A stretch of DNA of 64,000 bases. Origin: Notolepis coatsorum. Taxonomy: Eukaryota > Chordata > Actinopteri > Aulopiformes > Paralepididae. The translations under genes were made by a program, and so were the position numbers. Of the stretch, positions 1 to 64,000 are shown in pieces (position 1 is the stretch's first letter; every line of letters starts with the position of its first letter). The notes under the pieces were generated by a model. That model saw only the letters and a list, made by a program, of their open reading frames with translations, did not search any database and was not told the DNA's origin. The DNA lies in NCBI GenBank assembly GCA_963971535.1, contig OZ020593.1:15984148-16048147 (forward strand), written 5' to 3'.

Positions 1-2937
1 AATCTGAATAAAGAGCTATTGCCCGGTCCTACACTCGGCCCCTCCCTACTAGGCGTACTACTCCGCTTCCGCCAGGACAAGGTGGCTATCAGCGGGGATA
101 TCAAAGGGATGTTCCTGCAGGTGAGATTAGTAGAGGAGGACAAGCCCCTGTTGCGGTTCCTATGGAGAGAGAGGCCAGGAGATGAGCACCCAGCCATCTA
201 CCAATGGGAAGTCCTCCCTTTCGGAACTACATGCAGCCCATGCTGTGCTACATTTGCACTACAGAGACATGTCGCAGAGGACCCAGCAGCGGACGAAGAG
301 GTCCGACACAGTGTGAAGAACAGCTTCTACGTAGATAACTGTCTACAAAGCGTTTCGACCCAGGAAGAAGCCGAGGCTCTCCTACTTAAACTCCGCGCCT
401 CTCTGATCAAAGGCGGCTTTGATCTCAGGCAGTGGGCCAGCAGCGATCCGCACGTACTGCGCAGCCTCTCCTCCGAGGACAAGGCAGCGAGCAGCGAGAC
501 CTGGATGGCCACAATCCCAGGAGAAGCCCAAGAGATGACACTAGGACTAGTGTGGCGCTTCAAAACAGATTCGCTCCACTATAGACACAAACCCCTGACC
601 ACGGAGCAGGGAAGGTCGACGGCAATACCGACCACCAGACGGAGTGTGTACAGAACACTCGCCCGACAATATGACCCGTTAGGATGTATACTACCGTACA
701 CCACCAGGGCAAAGATGATTGTACGAGCATTGTGGGACAAGGACCAGGGCTGGGACGACCCCATTCCCACACACCTTGCATCCACCTGGAGAGAGTGGGA
801 GATGGAACTCCACTCACTCCCAGGCGTTAATATACGCCGAAGCTACTTCCCACCCACGGTGAGGCCAGAGACATGTAAAATGGATATACACGTCTTCAGT
901 GACGCCTCCGAGGTCGCCTACGGATCAGTAGCCTACTTGCGGGCCCGAGAAGAGGGGGGAGAGATCTACACAGCATTCATCCTCGCCCGCTCGAGAATAG
1001 CCCCACGCAAGCAACAGTCTATCCCACGTCTAGAGCTCTGCGCAGCCCTCGCAGGAGCGCATCTAGCCACACTCATCCAACGTGAGCTCACCATTCCGGT
1101 GCATAGAACAATCCTGTGGTCAGATTCCACGACAGTACTCGCCTGGATCAAATCGGATTCATGCAAATACAAAGTCTTCGTGGGAGTCAGAGTCACTGAG
1201 ATTCAAGAGTTAACCGGAGAGTTAACCGGAGAAGCAAACTGGCGCTATGTTGATACAAAACACAACCCAGCTGACGTCATCACCCGGGGAATGTCCCTAG
1301 ATGACTTAACCCGTCGTAACATCTACAGTGACGGACCAGCATTCCTCAAGCTCCCGGAAGGAGATTGGCCCACGCCCACCCCGAGGGAAGCAAGTGACGA
1401 GGAGGCTGAGAATAAGAAACCTATGTTCTGTGGATTGAGCACTGTTGTCTCCGCAGACCCCAACATAGACGATTGCATTACCATAGAGAGTGCGCAGCAA
1501 CGGACATTCCTGCGGCACCACCCAGAGATTCAGTCCCCCGCTGATATGTCAGCAGCTGACTACGAGGAAGCAGAACTGCTTCTACTGCAACGAGCCCAGA
1601 GAGACTCGTTCCCCGATGAACTAGACTGTCTACAGGGAGGAAAGCCCGTCCCATCAGACAGCAGATTGATTCATCTGGCCCCCGAGAGTGACACACATAC
1701 CCTCATCAGAGTGGGTGGTCGCCTGCGGAGAGCCCCCAATTTACCGGATGACATTAAGTACCCGATCGTATTGAACAGCCGACACAAGGTCACAGAGCTG
1801 ATTATAAAGAAATACGACGAGGATGTACACCACGCAGGAGCAGAGAGAGTCTTCGCGGAGATCAGACGTCGTTACTGGATACTTCAAGGAAGAGAGGCGG
1901 TGCGACGCTTCCAGCGAACCTGTCTAGACTGCCGAAAGTGGCGCGCGCAGCCCAGCATACCACGGATGGCTGACCTACCTCCATGTCGCCTCCGACTCGG
2001 CGACAAGCCATTCCACTCAACAGGCATGGACTGTTTTGGCCCGCTGCACATAAAGAAAGGAAGAGGCACCGAGAAGCGGTGGGGTATTGTATTCAAATGC
2101 ATGACCACCAGAGCGATACATATCGAGCTCCTTTCGACCATGAGCACAGACTCATTCCTTATGGCCTTCCGAAGATTCACATCACGGAAAGGAAAACCGT
2201 CTACATTATTGTCCGATCACGGGACAAACTTCAAAGGCGGAGAAAGAGAGCTGAGGGAGAGCTTCCAAGCTATGGGCCCAGAACTTAAGACCCACCTCGC
2301 TCCAGCCCAGATTGACTTCCAATTCAACCCCCCAAACGCACCCCACTTCGGTGGAACTTGGGAACGAGAAGTACGTTCTATAAAGACAGCCCTGTACGCA
2401 GTACTTGGGGCCCAGACTGTGGCGGAAGAAGTCCTAATGACAATCCTCACGGAGATTGAGGGAGTATTGAACTCAAAGCCCCTCGGTTACGTCTCCAGTG
2501 ATGTAGCAGATGTCGACCCAGTCACCCCCAACACCCTCCTGATGGGGCGGCTAGATCCCGCGTTACCCCAGACAATGTACCGGCCTGAAGAAGAGAACGG
2601 CCGACGAATGTGGAGGTACAGCCAAGTATTAGCCGACAAGTTTTGGAGCAGTTTCCTACTGCACTACCTACCGTCTCTACAGACCCGCCAGAAGTGGGTA
2701 AAAGAGAGAGACAATTTGACGGAAGGAACAGTCGTCATGATTATTGACCAGTCACTACCCAGAGCTATGTGGCCGGCTGGCCGCGTAAGCAAAGTGATCA
2801 CCGGTGCCGATGGCAAGGTCCGAGCAGCTGAAGTACTCGTCCAAGGGCGCATTTACACCCGTCCTGTGGCGAGGCTCATAGAACTGCCCCGACTCCCAGA
2901 CACAATCGATGATGACCATGACCCTATGACTTTGTGA
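1..2937 (+). CDS. BEL/Pao retrotransposon Pol polyprotein, 3' part (5' end outside window)
   Basis: The frame is open from base 1 to the TGA at 2935-2937 and is the C-terminal ~978 codons of a BEL/Pao Pol. In order it shows the reverse transcriptase, with PFGTTCSP near 226 and the active-site strand reading YVDN near 331; RNase H (VFSDAS near 893, WSDSTT near 1118); the HHCC zinc finger of integrase (DVHHAG near 1823 to CLDCRK near 1925); the integrase DDE core (MDCFGP, SDHGTNF, WEREVR, about 2025-2370); and the C-terminal tail domain of BEL integrases. It is closely similar over its whole length to the second copy at 15808-18739 (judged by eye) and carries two extra codons near 1625. No stop or frameshift is seen in this part. 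The family copies an RNA genome in cytoplasmic particles and integrates it. Gag and protease lie left of the window. Confidence 0.93.
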   Translation, partial: NLNKELLPGPTLGPSLLGVLLRFRQDKVAISGDIKGMFLQVRLVEEDKPLLRFLWRERPGDEHPAIYQWEVLPFGTTCSPCCATFALQRHVAEDPAADEEVRHSVKNSFYVDNCLQSVSTQEEAEALLLKLRASLIKGGFDLRQWASSDPHVLRSLSSEDKAASSETWMATIPGEAQEMTLGLVWRFKTDSLHYRHKPLTTEQGRSTAIPTTRRSVYRTLARQYDPLGCILPYTTRAKMIVRALWDKDQGWDDPIPTHLASTWREWEMELHSLPGVNIRRSYFPPTVRPETCKMDIHVFSDASEVAYGSVAYLRAREEGGEIYTAFILARSRIAPRKQQSIPRLELCAALAGAHLATLIQRELTIPVHRTILWSDSTTVLAWIKSDSCKYKVFVGVRVTEIQELTGELTGEANWRYVDTKHNPADVITRGMSLDDLTRRNIYSDGPAFLKLPEGDWPTPTPREASDEEAENKKPMFCGLSTVVSADPNIDDCITIESAQQRTFLRHHPEIQSPADMSAADYEEAELLLLQRAQRDSFPDELDCLQGGKPVPSDSRLIHLAPESDTHTLIRVGGRLRRAPNLPDDIKYPIVLNSRHKVTELIIKKYDEDVHHAGAERVFAEIRRRYWILQGREAVRRFQRTCLDCRKWRAQPSIPRMADLPPCRLRLGDKPFHSTGMDCFGPLHIKKGRGTEKRWGIVFKCMTTRAIHIELLSTMSTDSFLMAFRRFTSRKGKPSTLLSDHGTNFKGGERELRESFQAMGPELKTHLAPAQIDFQFNPPNAPHFGGTWEREVRSIKTALYAVLGAQTVAEEVLMTILTEIEGVLNSKPLGYVSSDVADVDPVTPNTLLMGRLDPALPQTMYRPEEENGRRMWRYSQVLADKFWSSFLLHYLPSLQTRQKWVKERDNLTEGTVVMIIDQSLPRAMWPAGRVSKVITGADGKVRAAEVLVQGRIYTRPVARLIELPRLPDTIDDDHDPMTL

Positions 2938-3020
2938 GTTGACTGACCCTTACAGCGAACCCTTGAGTGGTAGACAGTGCGGTTAATCTGTCTCTGCTTA
3001 ACTAATTAGGTTGGGACCAA

Positions 3021-3032
3021 TTAGGGGGCGGC
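3021..3032 (+). promoter_or_regulatory. Polypurine tract of BEL/Pao copy 1
   Basis: A G-rich stretch (TTAGGGGGCGGC) sits immediately before the TGT that opens the 3' LTR at 3033. This is the usual place for the plus-strand DNA primer of LTR retrotransposons. The second copy has the equivalent AGGGGGTGGC at 18838-18847. Confidence 0.55.
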
Positions 3033-4447
3033 TGTTCTGAAGGATCAGATTAAACCGAATATATATATTTATTTATATATATATATTTAATTGTATTTGT
3101 ATATCCCCTGATATCCCCTGATATCCCCTGTATATTCCTTGTACAATATGCATTGAATATCCCTTCTAGTCTACTGAACATCCCATAATAGTCTCCATTC
3201 TACCATTGGACGAGACCTTGGTGCCAGGTCGCCATACCCCTCAGACCAGGTTCAATCGTACCGCTCAACATGTATGGACAAGTCCTAGTTCCGCGTAGGA
3301 ATATGTCTACCGCACCACTAATGGTACTATTTGTTCATAGTGCGTATATATACTGCGCTATTAAAGTAGAACTTTCTTTTAGTCCAGTTCCTTACCCTCC
3401 AACAGAGTGACAGACGCAAAAGCCTCCCCGCGAACCACGTGTGGGCAGTAAGGCCAATTCGGCCCAGTATCGGCATTGAGACATCGTGTATATTAATATT
3501 TGAATAGTCATATTTGGCACTATATCGTCGAGTTGGACGTATTCTATTAAGCTAATAATAGTCTATTCATATATAGTGCCTCGTGCGGTAAGAGTTCTAT
3601 AGTAATCAGCACCCCCATCGTTTCGGGCATCAGCTGGACGCTTATCCAGGGTGGTTGACCCCACGTGAAGCTGCACCCGAGGAGCTCCAGGCCAAAGAGC
3701 GAGTGGACCTGTATATTGGATTATTCTACCGACGACGGCTAGCCTTCCCCGGCTTGGATTATGCTTTGAGTACTTTGATTATTCTATGGATAAAGGCCAA
3801 CACTGCGGTGTGTTGGAAATACCCCCCCCGGAGAGGACGACAGGTGAGATGGCGCTCTGCACAGTGAGGTCGCCTCACGTCTCTCCGTCGTGGACCGGAG
3901 GACGCCGGCCACAGAGGGTCCAACTGCATTCATCTGTGGATCGAGGATCGTTGGGCACCGTGTCGCACAACTGTGGACTCTCCCAAGATACCCTCGGCCA
4001 GACGGGATCCAGCCAGTGACTCTCTAACCCCCCCCCCCCCTCCAGCTGTCCTACAAGCAGTCGGAACCTTCCCCTAGTGTATCCAGCTATATAATCATTC
4101 AAGTATCATCGCTATTGTTCCCTAAATATTCCAGGTTGTATATTTGCTTCCTGCGCAATCAGAGATTGGACATTCGATATTGATCTACCTACGAATACTC
4201 ATTTGCCATAAAAGTGCATACTATTTCAAATCATAAATGTAATTAAGTGATCGTTGTACATACCTTTTGCTATGTATTAAAACTCAAACTTTCGATTTGG
4301 TACATTTGTGTTGGATCCGTTTATCAGGTGGGAGTGTTCAACATATTCATACCTAGTACTGGGTGGCCAGAGTCTAAAGTACAAGAGGTAGTGGTAGTAA
4401 GTATCATATCTAACCATACAGTCAGGGAATTGTACCCCTCAGTTACA
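3033..4447 (+). repeat. 3' LTR of BEL/Pao copy 1
   Basis: The segment begins TGTTCTGAAGGATC and ends CCTCAGTTACA, aligning along its length with the 1,434-bp LTRs at 11178 and 18848, but with many substitutions and small indels (1,415 bp). It carries a TATA-like run near 3345, an ATTAAA poly(A)-signal variant at 4276-4281 where copy 2 has AATAAA, and three tandem ATATCCCCTG units near 3100-3130 that are degraded in copy 2. The bases after it (CTTAC) would be the right target duplication; its partner lies outside the window. The divergence from copy 2 suggests a different subfamily or an older insertion. Confidence 0.88.
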
Positions 4448-4556
4448 CTTACAAGTAACAAGCATCATCGTAGAATTTGTGGCAATCAAGCTGAATATTT
4501 CAGTAATGTTACAATTATATCACATCAAGCCTCATGGAATGTATGGTGAATGGCTT

Positions 4557-4815
4557 TGATTGATTGATTGATTGATTGATTGAAAACTTTATTAACAGAT
4601 TGCAGAATGGGTACAATACAGTACGGCTCAATACACACAATTGTTAAGGGGTTGCAGACCAGAGAAAGACTTTCGTCTTGTTTACATCAGGGTCCCCCAT
4701 TTTCAATTCATAATGACATTTATGACACACACACAACATACATATATCATGACATTTATGACATACATAACATACAGGTATACAGTACTGTTACATATAC
4801 AGTACTGTTAAACAG
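4557..4815 (-). repeat. LINE-A 3' tail fragment (GATT-tailed)
   Basis: A (GATT)n run is followed by the reverse complement of the 3' end of the LINE at 49470-52464: the complement of AATAAAGTTTTCAATCAATC, then the GTACAATACAG and GACCAGAGAAAGAC blocks. It is a 5'-truncated insertion on the minus strand, with no coding part left. The same tail recurs about ten times in this window. Confidence 0.8.
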
Positions 4816-5457
4816 AGGTTTTAACCTTCATTTATGAATGTCTCTCATTTCACTTTGATGGCGTTATCTAGTCTGTAGTATGTTCATTACTAAATGTTTA
4901 GAAGAATTATAGAATTAATGTTATATTGTAAACACAAACTGGCAGCTGAGAAACCTTACCTGACTCGACGACATTTTGCTAATTTTGTTAGCAGACCTGT
5001 TGAATGATGCTGTAGAAACAAAATGGTTGTTAGCTAACATTCTGTTCCTCGTTGTGTAAATAATACATCTATCTATCATCATCAACTCATGTTAATGAAA
5101 GGTAACTTTGGTAAATAATTTGTAAAGGAAGACATAACTGCTCAAAATGTAGTAATATGTAGACTTTTCCGAATCATCTAGTACTAGCTAACTCACCGTG
5201 AATTACTGAGCAAGTGACCAACACTCTCTCATCGAGACTGAAGTCGAAAGAGTATCACGTCAAGTGCGCGAGACATTTACGTCCGTTTAGGCGCGAGACG
5301 TGCAGTGCCGGCTCGAGCCCATAGATGCTCAAGCCCACCTGTCACCAGCTGCAGACCTCATGGGAGAACGGTCTCGGATCGCTCACAGCGCCATCTCCAC
5401 TCAGTGGCTGAATTGGAGTATTGCGACTGGACTGTGATAATACAAATACAATTTATT
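4816..5457. other. AT-rich intergenic stretch, no gene seen
   Basis: I see no exon, RNA gene or recognisable mobile-element end here. It lies between two LINE-A fragments and ends at a short (ATT)n run at 5458-5500. Bases 5501-5754 are equally featureless. Confidence 0.5.
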
Positions 5458-5754
5458 ACTATTATTATTATTATAATTATATTATTATTATTATAATATT
5501 GAAACATAGCAGCAAATAACTCAGTAGTGCAATACTGAGCCTCTGATGTTCACATAGGGTTTAGCTTGGTCAACAACACAGGGCAGTTCTACAAACAGGC
5601 TTGTACATATGAGTAAATTAACTATACTATTTCATAAAAATGTATTGTTCTTTTATTTTTTGCTCAATATTTTAACAATATAAAACTCAAAAGTAGCCAC
5701 TGCAGCCGTTATCACGAGCTCTGCTCTTCTGTGTGTTCACATAACTTTCCCCAA

Positions 5755-6010
5755 ACAGTACTGTATATCTGTCATGTATGTCATAAATGTCATGTTTATA
5801 TTAGATTAGATGATTCGATTTTTATATCTGTATATCTATGTTGTTTATGTCATAAATGTCATTATGAATTGAAAATGGGGGACCCTGATGTAAACAAGAC
5901 GAAAGTCTTTCTCTTGTCTGCATCCCCTTAACAATTGTGTGTATTGAGCTGTACTGTATTGTACCCATTCTGCAATCTGTTAATAAAGTTTTCAATCAAT
6001 CAATCAATCA
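5755..6010 (+). repeat. LINE-A 3' tail fragment, plus strand
   Basis: The 3' end of the LINE-A family in sense orientation: a TGTCATGTATGTCATAAATG block, GGGGGACCCTGATG, CATTCTGCAATCTG, AATAAAG and a (TCAA)n tail ending at about 6010. It is 5'-truncated and noncoding. It lies tail to tail with the minus-strand fragment that begins at 6068. Confidence 0.8.
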
Positions 6011-6067
6011 AGCGCAACGCCAGACAGACAGACTCACTGGAGGAACCTCTTCTTCGTCGTTGAAATG

Positions 6068-6299
6068 GATTGATTGATTGATTGAAAACTTTATTAACAG
6101 ATTGCAGAATGGGTACAGTACAGTACAGCTCAATACATACAATTGTTAAGGGGATGCAGACCAGAGAAAGACTTTACATCAGGGTCCCCCATTTTCAATT
6201 CATCGTAACAAATATGACATACATGACATACAGATAGACAGTACTGCTACATCTATACATTTATGACATACCAGATTTGCAAATACAGTACTGTTTGAC
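6068..6299 (-). repeat. LINE-A 3' tail fragment, minus strand
   Basis: This repeats the block at 4557-4815, starting with (GATT)n and running to the CAAATACAGTACTG block near 6293. With 5755-6010 it forms a ~250-bp inverted pair with a 57-bp spacer. Its 5' end abuts an L2-like LINE fragment on the opposite strand. Confidence 0.8.
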
Positions 6300-6300
6300 A

Positions 6301-7325
6301 GTTTCCCTGTTTCCCTGACATTGAATGAAGGGAAAACCGAGGTCATTGTTTTTAATAGTGCCCCCCCGCCCCCCCTCATTGACGCACTTGGTCCCCTGGG
6401 CCCAAACCTCTCCACCTCTGTCAGGAACCTCGGGGTCATCTTCGACAGTAATTTTAAATTCGACAAACAGGTCAGCGCCGTAGTGAAAAATAGCTTTTAT
6501 CACCTTAGACTCCTGGCGAAGACAAAGGCATACCTCTCCCAAAGTAACCTAGAGACGGTGATACATGCCTTTGTCACAACCCGCCTCGACTACTGCAATG
6601 CTCTGTACACTGGCATTGACAAGTCCCTCCTCCGCCGCCTACAACTGGTGCAGAACGCAGCCGCGCGCCTCCTCACCAAAACAAGAAAATACGAACACAT
6701 CAGCCCAGTTCTGGCCTCGCTCCACTGGCTGCCTATTAGCTTCAGGATCGATTTTAAATTAGCACTAAACGTTTTTAAATCATTAAATGGCACGGCTCCC
6801 TCCTATCTGTCCGAGCTCCTGCACCGCCACACCCCCCACCGATCCCTCAGATCAGCTGACCAGATGCTATTGGTGGTACCCAGAACCAGGCTCAAAACTA
6901 GGGGAGACAGAGCTTTCTCCACCGCAGCGCCTAGACTGTGGAACAGCCTCCCCCTCAGCGTACGGACTGCCCAGACCGTACAGGCTTTTAAATCACTCTT
7001 GAAAACCTACCTGTTCTCCTTGGCCTTCCCCCCTACTTAACTACCACTAGACCCCTGACCCTTCTATCCTCTTTGTTTTACTGTGTCCTACCAGTTTTTA
7101 TTACTTTCATTGCTTTATTATGTTTTTAATCTTATATCTTGCACCATATTGTTTGTTTTGTTGCTTTCATTGCTTTGCCATGTTTTTTTTTATTTCTTTC
7201 TTTTAATCTTATACCTTGCCTCACACTAATTTGTTTTTATCAACCTGCTTGTGAAGCACTTTGGTGTCAGCTACCGCTGCCTGGAAATGTGCTATACAAA
7301 TAAAACTGACTTGACTTGACTTGTT
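6301..7325 (+). pseudogene. L2-like LINE, 5'-truncated reverse transcriptase C-terminus
   Basis: An uninterrupted frame to 7040 encodes the C-terminal ~240 residues of an L2-clade LINE ORF2: the post-RT thumb segment (TEVIVFNS, LGVIFDS), the LDYCNALYTG and RLQLVQNAAARLL motifs, LHWLPI, and WNSLPLSVR near the end. All are hallmark strings of this clade. The catalytic RT motifs are missing because the copy starts after them. The 3' UTR ends with a CAAATAAAACTGAC block and short (TTGAC)n repeats near 7310. It cannot retrotranspose. The frame is open and begins with an ATG at 6321, but nothing suggests host use. Confidence 0.85.
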
Positions 7326-7438
7326 TGTGATACAAAAAGAGTCCAGAAAAAAGAGTATACATTTGACGTAGGGAAATGTCCGGCAGTATGGCGCATTACT
7401 GCCCTCCGCTGGACGTATTTCGAATTTTCGAGAAATAA

Positions 7439-7592
7439 CCTTCTGTAGTGTGGTAGTGAAGGGGGTTAACCCTTTGTCGTGTGGTAGTGAAGGGGGTTAA
7501 CCCTTTGTCGTGTGGCAGTGAAAGGGTTAACCTTCTGTATTGTCGCGGTGAAAGGGTTAACCTTCTGTAGTGTGGTAGTGAAAGGGTTAATG
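7439..7592. repeat. Minisatellite, about 5 units of 31-36 bp
   Basis: Imperfect tandem copies of a unit with GTGGTAGTGAAGGG and GGTTAACC(C/T)T. The units vary in the length of the G run. No coding role is seen. Confidence 0.75.
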
Positions 7593-7630
7593 TATTGTCC
7601 AGGATGCTTGTCATGTGACGTTCAAGGGTT

Positions 7631-8950
7631 TCAAGTTTCAAGTTTCAAGTTTCTTTAATATTTGTCATACAGAAGTACAGAATACTTTTGTACAAAATGC
7701 TTCTTACTGTTGCGCTCCAGAGACTGTGCATGACAAGATAAGTATGAAATAAAGAAATAGTAAAAATTAGAAGTAAAAAAAGAGGTCACAGTGTTCAGTT
7801 TAGACATATGTACAATGTTCGTAGACGTAGTTACCATACAATATACAATACTGTGCAGTGTACTAATATACAATACTATATAGTGCAAGGCATAAATGGA
7901 CGAGGTGCAGTTTAGGTACAATTCACAGTAGGTGTACGAGTTGTAGTGCAAATCCTTTATCAATAAATATAAAGTGTAAGTGTGTTTGTGTGATCTAAAG
8001 TGTGGAGAGTGGGTGCTGCAGTGTGTTGTTTGTTTGAGTGAGTGTGTGCGTGTGGGTGTGTGTGCTGTGTGCATTTGATGGTTGTTGCATAGTGATTATT
8101 GTTAGTTTAGCGATTATTGTTCGTTTAGCAGCCTGATGGCCTGGGGATAGAAGCTCCTTCTGAGTCTTTCTGTGCTCGCCATAAGACTCCGGTATCGCTT
8201 GCCTGACGGCAGCAGTTCAAAGAGGCAGTTGTTCGGGTGGCTCAAGTCCTTAATAATTCTCTTAGCCTTCCCCTTGCACCGCTTGTTGTAAATGTTCTGG
8301 AGGGTGGGAAGCCCCCCTCTAATTGTGCGTTCAGCTGAACGTGTCACTCTTTGTAGTCTGCTACGGTCTTGTGCAGTGCTATTCCCAAACCAGGAGGTGA
8401 TGTTGCCGGTCAGGATGCTCTCTATTGTACATGAGTAGAAGTTCCTAAGGATCTTCTGACTGACTTGGAACTTCCTTAGGCGCCTGAGGAAGTAGAGGCG
8501 TTGTCGTGCCTTCTTCACAACACTGTCAATGTGTGTGGTCCATGTCAAGTCCTCGGATATGTGGGCTCCGAGGTACTTGAAACTGTTCACTCTCTCAACT
8601 GGTGCCCCGTCGATGCTGAGGGGGCTGTAGTCCTTGACCCCCGACCTCCTGAAGTCCACAATCATCTCTTTTGTTTTGCTGACGTTCAGGGAGAGGCAGT
8701 TCTCCTGACACCACTGTGACAGGTTCTCTACCTCTTCCAGGTAGGCCCTTTCGTCGTTGGCAGAGATCAGGCCCACCACTACTGTGTCATCAGCAAATTT
8801 GATGATGGTGTTGTTGTTCCGCTGTGCTACGCAGTCATGTGTGTACAGGGAGTAGAGGAGGGGGCTCAGAACACAGCCCAAGGGGCAAAGAAGTGTGTTA
8901 GGGTGTGTCCTCTACAGAAGAACCTACAGCAGATTATTATTCAAATAAAT
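7631..8950 (-). pseudogene. Rex1/CR1-like LINE, 5'-truncated ORF2 fragment
   Basis: On the minus strand an open frame from about 8881 down to 8114 encodes the second half of a reverse transcriptase. It begins at the GCVLSPLLYSLYTHDC block (RT motif 4), keeps the catalytic FADDT at about 8795, and has LSLNVSKTKEM, VNSFKYLGAHIS, the ARQRLYFLRRL block, CTIESILTG and a basic C-terminus. After the stop come ~450 bp of AT-rich 3' UTR and short CTTGAAA repeats at 7631-7655, the tail of the element. The 5' end is truncated before the first RT motifs. The clade name (Rex1/Babar within the CR1/L2/Jockey group) is from memory of fish LINEs and is less certain than the RT identity. Confidence 0.83.
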
Positions 8951-9024
8951 CCAGTAGTGTTCCTTTCTCTTGTGCTATTATTGGTCATCACATTATGTAG
9001 TCATCTGGATGAGATTACTTGTTT

Positions 9025-9040
9025 TATAATAATAATAATA

Positions 9041-9129
<89 letters not shown>

Positions 9130-9137
9130 TAATAACT
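9025..9137. repeat. (TAA)n/(TTA)n microsatellite
   Basis: About 110 bp of pure trinucleotide repeat switching from (AAT) to (ATT) and back to (AAT). The switch makes it an imperfect foldback. Long poly-Asn and poly-Ile frames here are artefacts of the repeat. Confidence 0.95.
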
Positions 9138-9590
9138 GTTATTATTATCATGATCAACATGAGCAGTAACTCGGAGACCCACAGAGGAAGGTGGCATCCC
9201 CTGGTGTCTTCTTTAGGAATGGACAATAATACACGAAGCTATGCTGTTCAAAATTTAGGCTATTATTTTATTACTAGATTATCTTTAAATCCCAAATATG
9301 TGACCCGCCCCCCCCCCCATATCAATGTGGGGTAGATTCACATACATGCTTGAAGAGTTTGATCGGTAGATGGAGGATACACTATTTGTAATGTTCCTAA
9401 CTGTACACCTGGATATATCTGTTTTTACTCCAGTGTGTACAAACGTTACTTTCACATACTGTCTTTTGGTGTACATTCACATGGTGGTGGGTGTACTCAC
9501 TGTCTGTTGTGTTGCCTTCACTTGGCGGTGTGGCTGTGGAGGCTTAATTGATGTCCACTAATTGATTGTTGTAATTGAACACAGGTGTGG
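9138..9590. other. No gene seen
   Basis: Mixed unique-looking AT-rich sequence with a short poly-C run at 9309-9319. I recognise no exon or element terminus. Confidence 0.4.
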
Positions 9591-9597
9591 TGACGAC

Positions 9598-10540
9598 TGT
9601 AAACAAGAATACCCTGAAGACTCTGGCAGGAGCACTCATTCAAGGGTACTACGACTATGCTTGCACGGTTGCACCTCATGGTACCAAAGTACCTCAAAGG
9701 CGCTAAAAACAAAATTACAAACATCACAAAACAAACTGGTCAGACTACTACTTGACCTTACCCCCAGAACCCACCTCACCCCTGCCCACTTTGACAACCT
9801 AGGATGGCTTAGAGTAGACGACAGAGTACAGCAACTTGCAATGGGCCTGGTCTACAAGATACACTATACGACTAAGGTATCCATGTACATGTCAAAATAC
9901 TTCCCAAAGGTCAGTGAATACCACAACCACTACACCAGAGGAAGCTCAACAAATCATGTTAAACCCAGAATTGGCTCAAACAAGGGACTAAACACGTTTA
10001 GCAATTATGCCACATCAATGTGGAACGCCCTACCCAAAGCTGTAAAGGAATGTGAATCCCTACCCACATTCAAAACCGCTCTTAAAGAGCACCTACGGGA
10101 GGCTGCAATTCGAAACTGGCCACCGTAAATGCCCAAAACCCCCACCACCTCCTAATAGACAGTCTCCTCCCCACCGCATGTATATATTCCCTCCCCGCCG
10201 TATGTATATTTCTCTCCCACCCACCCACCCCCTCCTAATGTACAGTCCCCTCCCCATCATATGTATATACTCTTGTCAGGATCTAGGGGTAACAGTACTG
10301 TATATTTGAATACCGTTTAAGTCACAAATGTATCAGTACTAAATACCTATATGTCCCTATGCCATAAATGCCTTGTATGTTGTGTGTCATAAATGTCTGT
10401 ATGAATTGAAAATGGGGGACCCTGATGTAAACAAGACAAACGTCTTTCTCTGGTCTGCATCCCCTTAACAATTGTGTGTATTGAGCCGTACTGTATTGTA
10501 CCCATTCTGCAATCTGTTAAATAAAGTTTTCATTCATTCA
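9598..10540 (+). pseudogene. LINE-A, 5'-truncated copy (RT C-terminus plus 3' UTR)
   Basis: The sequence matches the end of the LINE-A ORF at 51219-51932 almost base for base: KTLAGAL, CTSWYQSTSKALK, TPRTHLTPAHFDN, the NALPKAVKECESLPTFK block, then a stop at 10126-10128. A 9-bp duplication near 9665-9680 adds three codons that the other copy lacks. The copy has the uninterrupted GAGTAGACGACAGAG site near 9812, which is the empty target of the hAT insertion at 51432-51615. The 3' UTR contains TGTATATA/CTCCCC runs and ends AATAAAGTTTTCATTCATTC. It is truncated and not functional. Confidence 0.88.
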
Positions 10541-10606
10541 AGGGGATGCAGACCAGAGAAAGACTTTCGTCTTGTTTACATCAGGGTCCCCCCATTTTCA
10601 ATTCAT
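10541..10606 (-). repeat. LINE-A tail fragment, inverted
   Basis: Begins GGGGATGCAGACCAGAG and ends TTTTCAATTCATAG, the reverse complement of part of the 3' UTR just finished on the plus strand. The two meet tail to tail without a spacer. Confidence 0.75.
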
Positions 10607-11172
10607 AGTGACTTTGCTTTCAAAGAGCCACATAAACGACACAGATAATAGAACGTGCAGTATGAGTACTGATAGGACACTTGATTATTACACAAGTGTA
10701 ATTCATAATAATCTTGAGAGGCTTGTAAATGTGTTTGTTTTGTTACGCTGCTGGCCAGTATGATTTACTACCAGTGTCTTTATACCTGTACCACTGTACA
10801 TATTAATATTACAACTCTGTATACATCTGATTAGCACTATTACTCAGTAGTACTCATTTATATATTTTATACCCAGTTTAATCACCTGTCCATTATATTA
10901 CTATTGCACTTTACTGTTATATTTGCACTCTGGTTGGATGCCAAACTTTGTTCGTTGTACTGTACTTGTGCTGCATGATGAGACAATACATTTTAATATA
11001 ATCTAAAGAAAATACATTATGGAGACTATATGAAAGATGTGACAAAATACGAATCTTGAACCAGTTGAAACTTTATTTTATGAAATAGTTTGTAGAACGT
11101 AGAAACTAGTTTGTAACAAGTCACAAGTCATATTTTGAGCGATGCAAGGCATCGTCTCACAACATATATACA
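10607..11172. other. Intergenic AT-rich sequence; possible decayed repeat 3' end
   Basis: No gene is seen. The GCACTTTACTG, ATTTGCACTCTGG and CGTTGTACTGTACTTG strings at 10905-10975 resemble a common fish LINE 3' end, but no coding part accompanies them. The BEL/Pao element inserted at CCTAG, 11173-11177. Confidence 0.4.
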
Positions 11173-11489
11173 CCTAGTGTTGTGAAGGGCCAGATTAAAC
11201 CGAATATATATATTTATTTATATATATATATTTAATTGTATTTGTATATTCTCTAATATTCCCTGATATCCCTTGTATATTCCTTGTACAATATGCATTG
11301 AATATCCATTCTAGCCTACTGAACATCCCATAATAGTCTCCATTCTACTATTGGTCGAGACCTTGGTGCCAGGCTGCCATACCCCTCAGACCCAGTTCAA
11401 ACGTACCGCTCCACATGTACGAACAAGTCCTAGTTCCGCGTAGGAATCTGACTACCGCACCACTAATGGGACTATTTGTTCATAGTGCG

Positions 11490-11497
11490 TATATATA
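11490..11497 (+). promoter_or_regulatory. TATA-like element in BEL/Pao LTR
   Basis: TATATATA in the context GTGCGTATATATACTGCG. It is conserved in copy 1 (near 3345) and in the 3' LTR (19160-19167). It is the best promoter candidate for the genomic RNA, but no start site can be read from sequence. Confidence 0.4.
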
Positions 11498-12436
11498 CTG
11501 CGCTACTAAAGTAGGACTTTCTTTTCAGTCCAGTTTCTTACCCTCCAATAGAGTCACAGACGTAAAGCCTCCCCGCGACGCCACGTGTGGGAGTAAGGCC
11601 AAGTTCGCCTACCATCGGTATTGAGACATCGTGTATATTAATATTTGAATAGTCATATTTGGCACTATATCGTCGAGTTGGACGTAGTCTATTAAGCTAA
11701 TAATAGTCTGTTAATATATAGTGCTTCGTGCGGTGAGAATACTACCGTAGTCAGCACCCCATCGTTTCGGGCAGAGAACTGGCTGCTTACCCAGGGTGGT
11801 TGACCCCACGTGAAGCTGCACCCGAGGAGCCTCAGAGCCGACGAGCGAGTGGACCTGTATACCGGATTATTCTACCGACGACAGCCCGCCTTCCCAGGCA
11901 CGGATTATGCTTTGTATACATTGATTATTCCATGGATAAAGACCCCCGACACTGCCGTGTGTTGGAACCCCCCCCCCCTGGAGAGGACGCAAGGTGAGGA
12001 GACGCTCTGCAAGACGAGGTCGCTTCACGTCTCTCCTCCGTGGACCGGATGACGCCGGCCCACAAAGAGTCCACCTGCTTTCATCTGTGGTCCAAGGATC
12101 GCCGGCGCATTGAACGGCACTACAGTGGGTTCACCTGGGATACCCTTGGCCGGATGAGGCAGCCGGATTCTACCCCCCCCCCCCTTCCTACTCCTGTCGG
12201 CTTACAAGCGACCGGATTAACCCCCTCTAGTGTATCCAGTATATAATCATTAAAGTATCATTGCTGTTATTCCTTAATTATTCCAGGTCGTATATGTACC
12301 ACCTGCGCCTTCAGAGATTGGACATTCTCTATTGATATACCGACGAATACTCTTGCCATAAAAGTGCATACTAATTCCATTCATAAATGTGATTGATTTG
12401 ATTAAGTGCTTGCTCTACACACCATCGCTGTGTAGA

Positions 12437-12442
12437 AATAAA
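12437..12442 (+). terminator. Poly(A) signal in BEL/Pao LTR
   Basis: AATAAA about 950 bp after the TATA-like box. The functional copy would be the one in the 3' LTR at 20107-20112. Confidence 0.45.
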
Positions 12443-12613
12443 GACCTATTTCTAATTCGTACATTTGTGTTGGATCCGTTTCATCTACGTGACAGTGTTC
12501 ATCATAATATATTTATGCCGTGTACTGGGTGGCCGAATATTAAGTACAAAGGTAGTGGTAGTAAGTATCATATCTAGTAATACAGTCAGGGAATTGTACC
12601 CCTCAGTTACAAT

Positions 12614-12630
12614 TGGTCCTTCGAGCCGGA
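12614..12630 (+). promoter_or_regulatory. Primer-binding site, tRNA-Tyr
   Basis: TGGTCCTTCGAGCCGGA begins 2 bp after the 5' LTR. Its complement reads TCCGGCTCGAAGGACCA, which matches the 3' end of eukaryotic tRNA-Tyr (acceptor strand CTTCGAAGG type) including CCA, over 17 bases. The tRNA identity comes from memory of the vertebrate tRNA-Tyr sequence. Confidence 0.8.
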
Positions 12631-12679
12631 TGGTAATTAGTGTAATATTAATATAGTGTTATTAATATTGAAATGGCCT

Positions 12680-15600
12680 ATGATGAACACTCCACGAAAC
12701 GATCCTCCTAACCAACGCCCGCAGCGCGAACGACGGCTCCCTCAGTACTTAGAGGCTTACGCTGTCAGTCAACAACCTAGTCTTCTACTAACAGTAAACG
12801 CGGTAAAACTAGAAAGTAAAAGTATGTCTAACCCCAACGCCCAGACTACCCCGACCATAGAGGCCCCTACGGGCTCTAATGTAACTGACCAAGTTCACGG
12901 TGGGGACCAGTGGGAACCAGACATGACTTCACACCCCGCCAGTACTGAAGAAGTAGTCCCCGATGAGTCCCGGGAGGAATACAACGCTACCGAGAGAGAA
13001 CTCGGCACGGAAGAAGACGGGGAGAGCACCGTGGAGATAGAGCTCCAAGGCTCCGCAAGGAGTACCCCGAGGGAAGGCTCCCCTATACAACCGCCTTCTC
13101 CCAGCGAGGCAGAGAGGACCCTACAGCAGGCCTTCCTCATCAGCCTGAACGCCGCTGCTGAACGCGACCGACTGCAGATCCAGCAGCGAAGCGAACACGA
13201 GCAGATACGTCTAGAAATAAGACGCATTCAGATGGAAGAGAATGTGGCCCGAGAACGAGCCGGTGCTCAACGGGACGCAGCGCGCGACAGACAGCAGTCG
13301 CAACTAATAGAACAGCTGATCAGACGGACAACACCCTCTCCCTCCGCCAGAGGCTCCAGGAACTCGTCTAGACACACCTCCAGGGCGGCATCCCCTAGCC
13401 GAGTAAACAACCCTGAACTTGACCAACAGACGAGGTCTATACCCCCCACAGACCACCTCCCCCCACCGGTCCAAGCGAGACCTAGCAACCGGGAAGGAGC
13501 AGCATATCCTGTGGAGAGGCTAAACCAGAGACTACAAGCACTGGATGACCTAACTGAAGACGAAGAGGAAGAGGAGGAGAACCACGCCCGAAGACAGCAC
13601 AGTACTCTACCGGACCAGGAGGTCCGGTACAGCCCAGGCTATACTCCCGCGGAGCTGCGCTACAGACCCCCGACTCTATACACGGGTGAGCACGACGCAC
13701 GACCCGCACCGAGGAACAGCACCTGGACAAGCGGGCCATGGTACACTGCCGGTACCAGCCCATACCAAGGAGCGGGAGGAGACTCGCCTAGGAGGCCTCT
13801 CCCCCAACGCTCGCCGATGTATCCACAGTCAGCGTCATACATTGGCACGCCCATGGTACCCGACTTCACCCAAGAGAACCGGGCCCAGTATACAGAACTC
13901 CGCATGTGTCTGGAGACCATGTTGGTGGATGTATTGGATGAACGCCACAAATACGCCATCCTACTGAAGCACTTAAAGGTGCCCCGCGCACATAATATAG
14001 CGCTCGCCTATGCGACTTCCACCACCCCATACACAGCAGCGCTGGTAGCATTGGACCAGAGGTATGGGCGCATATGGGATTACGTGATCCAGGAGATCCG
14101 ACACATCGACCGCTTACCCCCAGCAATAGACAATCGAGCACTGGACGACCTGTCCATCAGAGTGCAGTCCCTGGTAGGGATGTTGGGAGCGCAAAGAGAG
14201 AAGGGGAGGCATGAACTTTACGCCAACTCAAATGTGGAAAGGATTCTGGAGAAGCTGCCGCCCGCTCGTCAGGAGCGCTTTAGGCGGCAGAGGGACCACA
14301 GAGACCCGAATGGCCCCGAACCGAACCTCCTCGATCTAGCAGACTTCCTGGCGAGAGAAGTCAGCAGCCTACGGCTAGATACATTCGGACGGAGCACCCC
14401 TGGCTCCAGAGAAGGAACCAGACGACTAAATGATGGAAGAAGATCGGTGACCGTGATGCACCAATCGGAGTCAGTACCGAGCAGCAGGAGCCACAGTACC
14501 CCCTCCAGAACGGAGAAGTGGAAGATAGTGTGCCCCTACTGTGAGAAAGAACACTGGCTAGCGCAATGTGACTCCTTCCCCAAGCTGAACGCGGAGGAAG
14601 CCAGTCAATGGATAAAGTCCAACAAGCGCTGCTTTCGCTGTGCGCGCTCACACATGGCAGCCGAATGCCGCTTAAAGAAAAGGTGCACCAAGTGCGATGG
14701 AGCCCATCTGGACATACTTCACGACAGTAACAGACGGCGCCCTTCACCCGCACCATCCAGCCGCAAAGCGAGCGTCATGTACATCGATCCCGCCAGCAGC
14801 AGTGGAGCCCGAGTACTCCTAAAAGTAGTGCGTGTGACACTAAGCTACCAGAATAAAGTCCTGGACACTTACGCCGTCCTCGATGACGGGTCAGAGAAGA
14901 CCCTGCTGCTCGCCTCCGCTGCGGCCCAGCTAGGGCTGCGGGGAAGCGAAACCCAAATGACAATTCGGACAATAAGACGAGATTTGAAGACGATAAAGGG
15001 CGAGAATGTCTCATTCTCTATCGCAGCAAGCGGCCAGCCTGAGCGACGGTACCAGATTACAGACGCTTTCACCAGCCAAGAAATAGGACTGTCGCGGTAC
15101 ACATACCCCGTCGCCAAGCTGATGGAGAAATATGCACATCTGCGCAAGTTACCGATCCCGCTCATAGACAATGCTATGCCGACCCTGTTGATAGGCTCCG
15201 ACCATGCAGACCTCATTGTCCCGATAGACCGGGTTCATACCGGACCCCGAGGCTGTCCTGCAGCAGTCGAGACCCGTTTGGGATGGACTCTCCAAGGCCC
15301 GCTCGCCAAATCTCTCAACCGAAGTACAGCCACTAGATGTCTCCACTCCCGAGTCACAGAGGGAGAAACCGCACTCCTGCAACACGTAGAGCGGCTATGG
15401 ACCTTGGAACAAATGCCCTTTAAGAACGGAAAGAAAGACATTCGCTCTAAAGATGACATTTACGCCATTCACCTCCTCGAGACAGGGACCAAGAGAGTCC
15501 CGGTCAACGGCGTGTTGAGATACGCCACGCCACTCCTGCGGCGAGAAGGAATGCCTACTTTCCACGCCAAGACAGACGCCACAGAACGGTACCTGCTGAA

Positions 15601-18600
15601 CACGGAGCGGCGCTTAGCCAAGAACCCCGCCCAAGAGAGTGTATACCGCGCTGAGATTGAGAAGCTCATCACAGCGGGACACGTCACAAAGATGGACATT
15701 AAAGAGGCTGACCAGACCACTGAATCGTGGTACGTGCCTCACCACAAGGTCCATCACAACGGTAAAGACCGCATAGTATTTAACTGCAGCTACCAGATCG
15801 GATCCCAAAATCTGAATAAAGAGTTACTGCCCGGTCCCACACTCGGCCCCTCCCTACTCGGCGTTCTACTCCGCTTCCGCCAGGAAAAGGTGGCCATCAG
15901 CGGGGACATTAAAGGAATGTTCCTGCAGGTGAGATTAGTAGAGGCGGACAAGCCCCTGTTACGGTTCCTATGGAGAGAGAAGCCAGGAGATGAGCACCCA
16001 GCCATCTACCAATGGGAAGTCCTCCCCTTCGGAACGACGTGCAGCCCCTGCTGCGCTACATTTGCACTACAGAAACATGTAGCAGAGGACCCAGCAGCGG
16101 ACGAAGAGGTCCGACACAGCGTAAAGAACAGCTTCTACGTAGACAACTGTCTACAAAGCCTTTCAACCCAAGAAGAAGCCGAGGCTCTCCTGATTAAACT
16201 CCGCGCCTCATTGATCAAAGGCGGCTTTGATCTCAGGCAGTGGGCCAGCAGCGATCCGCAAGTACTGCGCAGCCTCTCCTCCGAGGACAAGGCAGCCAGC
16301 AGCGAGACCTGGATGGCTACAATCCCGGGAGAAGCCCAGGAGATGACCCTGGGATTGGTGTGGCGATTCAAAACAGATTCGCTTCACTACAGACACAAGC
16401 CCCTGACTACGGAGCAGGGAAGGCCGGCGGCGGCGCCGACCACCAGACGGAGTGTGTACACAACACTCGCCCGACAATATGACCCGCTAGGATGTATTCT
16501 ACCGTACACCACCAGGGCAAAAATGATTGTACGAGCATTGTGGGACAAGGACCAGGGCTGGGACGACCCCATTCCCGCACACCTTGCATCCACCTGGAGA
16601 GAGTGGGAGATGGAGCTCCACTCACTCCCAGGCGTTAATATGCGCCGAAGCTACTTCCCACCCACGGTGAGGCCAGAGACATGTAAAATGGACTTACACG
16701 TCTTCAGTGACGCCTCAGAGGTCGCATACGGATCAGTAGCCTACTTGCGGGCCCAAGACCAGGGGGGAGAGATCTACACAGCATTTGTCCTCGCCCGCTC
16801 GAAAATAGCCCCACGCAAGCAACAATCTATCCCACGTCTAGAGCTCTGCGCAGCCCTAGCCGGAGCGCACCTAGCCACGCTCATCCAACGTGAGCTCACC
16901 ATACCGGTGTCTAGAACAATCCTGTGGTCAGATTCCACGACGGTACTCGCCTGGATCAAATCGGACTCATGCAAGTACAAAGTCTTCGTGGGAGTCAGAG
17001 TCACCGAGATTCAAGACTTAACCGAAGAGTTAACCGGAGAAACAGAGTGGCGCTACGTTGATACAAAACAGAACCCAGCTGACGTCATCACCCGGGGGAT
17101 GCCCCTGGATGACCTCACCCGTCGCAATGTCTACAGTGACGGCCCCGCATTCCTAAGACTCCCGGAAGGACAGTGGCCCATGCCTATCCCGAGGGAAGCA
17201 AGTCCAGAGGAGGTGGAAAATAAGAAGTCTGTGTTCTGTGGATTGAGCACCGTAGCCTCCACCGACCCTAACATAGACGATTGCACATCCATAGAGAGTG
17301 CACAACAAAGAACATTCCTGCGGTACCACCCGGAGTGCAAGTCCCCCGCTGATATGTCAGCAGCTAACTACGAGGAAGCAGAATTGCTTCTACTGCAGCG
17401 AGCCCAGAGAGACTCGTTCCCCGATGAATTGGCCTGTGGAGGAAAGCCCGTCCCATCCGACAGCAGATTAATTCATCTGGCCCCCGAGAGCGACGCTCAT
17501 ACCCTCATCAGAGTGGGTGGTCGCCTACGCAGAGCCCCCAATCTACCAGATGACATTAAATACCCGATCGTATTGAACAGCCGACACAAGGTCACAGAGC
17601 TGATTATAAAGAAATACGATGAGGATGTACATCACGCAGGAGCAGAAAGAGTCTTCGCGGAAATCAGACGTCGTTACTGGATCCTACAAGGAAGAGAGGC
17701 GGTACGACGCTTCCAGCGAACATGTCTAGACTGCCGCAAGTGGCGCGCGCAGCCCAGCATACCAAGGATGGCTGACCTTCCTCCATGTCGCCTCCGAATC
17801 GGTGACAAGCCATTCCACTCAACGGGTATGGACTGCTTTGGCCCGCTGCACATAAAGAAAGGAAGAGGAACCGAGAAGCGGTGGGGTATTGTAGTCAAAT
17901 GCATGACCACCAGAGCGATACACATCGAGCTTCTCCCGACCATGAGCACAGACTCATTCCTTATGGCCTTCCGTAGATTCACATCACGGAAAGGAAGACC
18001 GTCTACCCTATTGTCCGATCATGGGACAAACTTCAAAGGCGGCGAAAGAGAGCTGAGAGAGAGCTTCCAAGCTATGGGCCCAGAACTTAAGACCCACCTC
18101 GCTCCAGCACAGGTTGATTTCCAATTCAACCCCCCAAACGCACCCCACTTCGGTGGCACTTGGGAACGAGAAGTGCGCTCCATAAAGACAGCCCTGTACG
18201 CAGTACTTGGGGCCCAGACTGTGGCGGAAGAAGTCTTAATGACAGTCCTCACGGAGATTGAGGGAGTACTTAACTCGAAGCCCCTCGGATATGTCTCCAG
18301 TGATGTGGCGGATATCGACCCAGTTACCCCCAACACACTCCTGATGGGGCGGCTAGATCCTGCATTACCCCAGACAATGTACCGGCCTGAAGAAGCGAAC
18401 GGCCGACGAATGTGGAGGTACAGCCAAGTATTAGCCGACAAGTTTTGGAACAGTTTCCTACTGCACTACCTACCGTCTCTACAGACCCGCCAGAAGTGGG
18501 TAAAGGAGAGAGACAATTTGACAGAAGGAACAGTCGTCATGATTATTGATCAATCACTGCCCAGAGCTATGTGGCCGGCCGGCCGCGTAAGCAAAGTGAT

Positions 18601-18739
18601 CACCGGTGCCGACGGCAAGGTCCGAGCAGCTGAAGTGCTCGTCCAGGGTCGCACTTACACCCGTCCCGTGGCGAGGCTCATAGAACTGCCTCGACTCCCA
18701 GACACAATCGATGATGACCATGACCCTACAACCCTATGA
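12680..18739 (+). CDS. BEL/Pao Gag-Pol polyprotein, intact
   Basis: A single frame of 2,019 codons. The in-frame ATGATG at 12680 is the first plausible start; the frame is open a few codons further upstream but without ATG. Residues ~1-140 are low-complexity and acidic. About 145-225 form a Glu/Arg/Gln-rich probable coiled coil. A Gag domain follows, then three zinc knuckles at ~618-680 (CPYC..H..C, CFRC..H..C, CTKC..H..H). The A17-type aspartic protease carries LDDGSEKT at ~734. Reverse transcriptase has PFGTTCSP near 1118 and YVDN near 1153. RNase H follows (FSDAS ~1341), then the integrase HHCC finger (~1650-1690), the DDE core (MDCFGP, SDHGTNF, WEREVR; ~1716-1835) and the BEL C-terminal domain. 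There is no stop or frameshift between gag and pol, so Gag and Pol would be made at equal ratio unless another mechanism acts. The second aspartate of the RT YxDD box is Asn here and in copy 1. Confidence 0.95.
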   Translation: MMNTPRNDPPNQRPQRERRLPQYLEAYAVSQQPSLLLTVNAVKLESKSMSNPNAQTTPTIEAPTGSNVTDQVHGGDQWEPDMTSHPASTEEVVPDESREEYNATERELGTEEDGESTVEIELQGSARSTPREGSPIQPPSPSEAERTLQQAFLISLNAAAERDRLQIQQRSEHEQIRLEIRRIQMEENVARERAGAQRDAARDRQQSQLIEQLIRRTTPSPSARGSRNSSRHTSRAASPSRVNNPELDQQTRSIPPTDHLPPPVQARPSNREGAAYPVERLNQRLQALDDLTEDEEEEEENHARRQHSTLPDQEVRYSPGYTPAELRYRPPTLYTGEHDARPAPRNSTWTSGPWYTAGTSPYQGAGGDSPRRPLPQRSPMYPQSASYIGTPMVPDFTQENRAQYTELRMCLETMLVDVLDERHKYAILLKHLKVPRAHNIALAYATSTTPYTAALVALDQRYGRIWDYVIQEIRHIDRLPPAIDNRALDDLSIRVQSLVGMLGAQREKGRHELYANSNVERILEKLPPARQERFRRQRDHRDPNGPEPNLLDLADFLAREVSSLRLDTFGRSTPGSREGTRRLNDGRRSVTVMHQSESVPSSRSHSTPSRTEKWKIVCPYCEKEHWLAQCDSFPKLNAEEASQWIKSNKRCFRCARSHMAAECRLKKRCTKCDGAHLDILHDSNRRRPSPAPSSRKASVMYIDPASSSGARVLLKVVRVTLSYQNKVLDTYAVLDDGSEKTLLLASAAAQLGLRGSETQMTIRTIRRDLKTIKGENVSFSIAASGQPERRYQITDAFTSQEIGLSRYTYPVAKLMEKYAHLRKLPIPLIDNAMPTLLIGSDHADLIVPIDRVHTGPRGCPAAVETRLGWTLQGPLAKSLNRSTATRCLHSRVTEGETALLQHVERLWTLEQMPFKNGKKDIRSKDDIYAIHLLETGTKRVPVNGVLRYATPLLRREGMPTFHAKTDATERYLLNTERRLAKNPAQESVYRAEIEKLITAGHVTKMDIKEADQTTESWYVPHHKVHHNGKDRIVFNCSYQIGSQNLNKELLPGPTLGPSLLGVLLRFRQEKVAISGDIKGMFLQVRLVEADKPLLRFLWREKPGDEHPAIYQWEVLPFGTTCSPCCATFALQKHVAEDPAADEEVRHSVKNSFYVDNCLQSLSTQEEAEALLIKLRASLIKGGFDLRQWASSDPQVLRSLSSEDKAASSETWMATIPGEAQEMTLGLVWRFKTDSLHYRHKPLTTEQGRPAAAPTTRRSVYTTLARQYDPLGCILPYTTRAKMIVRALWDKDQGWDDPIPAHLASTWREWEMELHSLPGVNMRRSYFPPTVRPETCKMDLHVFSDASEVAYGSVAYLRAQDQGGEIYTAFVLARSKIAPRKQQSIPRLELCAALAGAHLATLIQRELTIPVSRTILWSDSTTVLAWIKSDSCKYKVFVGVRVTEIQDLTEELTGETEWRYVDTKQNPADVITRGMPLDDLTRRNVYSDGPAFLRLPEGQWPMPIPREASPEEVENKKSVFCGLSTVASTDPNIDDCTSIESAQQRTFLRYHPECKSPADMSAANYEEAELLLLQRAQRDSFPDELACGGKPVPSDSRLIHLAPESDAHTLIRVGGRLRRAPNLPDDIKYPIVLNSRHKVTELIIKKYDEDVHHAGAERVFAEIRRRYWILQGREAVRRFQRTCLDCRKWRAQPSIPRMADLPPCRLRIGDKPFHSTGMDCFGPLHIKKGRGTEKRWGIVVKCMTTRAIHIELLPTMSTDSFLMAFRRFTSRKGRPSTLLSDHGTNFKGGERELRESFQAMGPELKTHLAPAQVDFQFNPPNAPHFGGTWEREVRSIKTALYAVLGAQTVAEEVLMTVLTEIEGVLNSKPLGYVSSDVADIDPVTPNTLLMGRLDPALPQTMYRPEEANGRRMWRYSQVLADKFWNSFLLHYLPSLQTRQKWVKERDNLTEGTVVMIIDQSLPRAMWPAGRVSKVITGADGKVRAAEVLVQGRTYTRPVARLIELPRLPDTIDDDHDPTTL

Positions 18740-18837
18740 CTTTGTGAAGTTGACTGACCCCTACAGCAAACCCAAATGTGTAAATAGACAACGCGATTAA
18801 TCTGTCTCTGTTTAACTGATTAGGTCTGGGACCAATC

Positions 18838-18847
18838 AGGGGGTGGC
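18838..18847 (+). promoter_or_regulatory. Polypurine tract of BEL/Pao copy 2
   Basis: AGGGGGTGGC directly precedes the 3' LTR, the position expected for plus-strand priming. Confidence 0.55.
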
Positions 18848-20281
18848 TGTTGTGAAGGGCCAGATTAAACCGAATATATATATTTATTTATATATATATA
18901 TTTAATTGTATTTGTATATTCTCTAATATTCCCTGATATCCCTTGTATATTCCTTGTACAATATGCATTGAATATCCATTCTAGCCTACTGAACATCCCA
19001 TAATAGTCTCCATTCTACTATTGGTCGAGACCTTGGTGCCAGGCTGCCATACCCCTCAGACCCAGTTCAAACGTACCGCTCCACATGTACGAACAAGTCC
19101 TAGTTCCGCGTAGGAATCTGACTACTGCACCACTAATGGGACTATTTGTTCATAGTGCGTATATATACTGCGCTACTAAAGTAGGACTTTCTTTTCAGTC
19201 CAGTTTCTTACCCTCCAATAGAGTCACAGACGTAAAGCCTCCCCGCGACGCCACGTGTGGGAGTAAGGCCAAGTTCGCCTACCATCGGTATTGAGACATC
19301 GTGTATATTAATATTTGAATAGTCATATTTGGCACTATATCGTCGAGTTGGACGTAGTCTATTAAGCTAATAATAGTCTGTTAATATATAGTGCTTCGTG
19401 CGGTGAGAATACTACCGTAGTCAGCACCCCATCGTTTCGGGCAGAGAACTGGCTGCTTACCCAGGGTGGTTGACCCCACGTGAAGCTGCACCCGAGGAGC
19501 CTCAGAGCCGACGAGCGAGTGGACCTGTATACCGGATTATTCTACCGACGACAGCCCGCCTTCCCAGGCACGGATTATGCTTTGTATACATTGATTATTC
19601 CATGGATAAAGACCCCCGACACTGCCGTGTGTTGGAACCCCCCCCCCCTGGAGAGGACGCAAGGTGAGGAGACGCTCTGCAAGACGAGGTCGCTTCACGT
19701 CTCTCCTCCGTGGACCGGATGACGCCGGCCCACAAAGAGTCCACCTGCTTTCATCTGTGGTCCAAGGATCGCCGGCGCATTGAACGGCACTACAGTGGGT
19801 TCACCTGGGATACCCTTGGCCGGATGAGGCAGCCGGATTCTACCCCCCCCCCCCTTCCTACTCCTGTCGGCTTACAAGCGACCGGATTAACCCCCTCTAG
19901 TGTATCCAGTATATAATCATTAAAGTATCATTGCTGTTATTCCTTAATTATTCCAGGTCGTATATGTACCACCTGCGCCTTCAGAGATTGGACATTCTCT
20001 ATTGATATACCGACGAATACTCTTGCCATAAAAGTGCATACTAATTCCATTCATAAATGTGATTGATTTGATTAAGTGCTTGCTCTACACACCATCGCTG
20101 TGTAGAAATAAAGACCTATTTCTAATTCGTACATTTGTGTTGGATCCGTTTCATCTACGTGACAGTGTTCATCATAATATATTTATGCCGTGTACTGGGT
20201 GGCCGAATATTAAGTACAAAGGTAGTGGTAGTAAGTATCATATCTAGTAATACAGTCAGGGAATTGTACCCCTCAGTTACA
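18848..20281 (+). repeat. 3' LTR of BEL/Pao copy 2
   Basis: Offset by exactly 7,670 bp from the 5' LTR and identical except at 19126. Followed by the CCTAG target duplication at 20282-20286. Confidence 0.95.
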
Positions 20282-20311
20282 CCTAGAGTTGCATTTCTTA
20301 AATCCTATTAA

Positions 20312-20984
20312 AGGTGCTGTATGTTTTTTGTTGTTTGTTAAAACAACTGTTAAATAGCTATACATTCTGACAGCCATCACTGATATAGTCAAATAATCTA
20401 TCAGTGCAGTAAACAAATCTGCCTGGGCAAGAAATACATACAAGATATCTAGTGTTCTCTCTCCTGATTGGATACATTGTGAACAGGATACCAGAACATG
20501 TATTTAGTGTTTACTGCAGAGTGGAGGGACTGGGAGACCCATGTTACTGACCAGACACTCTATATCAGTGATGGCTGTTTACTGCAGAGCGGAGGGACTG
20601 GGAGACCCATGTTACTGACCAGACACTCTGTATCAGTGATGGCTGTTTACTGCAGAGTGGAGGGACTGAGAGACCCATGTTACTGACCAGACACTCTGTA
20701 TCAGTGATGGCTGTTTATTGCAGAGTGGAGGGACTGGGAGACCCATGTTACTGACCAGACACTCTGTATCAGTGATGGCTGTTTATTGCAGAGTGGAGGG
20801 ACTGGGAGACCCATGTTACTGACCAGACACTCTATATCAGTGATGGCTGTTTACTGCAGAGCGGAGGGACTGGGAGACCCATGTTACTGACCAGACACTC
20901 TGTATCGGTGAATGTAGAGCTACTATTTTAACATGTAGACCAGTTACTTTAACAAACAAAACAAAAATATCACTTACAGCACCT
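20312..20984. mobile_element. TTAA-flanked foldback MITE with amplified arm
   Basis: TTAA at 20308-20311 and 20985-20988 flanks termini AGGTGCTGTA and TACAGCACCT, an inverted repeat. TTAA target use is known for piggyBac and Kolobok elements; which one cannot be decided. Subterminal segments also pair: GCCATCACTGATATAG near 20372 with CTATATCAGTGATGGC, and CAGTGCAGTAAAC near 20402 with GTTTACTGCAG. No coding capacity. Confidence 0.7.
20510..20910. repeat. 68-bp minisatellite, ~6 units, inside the TTAA MITE
   Basis: Units begin TTACTGCAGAG(T/C)GGAGG at 20511, 20579, 20647, 20715 and onward, giving a constant 68-bp period with very few differences. The unit is derived from the right arm of the foldback element, because its ATCAGTGATGGCTG segment pairs with a single copy in the left arm. 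Confidence 0.85.
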
Positions 20985-21001
20985 TTAAAATATCAAGGAA
21001 T

Positions 21002-21108
21002 GAGGAAGGGAAACAGGAAGCAGAGGAAGGGAAACAGGAAGCAGAGGAAGGGAAATAGGAAGCAGAGGAAGGGAAACAGGAAGCAGAGGAAGGGAAACAG
21101 GAAGCAGA
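21002..21108. repeat. 21-bp minisatellite, ~5 units
   Basis: Tandem units of GAGGAAGGGAAACAGGAAGC plus A, purine-rich. It lies 200 bp downstream of the INTS5 stop codon on the minus strand and could fall in the 3' UTR. I see no clear AATAAA on the minus strand between it and the stop. Confidence 0.8.
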
Positions 21109-21314
21109 GGCCACATGGTGTAATCAAACATTTTAATACTCCTGTCTCGTTTATTTTTGTACTCAAAGTCACTTGAAACAACTAGTTAGAAAATAATCAA
21201 GTCTAAAAATATGGTACAAAACGTAGACAGAGCCGTACTTGGGATATAGAAGTGAACAACAGTGAAAACACCTCTGACGTCCACACAATGAAAAGCAACG
21301 CGTCCCCCCCCCCC

Positions 21315-21971
21315 TCAGTGCTTGAAGCGCTCGAACATGTGCCCCAGTTGGTCTATGTGATTGGTTAGGATGCGGTGGATGAGATCCACGTAGCGCGCCA
21401 CGTCCCCTTCCCGCGAGAAGTCCCGGCAGAACACGCCCGTCTCGGCGCACAACACGAACTTCTCGGGCATGGGGCCGTTGTCATGCACGTACTCCCAGAC
21501 GGCCAGCAGCAGCAGGCGCACCTCGTAGGGCGCGATGTGGGGGAAGATCTCGTGCACGTTGGCCAGCACCGGCGGCAGCAGCTGGCCCTCGCCCATGCAG
21601 GACACCAGGAGGCAGGAGGCCTGCAGGTCCCAGGGCGAGTCCAGGGCCGAGGCCTCCCGCGAGGCCTCCCAGTGGGCCAGCAGCGTGGCCAGCAGCTCCC
21701 GCAGCAGCGCGGAGCAGCAGCAGAGGGCCGGGCGCCCGGCGGCCACCACCTGCAGCAGCGGGAAGATCAGCTTCGGGTGGTCCTCGAAGCAGCGGCGGAC
21801 GCGGAGGTCGCGCTCCACCGTGGTGCGTGCATGGCTCACCGGCGGCCACGGCAGCTCCCTGTTGGCCACCTCGGGCCAGATGTTCTCCAGCAGCGCCATC
21901 GCCACCACCTGGGCCGCCTCGGAGGTGGTGCTGCAGCACTGGACCATCACGGCCATGAGAGTCTGGACGTT
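21315..21971 (-). CDS. ints5: INTS5 last coding exon (Integrator complex subunit 5 C-terminus)
   Basis: On the minus strand an acceptor CCTCTCAG lies just before AAC GTC CAG, and the frame runs 218 codons to TGA at 21317-21315. It matches the conserved C-terminus of INTS5: a VQCC segment, the WPP..HARTTVERDLR block, PALCCCSALLRELLATLLAHWEASR, SPWDLQASCLL, LPPVLANVHEIF, APYEVRLLLLAVW, the DFSREGD motif and a final IDQLGHMFERF. INTS5 is a helical-repeat scaffold subunit of Integrator, the nuclear complex that cleaves snRNA and paused nascent transcripts. The exon starts in phase 0. GC is high compared with the AT-rich introns. Confidence 0.93.
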   Translation of the reverse strand, partial: NVQTLMAVMVQCCSTTSEAAQVVAMALLENIWPEVANRELPWPPVSHARTTVERDLRVRRCFEDHPKLIFPLLQVVAAGRPALCCCSALLRELLATLLAHWEASREASALDSPWDLQASCLLVSCMGEGQLLPPVLANVHEIFPHIAPYEVRLLLLAVWEYVHDNGPMPEKFVLCAETGVFCRDFSREGDVARYVDLIHRILTNHIDQLGHMFERFKH

Positions 21972-22202
21972 CTGAGAGGGGGGGGGGGGGGGCGGGGGGG
22001 TTGAGAAACAGAGAGAAAGGAGAGGAGAGAACGAGAGAGATGAGAGGGGGGAGAGAGAAGAGACAGAAAGAGCGAGAGGAGAGAAAAAGAGAGAGAGAGA
22101 GAGAAAGAGGGGGGTAGAGAGAAGTAGAGAAAGGGGGGAGGTAGAGAGATAGACAGACAGAGGGAGAGAGAGAGAGAGAGGTGGGGGGGGGAGAAACAGA
22201 GA
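21972..22202. repeat. CT-rich tract upstream of the last INTS5 acceptor
   Basis: On the minus strand the last ~230 nt of the intron are C/T-rich, with an almost pure C run of about 25 nt next to CTCTCAG. Scattered other bases interrupt the distal part. It acts as, or has grown from, the polypyrimidine tract. Confidence 0.8.
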
Positions 22203-23316
22203 GACATGATGAAGACCATAAGTTATTAGGTGTATTTATTTACACACATTCCTGAAGAGAAATCATGAATCTGAATATAGGTTTACTATATTGAAATAAT
22301 AGGTCTACTGGTCTGGTTTACTCAAAAACCTTTTTGCCGGTTTCAACAAGTTCAATTATTGACTTTTTAAGACCTTTTTTTAATACCACTAAGAGCAAAG
22401 TTTAATACCAATTTCACGACCATACTAGTAGCAAGTAGCAACAACAAAAACACTGACCTGGCGGCTGCACGTTGGCAGTTTAAATGATCAGGCGTTCCAG
22501 ACAAGCGCTCGCCGCTCGGCAGACGCGGTAGCCCCGCAAACATTTCATATATTCAATATTATTTAATATCCCGACAAAACTTTATACCTTATGCAAATAA
22601 AATTCTATGCCTTTTTAATACCTTTTAAGGCCTTCAATTGAGAATTATGAATGTAAGACTTTTTAAAAGAGTGATTTCTAAATGAAAAATAAACTCATTG
22701 GAACTTTCTCAACTCATCGTGAATCGTTTTTACTCCAAAGATGTTTTACAGACAAGAAATGCAGCAAATATAATTAAGAACTTGCATACCTGGCCTGCTG
22801 TGTCTAGAGTTAGTCTGTAAGGAGCTCAGTCTTTATCACCTACAGAACACCTGCTGTGTCTAGAGTTAGTCTGTAAGGAGCTCAGTCTATCACCTACAGA
22901 ACACACGTCTACATTTAACTTTTTATTTTTTTTTATTTTTACATTTTAAAGTTAAATGCATCAATCTGGTGCACTTTGAGAGCAAAATAAAGAGGCTATG
23001 ATGAACTTTGTGCTCAAAACACAAAATCGACTAGACTGCAGTGCTTTCTCCCTGCAGCCTTTTCCTCAGGTCAGTATTTTACATTAAGCACCCCCACAGC
23101 CAAAATGAAAATGATAAAAAATAAAAAATAAAAATTATTTGTATTTTTTTATTTTTTATTTTTTTAATAGTCTAGTTCATAGCAGCGGCGGTCCTAATTA
23201 GGGGAAACACTGGATGGGTCTAATTTGGAACCAGCCGGGGGTTGTGAGCAAGGTGACTGTCAGTGGTGAATCCCCAAGTTCCGTTTCAGCACCTCGGACA
23301 GCGATGTGCAGATCCT
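22203..23316. other. Intron sequence with decayed repeats; no exon seen
   Basis: 22320-22690 is AT-rich repeat-like sequence (TTTTTAAGACC, TTTAATACC, CTTTTTAATACC) resembling a degraded MITE. A ~54-bp segment starting GCTGTGTCTAGAGTTAGTC is duplicated in tandem at 22797-22905. 22930-23215 matches the flanks of the hAT element at 46354-47514 (AAAGTTAAATGCATCAATC, AGCAAAATAAAGAGGC) and ends GGGGAAACACTGG, so it is another partial copy. I looked here on the minus strand for the missing INTS5 segment and did not find it. Confidence 0.5.
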
Positions 23317-24178
23317 TAATCCTCCCCTGGATAACTCCTGCTGGGTGTAATAATGCTCCCCTGGATAACTCCTGCTGGGTGTAATAATCCTCACCTGGAT
23401 AACTCCTGCTGGGTGTAATAATGCTCCCCTGGATAACTCCTGCTGGGTGTAATAATGCTCCCCTGGATAACTCCTGCTGGGTGTAATAATCCTCACCTGG
23501 ATAACTCCTGCTGGGTGTAATAATCCTCACCTGGATAACTCCTGCTGGGTGTAATAATCCTCCCCTGGATAACTCCTGCTGGGTGTAATAATCCTCACCT
23601 GGATAACTCCTGCTGGGTGTAATAATGCTCCCCTGGATAACTCCTGCTGGGTGTAATAATCCTCACCTGGATAACTCCTGCTGGGTGTAATAATCCTCCC
23701 CTGGATAACTCCTGCTGGGTGTAATAATCCTCACCTGGATAACTCCTGCTGGGTGTAATAATGCTCCCCTGGATAACTCCTGCTGGGTGTAATAATCCTC
23801 ACCTGGATAACTCCTGCTGGGTGTAATAATCCTCCCCTGGATAACTCCTGCTGGGTGTAATAATGCTCCCCTGGATAACTCCTGCTGGGTGTAATAATCC
23901 TACCCTGCTGGGTGTAATAATCCTCCCCTGGATAACTCCTGCTGGGTGTAATAATCCTACCCTGCTGGGTGTAATAATCCTCCCCTGGATAACCCCTGCT
24001 GGGTGTAATAATCCTCCCCTGCTGGGTGTAATAATCCTCCCCTGCTGGGTGTAATAATCCTCCCCTGGATAACTCCTGCTGGGTGTAATAATCCTCCCCT
24101 GCTGGGTGTAATAATCCTCCCCTGGATAACTCCTGCTGGGTGTAATAATCCTCCCCTGCTGGGTGTAATAATCCTCAC
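23317..24178. repeat. 34-bp minisatellite abutting the INTS5 splice donor, ~27 units
   Basis: Read on the minus strand, each full unit starts G(T/G)GAGG or GGGAGC, continues ATTATTACACCCAGCAGG and ends AGTTATCCAG. About 27 units are present. Those nearest the exon are often shortened to 22-23 bp by loss of the AGTTATCCAG end. Seven unit junctions read CCAG followed by GTGAGG, the same as the true donor at 24179/24178; the others have GGGAGG or GGGAGC. The 34-bp length shifts the frame each unit, and all three minus-strand frames are free of stops over most of the array. Confidence 0.93.
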
Positions 24179-24976
24179 CTGGGAGTGGGTAACCCCCTCC
24201 TCCATGTCGGCCAGCCGGCCCCCGGGCAGCCGGCCCCCGAACAGGTGGGCGATGCCCTGGTGCAGCGCGCACTCCACCAGCTGCTCCAGCAATATGTTCA
24301 GGCCGATTGAGGAGAAGGCGGCCAGGTGCGACAGCAGCAGCACCGAGCAGCTCACCGCCTCGCTCGCCTGCTGGCTGTCCCCCCCCTTCCCCCGCCGCGG
24401 CAGCGACAGGAAGAAGTGGGCGATGGCCGTGTGGGCGAGCAGCAGGAGGTGCGGGGCGGAGAGGTTGCGCGGCAGCGGGCTGCAGGAGAGGAGGCGGGCG
24501 GCGGCGTGCGACACGGCCGCGTCGTCGTGCATCAGGAGCGGGCAGAAGTCGTGGAGGTGCACCGATACGGCCGCGCCCACCTGCAGCGCCATGGAGGACT
24601 GGGCGCCGCCGGCCCCCTGCTCCTCGTCGCGGCTCTGCACGGCCGCCGCCAGGTTGAGCAGCAGCGTGCGTGGCGCCGTGTTGTACGTTTTGATCTGGGC
24701 CACGATGCGCATTATGGCGTCCGGCACCAGGTCCGGCAGGCTGGCGGACAACAGGGTGTGGAGCTGCCAGGCCAGCGCCAGCTCCTCCGGGTTGCGGGCC
24801 TGCGTCAGCAGCTGGCAGAGGGCCTCCGTGGCCACGCTGAGGCCCCCGTACACCGACAGCAGGCAGAGCAGCTGGTGGAACCAGAGGTGGCACTTCCTCT
24901 CCAGCCGCAGCGTCTTGGCGCACAGCTCCCCCACGTGGCCCTGCAGCTCCTCCAGGAAGGGCACCACATGCTGCGC
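24179..24976 (-). CDS. ints5: INTS5 internal coding exon
   Basis: Bounded on the minus strand by acceptor CTCCTCCCAG before GCG CAG CAT and by donor TCC CAG followed by GTGAGG. It is 798 bp, 266 codons, phase 0 at both ends. The translation carries conserved INTS5 blocks: VPFLEELQGHVGELC, LRLERKCHLWFHQLLCLLSVY, RNPEELALAWQLH, SVHLHDFCPLLMHDD and LLEQLVECALHQGIAHLFGG. It joins in frame to the exon ending at 39093. The exon ends shortly after the LFGG motif, and the next visible exon resumes some tens of residues further along the family, so a segment is missing in between. Long open frames on the other strand and in other frames reflect its high GC. Confidence 0.93.
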
Positions 24977-25390
24977 CTGGGAGGAGGGGTGGGCATCGTT
25001 AGGATCTTATCGACACTACTACTCTTTATCAATACTGCTTAACGGTTCGGTACTTTATCGATACTCTTATCGGTTCTTTTAGATTATTATTATTTAAAAA
25101 AAATATGTATACATTTATTATTTGAACGGCTTAAGGCTATATCTGTACTTGATGTTTGTTTGTTGTGTTGCATATTTGAAATAAACTTCAATCAAATCAA
25201 ATCAAATCCCCCTCTCTTAAAAACAAAAACCTGTGTTTAACCTAGCCATCTATAAAACATCATGCGACATCATGTGAAACAAAATGTCCTACTCCCCTAA
25301 AGAAAGAAATACATAGCAAACATGACTCACGTTATCCAATAGTGCTGCTGCTTTTTATTTTGTTAAAATCTTTTAGTTAATAAGACTAAA
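24977..25390. other. Intron start, no gene; decayed LINE tail
   Basis: 24990-25080 has CGATAC/TATCGGTTC strings typical of a decayed hAT MITE end. 25150-25210 ends CAATCAAATCAAATCAAATC, a repeated 3' tail of a LINE without coding part. AAGACTAAA at 25382-25390 is the left flank of the L1-like insertion. Confidence 0.45.
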
Positions 25391-25972
25391 CGACGGAGAC
25401 TTCCGGTTTGGAGATGTGTGGGTAGTCGACCATTGAAAGAGCTCCCGGTCAAACAACATCGAAAGAATCAAGTAAAACAGTCTAAAACTGTCTAAAACAA
25501 AATAAAAAGTGATAACTCAAAGATATAAGAGAAAAGGAAGGATGACCACGAGAAAGAGCGAGAGAAAGAGGACCCCGGAGGACGTACAAACACGGAGGAA
25601 ATATCTCGACACGAGGAAATGGCGGCAGAGATAACTCAGGCGAGTGTGACTCAGGTAGACAAGAGGCGTGGAGAACGTGGAGCCCGCCTGGGTAGCGAAG
25701 ATACAAGCGACCATGATAGCCAGCGTACAAGAACTACGGGCTGACATACAGGCTAACGCAAAAGCTATCCAAGCTATACAAAATAGCATACAAACCAACA
25801 CGCAGAACATACAAGCTGGCACATTGACTAACCAACAGGCTAACGCGACAGCTAATCAAGAGCTAAAAAATAGCATACAAGCTAACCAGTGTTAATTTTG
25901 GCAGCTATTTTCATTTTAGTTTTAGTCTTAGTCACGTGTCAAGTGCTCCTTTTTCGTTTTTATCATATTTAG

Positions 25973-26675
25973 TAGGGATGCACCGAATGGGAAATTCTTG
26001 GCCGAAACCGATACTGAAAATAGAAAACAGTTGGCCGAAAACCGAAAGCCGAAAGGCCGAAAATGATTCATAGAATAGATTTTTTTTACCAATGTTGTGG
26101 AACATTATGATTATGGAAAAATATATGATTATGGCAAAACTTAACTTAAATAATAAATAATCACTATTATGGGTCCATAAAACATTTATTCAGCACTTCT
26201 GAATGCATACAGTACATTAATTCCATCTTTTCTCTGGCTGCCGCAGCGGACATCTGTGCTTTACTGAGCGCACCTTTCTAGTCCCCAGCTGAATGTGCTC
26301 GCTTGACTTGGCACAGTAGACGCGCGACAGACAGACAGCGTCAATGTGAGAAACACAATCCCCCCCCCCCTCTCGCTCTGAATAATATGCATATTAGATC
26401 ACTCGGTGATTAACCGCGACGGGCATATAGTAAATAAGGATATAAAAGCATGTTAAAGACGTATTTATTGGACGCGTTGCGCGCAGAGTTTACATAGAAA
26501 CAGCGCGACTCCCGACAGCGCGACATCATCACAACAACACGCGTTAGGTTACAGGTTGTTTCTGTTTCTGTGACATATTTTCGGTGAAAAAACTCTTTCG
26601 GCCGAAAGCCGAAAGGCCATCTTTGGCCATTTTCGGCCGAAAGTTTTCGGCCACCGAAATTTCGGTGCATCCCTA
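25973..26675. mobile_element. hAT MITE nested in the hAT element
   Basis: Termini TAGGGATGCACCGA and TCGGTGCATCCCTA, flanked by the 8-bp duplication ATATTTAG at 25965-25972 and 26676-26683. Many GGCCGAAA/TTTCGGCC motifs lie near both ends. 703 bp, no coding capacity. Confidence 0.92.
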
Positions 26676-26949
26676 ATATTTAGTCATCTTCATTTATTTT
26701 TCGTTTAGTCAGTTTTAGTCAACTAAAGGTCTGAGCATTTTAGTCTTAGTCAGTTTTTGTCTCAATTTTGGCTTTTTTGTTTTAGTCTAGATTTTTAGTC
26801 GACGAAAACAGATGACATTTTTGTCTATTTTAGTTAATGGAAAAAAACTTGTCAGAAATAGTCAACATGGAACATTTTCTGATTTAAATTGCGTATTTTT
26901 TTTTTAACCTAGGGGAATCTGAGTCGGCGGCACAAGTGATACACAGGAA

Positions 26950-27345
26950 GTATATATGTTGGTGTAGACATGGTCCAATGTATTGTTGCTCCTACAGTAT
27001 ATGATGGTGTAGACATGGTCCAATGTATTGTTGCTCCTACAGTATATGTTGGTGTAGACATGGTCCAATGTATTGTTGCTCCTACAGTATATGTTGGTGT
27101 AGACATGGTCCAATGTATTGTTGCTCCTACAGTATATATTGGTGTAGACATGGTCCAATGTATTGTTGCTCCTACAGTATATGTTGGTGTAGACATGGTC
27201 CAATGTATTGTTGCTCCTACATTATATGTTGGTGTAGACATGGTCCAATGTATTGTTGCTCCTACATTATATGTTGGTGTAGACATGGTCCAATATATTG
27301 TTGCTCCTACAGTATATGTTGGTGTAGACATGGTCCAATGTATGC
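26950..27345. repeat. 45-bp minisatellite, ~8.5 units
   Basis: Units contain GACATGGTCCAATGTATTG and GCTCCTACAGTATATG with few changes. 45 is a multiple of three, so several frames on both strands are open as 15-residue repeats; nothing suggests translation. Confidence 0.92.
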
Positions 27346-28088
27346 ATCAAAGAGAGCATTACGGATGTGGTGACGTTGTTTCTGACCAGAAAGACAACGT
27401 TGAACTCTGTCTGTCTTCTGTTTGCTGTGTCTTTCCTTTCTCTCTGCCATGTCTGTCCTCTCTCTGCTGTGTCCTTCCTCTCTGTCATGTCTGTCCTCTC
27501 TCTCTCTGCTGTGTCTGGCAGCGGTTTATTCTATAACAGGATACTGTAAACTAAGTAAACAGAACACACAGTAGTACTAGTAGTAGTACACACTGATTGC
27601 AATCTGCTTGCATAAAAACATTATATAAAATCACATTCTGAGGTCAGTGTTAAAGTGCCACATGGAATAGGTCTGGTTAGTGGTTAGAGGTGGTCTAGGT
27701 CTGGTTAGGGTAACTTAGGGGTAGTTAAGCATTCATTATAATTTATTATTATTATTTAGATAGATGGATGTAAAGGGCTAGACCAACTCTTAACCCCTAT
27801 CCGGACCTAGACCACCTCTAAGTCACAACCCTAACTTAGGGGTTCAAGTTAGAGGTGGTCTAGGTCTGGTTAGGGGTTAGAGTTAGAGGTGGTCTAGGTC
27901 TGGTTATACTGATCCGATACCAGTGCATACATAAAAAAAAATTATATTATGTAAATTATAAAACTTTTCTTTCTTTTCTTTTTTTACAGCTACTGTTTTA
28001 TATATACTGTTTTTTTTAGTAATAACTAGAAAGTAATGGTATTTATTCAACAACAGGTGATTGTATAGATTAGTATTAGTATAATTAA

Positions 28089-28629
28089 TAGGGCTGTCAG
28101 TTTATCTCGTTAATTTGATTAATTAATTACACAGCAAATTATTGCGTTATGAAAATTTATTACAAAAAAAAAGAAAAAAAAAGAAAAGTTTTTTTTATCT
28201 CATTCATTCCATAATAATGTAGAATACACATTTACAGATTTTTTTTTTAATATGGTCCAATTTCATGTTCTTGGTGTCAATCTGCGCGGTGATTGATTGA
28301 ATGACATTTTTATTTTGAGTAAATTGTAATGAACCAAATGAGAATATCAATACATTTTTTTTTATCTTTGACTGTGAATAACACCATGCTCAAATTGACC
28401 AGACCTGAAAAATCTAAGCAAATTAATAGATGGAAGATGATTAAACAGAAGGTTTTGTAGATACAGTACTGAATTCTGCCATCCGGACACATGCAATTTG
28501 AAATATGATTATAGAATATAGAATATCAGGCATAAAATGGTTATGCAATTAAAATGCGATTAATTAGATTAATTAATTACAAATCCTGTAATTTATTAGA
28601 TTAATTTTTTTAATCGCCTGACAGCACTA
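28089..28629. mobile_element. hAT MITE nested in the hAT element (second)
   Basis: Termini TAGGGCTGTCAG and CTGACAGCACTA, flanked by ATAATTAA at 28081-28088 and 28630-28637. Subterminal TTAATTAATTAC and GATTAATTAGATTAATTAA repeats. 541 bp, noncoding. Confidence 0.92.
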
Positions 28630-30290
28630 ATAATTAATTCACAACTAAGCTCAATGAGTTCACCCACGGAATGGTTGTTGGTACATTGGTTCCGCACGGA
28701 CGTTACACGTTGTTGCGCACTTCCTATCCAGAAGGCTCCGTTTAGGTTGGCTAGTAGCAGAGGCTCTGTTGTGATTTTTAATGCAAAATAAATATTCAAC
28801 ATTCTCTTTTGAGACTCCGCCTCAGACTCTTATCATTTGGCACTAAAAGCTAAACATTGTCACGGGTATGGCTGTCTGCATTATGTCATTAATTGTGTGC
28901 GAGAGGTCGATCGTTATGTTAGCGTGAGCTAGCTTAGCCACTAGCTAACGCGAGCTAGATGGAAATACAAACAATGTAATGTTAGTGGTGAAAAAGTGAT
29001 TTACCTTGGAATACTCCTTTGCCAACTTGCTGTACTTTGCTTGCAGGTCTGCAGCTGGATTATGAATAGTCCCATCTTTAGCCAAGGTAAGGTTAAGCTA
29101 AAACTAGCTTTTCAAATAGCTCCAGCTAATGCTAATAACATAGCTCCCCGTCACACTGCTCTACTCGGGACGATGGCATTAAGAAAAGTTATAATTATTT
29201 TGTCTCGTCTTGTTTTAGTCAATAATATCAATATACATGAAGAGAAATTTTCATCCTGGTTTTTATAAAATTACATTTTTGTGTCGTCAGTTGTGGTCAA
29301 CGATATTTAATAAACTATTTAGTCTCGTTAGCGTGACATGGTCTTCAATAAAGTGACGTCACGTTGTCGTCATGAAAAAAACCTTCGTTGACGAACATCT
29401 TTCGTCATCAATTTAGTCAACAAAATTAACACTGAAGCTAACGCAATGGCTAACCAGGCGAGCACGCAGAATATCCAAAGCAACATCGATGGATTAAGGG
29501 AAGAGTTGAAGAGGGGACAGGACGAGCTCAGAGGGGAAATGGATAAAGGACTCGAGGCAATGGATGGAAAAATACAGGAACAAGAGAAAGACATAAAGAT
29601 GTTGGAAGAAAGGACGGCTGAAACGGAAGAATAGAATACAGAAATGCATGATATTCTAAAGGCGACGCTCGAACAACAGAACATGTTGAGAGAAAAGTTA
29701 ATGGACTTGGAGGGGAGGTCGAGGAGAAACAACATACGAATATGGGGACAGAAAGAGGGGATGGAAGGAGACTCGATGATCAAATTTGTGGACAGCCTAA
29801 TTCGAAGAGAATTGAAGATGACAGCCCTCGACAAGACAGGGATTCAAAGAGCACACAGGACACTGGCGCCGAAGCCGCGGTTGGACAAGCCACCGAGAGC
29901 AGTTATAGTCAACTTCTTGGAATTCGAGGTCAAGGAGAACATTCTTAGAGCAGCCTGGCAGAAGAGGATGGAGGTGGAGGGAAAGAGTAACCTTCGACCA
30001 TGATTATGCAACAGAGCTACGTTCAGATAGAAAAAACTCTGAAGGAAGGAGGAATCAGATTTCAATCGCCAATGACCACGCTGAAGGTCCATTGGAATGA
30101 AGGCGCAAAGGTGTACAACGACGTGCGGGAGGCGGCGAGGGACATGAACCGGAGAGGATGGAAGGTGCCGGGAGGAGAAGAGAAGGGGCCGACGCTGTTA
30201 CAGAGGCTGGAGAGGGCGAGGAGATGGAACAGGGTCGGCGGGGGACGAGGAGGAGGCGAGGAGAATGGGAAGGTGAAGGGGATCTGAATC

Positions 30291-31057
30291 GATTCAAAGC
30301 AGATCAACTGAGAAGGAGGACGCAAAGACACGGAGAAGGGGGGCAGAGAGGAGACGAGAGGGGACACGGTGATCCAAGGGAGGATAAGTACAATACACGC
30401 ACAATACAGGTTAATGTATACATGAGAAGGACTGATGCAATGAGAAGATGGTAAAGTACATACGAGATAATTAAACCAAAAATTAGAAAGAAGGGCATGG
30501 AGATTCAAGACACATTAGACTGATATACATATGACGCACACAATACAAGAAAGTGAAAACATGAAAAATACTTATGCAGGAGGAAGATGATAAAGCACAT
30601 GCGAGATAATTATACCGAAAGTGATAAAAAAGGACATGTGGATTCAAGAGATATATTGAGACAGACATTAAAGGAACACAGGAGTACACATGTCGCATAA
30701 CACAATTAAACAGGAACATGAAAGTGACTAATACAGAGCTTATGACCAGGAGCTCGGAGGTCGCACACAGAAAGAGTTAGACATATATAGTGCGCTTTTT
30801 TTAGCCACTAGGGGGAGCCCTCTCACTAGGAGAGCCACTACTCCCCACCCACCAGCGGGGGAAGGAGGGGTACGAATGAGACCCTCAACTGCCATGGAAG
30901 TTCCAAGTGTAAATGTGGATGTTAATGTTTATTATGGTTATATGTATGTAAATCAGACGGAGATAGCAGAGGCTACAACCACAAGTATTATTTTATGTGA
31001 CATGGGTAGAACGGGAAAACAATTGGAAAAGAAATTACACAAGTTAAGGGTATAAAA
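30291..31057 (+). other. L1 inter-ORF region
   Basis: This links L1 ORF1 and ORF2. It holds A-rich sequence with repeated TACATACGAGATAATTA-type blocks near 30458 and 30600. No separate gene is seen. Confidence 0.6.
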
Positions 31058-31262
31058 ATGATGTCGTTAAATGTGAATGGTATGAATAATCCGATCAAGA
31101 GGACTAAGGTGATGACGAAACTTAAGAAAGAGGAGGCGCAGGTCATCTTCTTACAAGAAACACATCTAATATCACAAGAACATGAAAAGCTGAAGAGATT
31201 CGGGTATGAAAATCTGTTCTATAGTTCTTTTAAACAGAACCTTAGAAGAGGAGTAGCTCACC

Positions 31263-32262
31263 GGTTCTACATATTATTTTTACGCACAGTTATTGTTATG
31301 TTTGAAGGCTCACGGTGTTCCATTAAGGATACCAATTGTACACCACAGATACCACAAATTCTCAATTACTAACGTCCTCGTATGAAATCCTCCACCTAGA
31401 ATCAGTCTGGAGGAGGGATATACCAGACCTGGAGATAGATTTTGATTGGCAAGAAGCCTGGGCAAATGTTTGACTTGCATCAAGGAACCCGGACCATCAA
31501 CAAATCAATCTTAACTATATTCATAGGACATACTTGACCCCTATAAGACTGAACAGAATGGGTCTTAAACAAGACTCCAAATGCTCCTTATGTACAAATG
31601 GGGACATTTATTGTACTGGGACTGGGACATGTACTGGGACTGCCCACCAGTTAAGATATTCTGGAAAGAAGTGACCCAGCAATTATCAAATCTCTTAACT
31701 CTGAATATACCTGTACACCCCTCTGTATTACTGCTGAATGATGTTTTTGAGTGTGCAGTACCCATACAGCTAAAGAGATTGGCTTTATCTGGTATCACAG
31801 TGGCTAAAAAGCTGATAGCATCACGATGGTTTCAACCGGAAAAAATGTGCCGGAAGGTCTGGATTCTTACATATCTCGATGTGATTTATCTAGAAATATC
31901 TACAGCAAGAATTTTGGGTCTCAATGAATCCAAAATGACAATGTGGTTAGAAGTGGTGGAGAGAATAAAAACTAGCATATAATGGTAATGCCTGGTTAGG
32001 AGCGAATGATAATGGGTGGAATTTCCAATGGGAGGTCCGGGGGGGGGGGGGGGGGGGGGGGGGGGGTAGCGAGCAGGAGCATATGTATGTAGGGTATTAG
32101 ATAGCAGGTGTTAGGTGTATATCTTGTATAAGACATTTATCTAAATGGTGATTTCATTGGATGTGCACTGTTAATTAATGCTTGTATATCTAATTTTATG
32201 TTGTCATGTTTGTTTATGTGTTTGTTTAAAAAAAGAGTACAAAAAAAAAAGTACAAAAAAAA
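31263..32262 (+). mobile_element. Second L1-like fragment inserted in L1 ORF2
   Basis: A 5'-truncated L1 3' end: a broken GLKQDSKCSLCTNG-type zinc knuckle, FWKEV near 31660, QLKRLALSGITVAKK and an open frame to 31981, then a 3' UTR with a 25-bp G run at 32040 and an A-rich tail (AAAAAAAAAAGAG). GAGTAGCT occurs at the left junction (near 31251) and after the tail (near 32264), as expected of target-primed insertion. Confidence 0.8.
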
Positions 32263-32491
32263 AAGAGTAGCTATACTAATTAAGAACACAGTGAAGTTTG
32301 AAATGATCAGGGAAATAAGGTATAAAGAGGGGAGGTATGTAATGGTCAAGGGGAAAATAGAAGGTCAAATGGTAACACTAGTGAATGTATATGCTCCTCC
32401 ACCAGACAGTGAGAAATATCTATTTGAAACGATCTTTGATATCATAGCGTTGGAAGGGGAGGGGGTCCTGATCTGTACAGGTGATTTCAAT

Positions 32492-32562
32492 GTAATAATA
32501 ATAATAATAATACATCTATTTTATATAGCGCTTTTCCAGGTGCTCAAAGACGCTTACTGAAC
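32492..32562 (+). repeat. Short repeat tail inserted in L1 endonuclease
   Basis: An (AAT)n run with ATTTTATATAGCGCTTTTCC and GTGCTCAAAGACGCTTAC splits the endonuclease frame after GDFNV. This string is a familiar fish repeat tail; a similar AATGCGCTTTATAA block is at 48070. Confidence 0.6.
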
Positions 32563-32822
32563 TATGACATAGACACGACAAGCACAAAGAAATGGAGGAC
32601 AAACATTAGCAAATATATGAATATACAAATGGCAGAATTAGGAATCATGGACATATGGAGAGCAATGCACACACTAGATAGAGTACACACATTATTCACA
32701 TCCACACACAACATATTCAAGGATAGACTATTTTCTCATGACAACAGGGGACAGATACAGGGTAGAAGAATGCAGGATAGGGGTGACATATCAGACCACA
32801 GCGCAATATATCTGACAGTGAA

Positions 32823-33777
32823 TGTTGTAAATTCCCCATTATTTGTTATGCTGTGTATTGTTATTTCCAGTCAGGCACTTCTTTGATGGCCCAGGGGTCC
32901 TATTATTTATAGTCTGGCATCTCTCTGGACAGCCCAGGGGTCCTAATGGGTTTAAATACAGCGGCCATCTTGCCGCCCATGTGTTCCATTGCTGTCTGCT
33001 TTCCCAGTGAGAGAGTGCGTTCATGAACTAAGTAAGTCAACAATAGCCTACAAATATAGTGCCTATGGTAATGATAGATACATGTCATATGTAGCCTGCC
33101 TTATGTGTTGAGATGCTGTGACATGCATGTGTGACTATGATTTGGTTTGCTACGTTGTGTTAATTCATGCTGCTAATTGAGCTATGCTAATGCCAATAAT
33201 GCTATAGCATCTCTTCAGTTGTGTCTGGATGCCATTGCATTCTGCCATTTACTTGTTATGTTTGGTCCATGCGGCCGATGCTAATATGCTAGATAGCATC
33301 TTTTCAGTTGTGTGCATTATGTTTGGTCCATGCGGCCAATGCTAATATGCTAGATGGCATCTTTTCAGTTGTGTGCATTCTGCCGATTACTTGTTATGTT
33401 TGGTCCATGCGGCCGATGCTAATATGCTAGATAGCATCTTTTCAGTTGTGTGCATTATGTTTGGCCCATGCGGCCAATGCTAATATGCTAGATAGCATCT
33501 TTTGCTGTGTGTGTTCAGGTTATGATTAATAAGTATGTACCTCTGTTAATTATTGTGTTCTGCTTATATGTTGCAGAATACCACTCACTCAATCTTTGAT
33601 TGCTCCATCCAGCCCTACGACCTGGATGGAAGCACTCTTGAGATATCACTCAACAGAATCCTTAATAAAATATGAAAGGACTGTTCTCTGTGTCTGCGTC
33701 CGCTCTCTGACCGGGGTGTGCCGTTCTGGATGAAGTGGCTCCAGCAAACCTTGCAAACAAACATTATATCTTCAATA
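32823..33777 (+). repeat. Probable solo LTR in L1 ORF2
   Basis: GTGAA occurs at 32818-32822 and 33778-33782. Removing the 955 bp between them with one GTGAA copy rejoins the L1 frame (LTVN to LKSRW). The segment starts TGTTG and ends CAATA, has AATAAA near 33663, and contains ~4 imperfect tandem units of about 85 bp (GTCCATGCGGCC, AATATGCTAGATAGCATC) at 33260-33500. The TG-start, 5-bp duplication and poly(A) signal suggest a solo LTR of unknown family, with no internal region. Confidence 0.6.
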
Positions 33778-34894
33778 GTGAATCTTAAAAGTAGATGGAG
33801 AAATACAGTTTGGAGACTGAATGTAGGATTATTAAATAACAAAGGTTTGGTTAATAAAGTAAAGGAAGACATAATTAGACACAGAAGAAAATGATAACGG
33901 AGAGGTAGACTCAAACATTTTATGGGATGCACTAAAGGTAGTAATACGGGTAAAATTGATAGCAAAGACGGCATTACTCAAGAGGGCTAGAATAGAGACA
34001 TACCAGAACTTGATAAAGAAACTGAAAGAATTAGAGAAAGAACACCAAAGCTCAAAGAACCAAAAGACACTTAGGGAGGTAAAGGAAGTTAGAGGAAAGA
34101 TAAACAAAGAGCTGCTGACAGAAATAGAGAAGAAAGCTAGATACATGAAGCAGACATACTATGAAGGGGGACCGAGAGCGACCAGACCTTTAGCTAGACG
34201 AATCAGGACACAACAAAAACTGAACACAATACACAAAATAAGGGACACGAACACAAACAAAATACTGAGAGAACCAGTTGAAATAGAGAAGACATTTGAA
34301 GAATATTATAAGAAACTATACACACAACCGATAGCGGCAGGAGAAGAGGAGAGAGAATTATTTTGAAAAATTTGATCTACCATCGATAGGGAAGGAACAG
34401 AACAAAATATTAAATGCAGAGATCACAGAACAGGAAGTATGGAATGCGATCAGTAAAGCAAAGAGTAGTAAGTCACCGGGTAGCGACGGGTTCCCCTCGG
34501 AATTCTACAAAACATTTAGACAGGAACTGAGCCCCATATTAGAAGCAGCATTCAGACACACAATGGAAAAAGGCACAATGCCACCTTCATGGAAAAAGGC
34601 CATAATTACTACAATTCCAAAAGAAGTGAAAGATAGAGAACTGTGTAGCAGTTTCAGACCTGTGTCCAATCCATATACATTAATAATATCCAAAAGATTT
34701 GAGACATTTATGACAGATATAATAGACAAAGACCAGACCGGATTCATTAAAGGAAGACAGACACAGGATAACATAAGGAAGACAGTGCAGGTGGTAGATG
34801 AGATACAAAAGGAAACAGGAAGTGCAGTATTATTAGTTAACCTAGAGATGCAGAAAAAGCTTTCGACAGTGTAAGCTGGATATTTCTATATAAA

Positions 34895-35768
34895 CAGGGC
34901 TGTACAGTGCGATGATATCGTCGCGAATTGCCCCTTTAATTGGCCGTTGCGATTGGTAAATATTATCTGGGGGCGGGCTTGCGAGTAGTGCTTTCAAGCC
35001 TTGGATTCGCATTTCACTCCTAAATTATCCAAGGCGTGTGATGACGCGATGACGTCACTCACGCGAGCTGAGCAGTGAGCACTCAGCAGGTATGATCAGC
35101 GAGCTGCGGCGTCTGCTCCTCCTCCAGCCCTCTCGCACCCGTGGCTGTTGTAAACACTGGGACCTCGGTGAGCCTGCCAGCCGGCTAGCTACTGATAGCT
35201 ATCAACAAATGCTCCAGTAAGTCTAGTAGTGCATGATAGCTTGCGTTAGCTTACTGTTCAAAACGAAACGTCCCATTAAACTAAATAGTTCAGATAGCTC
35301 CGTCCTGATATCAATGTCTTATAACACTGAGTCGATGCGTATTCGAGCTGAGGGCACGCTGAATATAGTCAATAGGGACCAGCTGCAGCGCCGGAGAATC
35401 CTGGCCGTAGCTGGAGGCTACAGTATAGGGCCCAGCTGCAGCTCCGGAGAATCCTGGCCGTAGCTGGAGGCTACTCAGTACACACAGACAGTGGAGCTGG
35501 TTGCATATAGCGAGCATTTAGACTTGTTGCGTGGTGGCGATGTCTCGCAGATAATACAACTACAAGTATGATTATATAATATATATATTTTATAAAAAAA
35601 AAAAATTATATAAAATAAATTTTTTATTTTTTTTAATCAAAAACAATTGATATAAATAATGGTAAAATTGTTATTTAAAAATGTGCCCCTAAAAAATATT
35701 TTTTGCCCATAAATTTCTCATTTAGGGGCAAGTGTGCCCCTAGTGAAAAAGCTTAGCGTACAGCCCTG
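34895..35768. mobile_element. hAT-like element in L1 reverse transcriptase
   Basis: Termini CAGGGCTGTAC and GTACAGCCCTG are inverted repeats. ATAAA is shared by both flanks, and the L1 frame (FLYKVLEKF) rejoins when the element is removed. The expected 8-bp duplication is not perfect, so assignment to hAT rests on the termini. A 50-bp segment with CCGGAGAATCCTGGCCG is duplicated at 35375-35475. Noncoding. Confidence 0.7.
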
Positions 35769-36403
35769 ATAAAGTATTGGAAAAATTTGGATTAGACAAA
35801 AACTCTATGAAAACAATTAGGGCATTATATCAAGAACCGACGGCTAGGATTAAGGTAAATGGTAGTTTGACGGACCGGATTAAACTAGAGAGAGCTACCA
35901 GACAGGGTTGTTGTCTTTCGCCGACGCTCTTCGATGTATTCATCGAACCACTGGCTCAACTAATTAGACAGACCAAAGACATCAAAGGGGTGGAGATAAG
36001 GGGAACAGAACATAAATTGGGACTGTTCGCAGATGACGTGATAGTGTATGAGGCAACCAGACACAAGCTTTCCGACACTGATGGATTTACTGACAGAATA
36101 TGGATACTACTCAGGATATAGACTCAACGTGACGAAGATACAGACTTTAGCACTGAACTACACGCCAACGATAGAGATCAAAGAAAAATACAAAATTAAA
36201 TGGGACATGGACAGGATCAAGTACCTAGGGGTGAACATTACAAGAGGGATGGAGGGGTTATACGATGTAAACTATACAGAGATCAATCAGAAAATTAAGA
36301 GAGACCTAGAAAGATGGACAGTAATGCCCCTAGATTTCAGCTCAAGGATCGAAATCATTAAGATGAACATATTACCAAGGTTACTATACCTATTTCAGTC
36401 TCT

Positions 36404-37570
36404 ACTAGGGGTGCACCGATATATCGGTTGGGTATCGGCCGATAAGTGCCTTGTTGACTGCCATCGGCCTGTTGGCCGATAAGCTCAAATTTGCCGATGG
36501 CAGTGGCCGATAAATATCCCTCAATTTGTGTCACGTGAATCTGGTCCACACGTTAAAAACTTTGAAAAAAGTTTTAGTCAAGCAACCTGCACAACGCCGC
36601 CCCCACACACACACGCTACTGCATCAAAGTTACTTATGATTAACAAAGGCATTCGTTTTGTGGCATTAACGTTATATAGTTACATGTTCAACAACATCAG
36701 CATATTATTTACCCGACCAGATAGCATTGTTGGTCATTCATATTTCAGTTCCTTCCTTTGCTCAGAGAGCCCGTACTGAATTGTACCCATTCTGCAATCT
36801 GTTAATAAAGTTTTCAATCAGACAAATGTATAGAAAAGCTTTTATTATAACATTCGTTGCAGTAAAATCATTATGCCTCGTTTGGTCATCCTGCGGAGCG
36901 CTGGTAGCCTACTCGTGGCCGGCGAGGAGCTAAAGTTATTAGCTCCGCTAGGTTTGTTGTTGATCTCATGTAAATCAATGGCGGACTTCCCGGAAGTAAA
37001 AAACGAATAAGCGCTTGCAGATTGGTGGTAAGAACAGCAGAGGCGGGTGTAAGCGGTGTGACGTAATTGGCAGAATCGACTGTCAATCAAAATGGTGCTT
37101 TGGTTGAGAGAGAGATAGTGCTCTCTTATTAAAACTCATAAACAAGTCTTGAGCAAGACAAGTTAGTCTGTTAGGTTAAATTTGTAACACAAAAAGAGAG
37201 ACGTGTAGCCTATTTATTTATTTAATATTTTATTTATTCATTTTATTATTATTATTTTATTTGTTGTCATGCCTAAAATAATAGTCAAGCATAGGGCTAA
37301 AACATTTTCATAAACAATAATATAATTTTTTGTTATATGGTTATAATAAAAGCTTTTCTATACATATGTCTGATTGATTGAAAACTTTATTAACAGATTG
37401 CAGAATGGGTACAATACAGTACAGCTCAGTGGACTGGAGGATGAAGACCAGAAAAAGACTTTTGGCTTTTTTACATAAGGGTCCTCCATTTTCAATTCAT
37501 CAAAACATTTAGAGACATACAAATATACAGTAGTTTCATATAAAAAAATAAAAATATTATATACAATAGT
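36404..37570. mobile_element. Composite insertion in L1 ORF2: MITE end plus foldback flanked by LINE-A tails
   Basis: The left part (36404-36540) is a hAT MITE end (GGGGTGCACCGATATATC with ATCGGCC motifs). Then come a LINE-A tail in plus orientation (36773-36818), a foldback MITE 36819-37372 (termini CAGACAAATGTATAGAAAAG and the matching inverted end), and a LINE-A tail in minus orientation (37373-37500). The right edge of the whole insertion is not exact. No coding capacity. Confidence 0.6.
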
Positions 37571-38815
37571 AAAGAAATACAAGCTAGAAAAATAATCCAA
37601 GATACTGAGATGGATAACACACAACAACAAATTCAAACCAGGGATAGACGACCATGGGTTCAAAAGATGGGAACGGGGGGGGGGGGATAACAGCAATATG
37701 TACAATGATAGAAGGAGGGGAGATGCAGACTCTACAAAAATTTAAAGAAAGATTCGGACTAGAGAATAGAGACCACTTTAGATATTTACAGATTAGAGAC
37801 TACTATAACAAGGAAATAAAGCAAGACAGAGACAAAGAACAGAATGGGGTAATTAAGATAATGGTAAAATCATACGAAGGAAGGGAAGGGTTATATCAGC
37901 ACTATATCAGGCAATAATGGACAGTAAGGGAAATACAACATTGTATATAAAAGAAAAGTGGGAGAAAGAGTTAGAAATAGAGATAACAGAGGAGGAATGG
38001 TATAACACATGTAAGACACAACAATCAACCACAGGATCAAGGATATGGAGGGAGTTTGGGTGGAAAAACATAATTAGATTCTTTATAACACCAGAAATAC
38101 AGGGCAATTACACACCAGCAAAGAGACTATGTTGGAGGGAGTGTGGACAAGAAATAGCGAACCACACATATTCTGGAGATGTCAGAAAATAAGGCACTAC
38201 TGGGAAGAGATAGGAGAGATAATAAATGAAATAATAGGATACGAAATACCCCAGGCAGGCCAAGTGTTGTATCTGAGGAGCCTATCACAGGAAGGAATAG
38301 TGGCAGCCAAAAAAGCTTTAACTAAACTGTGGTACAGGGTAGAAGCGCTGACGAAGGACCAATGGATAGAGATAGTAGAGGGGATACAGGAAATTGAGAG
38401 AATCACACATCTGCTGAGGCTGCAAGAAGAGAAGTTTGAATTGAAATGGGAAAAGTGGGAAGAATATAGGAGGGGAAGGAACGACATCACAGGGGATTGA
38501 AAAGGATACAAGGAAATGATGAAAAATGTAAATAAAGGATGCAAATATAGAATGGACCGAAGGACCCATGCCACACTGTTTTTTTTTTTTTTCTTGTTGA
38601 TAAGTCTTTATAATTTTGTATGTGGAAATGTATTGTCTATGTATGTTGTTGAAAAAATGAAAATAAAAACTTAAGTTAACATTTTTCCCCCCTAAAGACT
38701 AAAAGACTACAATATGACTACAACGATTTCATGATGGCTTCCTGTCCTCGCGTTTCCGGTTTCACGTTACATTATCAACAACAGATTGCTGCTAATTAAA
38801 CACTTCATGGAAACG

Positions 38816-39001
38816 GAGTAATGTTAACGTTATGTCGAGTTCATACGCGTAGTGTAGTATGAACTCGACATAACGCTAACGTTACTCCGTGTCCAGTGTT
38901 GCTGCCACCGTTGCGTCGCAGACGGACGGTACTACATAACGCTAACGTTACTCCGTGTCCAGTGTTGCTGCCACCGTTGCGTCGCAGACGGACGGTACTC
39001 C
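38816..39001. repeat. Near-perfect 33-bp-arm palindrome and a 65-bp direct repeat
   Basis: CGGAGTAATGTTAACGTTA... at 38816 pairs with ...TAACGCTAACGTTACTCCG ending near 38890, around a ~9-nt loop. The right arm then continues into a ~65-bp unit (TCCGTGTCCAGTGTTGCTG, GCAGACGGACGGTACT) that is present twice, at 38868-38932 and 38933-39000. It lies ~100 bp inside the intron from the INTS5 donor at 39093. Confidence 0.8.
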
Positions 39002-39092
39002 GTTAGCTCCGTAGCTAATCCGCTCCTAGACTACCGATAGCCGTAACCGATAACCGGTTTAGTACCGGGTTGTTTCGGGGGGGCATCCCTAC

Positions 39093-40094
39093 CTGGGAGG
39101 AGGTGTGGTGGGGGGTGCTCTCCCCGTCCGAGCGGCTGTACACCAGCTGGTGGAGGTGCAGCAGCAGCGTCTGCAGCAGGCGGTCGCAGGCCTGGCGCAC
39201 GCCCTCGTGGGGGGAGGAGGGCGCGGGGCCCGAGGTGATGACGGACGCAGGCGTGGCCGTGTCGGCCAGGAAGCAGAGGACCCGGGCACCGCCCGCCGGG
39301 CTCTGGCTGATGAGGTGCACGGCCAGGCCCAGCATGTTGTCCAGCTCGTCCTGGGACAGGCCCTGCAGCGATGCCTGCAGCAGGAGGAGCGCGGGCGGCT
39401 GCAGGAGCTCCACCAGCTTCGCCGACACGTCGCCCAGCAGGGCGGGGGACAGCGCCGCCAGCTGGAGGAGGAAGGGCACGGCGGCCTGACGCAGCTGGGG
39501 GGAGTTCTCCCAGGAGGACGAGGAGGAGGAGGAGAGGGAGGGGGACAGCGGCCCGGCGGGGGGGCTCAGGCTCTTCTGGAACATGCACAGCAGCTCCCGG
39601 CGGATGCTGTCCGAGTGGTGCGCCAACAGGTGGCCCAGGATGCCGACCACCGAGCCGATCTTCGGCATGCGGCTGCCCGCGTCCGTGCCCCCCCCGCCCT
39701 CCTTGGAGCCGTGCGTGTGGAAGTCCTTCAGGCCGCACGCCAGCACGAGGCTGATGATGGTGTCCGGGAAGGCGGAGCCGATGTGCGCCACCACCCAGTC
39801 GAAGTGGGGCGCGTGGCGCACGGAGGTGTCCAGCAGGTCGTCCACGCAGGCGTCGGGGCATGAGGCCAGCATGGCCGCTAGGCACTGGGAGTAGACCTCC
39901 ATGAGGGAGCGCGTGGCGGCGCAGGACATCCACAGGTCCAGCAGCTCGTTGAGGCTGGAGGAGTGGGGCGCGATGCGGCGGCTGGCGTGCTTGCTGCTCA
40001 GCTGGCCCAGCAGGTCCACGGCCCAGGCGGACAACAGGGGGGCCCAGGGGCGTGGCTTGAAGGCGATGAACTCCAAGAGCACCCTGTGCACCTC
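39093..40094 (-). CDS. ints5: INTS5 large internal coding exon
   Basis: Bounded on the minus strand by acceptor TTCCGCAG before GAG GTG CAC, after a (GT)n run, and by donor TCC CAG followed by GTAGGG. 1,002 bp, 334 codons, phase 0 on both sides. Conserved INTS5 strings: [124 protein letters not shown] and TPASVIT. An acidic/Ser-rich linker with a run of serines interrupts the helical repeats at about residue 190 of the exon. This is the core of the subunit. Frame and splice sites agree with the neighbouring exons. Confidence 0.95.
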
Positions 40095-40267
40095 CTGCGG
40101 AACACACACACACACACACACGCAGCAATCACTTTAAAGTTTAAACAATCGCTTTAAACAAAATGTCACACAACTTTGTTTATCCCCTTTTTTCACAATA
40201 ATTGACCTCAAATGATCAATAGCAAGCTATTGATAACAAGCTCCGACGCTACCTACAAGGTAGTGAG

Positions 40268-43200
40268 AACGTTAGGTTATAACTATAACCAAGTTCTGTT
40301 AATAGTGGTGACGCTCGGCGTCACTCATGCACTATCCTCGCATATGTGCACGCGCACTGAATAAAATTCCACAATGTACCTTTATCCCAGTATTCGTCTG
40401 ACCACACCCCTCGTTAGCTTACCTTCATAAGCAGGTGTGTGGTCACCTGCTCTCCTCCTTCCCAAGCTTTCACCACAAGGTGAGATCAAGGGTTGCAGCG
40501 GCGTCGGACGCCGAGCGTCACCACTATTAACAGAACTTGGTTATAGTTATAACCTAACGTTCTGTAACATAGTGGCTCCGCTCGGCGTCACTCATGCACA
40601 AGGGAGGCCGAGCGGGAGCCACCGGCCGACAAATACACCCCGCTGAAGGCCCCCCACAACCATCAGAACAGGGAGGGCCGAGCCCCCCCGACCCCCCCTA
40701 ATGGAGGGCACCCCCCCTATTGGAGGTTTCCCGGGAGGGCGACGGACTCGACCGTGCGAAGAGGCACTCAAGCAACTCAACGCACAGGGTGAGCAGACCG
40801 TGGCCTGACCCCACGACTACACACACGCACAACCCGCATGCCACCCGGGAACGAACGGAGGGAACAACCTCGTTACTGCCCCCAGAATCACGGGGTCAAG
40901 GGCAAACCCAACCCCGTGGCAAGGCCGTAGCAGCGGAGCGCGAAGGAAGGCCCAGACCCACCAAAGGGACTGGACCCCCTGGAACGGGGGCCCGGAGAAG
41001 TCCATGATGCCAGCATCAAGACCCCACCAGGTGGGCACTTAGTGACCCCGCCCCCCACATCGCCAGCGTATTCGGACAAAGGCCCCTCAGCCGAGCGGGC
41101 CCTGTCCCCCCAATAGTACACCGCCTGGCACACTGACCCTGCAGAACAGGCAGTCGGCATGGCCGTAAGCACACAAAAAAGGTTAACCAACGGAAGCAGG
41201 CAGCGCACCGGGGAAAAACCAGGCAACAGGCTGTAACCTGAGCCTGGAGCACTGCGGACGAGACAGGCGCCAAAGGAGTCAGCTGAAAACAGCCGCCCCG
41301 GCGGAAGGGGCGTATGCTGGCGTTGTTGCATGACCAAGCCTCCATTTAAAAAAAACCCACCCAGAGGGGTTGAGGCAGAGAAGGCTGACACGATTGGCAG
41401 ACGTCATGAACGTGCAGGGGCACCCTCAACCGGGTAACCCGGGAGTTGACTGCTCCAACACACCAGGGAATCAACCACCTTGGTGTTACCCAATGCGGTG
41501 GCTGTTCCTATAACCCCTCAAGAAAAAACTCCAAAACACACCTGCGGGTACACACCGGCTATACCGCAGTACAAGTGTTTCAGTTTTCAAAAAAGGGTTA
41601 ACCCAGGCCTACGGGTCGACGAAACATTACTTCGGACCGGGCCCGGCGATACGGGAAGCACAGGGTCACCAGAGGAGGTCAAAGACCACCCCAACAGGCC
41701 CCTCTTCGCCATGTGTGAGAGAGGAGCGAAAAGAATGGAGAACCAGCCCCAAGCACACCGTACTTGGTATTCCCAGGCGGTCTCCCAACCAAGTACTAAC
41801 CAGGACCAACCTGCGTAGCGGCCGAGATCTGACGAGATCGAGCGTGTACAGGTTGGCATGGCCGTAAGCCATTACGACAGTGCAGAGTACAAAATGTACC
41901 CAACCAGGGTCTCCATAGCGCTTAACCCTGTGACACCCGGACCGACCTGGCATTTTTCCCCCTGAAAAAGCCCAAGTCCCTCAGGGTACCAGAACAGCAG
42001 ATCTGCATCCCCGGCGGACAACGGGTTTAACTGATCCGGACCAGCGTGACCAGAACCAGTCCCGTGCCCTAACCACGCCGACATGCCTACTCCAGGAGAA
42101 GGGGCAGATATACGTGTTGATCTTAAACATGAAAAGAAGGCGCCACCCAGACGTTCGGTGCGAACCGCGCCCGGTGGCCCACCCCCAGGGCGTGAGACCC
42201 CTCTACATATGTTCAGATCCATTCCGTCATCATCCCCCAGATATGAACGAGAATCCGTCGACAACCAAAACAGGTCGTCGGAAGAGGAAAACCTCCATCC
42301 CAGTTGCTTTATAAAAACGCCGTTTTAACCTCAAGCAACCAAGGCGTGCCAGTCAGTCGCCTGATTACAGAACACCCCGAGCTAGCACTATACGTGCGTC
42401 GGGACACAACCATATCAATGAACAGGCTATTTAGACCTGTCATTGAATCCCCAAGGCGCCCAGGGGAACGACAAGAGGGGTGTGATGCTCCCTAACTCCA
42501 ACTCTTCTCAATAGAAAAGAAGGAAGCACCAACAGTATGTATCCCAGTCGATCGTTATTTACAGTACAAAACATTTAGAAGGGAAAGCAAGAAGAAGTGT
42601 TCAAGGTCTGGTCAGGACCTTGCCTACCAGGAGCGCAGATCAAGCGATTTGCAGTCTCTAACATGGCACCGAAGTAAACACAGCCTCCTGTGTTTGACGA
42701 CACGGGCAGCTCGCTGCTCCAACCCGCCGCTACGGTGCTCCTTGTTGACGCAGTCCTCGCCGGCCTGGCTCAGGGCAGGTTCGACGAACATCCTCTGTCA
42801 AAGATGACGTCGTAGTCAAGAGTGTTAAAAACATGTTATCGTCACAGCACGTTCAACAGTGTAGCATTAAGCTAACGGCCGCTCTCGGCCGATAGCAGCA
42901 AGCTAACGTTACCTAGCCTAGTGACACAACAGGCTTGGCAAACACAGCGAGCTAGTGCCGCAGCTAACAGCTGACTGGCTAACACAGTAGGCCACAACTA
43001 GCACGCAAGCTAAGCAGCCACCACCTGAACTCGTACACAACGATACAACAAGTCACACTCAGACAGGCCGCCGTTCTGAAACCCTCCTCACCTTTTAAGA
43101 GAAAAGAGAAACGAGATGTTTAACACAGTTTTACAACAGTGATTTTACCAACATCCGGCGGAGCCAGCACAATTCCCATCTGGGCTGTAGCTGACTTGAA

Positions 43201-44013
43201 CATGGATTTTCCGATAACGAACAACCATGCTCACATTTCCTCATTTAGGGTAAACTCTCATTTGCATATGAGACAGGGCCTATACGGTGACAGAGAAGTA
43301 CCCACGCGTCCAGAGATCCTGGGATCACCAGTTTTACTGGCCGTGGCCCACTAGTTGCTATAATGGGCTTCAAACCAAGGTCCTCCGTCGTCGCCTAGAG
43401 GCTGAACAAGGGACCCTAATCTGGGGCCGGTTTCCGCAAACATTGTCAACTAGCCCCCATAGCACTAACAGACAAGTGGAGCTCGCAAGCAAAACACTAC
43501 TCACCAACCTGGAACCCACCGCTTCTCACAACAGCGGTGCGTCCTACAGTCCAGCTGTGTCGCTGAAAGGTTTTACCGCAACCAGCCACAGCAAGGAAGA
43601 CTGCAGTTGGGAGGCATGTAGCGGCGTGCTCCCAATACGAAAACCGGTGGAGAATTTTTAGAATGATCACCATCTTCCAGACACTCCAGTGACGAAGACA
43701 ATATCGCCGTATTTTCTCGAAAATAGTGAGAGAGAAAATAAAGATATGATGTCAACGTATCTCTTGTTTTCCAACTCTTCTCCTACTATCACATCACGTC
43801 AAGTGGGATCTACCGAAGGCACTTCCTTGTGGTGAAAGCGAGAAGGAGGAGAGCAGGTGACCACACACCTGCTTATGAAGGTAAGCTAACGAGGGGGTGT
43901 GGTCAGACGAATACTGGGATAAAGGTACATTGTGGAATTTTATTCAGTGCGCGTGCACATATGCGAGGATAGTGCATGAGTGACGCCGAGCGGAGCCACT
44001 ATGTTACAGAACT
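40268..44013. mobile_element. 3.7-kb nonautonomous DNA element with ~190-bp inverted repeats (CACTA-like?)
   Basis: 40293-40484 and 43831-44013 are long inverted repeats sharing GCTCGGCGTCACTCATGCAC, GCATATGTGCACGCGCACTG and GCAGGTGTGTGGTCACCTGC. Just inside the left end, a second inverted copy of the terminus at 40515-40600 begins CACTATTAACAGAAC and closes with AACATAGTGG, a CACTA...TAGTG pair. The interior is GC-richer than the surroundings and has no transposase frame that I recognise. No clean target duplication is visible. CACTA (EnSpm) is an inference from the CACTA ends only. Confidence 0.55.
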
Positions 44014-44039
44014 TCTACCTATAGACTGAACTAATAGAT

Positions 44040-45200
44040 CAGGGCTATTCAACTAAATTGTTCAGGGGGCCACATTGTCAGAAACCCAAGGGGCCAGGGG
44101 CCGGACTGCCACGGCGCCTCCCCGTGCTATGAATATATGTACACTTGACACAACACGCAACCACATTTTCACAACTTTTATTTAATTTAACTACATTGCA
44201 AAAGTAGTATACTTTTCAAAAAAAGTGCTTCATTTATGTGCCACATCTGCAACATCTCCTGCAAAAAGTGCTTCATTTATGACTGCAACAACTGCAACAT
44301 CTCCTCTTCAACATTTCAATATAAAAATAAAATAAAAAACAAACAAGTGCATGATGTGCATCTGAACATTCTAACATCAACACTTGAACAAAAAAACACA
44401 TTTATAGTGCAGCTGAGCTTATGAAAAAGTGCTTCATGTCTGTGCAACAACAGCAAATCACAGCATCTTATTAGCACTTATTGTCCACTCTTAACTCTCA
44501 AACATCAGGGGGGTGGGGGGCAGACAGGCCTAGCCTACATACACACATCTAATGAGAGCGATTGCACTTCTTTGACTGGGCAATGGCAGAGAAAGAGGGT
44601 TCATAGGAAGTGAGGGCTACCCGCAAACAGTGATGCAAATGCTCATTTGTCAAGGAGGCACGGTTGCTTGTTTTAATGGCATTTATGTGAGAGAAACTGG
44701 ATTCACAGGTGTATGTTGAGCCAAACATTGTTAGCACAGATATTGCCAGCGTTTTTATTTTGGGGAATGTCTTGACATGAATACACTTTATCCAAAATGT
44801 TGTGGTGGATTCATTCTCAAGTGCCTGCTTCAGAGCAGATGATGCTTGCATGTCAATTATTTCAAGTTGCAGGAGACCTTCATCAATGTGAAGTGATGCA
44901 AGGAACTCTTGTCCTTTTGTGGAAATAGCAGCTACATTGGCAAATGGGTTGCTCACAAAATGCATCAATTCTCTGGACATGTCAAATTCATCAAATCGAC
45001 TTGCAAAGTTTTCCCTCAATTTATCAATGAAATCTGTCATTAATTGAGTGACTTTTGGCTCAATTGTGCGTGTTAACGTTGACATGAAAAGTTAAAAAGT
45101 TAAAAAAAAGAAAAATTATTATCATGTAATCTTTGGCGGGCCGGTCAGAATCATCCCGCCGGCCGGATCTGGCCCGCGGGCCGCCAGTTGAATAGCCCTG
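44040..45200 (-). mobile_element. hAT transposon, internally deleted
   Basis: Termini CAGGGCTATTCAACT and GTTGAATAGCCCTG, flanked by the exact 8-bp duplication TAATAGAT (44032-44039 and 45201-45208). It retains a C-terminal transposase fragment on the minus strand. GC-rich subterminal blocks (GGGGCCAGGGGCCGG, GGCCCGCGGGCCGCC) lie at both ends. Confidence 0.93.
44549..45085 (-). pseudogene. hAT transposase C-terminal fragment (hATC dimerisation domain)
   Basis: 178 codons from an internal ATG. The order FWIKCIH, TLAISVLTMFGSTYTCESSF, S.INAIKTSNRASLTNEHL and HHCLRVALT is the C-terminal hATC block of Charlie-like hAT transposases and of the domesticated ZBED, SCAND3 and GTF2IRD2-like proteins. 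The BED zinc finger and the first catalytic residues are absent and the frame has no upstream exon in the element, so this is a remnant and not a domesticated gene. Confidence 0.85.
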
Positions 45201-45304
45201 TAATAGATGAACAACTTAATAACTTTCTGTTTTGCTTTTATAATTATCACTCATTTTAAGTCTGTTGGGATTTTTTTTAATACTTCTTTAAAAGTTATAT
45301 CTTG

Positions 45305-45442
<138 letters not shown>

Positions 45443-45522
45443 TTGATGATGTCAATGTCGATGTTATTTGTGTTCGGTCATAAAAAAAGAATTTGAAAAA
45501 AATTATTTGATCAAAAAAGAAA

Positions 45523-46032
45523 AGTATTTGATTTGATTTGATTTTTATTTGTCTCGAACATAGAAACATAAAACAAGTTTAAAAAACAAAAAAGGTAAAT
45601 AGTCAAAGACTATTTCCATACAATAAGTTTTCGAGAAGGAACTGGGGGAGGTAAAAAAAAAAATACGTATCAAGCCCTGCCCCTTCCTTACAATATTTGA
45701 CATTATAATTTAATAAAAATAATATAACAATGAAAAATAAAATAAAAGTACAGTTTTTTTATATATCCAATTATCCACATTACTGCTCAAGCTCCTCTCG
45801 CTTATATGTGTCCATAAGTGCTTGTTTATAGCTGCCTTTAAATTTATTGATATTTTTGCTTAATTTTATACTCACCTCCAGACCATTCCAGTGATACCCC
45901 ACAAACTGCAATGCACATACTTTTAAGAGTTGTATGTACCGTAGGTTGCTTTAAAGCTAATGTCCCTCTAAAATTATAAACACTCTGTCTAGCCATGATT
46001 TTTTTTGAATGTTGCATGGTAACAGCAGGCAT
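45523..46032 (-). pseudogene. LINE 3' end, truncated
   Basis: On the minus strand the C-terminal ~60 codons of a degraded RT (ARQSVYNFRGTLAL, CGVSLEWSGGE) lead into an AT-rich 3' UTR and a tail of ATCAA repeats (ATTTGATTTGATTTG on the plus strand at 45527). The assignment rests on the tail and position; the peptide itself is weak evidence. Confidence 0.5.
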
Positions 46033-46353
46033 GCGTTCGTCATGGGACGGGGTTGCACTCCGTGCAGGCCCAGGGTAAGATAAGTACTCGCTATAAGTAG
46101 CCTACCCACCTGGGCTACTTTGCATATCAATAGCGCCGGTCGTCAGGTGTGTTAAATACGTTCTCAGATACATTCACACCTAACTTGTTGTGAATGATAA
46201 GTGTTACATTCCATTCGTAGAGGCAAGTAGGCACTGTCTGTAGTCTGTGCTCAAGCGAGGGGACATTTATGCGCATTCGCGGGAGCACGCGTGCACGTGG
46301 CGCCATTAGGTGCGTGCAACCCCAGTTGATTTCAGGAACGCACGCCTGGGTAA

Positions 46354-47514
46354 CAGTGTTTCCCACAGGATTTTCAGAGAACTTTTTTGTTGTTGTACAT
46401 TTTAAAGTTAAATGCATCAATCTGGTGCACGTTGAGAGCAAAATAAAGAGGCTAGATCTATGATGATCTTTGTGCTCAAACCACAAACTCGACTAGAGCT
46501 TCCCAATCCTCTCGTCGAAGCACCCCAGCCGTTCAATGTATTTGTTAAATTCCACCAACAGCACACATGATTCAACTTAACTAGCCCTTTATTAGTTGAA
46601 TCAAGGTGTGCTGGTGGTGGAATTTAACAAATACATGGAACGGCTGGGGTGTCTCAAGGAGAGGATTGGGAACCCCTAGACTAGGGGTTCCCAAACTTTT
46701 CAGGCCGGGACCCAGAAAATAAGGCGTCAGAGAGCCGCGGCCCAATGCACATCGTCAGGCTTTTTTTTTCTTTTTTCAGGCGACCGATTTTTTAAGCCAA
46801 ATATCACTTCAATCCTATTAAGTTAGTTCAAGTTAGTTATTCATTTATATGTGCTATTTATGAGAGGGCTAACTTGTTGCAAAATAATAATGATAATAAT
46901 AATAGCCTCATTAAAATACTATTGTTGCTTCGGTTGTTTTCAGCGTTTTATGTGCATAATCTGTTATTTAGTTTGAAATGTTTGTTGAAATAAGTCGATT
47001 TTTCGTTTTTGTTTATTTATTAAGTTAATATAAAACCATATAGTCACATTTTAGAATACAATAGAATAGAATTTTAGAATACAACTAGAAACACTGTCCT
47101 GGCCTGCTTCTAAGTTCAGTGGCCTGACACAAAAAAAAAGATTTTTTATTTTTTTTTTATCATCTCGCAGCCCTCCCGTGGCTGCTCACGGCCCACCTTT
47201 GGGTCGCGACCCCGACTTTGGGAACCACTGGACTAGAGCATACATTTGAGCCATCAAAGAAATTAAGCAAAAGTGGTTACCTGTGTTGAACTGGTTTATT
47301 TTTTAGAAAATAAAAAAATATAGTGGATTACTATTACGACTACTACCACTGCCAATACTACTGATACATCCCTATTGGCAAATTTTATATTTAAAAAAAA
47401 AAAGTAAAAAAAAAGAAAAAAAAATTAATAAAAATTATTTTTAGTTCATTATACAACTGTGGCGGGACTAATTAGACTGTGGCGGCCCGGGTAATTAATT
47501 AATGGGAAACCCTG
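46354..47514. mobile_element. hAT MITE carrying two nested MITEs
   Basis: Termini CAGTGTTTCCCA and TGGGAAACCCTG are inverted. The flanks share GGTAA but the 8-bp duplication is not clean. The interior AAAGTTAAATGCATCAATC block matches 22950 and is interrupted at GACTAGAG by a palindromic MITE (46499-46676) and a second hAT MITE (46683-47230, termini GGGGTTCCCAAAC and GGGAACCACTG). The host sequence resumes as GACTAGAGCATAC at 47231. Confidence 0.7.
46499..46676. mobile_element. Palindromic hAT MITE, older copy
   Basis: Same family as 51432-51615: TTCCCAATCCTCTCGTCGAAG pairs across a short loop with the matching right arm, both including TTGTTAAATTCCACCA. Several mismatches and loss of the terminal CAGTGG mark it as older. 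Confidence 0.8.
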
Positions 47515-48497
47515 ATGGTAATTCATTTTCTATTGCCAGAAACATAAGTACTTGAGTAATTGTACTTTGTTACAATACTTAAGTACTGTTTTTGGGGATT
47601 TGTACTTTAGTCGAGTATTATTAGGTTTGTATACTTGTACTTTTACTCAATTACATTTCAGAGAAACATTTTCTGTCTTAAGAACAGTAGTCTATTCGAA
47701 AATGATTTTGGTCAGTCATGCACATCCCTACTATCGTGCCAGTTCGGGTACCTTGTGTATGCCGTTTACTCATAGTATTTATATATATTCAGACTCAAAT
47801 TCTTTATTGCCTATATTTATTGTAATGTATCATATACAGACCCTCATCTGCACTTTTGTTTACACTATTTATTTTTCTCACATTTTTATATTCAGAGTTA
47901 AGTATAATTGTTTACACTGTTTAGTTGTAGCAACGTACAGCAGAATGAGAGTTTGGATTGGGACCGCATCCTCCTGTTCTACACCGTGGTTCCATCGTAG
48001 CGCCCCCCAGTGGGGGGAGCGCTCTCTGGGAATGACGGATAATAATAATAATAATATATTAGATTTGTAATGCGCTTTATAATTGTGGAGCAAATCTCAA
48101 AGCGCTACATTTTAAAAGAACATAAAAACTAGCAAGAGTAAAGGAAGAAAGAATAAAAAAAGAATAGGCAGGACTAAAGCTAGCAAGGAGTCAAAAGAAC
48201 ACTAAAACTAGTAGCAGAGTAAGAGAAACATAGAATAAATAAAATTGGTAAAAGAACATAAAATGTGTGGAGCAAAAAATTTGATAAAAATCAAAAGAAG
48301 GCTCTATTAAAAAGATGAGTTTTGAGGCCCTTCTTGAAAGCATCCACATATGACAAATATGGACATATGGAAATATGAACCCTATTTGACGCTCAAATGA
48401 CTGGCTACACTAGAGGTTCCCTGCAGACAGACCAGACTGGAAAAGTCAGTCTTTTATTATAATCTGCTCCTTGGAATGAGCCGCTTCAACTCACGCT
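47515..48497. other. No gene; two common repeat fragments
   Basis: 47540-47700 has repeated AAGTACTTGAGTAATTGTAC-type strings of a fish hAT family without visible ends. 48030-48110 has (AAT)n, then TGTAATGCGCTTTATAA and CTCAAAGCGCTACA, a common repeat tail. The rest is A-rich and unassigned. Confidence 0.45.
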
Positions 48498-48900
48498 TTA
48501 GATTAATGCACCTATATCCTCTGGTAGATTTATTTAGATTAATGCACCTATATCCTCTGGTAGATTTATTTAGATTAATGCACCTATATCCTCTGGTAGA
48601 TTTAGATTAATGCACCTATATCCTCTGGTAAATTTATTTAGATTAATGCACCTATATCCTCTGGTAGATTTATTTAGATTAATGCGCCTATATCCTCTGG
48701 TAGATTTATTTAGATTAATGCACCTATATCCTCTGGTAGATTTATTTAGATTAATGCACCTATATCCTCTGGTAGATTTATTTAGATTAATGCACCTATA
48801 TCCTCTGGTGGATTTATTTAGATTAATGCACCTATATCCTCTGGTGGATTTATTTAGATTAATGCACCTATATCCTCTGGTAGATTTATTTAGATTAATG
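48498..48900. repeat. 36-bp minisatellite, ~11 units
   Basis: Unit of 36 bp with GATTAATGCACCTATATCC and TCTGGTAGATTTATTTA; one unit is shortened near 48600. The period equals 12 codons, so the plus strand stays open; this is a by-product of the period. Confidence 0.93.
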
Positions 48901-48902
48901 CT

Positions 48903-48996
48903 AGAGATGTTCCGATACCATTTTTTCCTTCCCGATCCGATTCCGATACCTAAGCTTTGGGTATCGGCCGATACCGATACTGATCCGATACCAGTG

Positions 48997-49068
<72 letters not shown>
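48903..49068. repeat. MITE end fragment and (AT)n microsatellite
   Basis: 48903-49000 holds GTTCCGATACCATTTTTTCC and several CCGATAC motifs of a hAT MITE, cut off by an (AT)n run at 49001-49068. 49069-49469 is unassigned; GCGTTTCGC near 49152 is the only motif noted. Confidence 0.6.
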
Positions 49069-49073
<5 letters not shown>

Positions 49074-49551
49074 AAAGGAGAATACCTTCAAGGGAAAGAA
49101 GGGACCGCACACTCCACAGGACTGGTTTTTGCTTTTTTATTGTTGCACAACGCGTTTCGCTATCGCTTCCTCAGGTGCAGAAATTTAGGAGCACACAAAA
49201 ATATTTAGGAGCACAGTGAAAATATTTCAAGTAACAGAGTTTTTTATAAATGTATATTTGTACTGTGTACAAACGGGACACACATCTGTGCAATAGCACA
49301 TACCACCAAAGTCACTGGCCCACTGTGTGTGTGTATCTGCGTGTGCAAACGGGAATGGGACACAGACATTTGAACTATTAAGTGATTAATGCCTACTGTG
49401 GAAAAGTTGTAGCCAACAACTAGGCCTAATAAAAAAGGCATGATCATTATATGATATTCTGTACCCGCAAAAAACAAAACCAAAGGCTGGCTGCCACAAA
49501 ACAGTCACATCTAGAGACCTCAAAACCTACTCTAGCGAGGCCTTCAACCTT

Positions 49552-51932
49552 GAACTGGAGAGTCTGGACTGGTCAAATGAATTCAATGGGACACTGGTTG
49601 AAGAAACATGGCTTGGCTTCAAAACCAAATTCTCAACAATACTAAACGACATGGCCCCCCTAAGAACCACCAGGGTAAAAAATCGCGCTGAGCCGTGGAT
49701 GCACTCCGAAATACTGGCCACTATGAAAACCAGAGACAAAAAATGCTCTGAGTTTCGTAAAAGTCAGTCAAAGCTTACTAAAAGCACGAGCAGTGAACTC
49801 CAAGCCCACGTGACTGAACTCAAACTAGAAAGAAACAGACTAAGAAACGACGTAAACTCCATGATCAAAACTGCAAAAAAGAATTTCATCAATGACAAAA
49901 CTGAGGAAAACAAAAACAAACCACGTGAACTTTGGAAATTACTCAATAATCAACTAGGATGCAGTAAAAAACTCAAAACGAGATTCTCAAACATAAACAT
50001 AAAAACGGACAACACGCTCATCACAGACAAGCTGGATGTAGCCAATTACTTAAACATTTTCTTCACAAACATAGCCACAACACTGGTAAACAAACTACCC
50101 TCCCACTCAGGGCGTTATGGGGTAGAACACATAGTAGCTTACTACAAAAACCTAGGGGTCCGCAAGGACGACTTCAAGCTGGAAATGGTAACAACAGATG
50201 AGGTACTCAATAAACTGAGCGCCCTCCAACCTAACAAGGCCATGACAACATCCCCTCCAAATTCCTCAGAGACTCAGCAGCCGCCATCACCCCAATCATC
50301 ACACACATAATAAACCTCTCCATAAAACAGGGACACGTCCCCAAGGACTTCAAAATTGCGAGGGTGACCCCTCTGCACAAAAAGGGCAGCAAATTAGACC
50401 CAGGCAACTACCGCCCTGTTTCTATTCTCACCTCCATCTCGAAAGTCATGGAAAAAATAGTCTATGAACAGGTCGAAAAGTACCTAGCGGAAAAAAATCG
50501 AATCTACGAATTCCAATCTGGCTTCAGAACATCCCACTCCACTGACACATGCCTTCTCTATTTGAATGACCACATCAAACAAGAGGTGGACGCAGGCAAA
50601 TACTGCGGCATGGTCATGCTGGACCTACAAAAGGCCTTTGACACGGTCAATCACTCCATTCTGATTGACAAGCTAAAAGCAATTGGTTTTGATAGTCTAT
50701 CAGTGAGCTGGATGCAATCCTACCTTAAGGGGAGGGAACAGATGGTGGAGGTAAACGGTACCCTATCCCCCCCCCTCACAGTGAGCTGTGGTGTTCCACA
50801 AGGAAGCATACTAGGACCGCTACTGTTCCTAATTTATGCAAATGACATGTCGTCAACTTGTGACTGCAACTTGTTCCTGTTTGCGGACGACTCAGCCCTG
50901 CTGGTCTCTGACAAGAACAAGTTACAGGTTGAAAAAACCCTCAGCTCGGAACTAGGCAGAATCTGCATATGGCTCGCTGATAACAAACTATCATTACACA
51001 TGGGCAAAACAGAGTCCATTCTCTTCGGTTCAAATAACAAACTCAGCAAGACCGACGGCTTCTCAGTTACAGTGGGTGACAATATTGTCACAAGGAAAGA
51101 TGAAATTACCTACCTGGGTTCCATCCTAGAGGCTAATCTCTCCTGTGACAAAATGGCATCCAATGTAATAAAAAAAGTCAACCAACGAACTCGATTCTTG
51201 TACCGGATCTCCTCTCTGGTAAACAAGAATACCCTGAAGACTCTGGCAGGAGCACTCATTCAGGGGTACTACGACTATGCTTGCACCTCATGGTACCAAA
51301 GCACCTCAAAGGCGCTAAAAACAAAATTACAAACATCTCAAAACAAACTGGTCAGACTACTGCTTGACCTTACTCCTAGAACCCACCTCACCCCTGCCCA
51401 CTTTGACAACCTAGGATGGCTTAGAGTAGACCAGTGGTTCCCAATCCTCTCCTCGAAGCACCCCAGCCGTTCCATGTATTTGTTAAATTCCACCACCAGC
51501 ACACCTGATTCAACTAATAAAGGGCTAGTTAAGTTGAATCAGGTGTGCTGGTGGTGGAATTTAACAAATACATGGAACGGCTGGGGTGCTTCGAGGAGAG
51601 GATTGGGAAGCACTGGAGTAGACGACAGAGTACAGCAACTTGCAATGGGCCTGGTCTACAAGATACACTACACGACCAAGGTACCCATGTACATGTCAAA
51701 ATACTTCCCAAAGGTCAGTGAATACCACGATCACAACACCAGAGGGAGCTCCACAAATCATGTTAAACCCAGATTCGGCTCAAATAAGGGACTAAACACG
51801 TTTCGCAATTATGCCACATCAATGTGGAACGCCCTACCCAAAGCTGTAAAGGAATGTGGATCACTACCCACTTTCAAAACCTCTCTCAAGGGACACCTAC
51901 GGGAGACTGCAATTCAAAACTGGTCCCTGTAA
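49552..51932 (+). pseudogene. LINE-A ORF2 reverse transcriptase with one frameshift and an in-frame MITE
   Basis: The first frame (to 50310) covers the linker (PLRTTRVKNRAEPWM, NNQLGCSKKL). A small deletion at ~50240, in the LQPNKA..HDNIPSKFL motif, shifts the frame; the new frame then runs without a stop to TAA at 51930-51932. RT motifs are all present: NYRPVSILTSISKVMEK, GFRTSHST, LDLQKAFDTVNH, GVPQGSILGPLLF, catalytic FADDSALL (~50880), LSLHMGKTE and TYLGSILE. A 184-bp hAT MITE plus an 8-bp duplication adds 64 codons after NLGWLRVD without breaking the frame. The conserved end NALPKAVKECGSLPTFK matches 10030-10075. Confidence 0.9.
51432..51615. mobile_element. Palindromic hAT MITE inserted in the LINE-A ORF
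   Basis: Starts CAGTGGTTCCCAATCC and ends GGATTGGGAAGCACTG; the two halves are almost perfectly complementary across a short loop near 51520. GAGTAGAC is duplicated (51424-51431 and 51616-51623). The copy at 9812 is the empty site with a single GAGTAGAC. Size and target duplication identify a hAT MITE. Confidence 0.95.
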
Positions 51933-52464
51933 ATATCCTAACCCAACCCCCTCCAATGTACAGTAATTTACCTAGTATGGTTTTGTCAATAGTCCAATGT
52001 ACAATTTTGTTTGTTTGTACAGTGTCTCCTCCCCCCCCCTCAATGTACAGTTTTGCTTGTTTATACAGTGTGTCTCCCCCCCCCCCCAACCACCTCCAAT
52101 GTAAATTACCCAGTATGGTTGTCAATATCCCAATGTACCCAACCCCCCCCCCACCCAACCTCCTCCAATGTACAGTTTCTACGTCAAATGTATATACTCC
52201 CTTTTTTTGACTCCTTCTGTATCACAAACAGTACTGTATTTGCAAATCTGGTATGTCATAAATGTATAGATGTAGCAGTACTGACTATCTGTATGTCATG
52301 TATGTCATATATGTCCTGATGAATTGAAAATGGGGGACCCTGATGTAAACAAGACGAAAGTCTTTCTCTGGTCTGCATGCCCTTAACAATTGTGTGTATT
52401 GAGCTGTACTGTATTGTACCCATTCTGCAATCTGTTAATAAAGTTTTCAATCAATCAATCAAAC

Positions 52465-53048
52465 ATTGAACTACTGCTACAAAAGTAACAGTCACTTCGC
52501 TTTTGCCCCTTTTATGCATACAATGCCTATGTTTTGGCTAGTGTTGCTCTTCTAGAAAAAGTATCCTTTCAGGGTTGCCTATTGAAATACTGTACACCTC
52601 CAGTACAGAAACATTGTTTATGAGTTTGCGTGTCAGGTAGACCATTGATTGACAGTCGATTCTGCCAATTACGTCACACCGCTTTCACCCACCTCTGCTG
52701 TTGATAACGCTAGCCAAGTTGGCACACACACATACACACACACACAGTGGGCCAGTGACTTTTGTGTAGGGGTGTAACGATGCATCGCAATGCATCGATC
52801 CTAAGGGGAAAATTCAACTGCATCGATTTCAAAATGTTAGAATCGATTATAATCGCAATTTTAATGTGTACACACAGTGTTGCTATTCTCATGTCCGTTA
52901 CAGTCAACACAACGACATACGCTACTGCATCAACGTTATGATTAACAAAGCAAGGCATTCGTTTTGTTGCATTAACGTTATATTACTATCGATAAATCTA
53001 GGTGTTCTAAAATCTATTGCTATTGGTAAGACTAGAATAAGTTAACTT
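52465..53048. other. No gene; MITE fragment
   Basis: 52770-52860 contains GGTGTAACGATGCATCGCAA and further ATCGAT motifs typical of a MITE terminus, with no paired end found. A (CA)n run lies at 52722-52746. The rest is unassigned. Confidence 0.4.
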
Positions 53049-53480
53049 AAAGGGGACATGCATTGCTATTCCTAGCACTATTTGGGCAACTTTACACAAT
53101 TCCTGTGAGTCTATTGAAGACATCTGTAAGGTTTTTTTCAAAAAAAGATGCATTGTTTTATATTTCTAATCAAGTACTCAAAACCATCATTTTTCAGCCT
53201 CAGGATTTCAGGCTGTTATGGCCTGGCTCCGCCCATAAGCACTTTGAGTGACAGTCAGCCCACAAAGTCTGCGACTGGTAGACAGAGAGAGAGAGAGGGG
53301 GGGTGGGAGAGAGAGAGAGTGAGAGAGGGAGGATTCACTGTATCATTCTGCTCTCCGCGGGGCGGGGGGGGGGGACCTGCGCGTGGAGTGTTTGCACAGT
53401 GGTCTCCCTCCCTCTCTCTTCCTTTATTCTTTCTTTCACTCTCTCCCTCTGTATCAAGCTGCGGTTACACCTTTCGTTTC
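53046..53480. repeat. TTAA-type repeat, left part
   Basis: Starts TTAAAGGGGACATGCATTGC and includes the CATTCTGCTCTCCGCGGGGC block and a G run at 53364. The same block occurs at 59948, and 60350-60373 carries the opposite terminus (ATGCATGTCACCTTTAAT). Both are partial copies of one noncoding family, probably with TTAA target sites. Confidence 0.5.
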
Positions 53481-53606
53481 AAGATGGCGGCGCATGCACC
53501 AGCAAGGATTCTCTGTGAATTTGTTTGTTTAAACTAACAAAAATAACTGAGCAAAAGTGCTAGAAAACTACTGAAACAGAGAAGATAAGAAGGCAAAATA
53601 ACAATA

Positions 53607-54311
53607 ATGGCGGCCAAACAAAGGAAACTCGAGGATGACATGGAGGAGATTAAGATGTCTCTACACTCCCTGTCTGAGGAAATCAAAAAGGTGTCCAAGC
53701 AGGAACTATTTACAGAGTTAATGAGCGAAATGAAACAACTGAAAAACCTCTTAAAAGAAAAATACGAGAAAATCGACTGTCTGGAAAAAAGAATCGATGA
53801 GTTGGAACAGTACACTAGAATGGACGACGTGATCATAAGTGGACTGGAGACCACTCATCGAACATATGCAGGTGTGACGACCGGAGAGAGCAGAGGTGCC
53901 GACGCCCCGCAAGGGGAAATCGACACGTTGGAACAACAAATCATAACATTCTTTAAAAGCAAGAAAATGGATCTCAAGAGCGAAAGCATATCAGCATGCT
54001 ACACATTCCCCAGAAAGGACCACCAGCATTCTAAGCCGGCCATCGTGATCCGCTTCGTGTCCCGAAAGGACAAGACGGCATTACTGAGAGAGTGGCGGAA
54101 TCTGGAGGGGACAGGTGTGTACCTTAACGAGCATCTCACCAGGAGGAACGCGGACATTGCAAGGCAGGCTCGCATCCTCCGAAAAGAGAAAAAGATCCAA
54201 TCGACATGGACGAGGAATTGTAAAATCATGATCCGGCTAAACGGGAAGACACGTGAAGAAGCCAGGGTTGTCACAATTCGAGAGGTGAAGGATCTGGAGC
54301 CATTCAGATGA
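53607..54311 (+). CDS. LINE-B ORF1 protein (coiled-coil RNA-binding)
   Basis: 234 codons, intact, starting ATGGCGGCCAAAC. Residues ~1-70 are a Leu/Glu/Lys heptad coiled coil (KLEDDMEEIKMSL, LKNLLKEKYEKIDCLEKRID) ending in ELEQYTRMDDVIISG, the usual entry to the RRM-like domain of LINE ORF1s. The rest has PAIVIRFVSRKDKTALL and a basic C-terminus. The TGA overlaps the next ATG (ATGA at 54308-54311), allowing stop-restart translation. ORF1 proteins bind the element's RNA. Confidence 0.85.
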   Translation: MAAKQRKLEDDMEEIKMSLHSLSEEIKKVSKQELFTELMSEMKQLKNLLKEKYEKIDCLEKRIDELEQYTRMDDVIISGLETTHRTYAGVTTGESRGADAPQGEIDTLEQQIITFFKSKKMDLKSESISACYTFPRKDHQHSKPAIVIRFVSRKDKTALLREWRNLEGTGVYLNEHLTRRNADIARQARILRKEKKIQSTWTRNCKIMIRLNGKTREEARVVTIREVKDLEPFR

Positions 54312-54586
54312 CTAAACCCATCATGACGGAAGAACAAGGACATGACCGAGTGGGACTGCACACCGATAGAGATGAGTACCAATCGCTCTCAAAAGCTGAA
54401 TACACAGAACACAAATTACATGATTTTGAATATGATGTTGACCCAGAAAATCATCTATGTAATGCAATCAATCCAATCTGGGAATACTACACAGAGGAAC
54501 AATTTAACAACAATGCAGCTGTGTTTGTCGACGGTGACTTGAAATGCAAAGCAGTTGAATATATATATATATTCCATGAAATATGA
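54308..54586 (+). pseudogene. Deleted copy of the LINE-B ORF2 N-terminus
   Basis: 92 codons. The first ~65 residues (HDFEYDVDPENHLCN, EYYTEEQF) are a diverged version of the start of the following ORF (QDFEYDIDPERHVFN, NYYTEEQF). The frame then jumps to VFVDGDLKCKAVEY, which corresponds to residues near 125 of that ORF, so the endonuclease start is deleted. It ends in a second ATGA overlap with the next ATG at 54583. Confidence 0.8.
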
Positions 54587-55820
54587 CAGAATCAACAGAC
54601 GAATATTTATGTGACGATAAAATACAAGACTTTGAATATGATATCGACCCAGAAAGACATGTGTTTAATTCCATTGAAGCCAATTGTAATTATTATACTG
54701 AGGAACAATTTAGTGAATGTATAGTATTAGATAACACATTTTCGTTAATACATTTCAACTGTAGAAGCCTCTACAAAAACTTTGATAAGATGAATGACTA
54801 TTTGAATACTCTTAAAGGCAAGTTTAAGCTGATAGCCTTATCGGAGACATGGTTGGATGATGAAAGGGGTGTTGATTTCCACATTGACGGGTATGAACTA
54901 TATCATATAAACAGAACAAGTAAGAAAGCAGGAGGTGTGGCACTTTTTGTGGATGGAGATTTTAAATGTAAACCAGTTGGATATATGACAATGGCTATTG
55001 ATGACATAATGGAATGTTTAACGGTGGAAATCGAAATGGAAAAAATAAGCAATATAATTGTTACTTGTATATACAGGAGACCTGGGTCAAAGATAGAAAC
55101 ATTTACAGATACATTGGATGATTTGTTGAGTAGGGTAAACGGAAATAAGACATTTATTATTTGTGGAGATTATAATATTGACCTACTAAAGGTTTCTAAG
55201 CACAAGGCTTCAGCAGATTTTCTTGAATTATTGTATGGAAGAGGGTTATATCCACTGATCAGCAAGCCAAGTAGAATAACAGAAACCTCTGCTACATTAA
55301 TAGATAATATTTTTATTAATAGCTTTAAGGATAACATCATAAGTGGATTAGTCATAAATGATATAAGTGACCACTAACCTGTTTTTGTTACTTTTGATTG
55401 TCAATTGAAGAGAACAAAGGAGGAGAATGGGTACAGATATAAAAGGTTAAGAAGGGATGATGCTGTAAACATGTTCAGGAATGATCTTTTGAATGAGGAA
55501 TGGAAGGGGGTCTATGTAGAAGACGTCAATGCTGCTTACAATACTTTTTTGGATATCTATCGGACACTTTACGATAGGCACTGCCAAATGGTTCAACATA
55601 AACAAAGAAGTAATGACAATAGAAAACCATGGATAACAAAGGGGTTAGAGAATGCATGTAAAAAGAAAAACAAACTGTATAGAGATTTTATCAAATGTAG
55701 AAAAAAGGCTGCTGAAACTAAATACAAAGTGTATAAGAATAAGTTAGTATTCATTATGAGACGGGCCAAGAAAGATTATTACAATAGATTGTTAGGCGAA
55801 AATAAAAAAAATATAAAGTT
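54583..55820 (+). pseudogene. LINE-B ORF2, endonuclease and linker
   Basis: APE-type endonuclease: LIHFNCRSLYKNFDK, LIALSETWLDDE, GGVALFVDGD, TCIYRRPGS, CGDYNIDLL and the terminal ISDH. A TAA after ISDH at 55375-55377 interrupts it; the linker resumes in the same frame (FDCQLKRTKEENG) and continues through WITKGLENACKKKN to KKNIK near 55820, where another element is inserted. Catalytic Asn, Glu, Asp and His positions are all visible, so only the stop and the insertion inactivate it. Confidence 0.85.
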
Positions 55821-55821
55821 T

Positions 55822-56755
55822 CTGAACCTACTGGACAGTTTTGGACTAATGCAACATGTTCACGAGGCCACCCACCAACATGGCAACACTCTGGACCTAC
55901 TAATAACAACAGGGCTAAACATTGAGAATGTATCAGTAAAACAAATTCCAATTTCTGACCATTATTGTGTGTTGAATGAATGAATGAATGAATGAATGAA
56001 TGAATGAATGAATGAAAACTTTATTAACAGATTGCAGAATGGGTACAGTGCAGTACAGCTCAATACATACAATTGTTAAGGGGATGCAGACCAGAGAAAG
56101 ACTTTCGTCTTGTTTACATCAGGGTCCCCCATTTTCAATTCATCGTATATCGTATATATGTTCTATGGTACAAGCCTAATATTACATAAGACCAGAAGCG
56201 AATTCCTAGTTCACAGAAGGCTTCTGGACGCTAGAGCTGAAGCAAAATTCTCTAGTATGATGAAATCATATGACCAATGCAGTGAATCCTCCTTAAATCA
56301 GAAAGTGCAAAACTTCCACAGCACCTTATCAACAGTGTTAGATACTGTTGCCCCTCTGAAGGTTAAAAAGGTAAAAACTGATAGAATCTCTCCATGGTTA
56401 AATAAAACCAATGTTAAAGATAACAAGAGAAAATGTAGGATAGCCAAGCGAAAATGGAGGAAATTCAAACTCACAGCTCACTTTAATTTATACAAAGACG
56501 CCATGGGCGCATACAATAAGGCAATACAACTTGCGAGAAAGGAATATTTTTCCAAAATGATCTCAGAAAATATGGGTAACTCCAGGGTACTTTTTTCCAC
56601 CATTGACCGGCTGATTAACATACCACTCTTAACTGATCACTGTGACTTTATTGCTTTTATCGTTATATATGCCTATATTTGTGTACAGCACTTTGAGCTA
56701 CATGACATGTATGAAAGGTGCTTTATAAATACTTACTTACTTACTTACTTACACA
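55822..56755 (+). mobile_element. L2-like LINE fragment nested in LINE-B, itself split by a LINE-A tail
   Basis: 55822-55975 is an endonuclease end (LDSFGLMQHV, HQHGNTLDLLIT, ISDHYCVL). (TGAA)n and a minus-strand LINE-A tail (55984-56150) interrupt it. The L2 linker resumes at ~56160 (VAPLKVKKVKTDRISPWLN, KRKWRKFKLTAHF) and jumps to a 3' UTR with CACTTTGAGCTACATGAC and a (CTTA)n tail at 56735-56752, so the RT is deleted. LINE-B continues at ACATGGGACATTC. Confidence 0.8.
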
Positions 56756-56759
56756 TGGG

Positions 56760-58519
56760 ACATTCTAAATAAGGTAATGGGAAATAAATCAGCGTCCATA
56801 AAAATGCCTAGCCATTTCATTAGTAATAGTAAGACTATAAAAAACATGAATGAGGTGGTTAATGAATTTAACTCTTTTTTTGTGAATGTGGGGCCAAATT
56901 TGGCAGATGCCATTCAAAAACACGATGAACCATTACAGGAAGGATGGAGAGGAGATAGTAAAGTACTGCAGTCTATGTTTTTAGGAAATGTCAGTGAAGC
57001 AGAAATCATGTCCATTGTATTAAAGTCAAAGAATAAGACATCCATTGACAGTGATGGGATAGATATGATTATAGTGAAGAAGACAATTGATTGTATAATA
57101 AAACCTCTCTGTTATATTTGTAATCTTTCTTTTCAGACAGGTATTTTTCCAGACAGGATGAAGGTAGCAAAAGTGATCCCACTTTACAAAGTAGGAGATA
57201 AGCACAGCTTCACTAACTATAGACCAGTGTCATTGCTCTCACAGTTCTCGAAAGTGCTTGAAAAACTGTTTTCGCATAAGTTAGATGGTTTTGTGGAAAA
57301 GAACAAACTGCTGAGCGAAAGCCAGTATGGCTTTAGGCAAAACAGATCAACAGCGACTGCCTTAATGAATATTATTGAAGAAATAACAACAGCAACAGAT
57401 AAAAGGAAATTAACAATAGGGGTGTTTATTGATTTAAAAAAGGCATTTGATACCTTAGATCATACTATTCTAATTTCTAAATTACGTTCATATGGTGTGA
57501 GAGGAATGGTTCTTGAATGGTTGAGTAGCTATCTCCACAATAGGCAACAATATGTGCAGTTGGCAGATGTCAAATCTGAGCTCATGAAGATTGAATGTGG
57601 GGTACCGCAAGGTTCGGTTTTGGGGCCCAAACTCTTTCTTTTATATATTAATGATATTTGTGATGTTTCAAAACTATTACAGTTTGTCTTGTTTGCTGAT
57701 GATACAATTTTTTTTTGTTCTGGAAATAATTTAAAGGAACTAGCTGAATATATTGTGTATGAAATGACAAAGCTAAAGAAATGGTTTGATGTAAATAAGC
57801 TATCACTGAATCTGAAAAAAACTAAATTTATGATTTTTGGCAATCGAAAACTAGATGAAAATATAGTACTGACCATAGATGGAGCTGATATAGAGAGAGT
57901 TAATGAATTTCGTTTTCTTGGTGTGATTATGGATGATAAATTAACATGGAAATCGCACATAGCACACGTTAAAAAAAAGATGTCCAAGAGTATTTTTGTT
58001 ATGAATAAAGTAAAGGATGTGTTAGAGTATGAGGCAATGAGAACACTCTACTGCTCACTCATCTCACCTTATATCAGTTATTGTGTTGAAGTATGGGGGA
58101 ATACTTATGGGACAAATATAAAACCATTATATATACTACAGAAGAGGGCTGTACGAATCACACATAAAGTGAGTTATCGAGAACACACAAATATATTATT
58201 TATTAAATCTAGAATAATTAAACTTGAAGACATGGTTAAGTTTCAAACAATGTTAATTATGTTTAGGGCAAGAAATAATACACTGCCAGAAAAACTACAA
58301 AATCTTTTTCATTTAGAAAGTGAGTTTAGTAGGAGAAAATACAATTTTAAACATCAGTTTGCACGTACCACACTTAAACAGATGTGTCCTTCAGTTATTG
58401 GTGTAAAGTTATGGAATTCTCTCCATAGCGAGCTTAAGGGATGTAACAGTGTTTATCAATTCAAAAAAATTTATAAAAAAAAAATATTTAGTCAGTATGA
58501 AAATCAAAATGTGATCTGA
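56760..58519 (+). CDS. LINE-B reverse transcriptase part of ORF2
   Basis: Open without a stop from the insertion edge to TGA at 58517-58519 (580 codons from the ATG at 56777). RT motifs in order: KTSIDSDGIDM, KVIPLYKVGDKHSFTNYRPVSLL, SQYGFRQNRSTATAL, IDLKKAFDTLDHTIL, GVPQGSVLGPKLFLLYINDI, catalytic FADDTIFF (~57690), LSLNLKKTKFM and FRFLGVIMDDKLTW. The C-terminal domain has LYCSLISPYISYCVEVWGN and LYILQKRAVRIT. Internally intact, but cut off from its endonuclease by the nested insertion. Confidence 0.9.
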
Positions 58520-58836
58520 ATAGTGAGATATTTTTTTTTCTCTTCTCTTTCTTTTCTTCTTTATTCTTTATCATTATTATTATTATTTAAATTTTTCTTG
58601 TTTAACTGTGGATTGTGTTTCTTTTATAATGGTATAAATTATTATTTGTGTAAATAAGGTTATACGCCGACCATTAAGAAAATACATGTTAGTTTAGGAA
58701 TAAGGGGCAGATAATTATAAGATTTATTCTTCTTCCTGCTCCTTTTGTCCATGGAATGGCTATTTATGATTTTTTAATGAAGAAACTATGATTGTATTAT
58801 TCCATGTGGCAAATAAAAACTCTGAACTGAACTGAA

Positions 58837-59504
58837 TTGTCATATACGTTTCGCCGCGACGTCGCAGCCTAGTCACACTTTCGTTTTTGTCACCTGAGCA
58901 CACTGATGTAGTACACTGCCAAAGCAGTAGGTGGCAGTAGGTGGCAAACATGAAGGCAATTTCAACCAATCAGAACTTGAATGTGCCTGCAAAGCAAATG
59001 TCAACAAGGCGGCCACCATCTTTTGCCTAGTTACCCAATGCAGCAATTATTTTTCAGCAAAGCCTAATAAAAGTGCAATAAACAAAACGGATACATTCAC
59101 TGTGTGTTCTGCCTGTCATTTGTTGATGAAACAAAACTAACATCAACACAAGTGACCACCAAGAGCGGATAGTTTAGTCTAAAAAAAGATCGGTAGCATT
59201 GTTAGCTGCATGCTAACGTCAATGGAGTATGCCATTATAACAGTATAGCATTGTGGCTAGAAGCTAACGTTAGCTCACGCTACTTAGCCAGCACCAAACT
59301 GACGATATCGCGAGCTATCAGTAGTTAGATAACATTAGAGACAACGCTGTGTGTATTAAACAAAGGTGAATAGATGACTGGGCCATTTTGTTTAATGCTT
59401 GTTAAGTTGAAAGAGGAGCTCTGAGCTAACAGGGTCTGAATCCTGATAGCTCACGTTAGCCAGCTGCTCATGCAATCGGTAATGCTAGCAGAATGAATGG
59501 ATGT
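58837..59504. other. No gene seen
   Basis: Intronic sequence with AGTAGGTGGCAGTAGGTGGC duplicated near 58926 and TTAGCTCACG/GCTAACG motifs. No exon or mobile-element end could be placed. Confidence 0.4.
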
Positions 59505-59580
59505 AAACTTTATTTAACATATTGCATATGGGTACAATACAATACGGCTCAATACAAACAATTGTTAAGGGAATGCAGAC
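59505..59580 (-). repeat. LINE-A tail fragment
   Basis: GTAAACTTTATTTAACATATTGC, GGGTACAATACAATACGG and ACAATTGTTAAGGGAATGC match the LINE-A 3' end in reverse, with more differences than the other copies. Confidence 0.65.
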
Positions 59581-59929
59581 TGTTGTAGCTTGGACTGGGG
59601 TACTTATAACAATAACTTGACAACACATGGTAGCTGAAGCTATTTGGGACACGGAGCTAACACACACCCAAACACACACACACCCACACACACACACACT
59701 GTTGTCACCGGAAGGGCACGCAGATGGTATCTACTGCGCATGGGCGTTTTCGCAACAACGGCTCCGTGCAGACTACACGGCTGTTGTCGGCGCGTTTTTT
59801 AGGGGTTCTCCAAAACGCAAACACAATTTAGCGTTTCAGCCGTATCCACAAAAAAACGCCAAAAAACGCATTTCTGTGTAATAGGGACATGAAACGTATT
59901 CAAAAACGTATAAAAACGAGCCACAAAAA

Positions 59930-60373
59930 CACTAGTCTAACCCCTGCCTCATTCTGCTCTCCACGGGGCGGGGGGGGGGGACCTGCACGCGGAGTGTTTG
60001 CACAGTGGTCGCTCTCTCTCTCTCCCTCTCTCTCTCCCTCAGAGTGCATGCAGAGGTGTCGGGTTTCACTCTGCCTCCGCAGTATGAGGAAGTGGTTTCC
60101 ACTCGCTGTGTAGAGGTAGATTGTGGGCGGGCATTAGCTCAAACCACAGAGCCAAATCGCATCACTGTCCGCTACCCAGCACCCGGGTGACGTCACGACA
60201 TGGCTCAAATCAGGATGACCTAATTAAATCTAGCAGGAAATGGTCTGAGCTGAATCAGAGCAATCCGCCAACATGGTATTTAGACACAAAAACACATTGA
60301 TACTAACTCCTATTACTATAATACAATGCTAGAGACTGAAAAATGACATTTATAATGCATGTCACCTTTAATG
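59930..60373. repeat. TTAA-type repeat, right part
   Basis: Shares CATTCTGCTCTCCACGGGGC and TGTTTGCACAGTGGTC with 53345-53415, then runs to ATGCATGTCACCTTTAAT. 60374-60690 has no recognised feature. Confidence 0.5.
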
Positions 60374-60706
60374 TTACTGTCTCGGAAAAGTCTCGCTTAG
60401 GGCAATGGCGGACTTTCCGGCAGTAAAAAAAGCAAATGAGCTTCCGATTGGTCATTTCCTTTATTTCCCTTGAAACCAGTCACGTCACTCTACTGTGATT
60501 GGACCGTTGGCTTGAGTGCAATGTGGGACTTGTAGTTTTTGAACGATTAGCAGCGGAGAGAAAAAAGCACGACTGAGGTTGTAATCTTCACTCGCACACT
60601 GTGCGAGTAATTGATTTTTCCGGTTCGCACACACATATTATTAGGGGCAAATGCGAGTAATATGGTCGCACTGTAGAGCCCTGAATATGAAAAATGTTAT
60701 TGTGAT

Positions 60707-61759
60707 TAGGGATGTCCCGATCCGATCACGTGATCGGGATCGGCGTCGATCACGTGCTTTTCAGAGCATCGGGGATCGGGAAAAAAAAATAATAAAAATC
60801 GGCAGTCAAAAAAAGAAAAATTTTATTCAACAAACATGACCATGTCCACGTCTTAAACTCATACGGAGGCCTTAGTTTTGGTTTTAAATTACATATAATA
60901 TATCATCATTAATGTATTTATTGTCACACAGAGCAGAATAATTGTCCACAACAAACACATTCCCCTTTAATTTACACCGCTGCAACAAACACATCCCTTT
61001 AATTTAGACTGGCTACACGCTCCACATCACAACAACACTCAAGGAAGCATGCCACGAGCTAACGCTAACGCTAACACTAACGCTAACGCTACTCTCTGCT
61101 ATGTTGTGGAGACTCAGGGAAGCATGCCACGAGCTAACGCTAACGCTACTCTCTGCTATGTTGTGGAGACTCAGTGAAGCATGCCGCGAGCTAACACTAA
61201 CACTAACGCTAACGCTACTCTCTGCTATGTTGTGGAGACTCAGTGAAGCATGCCGCGAGCTAACACGGTTAATATCCACTGACTTGAGCAGCTAGACTTA
61301 ATGTCAGAGGTTTGGAACTAAGCATTTTAAAATAGAAAGTCAAGCCAGTTGCAATGTTTGCAAGGAGGACAGGCTGGAGGCGAAGTTTTCAGACTAACTT
61401 TTCACCTGGAGGATAACGTGACTGAGGATTATCGTCGGCGTTTCAGACCAGAATTGACCATTACGTAAGTCGAACACTGAATGTATACTAATGTGCAAAC
61501 ATATATTGAAACTTTTATTTCTCATATGAAGCAGAAGCACATTTCTCAGGGTGAATGTAATAACAAAAGCCTCCGAGCTCGCGCCCCGGACTATAGGCAA
61601 CAGAGGGGCTTGTCTCGCTCCGCCAGTTTCTGACAAAAATGCGTCAAAATGTATTACTAATGTGAAAGATCGGATCGGAAACGATCGGATCGATAGATAT
61701 TTAAAATCACATGATCGGGATCGGATCGGAAGCAAAAAAAGGCGATCGGGACATCCCTA
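60707..61759. mobile_element. hAT element, nonautonomous, 1.05 kb
   Basis: Termini TAGGGATGTCCCGATC and GATCGGGACATCCCTA, flanked by the exact 8-bp duplication ATTGTGAT (60699-60706 and 61760-61767). GATCGG motifs cluster at both ends. It ends 55 bp from an INTS5 exon. No transposase. Confidence 0.93.
61040..61262. repeat. Tandem repeat with TAACGC units inside the hAT element
   Basis: About three units of ~70-80 bp, each GAAGCATGCC(A/G)CGAGC, a variable number of TAACGC/TAACAC hexamers, then TCTCTGCTATGTTGTGGAG. The hexamer count differs between units. Confidence 0.85.
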
Positions 61760-61814
61760 ATTGTGATATACATCGTGATAATTTTTTTTGGCCATATGGC
61801 CCAGCCCGTCCCAC

Positions 61815-62045
61815 CTGGATGATGTTCTCCAGGTTGGAGACCGCGGCGCTGGCGTCCCCCTCCATCTCCAGGTGGTGCAGGAAGGCGTTGACGTGCTCGT
61901 CGTAGACGCCGGCCAGGTGCTCCAGCACAGCGGTGCGGTAGACCGGCACGGAGCGCAGGAGGCGCACGGCACAGCGGGCATGCTCCCGCACGCTGAGCTT
62001 ACGGCCCTGGGCGTCCACGCCACTGTTGAACGACTTGATGTCGTC
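61815..62045 (-). CDS. ints5: INTS5 N-terminal coding exon
   Basis: Donor ATC CAG followed by GTGGGA at 61815; acceptor CGCCCAG before GAC GAC ATC at 62045. This gives 77 codons in phase 0, consistent with the other exons. An alternative acceptor CTCTCCAG lies 7 nt upstream but would break the frame. Translation: IKSFNSGVDAQGRKLSVREHA followed by RCAVRLLRS, AVLEHLAGVYDEHVNAFLHHLE and LENIIQ, which corresponds to the conserved N-terminal helical segment of INTS5 (the LSxREHARC motif). It joins in frame to EVHRVLLEF at 40094. Confidence 0.9.
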
Positions 62046-62053
62046 CTGGGCGC

Positions 62054-62313
<260 letters not shown>

Positions 62314-62463
62314 GTTGGCAAAATGGAGAAGGTAGAATCGGTAGAGATGAGGAAGAGGGTCGAGTGTGTGTGTGCCCACGCAACAGAATATCAAGCAGAA
62401 AATGTAAATAAAGTTCTAATCGACCACAGGAAAAAAGGCACATAGGCTAATGTATGTTATAAA

Positions 62464-63332
62464 TAGGGATGTCCGATATTATCGGCCGATATTGGCATTA
62501 AAATGTAATATCGGAAGATATCGGTATCGGTTTTCAATTTTTTTTTTAAACTTTTTTTTTTTTTTTTTTTTACATTTATTTAACCTTTATTTAGCCAGGC
62601 AAGCAAGTAAGAACAAATTATTATTTTTATTTATTGTCAAAAGTATGGATAATGTTGTGTTAATTCCACGACAAGAGATATGTAATGTTAGGGGGCGGCT
62701 AGGTGGTGTAGTGGGCAAGGCACTCGCCACCAGTGTGGAGACGCTAGGATTCGCGTGTTCGAATCCAGCTCTCCACATTGTTTTCAGTTTAGCTGGTCGT
62801 CCGCAGTAATACACATTGGCCGTATTACGGGGAGGGAAAACTGAAGGGTGGGGATCGAACGTTGTGAACAAGCGACTCCTACAAGTCGGTTGGTGCGCCT
62901 GCGCAGTAGAATCAGGAAGTGTCGGGGGCAGCGTGAGCCTCCCACGCGTTACTCCTCGACACTGAGAGATCGAGCTGCGCAGGTGAAAAGATGCGACTGC
63001 TGTTACCTCAAGTACCGGAGGGGACTTGTGCTATGTATGACTTAGTCCACATTGCAGCCGGCTTGTGGGAGGCAAGAAACAGCGTTCGTGACAGGGGAGG
63101 GTTGAATTGGATGATACGAAATTGGGATGGGAGAAAAATATAGAAAAAAATGGGAGAAAAAAAGTGGATCAAAAAGAGATATGTAATGTTAATTACCTGG
63201 AATTATTCTGTTTTTTGGGGGGCGGGAAACCCTGCATATATCGGTATCGGTTGATATCGGTATCGGAGATTAAGAGTTGGACAATATCGGTATATCGGAT
63301 ATCGGTAAAAAAGCCAATATTGAACACCCCTA
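62464..63332. mobile_element. hAT MITE with a nested SINE
   Basis: Termini TAGGGATGTCCGATATT and AATATTGAACACCCCTA, flanked by GTTATAAA at 62456-62463 and 63333-63340. ATATCGG motifs lie at both ends. Its middle contains a decayed TTTAACCTTTATTTAGCCAG repeat and the SINE at 62691. Confidence 0.9.
62691..63173 (+). mobile_element. tRNA-derived SINE, ~480 bp
   Basis: RNA polymerase III promoter boxes are visible: A box TGGTGTAGTGG at 62704-62714 and B box TGTTCGAATCC at 62756-62766, 42 nt apart. A ~400-bp body and an A-rich 3' end (GATCAAAA) follow. An 18-bp target duplication (AAGAGATATGTAATGTTA) lies at 62673-62690 and 63174-63191, as made by LINE machinery. The tRNA of origin is not determined. 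Confidence 0.85.
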
Positions 63333-63340
63333 GTTATAAA

Positions 63341-63548
63341 TATAATATATTTACGTTTTGTAGTGGCAAAACTCCAAAACAAACACTACGATCACAAGTC
63401 GAACCGATCACAGCTCTCACCACTAGACTGAGACACAGGGTTCTTACACCTTTTCCAAAGCAAAATTCAAGCACTTTTCAAGAATTTTCAAGGTGCATTT
63501 TCAAGCTTTTCCAGCATCTTATGCGGCTGTGGTAAATTAAATATTTAC
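63341..63548. other. Intron with decayed MITE end
   Basis: 63438-63535 contains AGGGTTCTTACACCTTTTCC, CAAGCACTTTTCAAG and CTTTTCCAGCATCTTA, typical of a fish MITE end; the other end is not found. Confidence 0.45.
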
Positions 63549-63680
63549 GTTGGTAAGGGCTGAGGTAGAGGTGTTGGAGGTGGAGGAGATGGTGGTGGTG
63601 ATGTTGGTGGTGATGTTGGAGGTGAAGGTGGACGCCTGCAGGCTGTTGGGAGGCTGCTGAGCGGAGGCATCAGAGGCATC
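63549..63680 (-). CDS. ints5: Probable INTS5 Ser/Thr/Asn-rich N-terminal exon
   Basis: On the minus strand: acceptor TTTCTCCAG before GAT GCC TCT, 44 codons, donor ACC AAC followed by GTAAAT. Both edges are phase 0, matching all other exons. The peptide is low complexity (DASDASAQQPPNSLQ, then Thr/Ser/Asn-Ile repeats), as expected of the disordered N-terminus before the INTS5 helical domain, but low complexity means homology cannot confirm it. GC and codon use are exon-like compared with the AT-rich flanks. It could also be a chance open stretch. Confidence 0.45.
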
Positions 63681-64000
63681 CTGGAGAAAGACCGACGTCA
63701 TTAGACAATTTCCAATATTCCACCTCCTGTATTTACAAGATATCATATCTCTCTCATATATATATACATATATTGTATGTATATTGTATGCATGTATTTG
63801 TATTGTATTGCATGTACTTTTATGTATTATAAAATACCATTGTAAGTGGATGCGTACAATTGCTATAACAAGTCTCTTAGGTTAAGGTTAAAGTTGATGC
63901 CTGTGGCCTTGATCATTGCATCACACGTCATCCAATACAATTTTCCAGGAAAACTGTTTCAATTTCCATGTAAGTGTTCACTTTTTCTCAGTTTCCATGA
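63681..64000. other. Intron, no feature
   Basis: AT-rich with TATATATACATATAT near 63760 and a CCAGGAAAACTGTTTC block near 63945. The first INTS5 exon is not in the window. Confidence 0.4.

What the first reader, a model, noticed from the sequence alone, without database searches (positions are those of the whole stretch)
23317..24180. Minisatellite grown from a splice donor: about eight copies of the INTS5 5' splice site in tandem
The exon ends CCCAG and the intron starts GTGAGGATTATTACACCC. That intron start is itself the first unit of a ~27-copy 34-bp array. Seven further unit junctions recreate CCAG followed by GTGAGG, matching the U1 snRNA consensus as well as the true donor; the other units carry GGGAGG/GGGAGC and so lack GT. 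The gene thus has an array of potential competing donors, with point changes dividing units into donor-competent and donor-dead. Known: tandem donors can give alternative splicing. Inference: the array may produce isoforms or be under selection against GT.
Basis: partly seen in the sequence, partly recalled or inferred. Interest (0 to 1): 0.75.

Follow-up and report, generated by a model that had tools for sequence, protein, structure and literature searches.

The report
Minisatellite grown from a splice donor
A fish gene carries a tandem repeat that began as a copy of its own exon-intron border, so it holds many strong but probably silent splice sites; such repeats have been seen in amphioxus and in two human genes, but this fish seems to have them at many genes.

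Summary
On the minus strand, INTS5-like exon 3 ends CCCAG at 24179 and the intron opens with 27 full units plus a partial one: 8 CAG|GTGAGG (including the real donor), 11 GGGAGG, 6 GGGAGC, 2 GGTAGG; lengths mix 34 and 23 bp.

The window gene is not the main INTS5. It is one of four amplified, fast-evolving copies lacking about 60 conserved codons before the array. The conserved INTS5 lies on contig C43, where an array starts at the ancestral donor and each unit copies the last 12 exon bases exactly. That exon end is shared with other fish, so the array grew from the donor. C43 exon 2 has a second such array.

The class is known: amphioxus 'mirages', human ABCA7 and IFI6. Flank sampling found the same at ATP1A, AMPK-gamma, ICA1-like and myosin-I-like exons. 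CAGGTGAG arrays were about 11 times denser than a reversed-letter control; CAGGTAAG arrays were no denser than that control.

In the window only the first donor leaves an intact frame; the other seven give premature stops. I favour tolerated, mostly unused donors. No RNA was available. Selection against GT is not supported.

The parts
61815..62052 (-). INTS5-like exon e1 (238 nt; earliest coding part found in the window)
   Evidence: tblastn with fish INTS5; exon borders and sequence
39093..40094 (-). INTS5-like exon e2 (1002 nt, open)
24977..39092 (-). intron 2 (14,116 bp), absent from P0006, whose single frame covers e2 and e3 and runs into intron 3; exon-end 11-mer CCTCCTCCCAG repeated at its acceptor
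24179..24976 (-). INTS5-like exon e3 (798 nt, open); lacks about 60 codons present in the C43 gene and other fish just before the donor
24177..24178 (-). GT of the exon-proximal donor CAG|GTGAGG
23317..24178 (-). donor-bearing minisatellite, 27 full units (34 bp or 23 bp) plus a partial one; 8 GTGAGG, 11 GGGAGG, 6 GGGAGC, 2 GGTAGG
23389..23802 (-). span holding the seven further CAG|GTGAGG donors (first intron bases 23802, 23734, 23666, 23598, 23530, 23496, 23394)
21315..21971 (-). INTS5-like exon e4 (657 nt including stop); begins where the spliced fish proteins resume (..Q|NxQ..)

Best explanation
This is an exon-intron-boundary minisatellite ('mirage'). In an ancestor, the junction at the end of INTS5 exon 3 (last ~12 exon bases plus first ~22 intron bases) was duplicated in tandem, and the copies multiplied by slippage or unequal exchange. 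Every copy lies downstream of the real exon end, so it is intronic and tolerated. The array then travelled with the gene when a copy moved to C27, lost about 60 codons so that the coding sequence now ends at an array-type exon tail, and was amplified to four copies, where array length kept changing. Splicing most likely uses the exon-proximal donor; use of a downstream unit would mostly give a premature stop and decay of the message. Shown: structure, polarity, four-copy variation, reading-frame consequences. Inferred: duplication mechanism, direction of the move to C27, donor choice, decay.
For: C43 array starts at the conserved donor and units copy the exon's last 12 nt exactly, 20 nt with up to 2 mismatches. 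In 44 of 50 INTS5 proteins held the preceding motif was found; 37 of these run from the same ..Q tail on into V.. as an unspliced donor would read, so the tail predates the array (many are near-identical and not independent species). Array lengths differ between copies: 33, 27, 27 and 28 units. C43 exon 2 has its own 37-bp array with a 22-nt exact exon-tail copy. Same build elsewhere: AMPK-gamma 27 nt, ATP1A 12 and 17 nt, ICA1-like 32 nt, tetraspanin-like 33 nt, myosin-I-like 23 nt, JIP-like 29 nt of exact exon-tail copy. In the window only the first donor leaves an open frame into e4; the other seven give a stop more than 50 nt before the junction.
Against: No RNA data, so donor choice is unobserved. 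In the window copy the exon tail matches the unit for only 3-4 nt exactly. Single-base frame breaks in C43 e1 and e4 leave open whether that copy is intact or badly assembled. CAGGTAAG arrays are about ten times rarer than CAGGTGAG arrays, so donor identity alone does not explain where arrays form. The read-through check in other fish is at protein level (17 of 37 tails reach 34 residues; none has a repeated 6-mer) and would not reveal every array.
Confidence: 0.8

Rival explanations
1. The array works as a bank of alternative donors: several units are used at real frequency, giving isoforms or tuning INTS5 output through unproductive splicing, as reported for human IFI6 and ABCA7.
For: All eight GTGAGG donors have equal predicted U1 pairing, -11.6 kcal/mol. 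In ABCA7 retention of one VNTR unit is reported (not changing with VNTR length), and exon 19 skipping rises with VNTR length (PMC5954066 passages). In IFI6 two downstream repeat units serve as donors (PMC4526556 passage).
Against: In the window units 2-13 lack GTGAGG and the first downstream GTGAGG is 376 nt away; all seven give premature stops. In amphioxus, Adh3 and globin mirages are said not to interfere with regular splicing (PMC3087553 passage).
Confidence: 0.25
2. Selection removed GT from exon-proximal units, making the pattern of live and dead donors adaptive.
For: After the real donor, 12 consecutive units lack GTGAGG in the window, 14 in copy A and 13 in copy D.
Against: The four copies are recent duplicates, not independent. 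Dead units largely coincide with the block that alternates 34 and 23 bp (units 1-11 of the window), so homogenisation explains them. The conserved C43 gene kept GTGAGG in 7 of 8 and 10 of 10 units.
Confidence: 0.1
3. Arrays form anywhere in this repeat-rich genome (14% of 125 kb of held sequence is masked as tandem repeat) and those spanning exon ends are merely survivors; donors play no part in starting them.
For: CAGGTAAG arrays are no denser than the GAGTGGAC control, 0.051 against 0.047 per Mb. A 61-bp array also spans the stop codon of C43 e4. The shorter word CAGGTG is itself twice as common as its reverse in held sequence (80 against 41).
Against: CAGGTGAG arrays are about 11 times denser than the reversed-letter control although the full words are about equally common, 3 against 4, and 14 against 15 for 7-mers (small counts). 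CAGGTAAG still exceeds its own reversed control 4.2-fold by raw count.
Confidence: 0.45

Closest known systems
Amphioxus 'mirages' (Adh3, globins BflGb6 and BflGb9, TnC, PGBD5)
   Same: Minisatellite-like tandem duplications spanning an exon-intron boundary; many but not all globin units carry AG/GT; length varies between haplotypes; proposed as a source of new introns (PMC3087553 and PMC3902484, passages).
   Different: Here a fish, at INTS5 and several other genes; I looked for such arrays only at 5' splice sites, whereas amphioxus has both kinds; no transcript data here.
Human ABCA7 intron 18 VNTR
   Same: 25-bp repeat directly at exon 18 whose first two bases are the exon's donor; retention of one unit is seen in transcripts (PMC5954066, passages).
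   Different: Described as starting at the intron's first bases; in C43 INTS5 the unit includes exon bases. ABCA7 has RNA evidence and human length variation.
Human IFI6 (G1P3, 6-16) minisatellite
   Same: Title of Turri et al. [quoted passage not shown] use of two downstream units from a passage of PMC4526556; the paper itself is not held).
   Different: Shorter unit and interferon-induced transcript (unit length recalled); donor use shown there, not here.
Intron gain by tandem duplication of AGGT-containing exon sequence
   Same: Copies of an exon end provide new splice sites; seen as search listing and abstract starts only (e.g. PMC4974935). Human segmental-duplication genes with repeats at exon-intron borders: PMC2812944, passages.
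   Different: The e3 array does not itself make a new intron; intron 2 of this gene may be such a gain but that is not proven.

Membership tests
Mirage (exon-intron boundary minisatellite) | Tandem unit includes both exon tail and intron start | tested here: met
   C43 e3: 12 nt exact exon tail; C43 e2: 22 nt. The window copy alone is inconclusive (3-4 nt exact).
Mirage (exon-intron boundary minisatellite) | Many but not all units carry AG/GT splice signals | tested here: met
   8 of 27 GTGAGG in the window; in C43 7 of 8 in the first array and 10 of 10 in the second
Mirage (exon-intron boundary minisatellite) | Array length unstable | tested here: met
   33/27/27/28 units in four paralogous copies; no individuals compared
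Mirage (exon-intron boundary minisatellite) | Regular splicing undisturbed | not testable with these tools
   No RNA reads available
Donor-providing VNTR (IFI6, ABCA7 type) | Array begins at the exon's true donor | tested here: met
Donor-providing VNTR (IFI6, ABCA7 type) | Downstream units used as donors in transcripts | not testable with these tools
   No RNA reads available; only frame consequences computed
INTS5 (Integrator subunit 5) | Sequence match to INTS5 | tested here: met
   PDB Integrator subunit 5 chains E 7e-108; Pfam INTS5_C exons on C27 and C43
INTS5 (Integrator subunit 5) | Conserved segment ..SLLDINCRFGTTVNFSGSVWSVFHAGVIGKGLK.. present | tested here: not met
   Absent from the window copy between e3 and e4, present in C43 and other fish

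The most novel reading that the evidence does not exclude
This fish makes splice-donor minisatellites at the scale of the genome: hundreds or more coding exons end in arrays of their own 5' splice site, so its spliceosome must routinely pick the first of many near-identical donors, and such arrays relocate exon ends and seed introns in amplified gene copies.
Probability: 0.45. Interest if true: 0.8.

Novelty: new member of a known kind. Interest (0 to 1): 0.57.

Why it matters
How the spliceosome picks one donor among identical neighbours is a long-standing question. A vertebrate with natural arrays of several to many near-identical donors at known exon ends, in several genes and in paralogs with different unit numbers, makes it directly testable with ordinary RNA-seq. 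If common, the arrays also offer a concrete route by which exon ends move and introns are gained, and an annotation trap for gene predictors.

Tried and rejected
Chance similarity: rejected, since 8 of the 12 strongest U1-matching GT sites of the window lie in one array. Array as an inserted stray satellite: rejected, because C43 units copy the exon tail. The missing exon segment as a separate small exon in intron 3: none seen among open frames of 22 or more residues or tblastn hits. Window gene as the only INTS5: rejected by the C43 copy. A transposon with terminal repeats as the source of intron 2: a self-comparison found no terminal repeat. Species naming: not achieved. Never answered: a looser genome-wide search for the array unit, the exon-first survey with myosin-head exons PF00063, and a further non-donor control CAGATGAG.

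Rows dropped or merged: neighbouring rows with one unit were merged into one array (e.g. C1 8.684-8.688 Mb, 114.299-114.301 Mb, 170.354-170.357 Mb). The two ATP1A arrays (L041, L054), 73 kb apart, are counted as two arrays but one gene family. Control flanks L046, L051 and L052 hold 676, 654 and 200 masked bases. Only 10 control open frames, from four of the five control arrays, were given to Pfam and none to the PDB, whereas AMPK-gamma and ATP1A were recognised only through the PDB search, so the control is less searching than the test. In one search exon 4 was taken three bases too early, which does not change the frame. In one search copy A exon 3 was cut too long; one search corrected it.

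Full report
OBSERVATION. The minus-strand gene is INTS5-like (PDB Integrator subunit 5 chains, E 7e-108). In the window its exons lie at 62052-61815, 40094-39093, 24976-24179 and 21971-21315. Exon 3 ends CCCACTCCCAG at 24179. From 24178 downward run 27 full units anchored on ATTATTACACCCAGCAG and a partial one: 8 begin GTGAGG, 11 GGGAGG, 6 GGGAGC and 2 GGTAGG; 6 units are 23 bp, 20 are 34 bp and the last runs into the partial unit. U1 duplex energy is -11.6 kcal/mol for all eight GTGAGG sites; 12 of 7,561 GT sites on both strands of the window reach that value (U1 sequence recalled).

THE WINDOW GENE IS A DERIVED COPY. A genome search with the first unit's 18 bases gave 32 exact hits in four places on contig C27. 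Copies A, B (window) and C are about 146 kb apart and D is inverted. Best-matching pieces of the fetched stretches are mostly 97-100% identical to the window, some lower (92-96%), and parts of copy C were not matched. Arrays have 33, 27, 27 and 28 units. The exons found in all four copies are open with lengths in multiples of three, apart from e1 (238 nt); e1 of copy C was not found in the fetched stretch. Changes among the copies are mostly amino-acid changing: 12-39 nonsynonymous against 2-5 synonymous codons over e2-e4 in the six pairs. Pfam INTS5_C found another gene, on C43. At 397 positions invariant in six other fish proteins (e2 and e3), 30-37 changes are private to a C27 copy and 5-6 private to C43, with 23-24 differing in both. 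C43 is therefore the more conserved gene, although its e1 and e4 read with single-base frame breaks at homopolymers, which may be assembly errors or decay.

ORIGIN. C43 exon 3 keeps about 60 codons that the C27 copies lack (..TPDLGASLLDINCRFGTTVNFSGSVWSVFHAGVIGKGLK..) and ends ..GVIQ at the ancestral donor. An array of 8 junctions starts exactly there; 7 are GTGAGG. A second array of 10 junctions, all GTGAGG, lies 3.6 kb further into intron 3. Each unit of the first array compared carries the last 12 exon bases exactly, and 20 with up to 2 mismatches. Among 50 INTS5 proteins held, 44 have the preceding motif and 37 of these run on from ..Q into V.. as an unspliced donor would read; 17 of the 37 tails reach 34 residues and none has a repeated 6-mer, though the check is protein-level and many entries are near-identical. 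The exon tail is thus older than the array: the repeat grew from the donor. In the C27 family the coding sequence now ends at a tail resembling a unit (GAGATTACCCAG in A, GGGGTTACCCACTCCCAG in B-D), so a deletion placed the exon end at the array edge; whether the original donor or a unit's donor survived cannot be told.

OTHER CASES. C43 exon 2 has its own 37-bp array, 3.4 copies, with a 22-nt exact exon-tail copy, and a 61-bp array spans the C43 stop codon. Genome-wide, three CAGGTGAG in tandem gave 27,697 overlapping matches against 3,158 for the letters reversed. Counted as separate arrays in the listed first rows: 10 in the first 18.6 Mb of C1 against 5 in 106.4 Mb for the control, about 11-fold by density. 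In 125 kb of held, repeat-masked sequence the words are about equally common (3 against 4; 7-mers 14 against 15), but the 6-mer CAGGTG is twice as common as its reverse (80 against 41). Flanks of all 10 arrays were fetched. Five lie at recognised coding exon ends: AMPK-gamma (E 4.2e-10), ATP1A twice (E 1.5e-16 and 6.1e-17; one gene family), ICA1-like (Arfaptin E 4.6e-42; gene name recalled) and tetraspanin-like (below the Pfam cut-off; no PDB match). Two more look coding but are unidentified (L043, L044), and three show no recognised exon (L038, L039, L053). For the five control arrays, 10 open frames from four of them gave three weak Pfam matches, all below cut-off; they were not run against the PDB, and some flanks are masked. 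CAGGTAAG gave 4,604 against 1,084 for its reversed control but only 10 arrays in 194.6 Mb, a density like that of the GAGTGGAC control. Flanks of its 10: one myosin-I-like exon (Myosin_head E 3.6e-17; 23-nt tail copy), one JIP-like by eye (29-nt tail copy; no database match), 8 without a recognised exon. So the effect is strong for CAGGTGAG and weak for CAGGTAAG, which speaks against donor function alone as the driver.

MECHANISM. Tandem copies of an exon-intron border lie downstream of the true donor and are removed with the intron, so selection sees them little. In the window only the first donor leaves an open frame into e4; all seven others give a stop more than 50 nt before the junction. 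In C43, of 16 downstream GTGAGG donors in the two arrays, 2 (+37, +71) shift the frame and 14 meet a stop 24 codons into the array. I infer first-donor use with leaky, decayed products. The dead units near the exon largely sit in the block alternating 34 and 23 bp, and the four copies are not independent, so I do not read them as selection against GT.

COMPARISON. Amphioxus 'mirages' are tandem repeats spanning exon-intron borders, reported in Adh3, globins, TnC and PGBD5, with regular splicing said to be undisturbed (PMC3087553 and PMC3902484, passages). Human ABCA7 has a 25-bp VNTR whose first two bases are the exon 18 donor, with one-unit retention seen (PMC5954066, passages); IFI6 uses downstream repeat units as donors (PMC4526556, passage; original not held). 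The listings showed no title reporting donor arrays in a fish; of the fish papers listed I saw passages of PMC2688266 and PMC3045353 (intron repeats and polymorphism in seabream myostatin-2, no donor array in the passages) and did not open the others, such as PMC3151243. Those searches cover open-licence papers only.

Noticed in passing
G000:C27 about 15.86-16.43 Mb, including window 1-64000: A segment with the INTS5-like gene is present four times (three at ~146 kb spacing, one inverted), with mosaic identity (a 10 kb stretch of copy A is 100% identical to the window, another about 98%), and amino-acid-changing differences outnumber silent ones.
   Followed up: partly
window 24977-39092: Intron 2 interrupts what is one open frame in P0006; the exon-end 11-mer CCTCCTCCCAG recurs at the acceptor, and in C43 the exon 2 donor is itself in a 37-bp array: possible intron gain by border duplication.
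   Followed up: partly
L037 2993-3227 (C43): A 61-bp repeat, 3.9 copies, spans the end of the INTS5 coding sequence including the stop codon.
   Followed up: no
L036 5001-5340 (C43): A 29-bp array of 11.9 copies ends about 48 bases before the exon 3 acceptor; the window shows only one related stretch there.
   Followed up: no
C43 e1 and e4 (L035, L037): Single-base frame breaks at homopolymers in the otherwise conserved INTS5 gene; assembly error or decay not decided.
   Followed up: no
window 12641-18739: A 2,032-codon open frame on the + strand resembling a retrotransposon polyprotein (BEL/Pao by recall, not tested).
   Followed up: no
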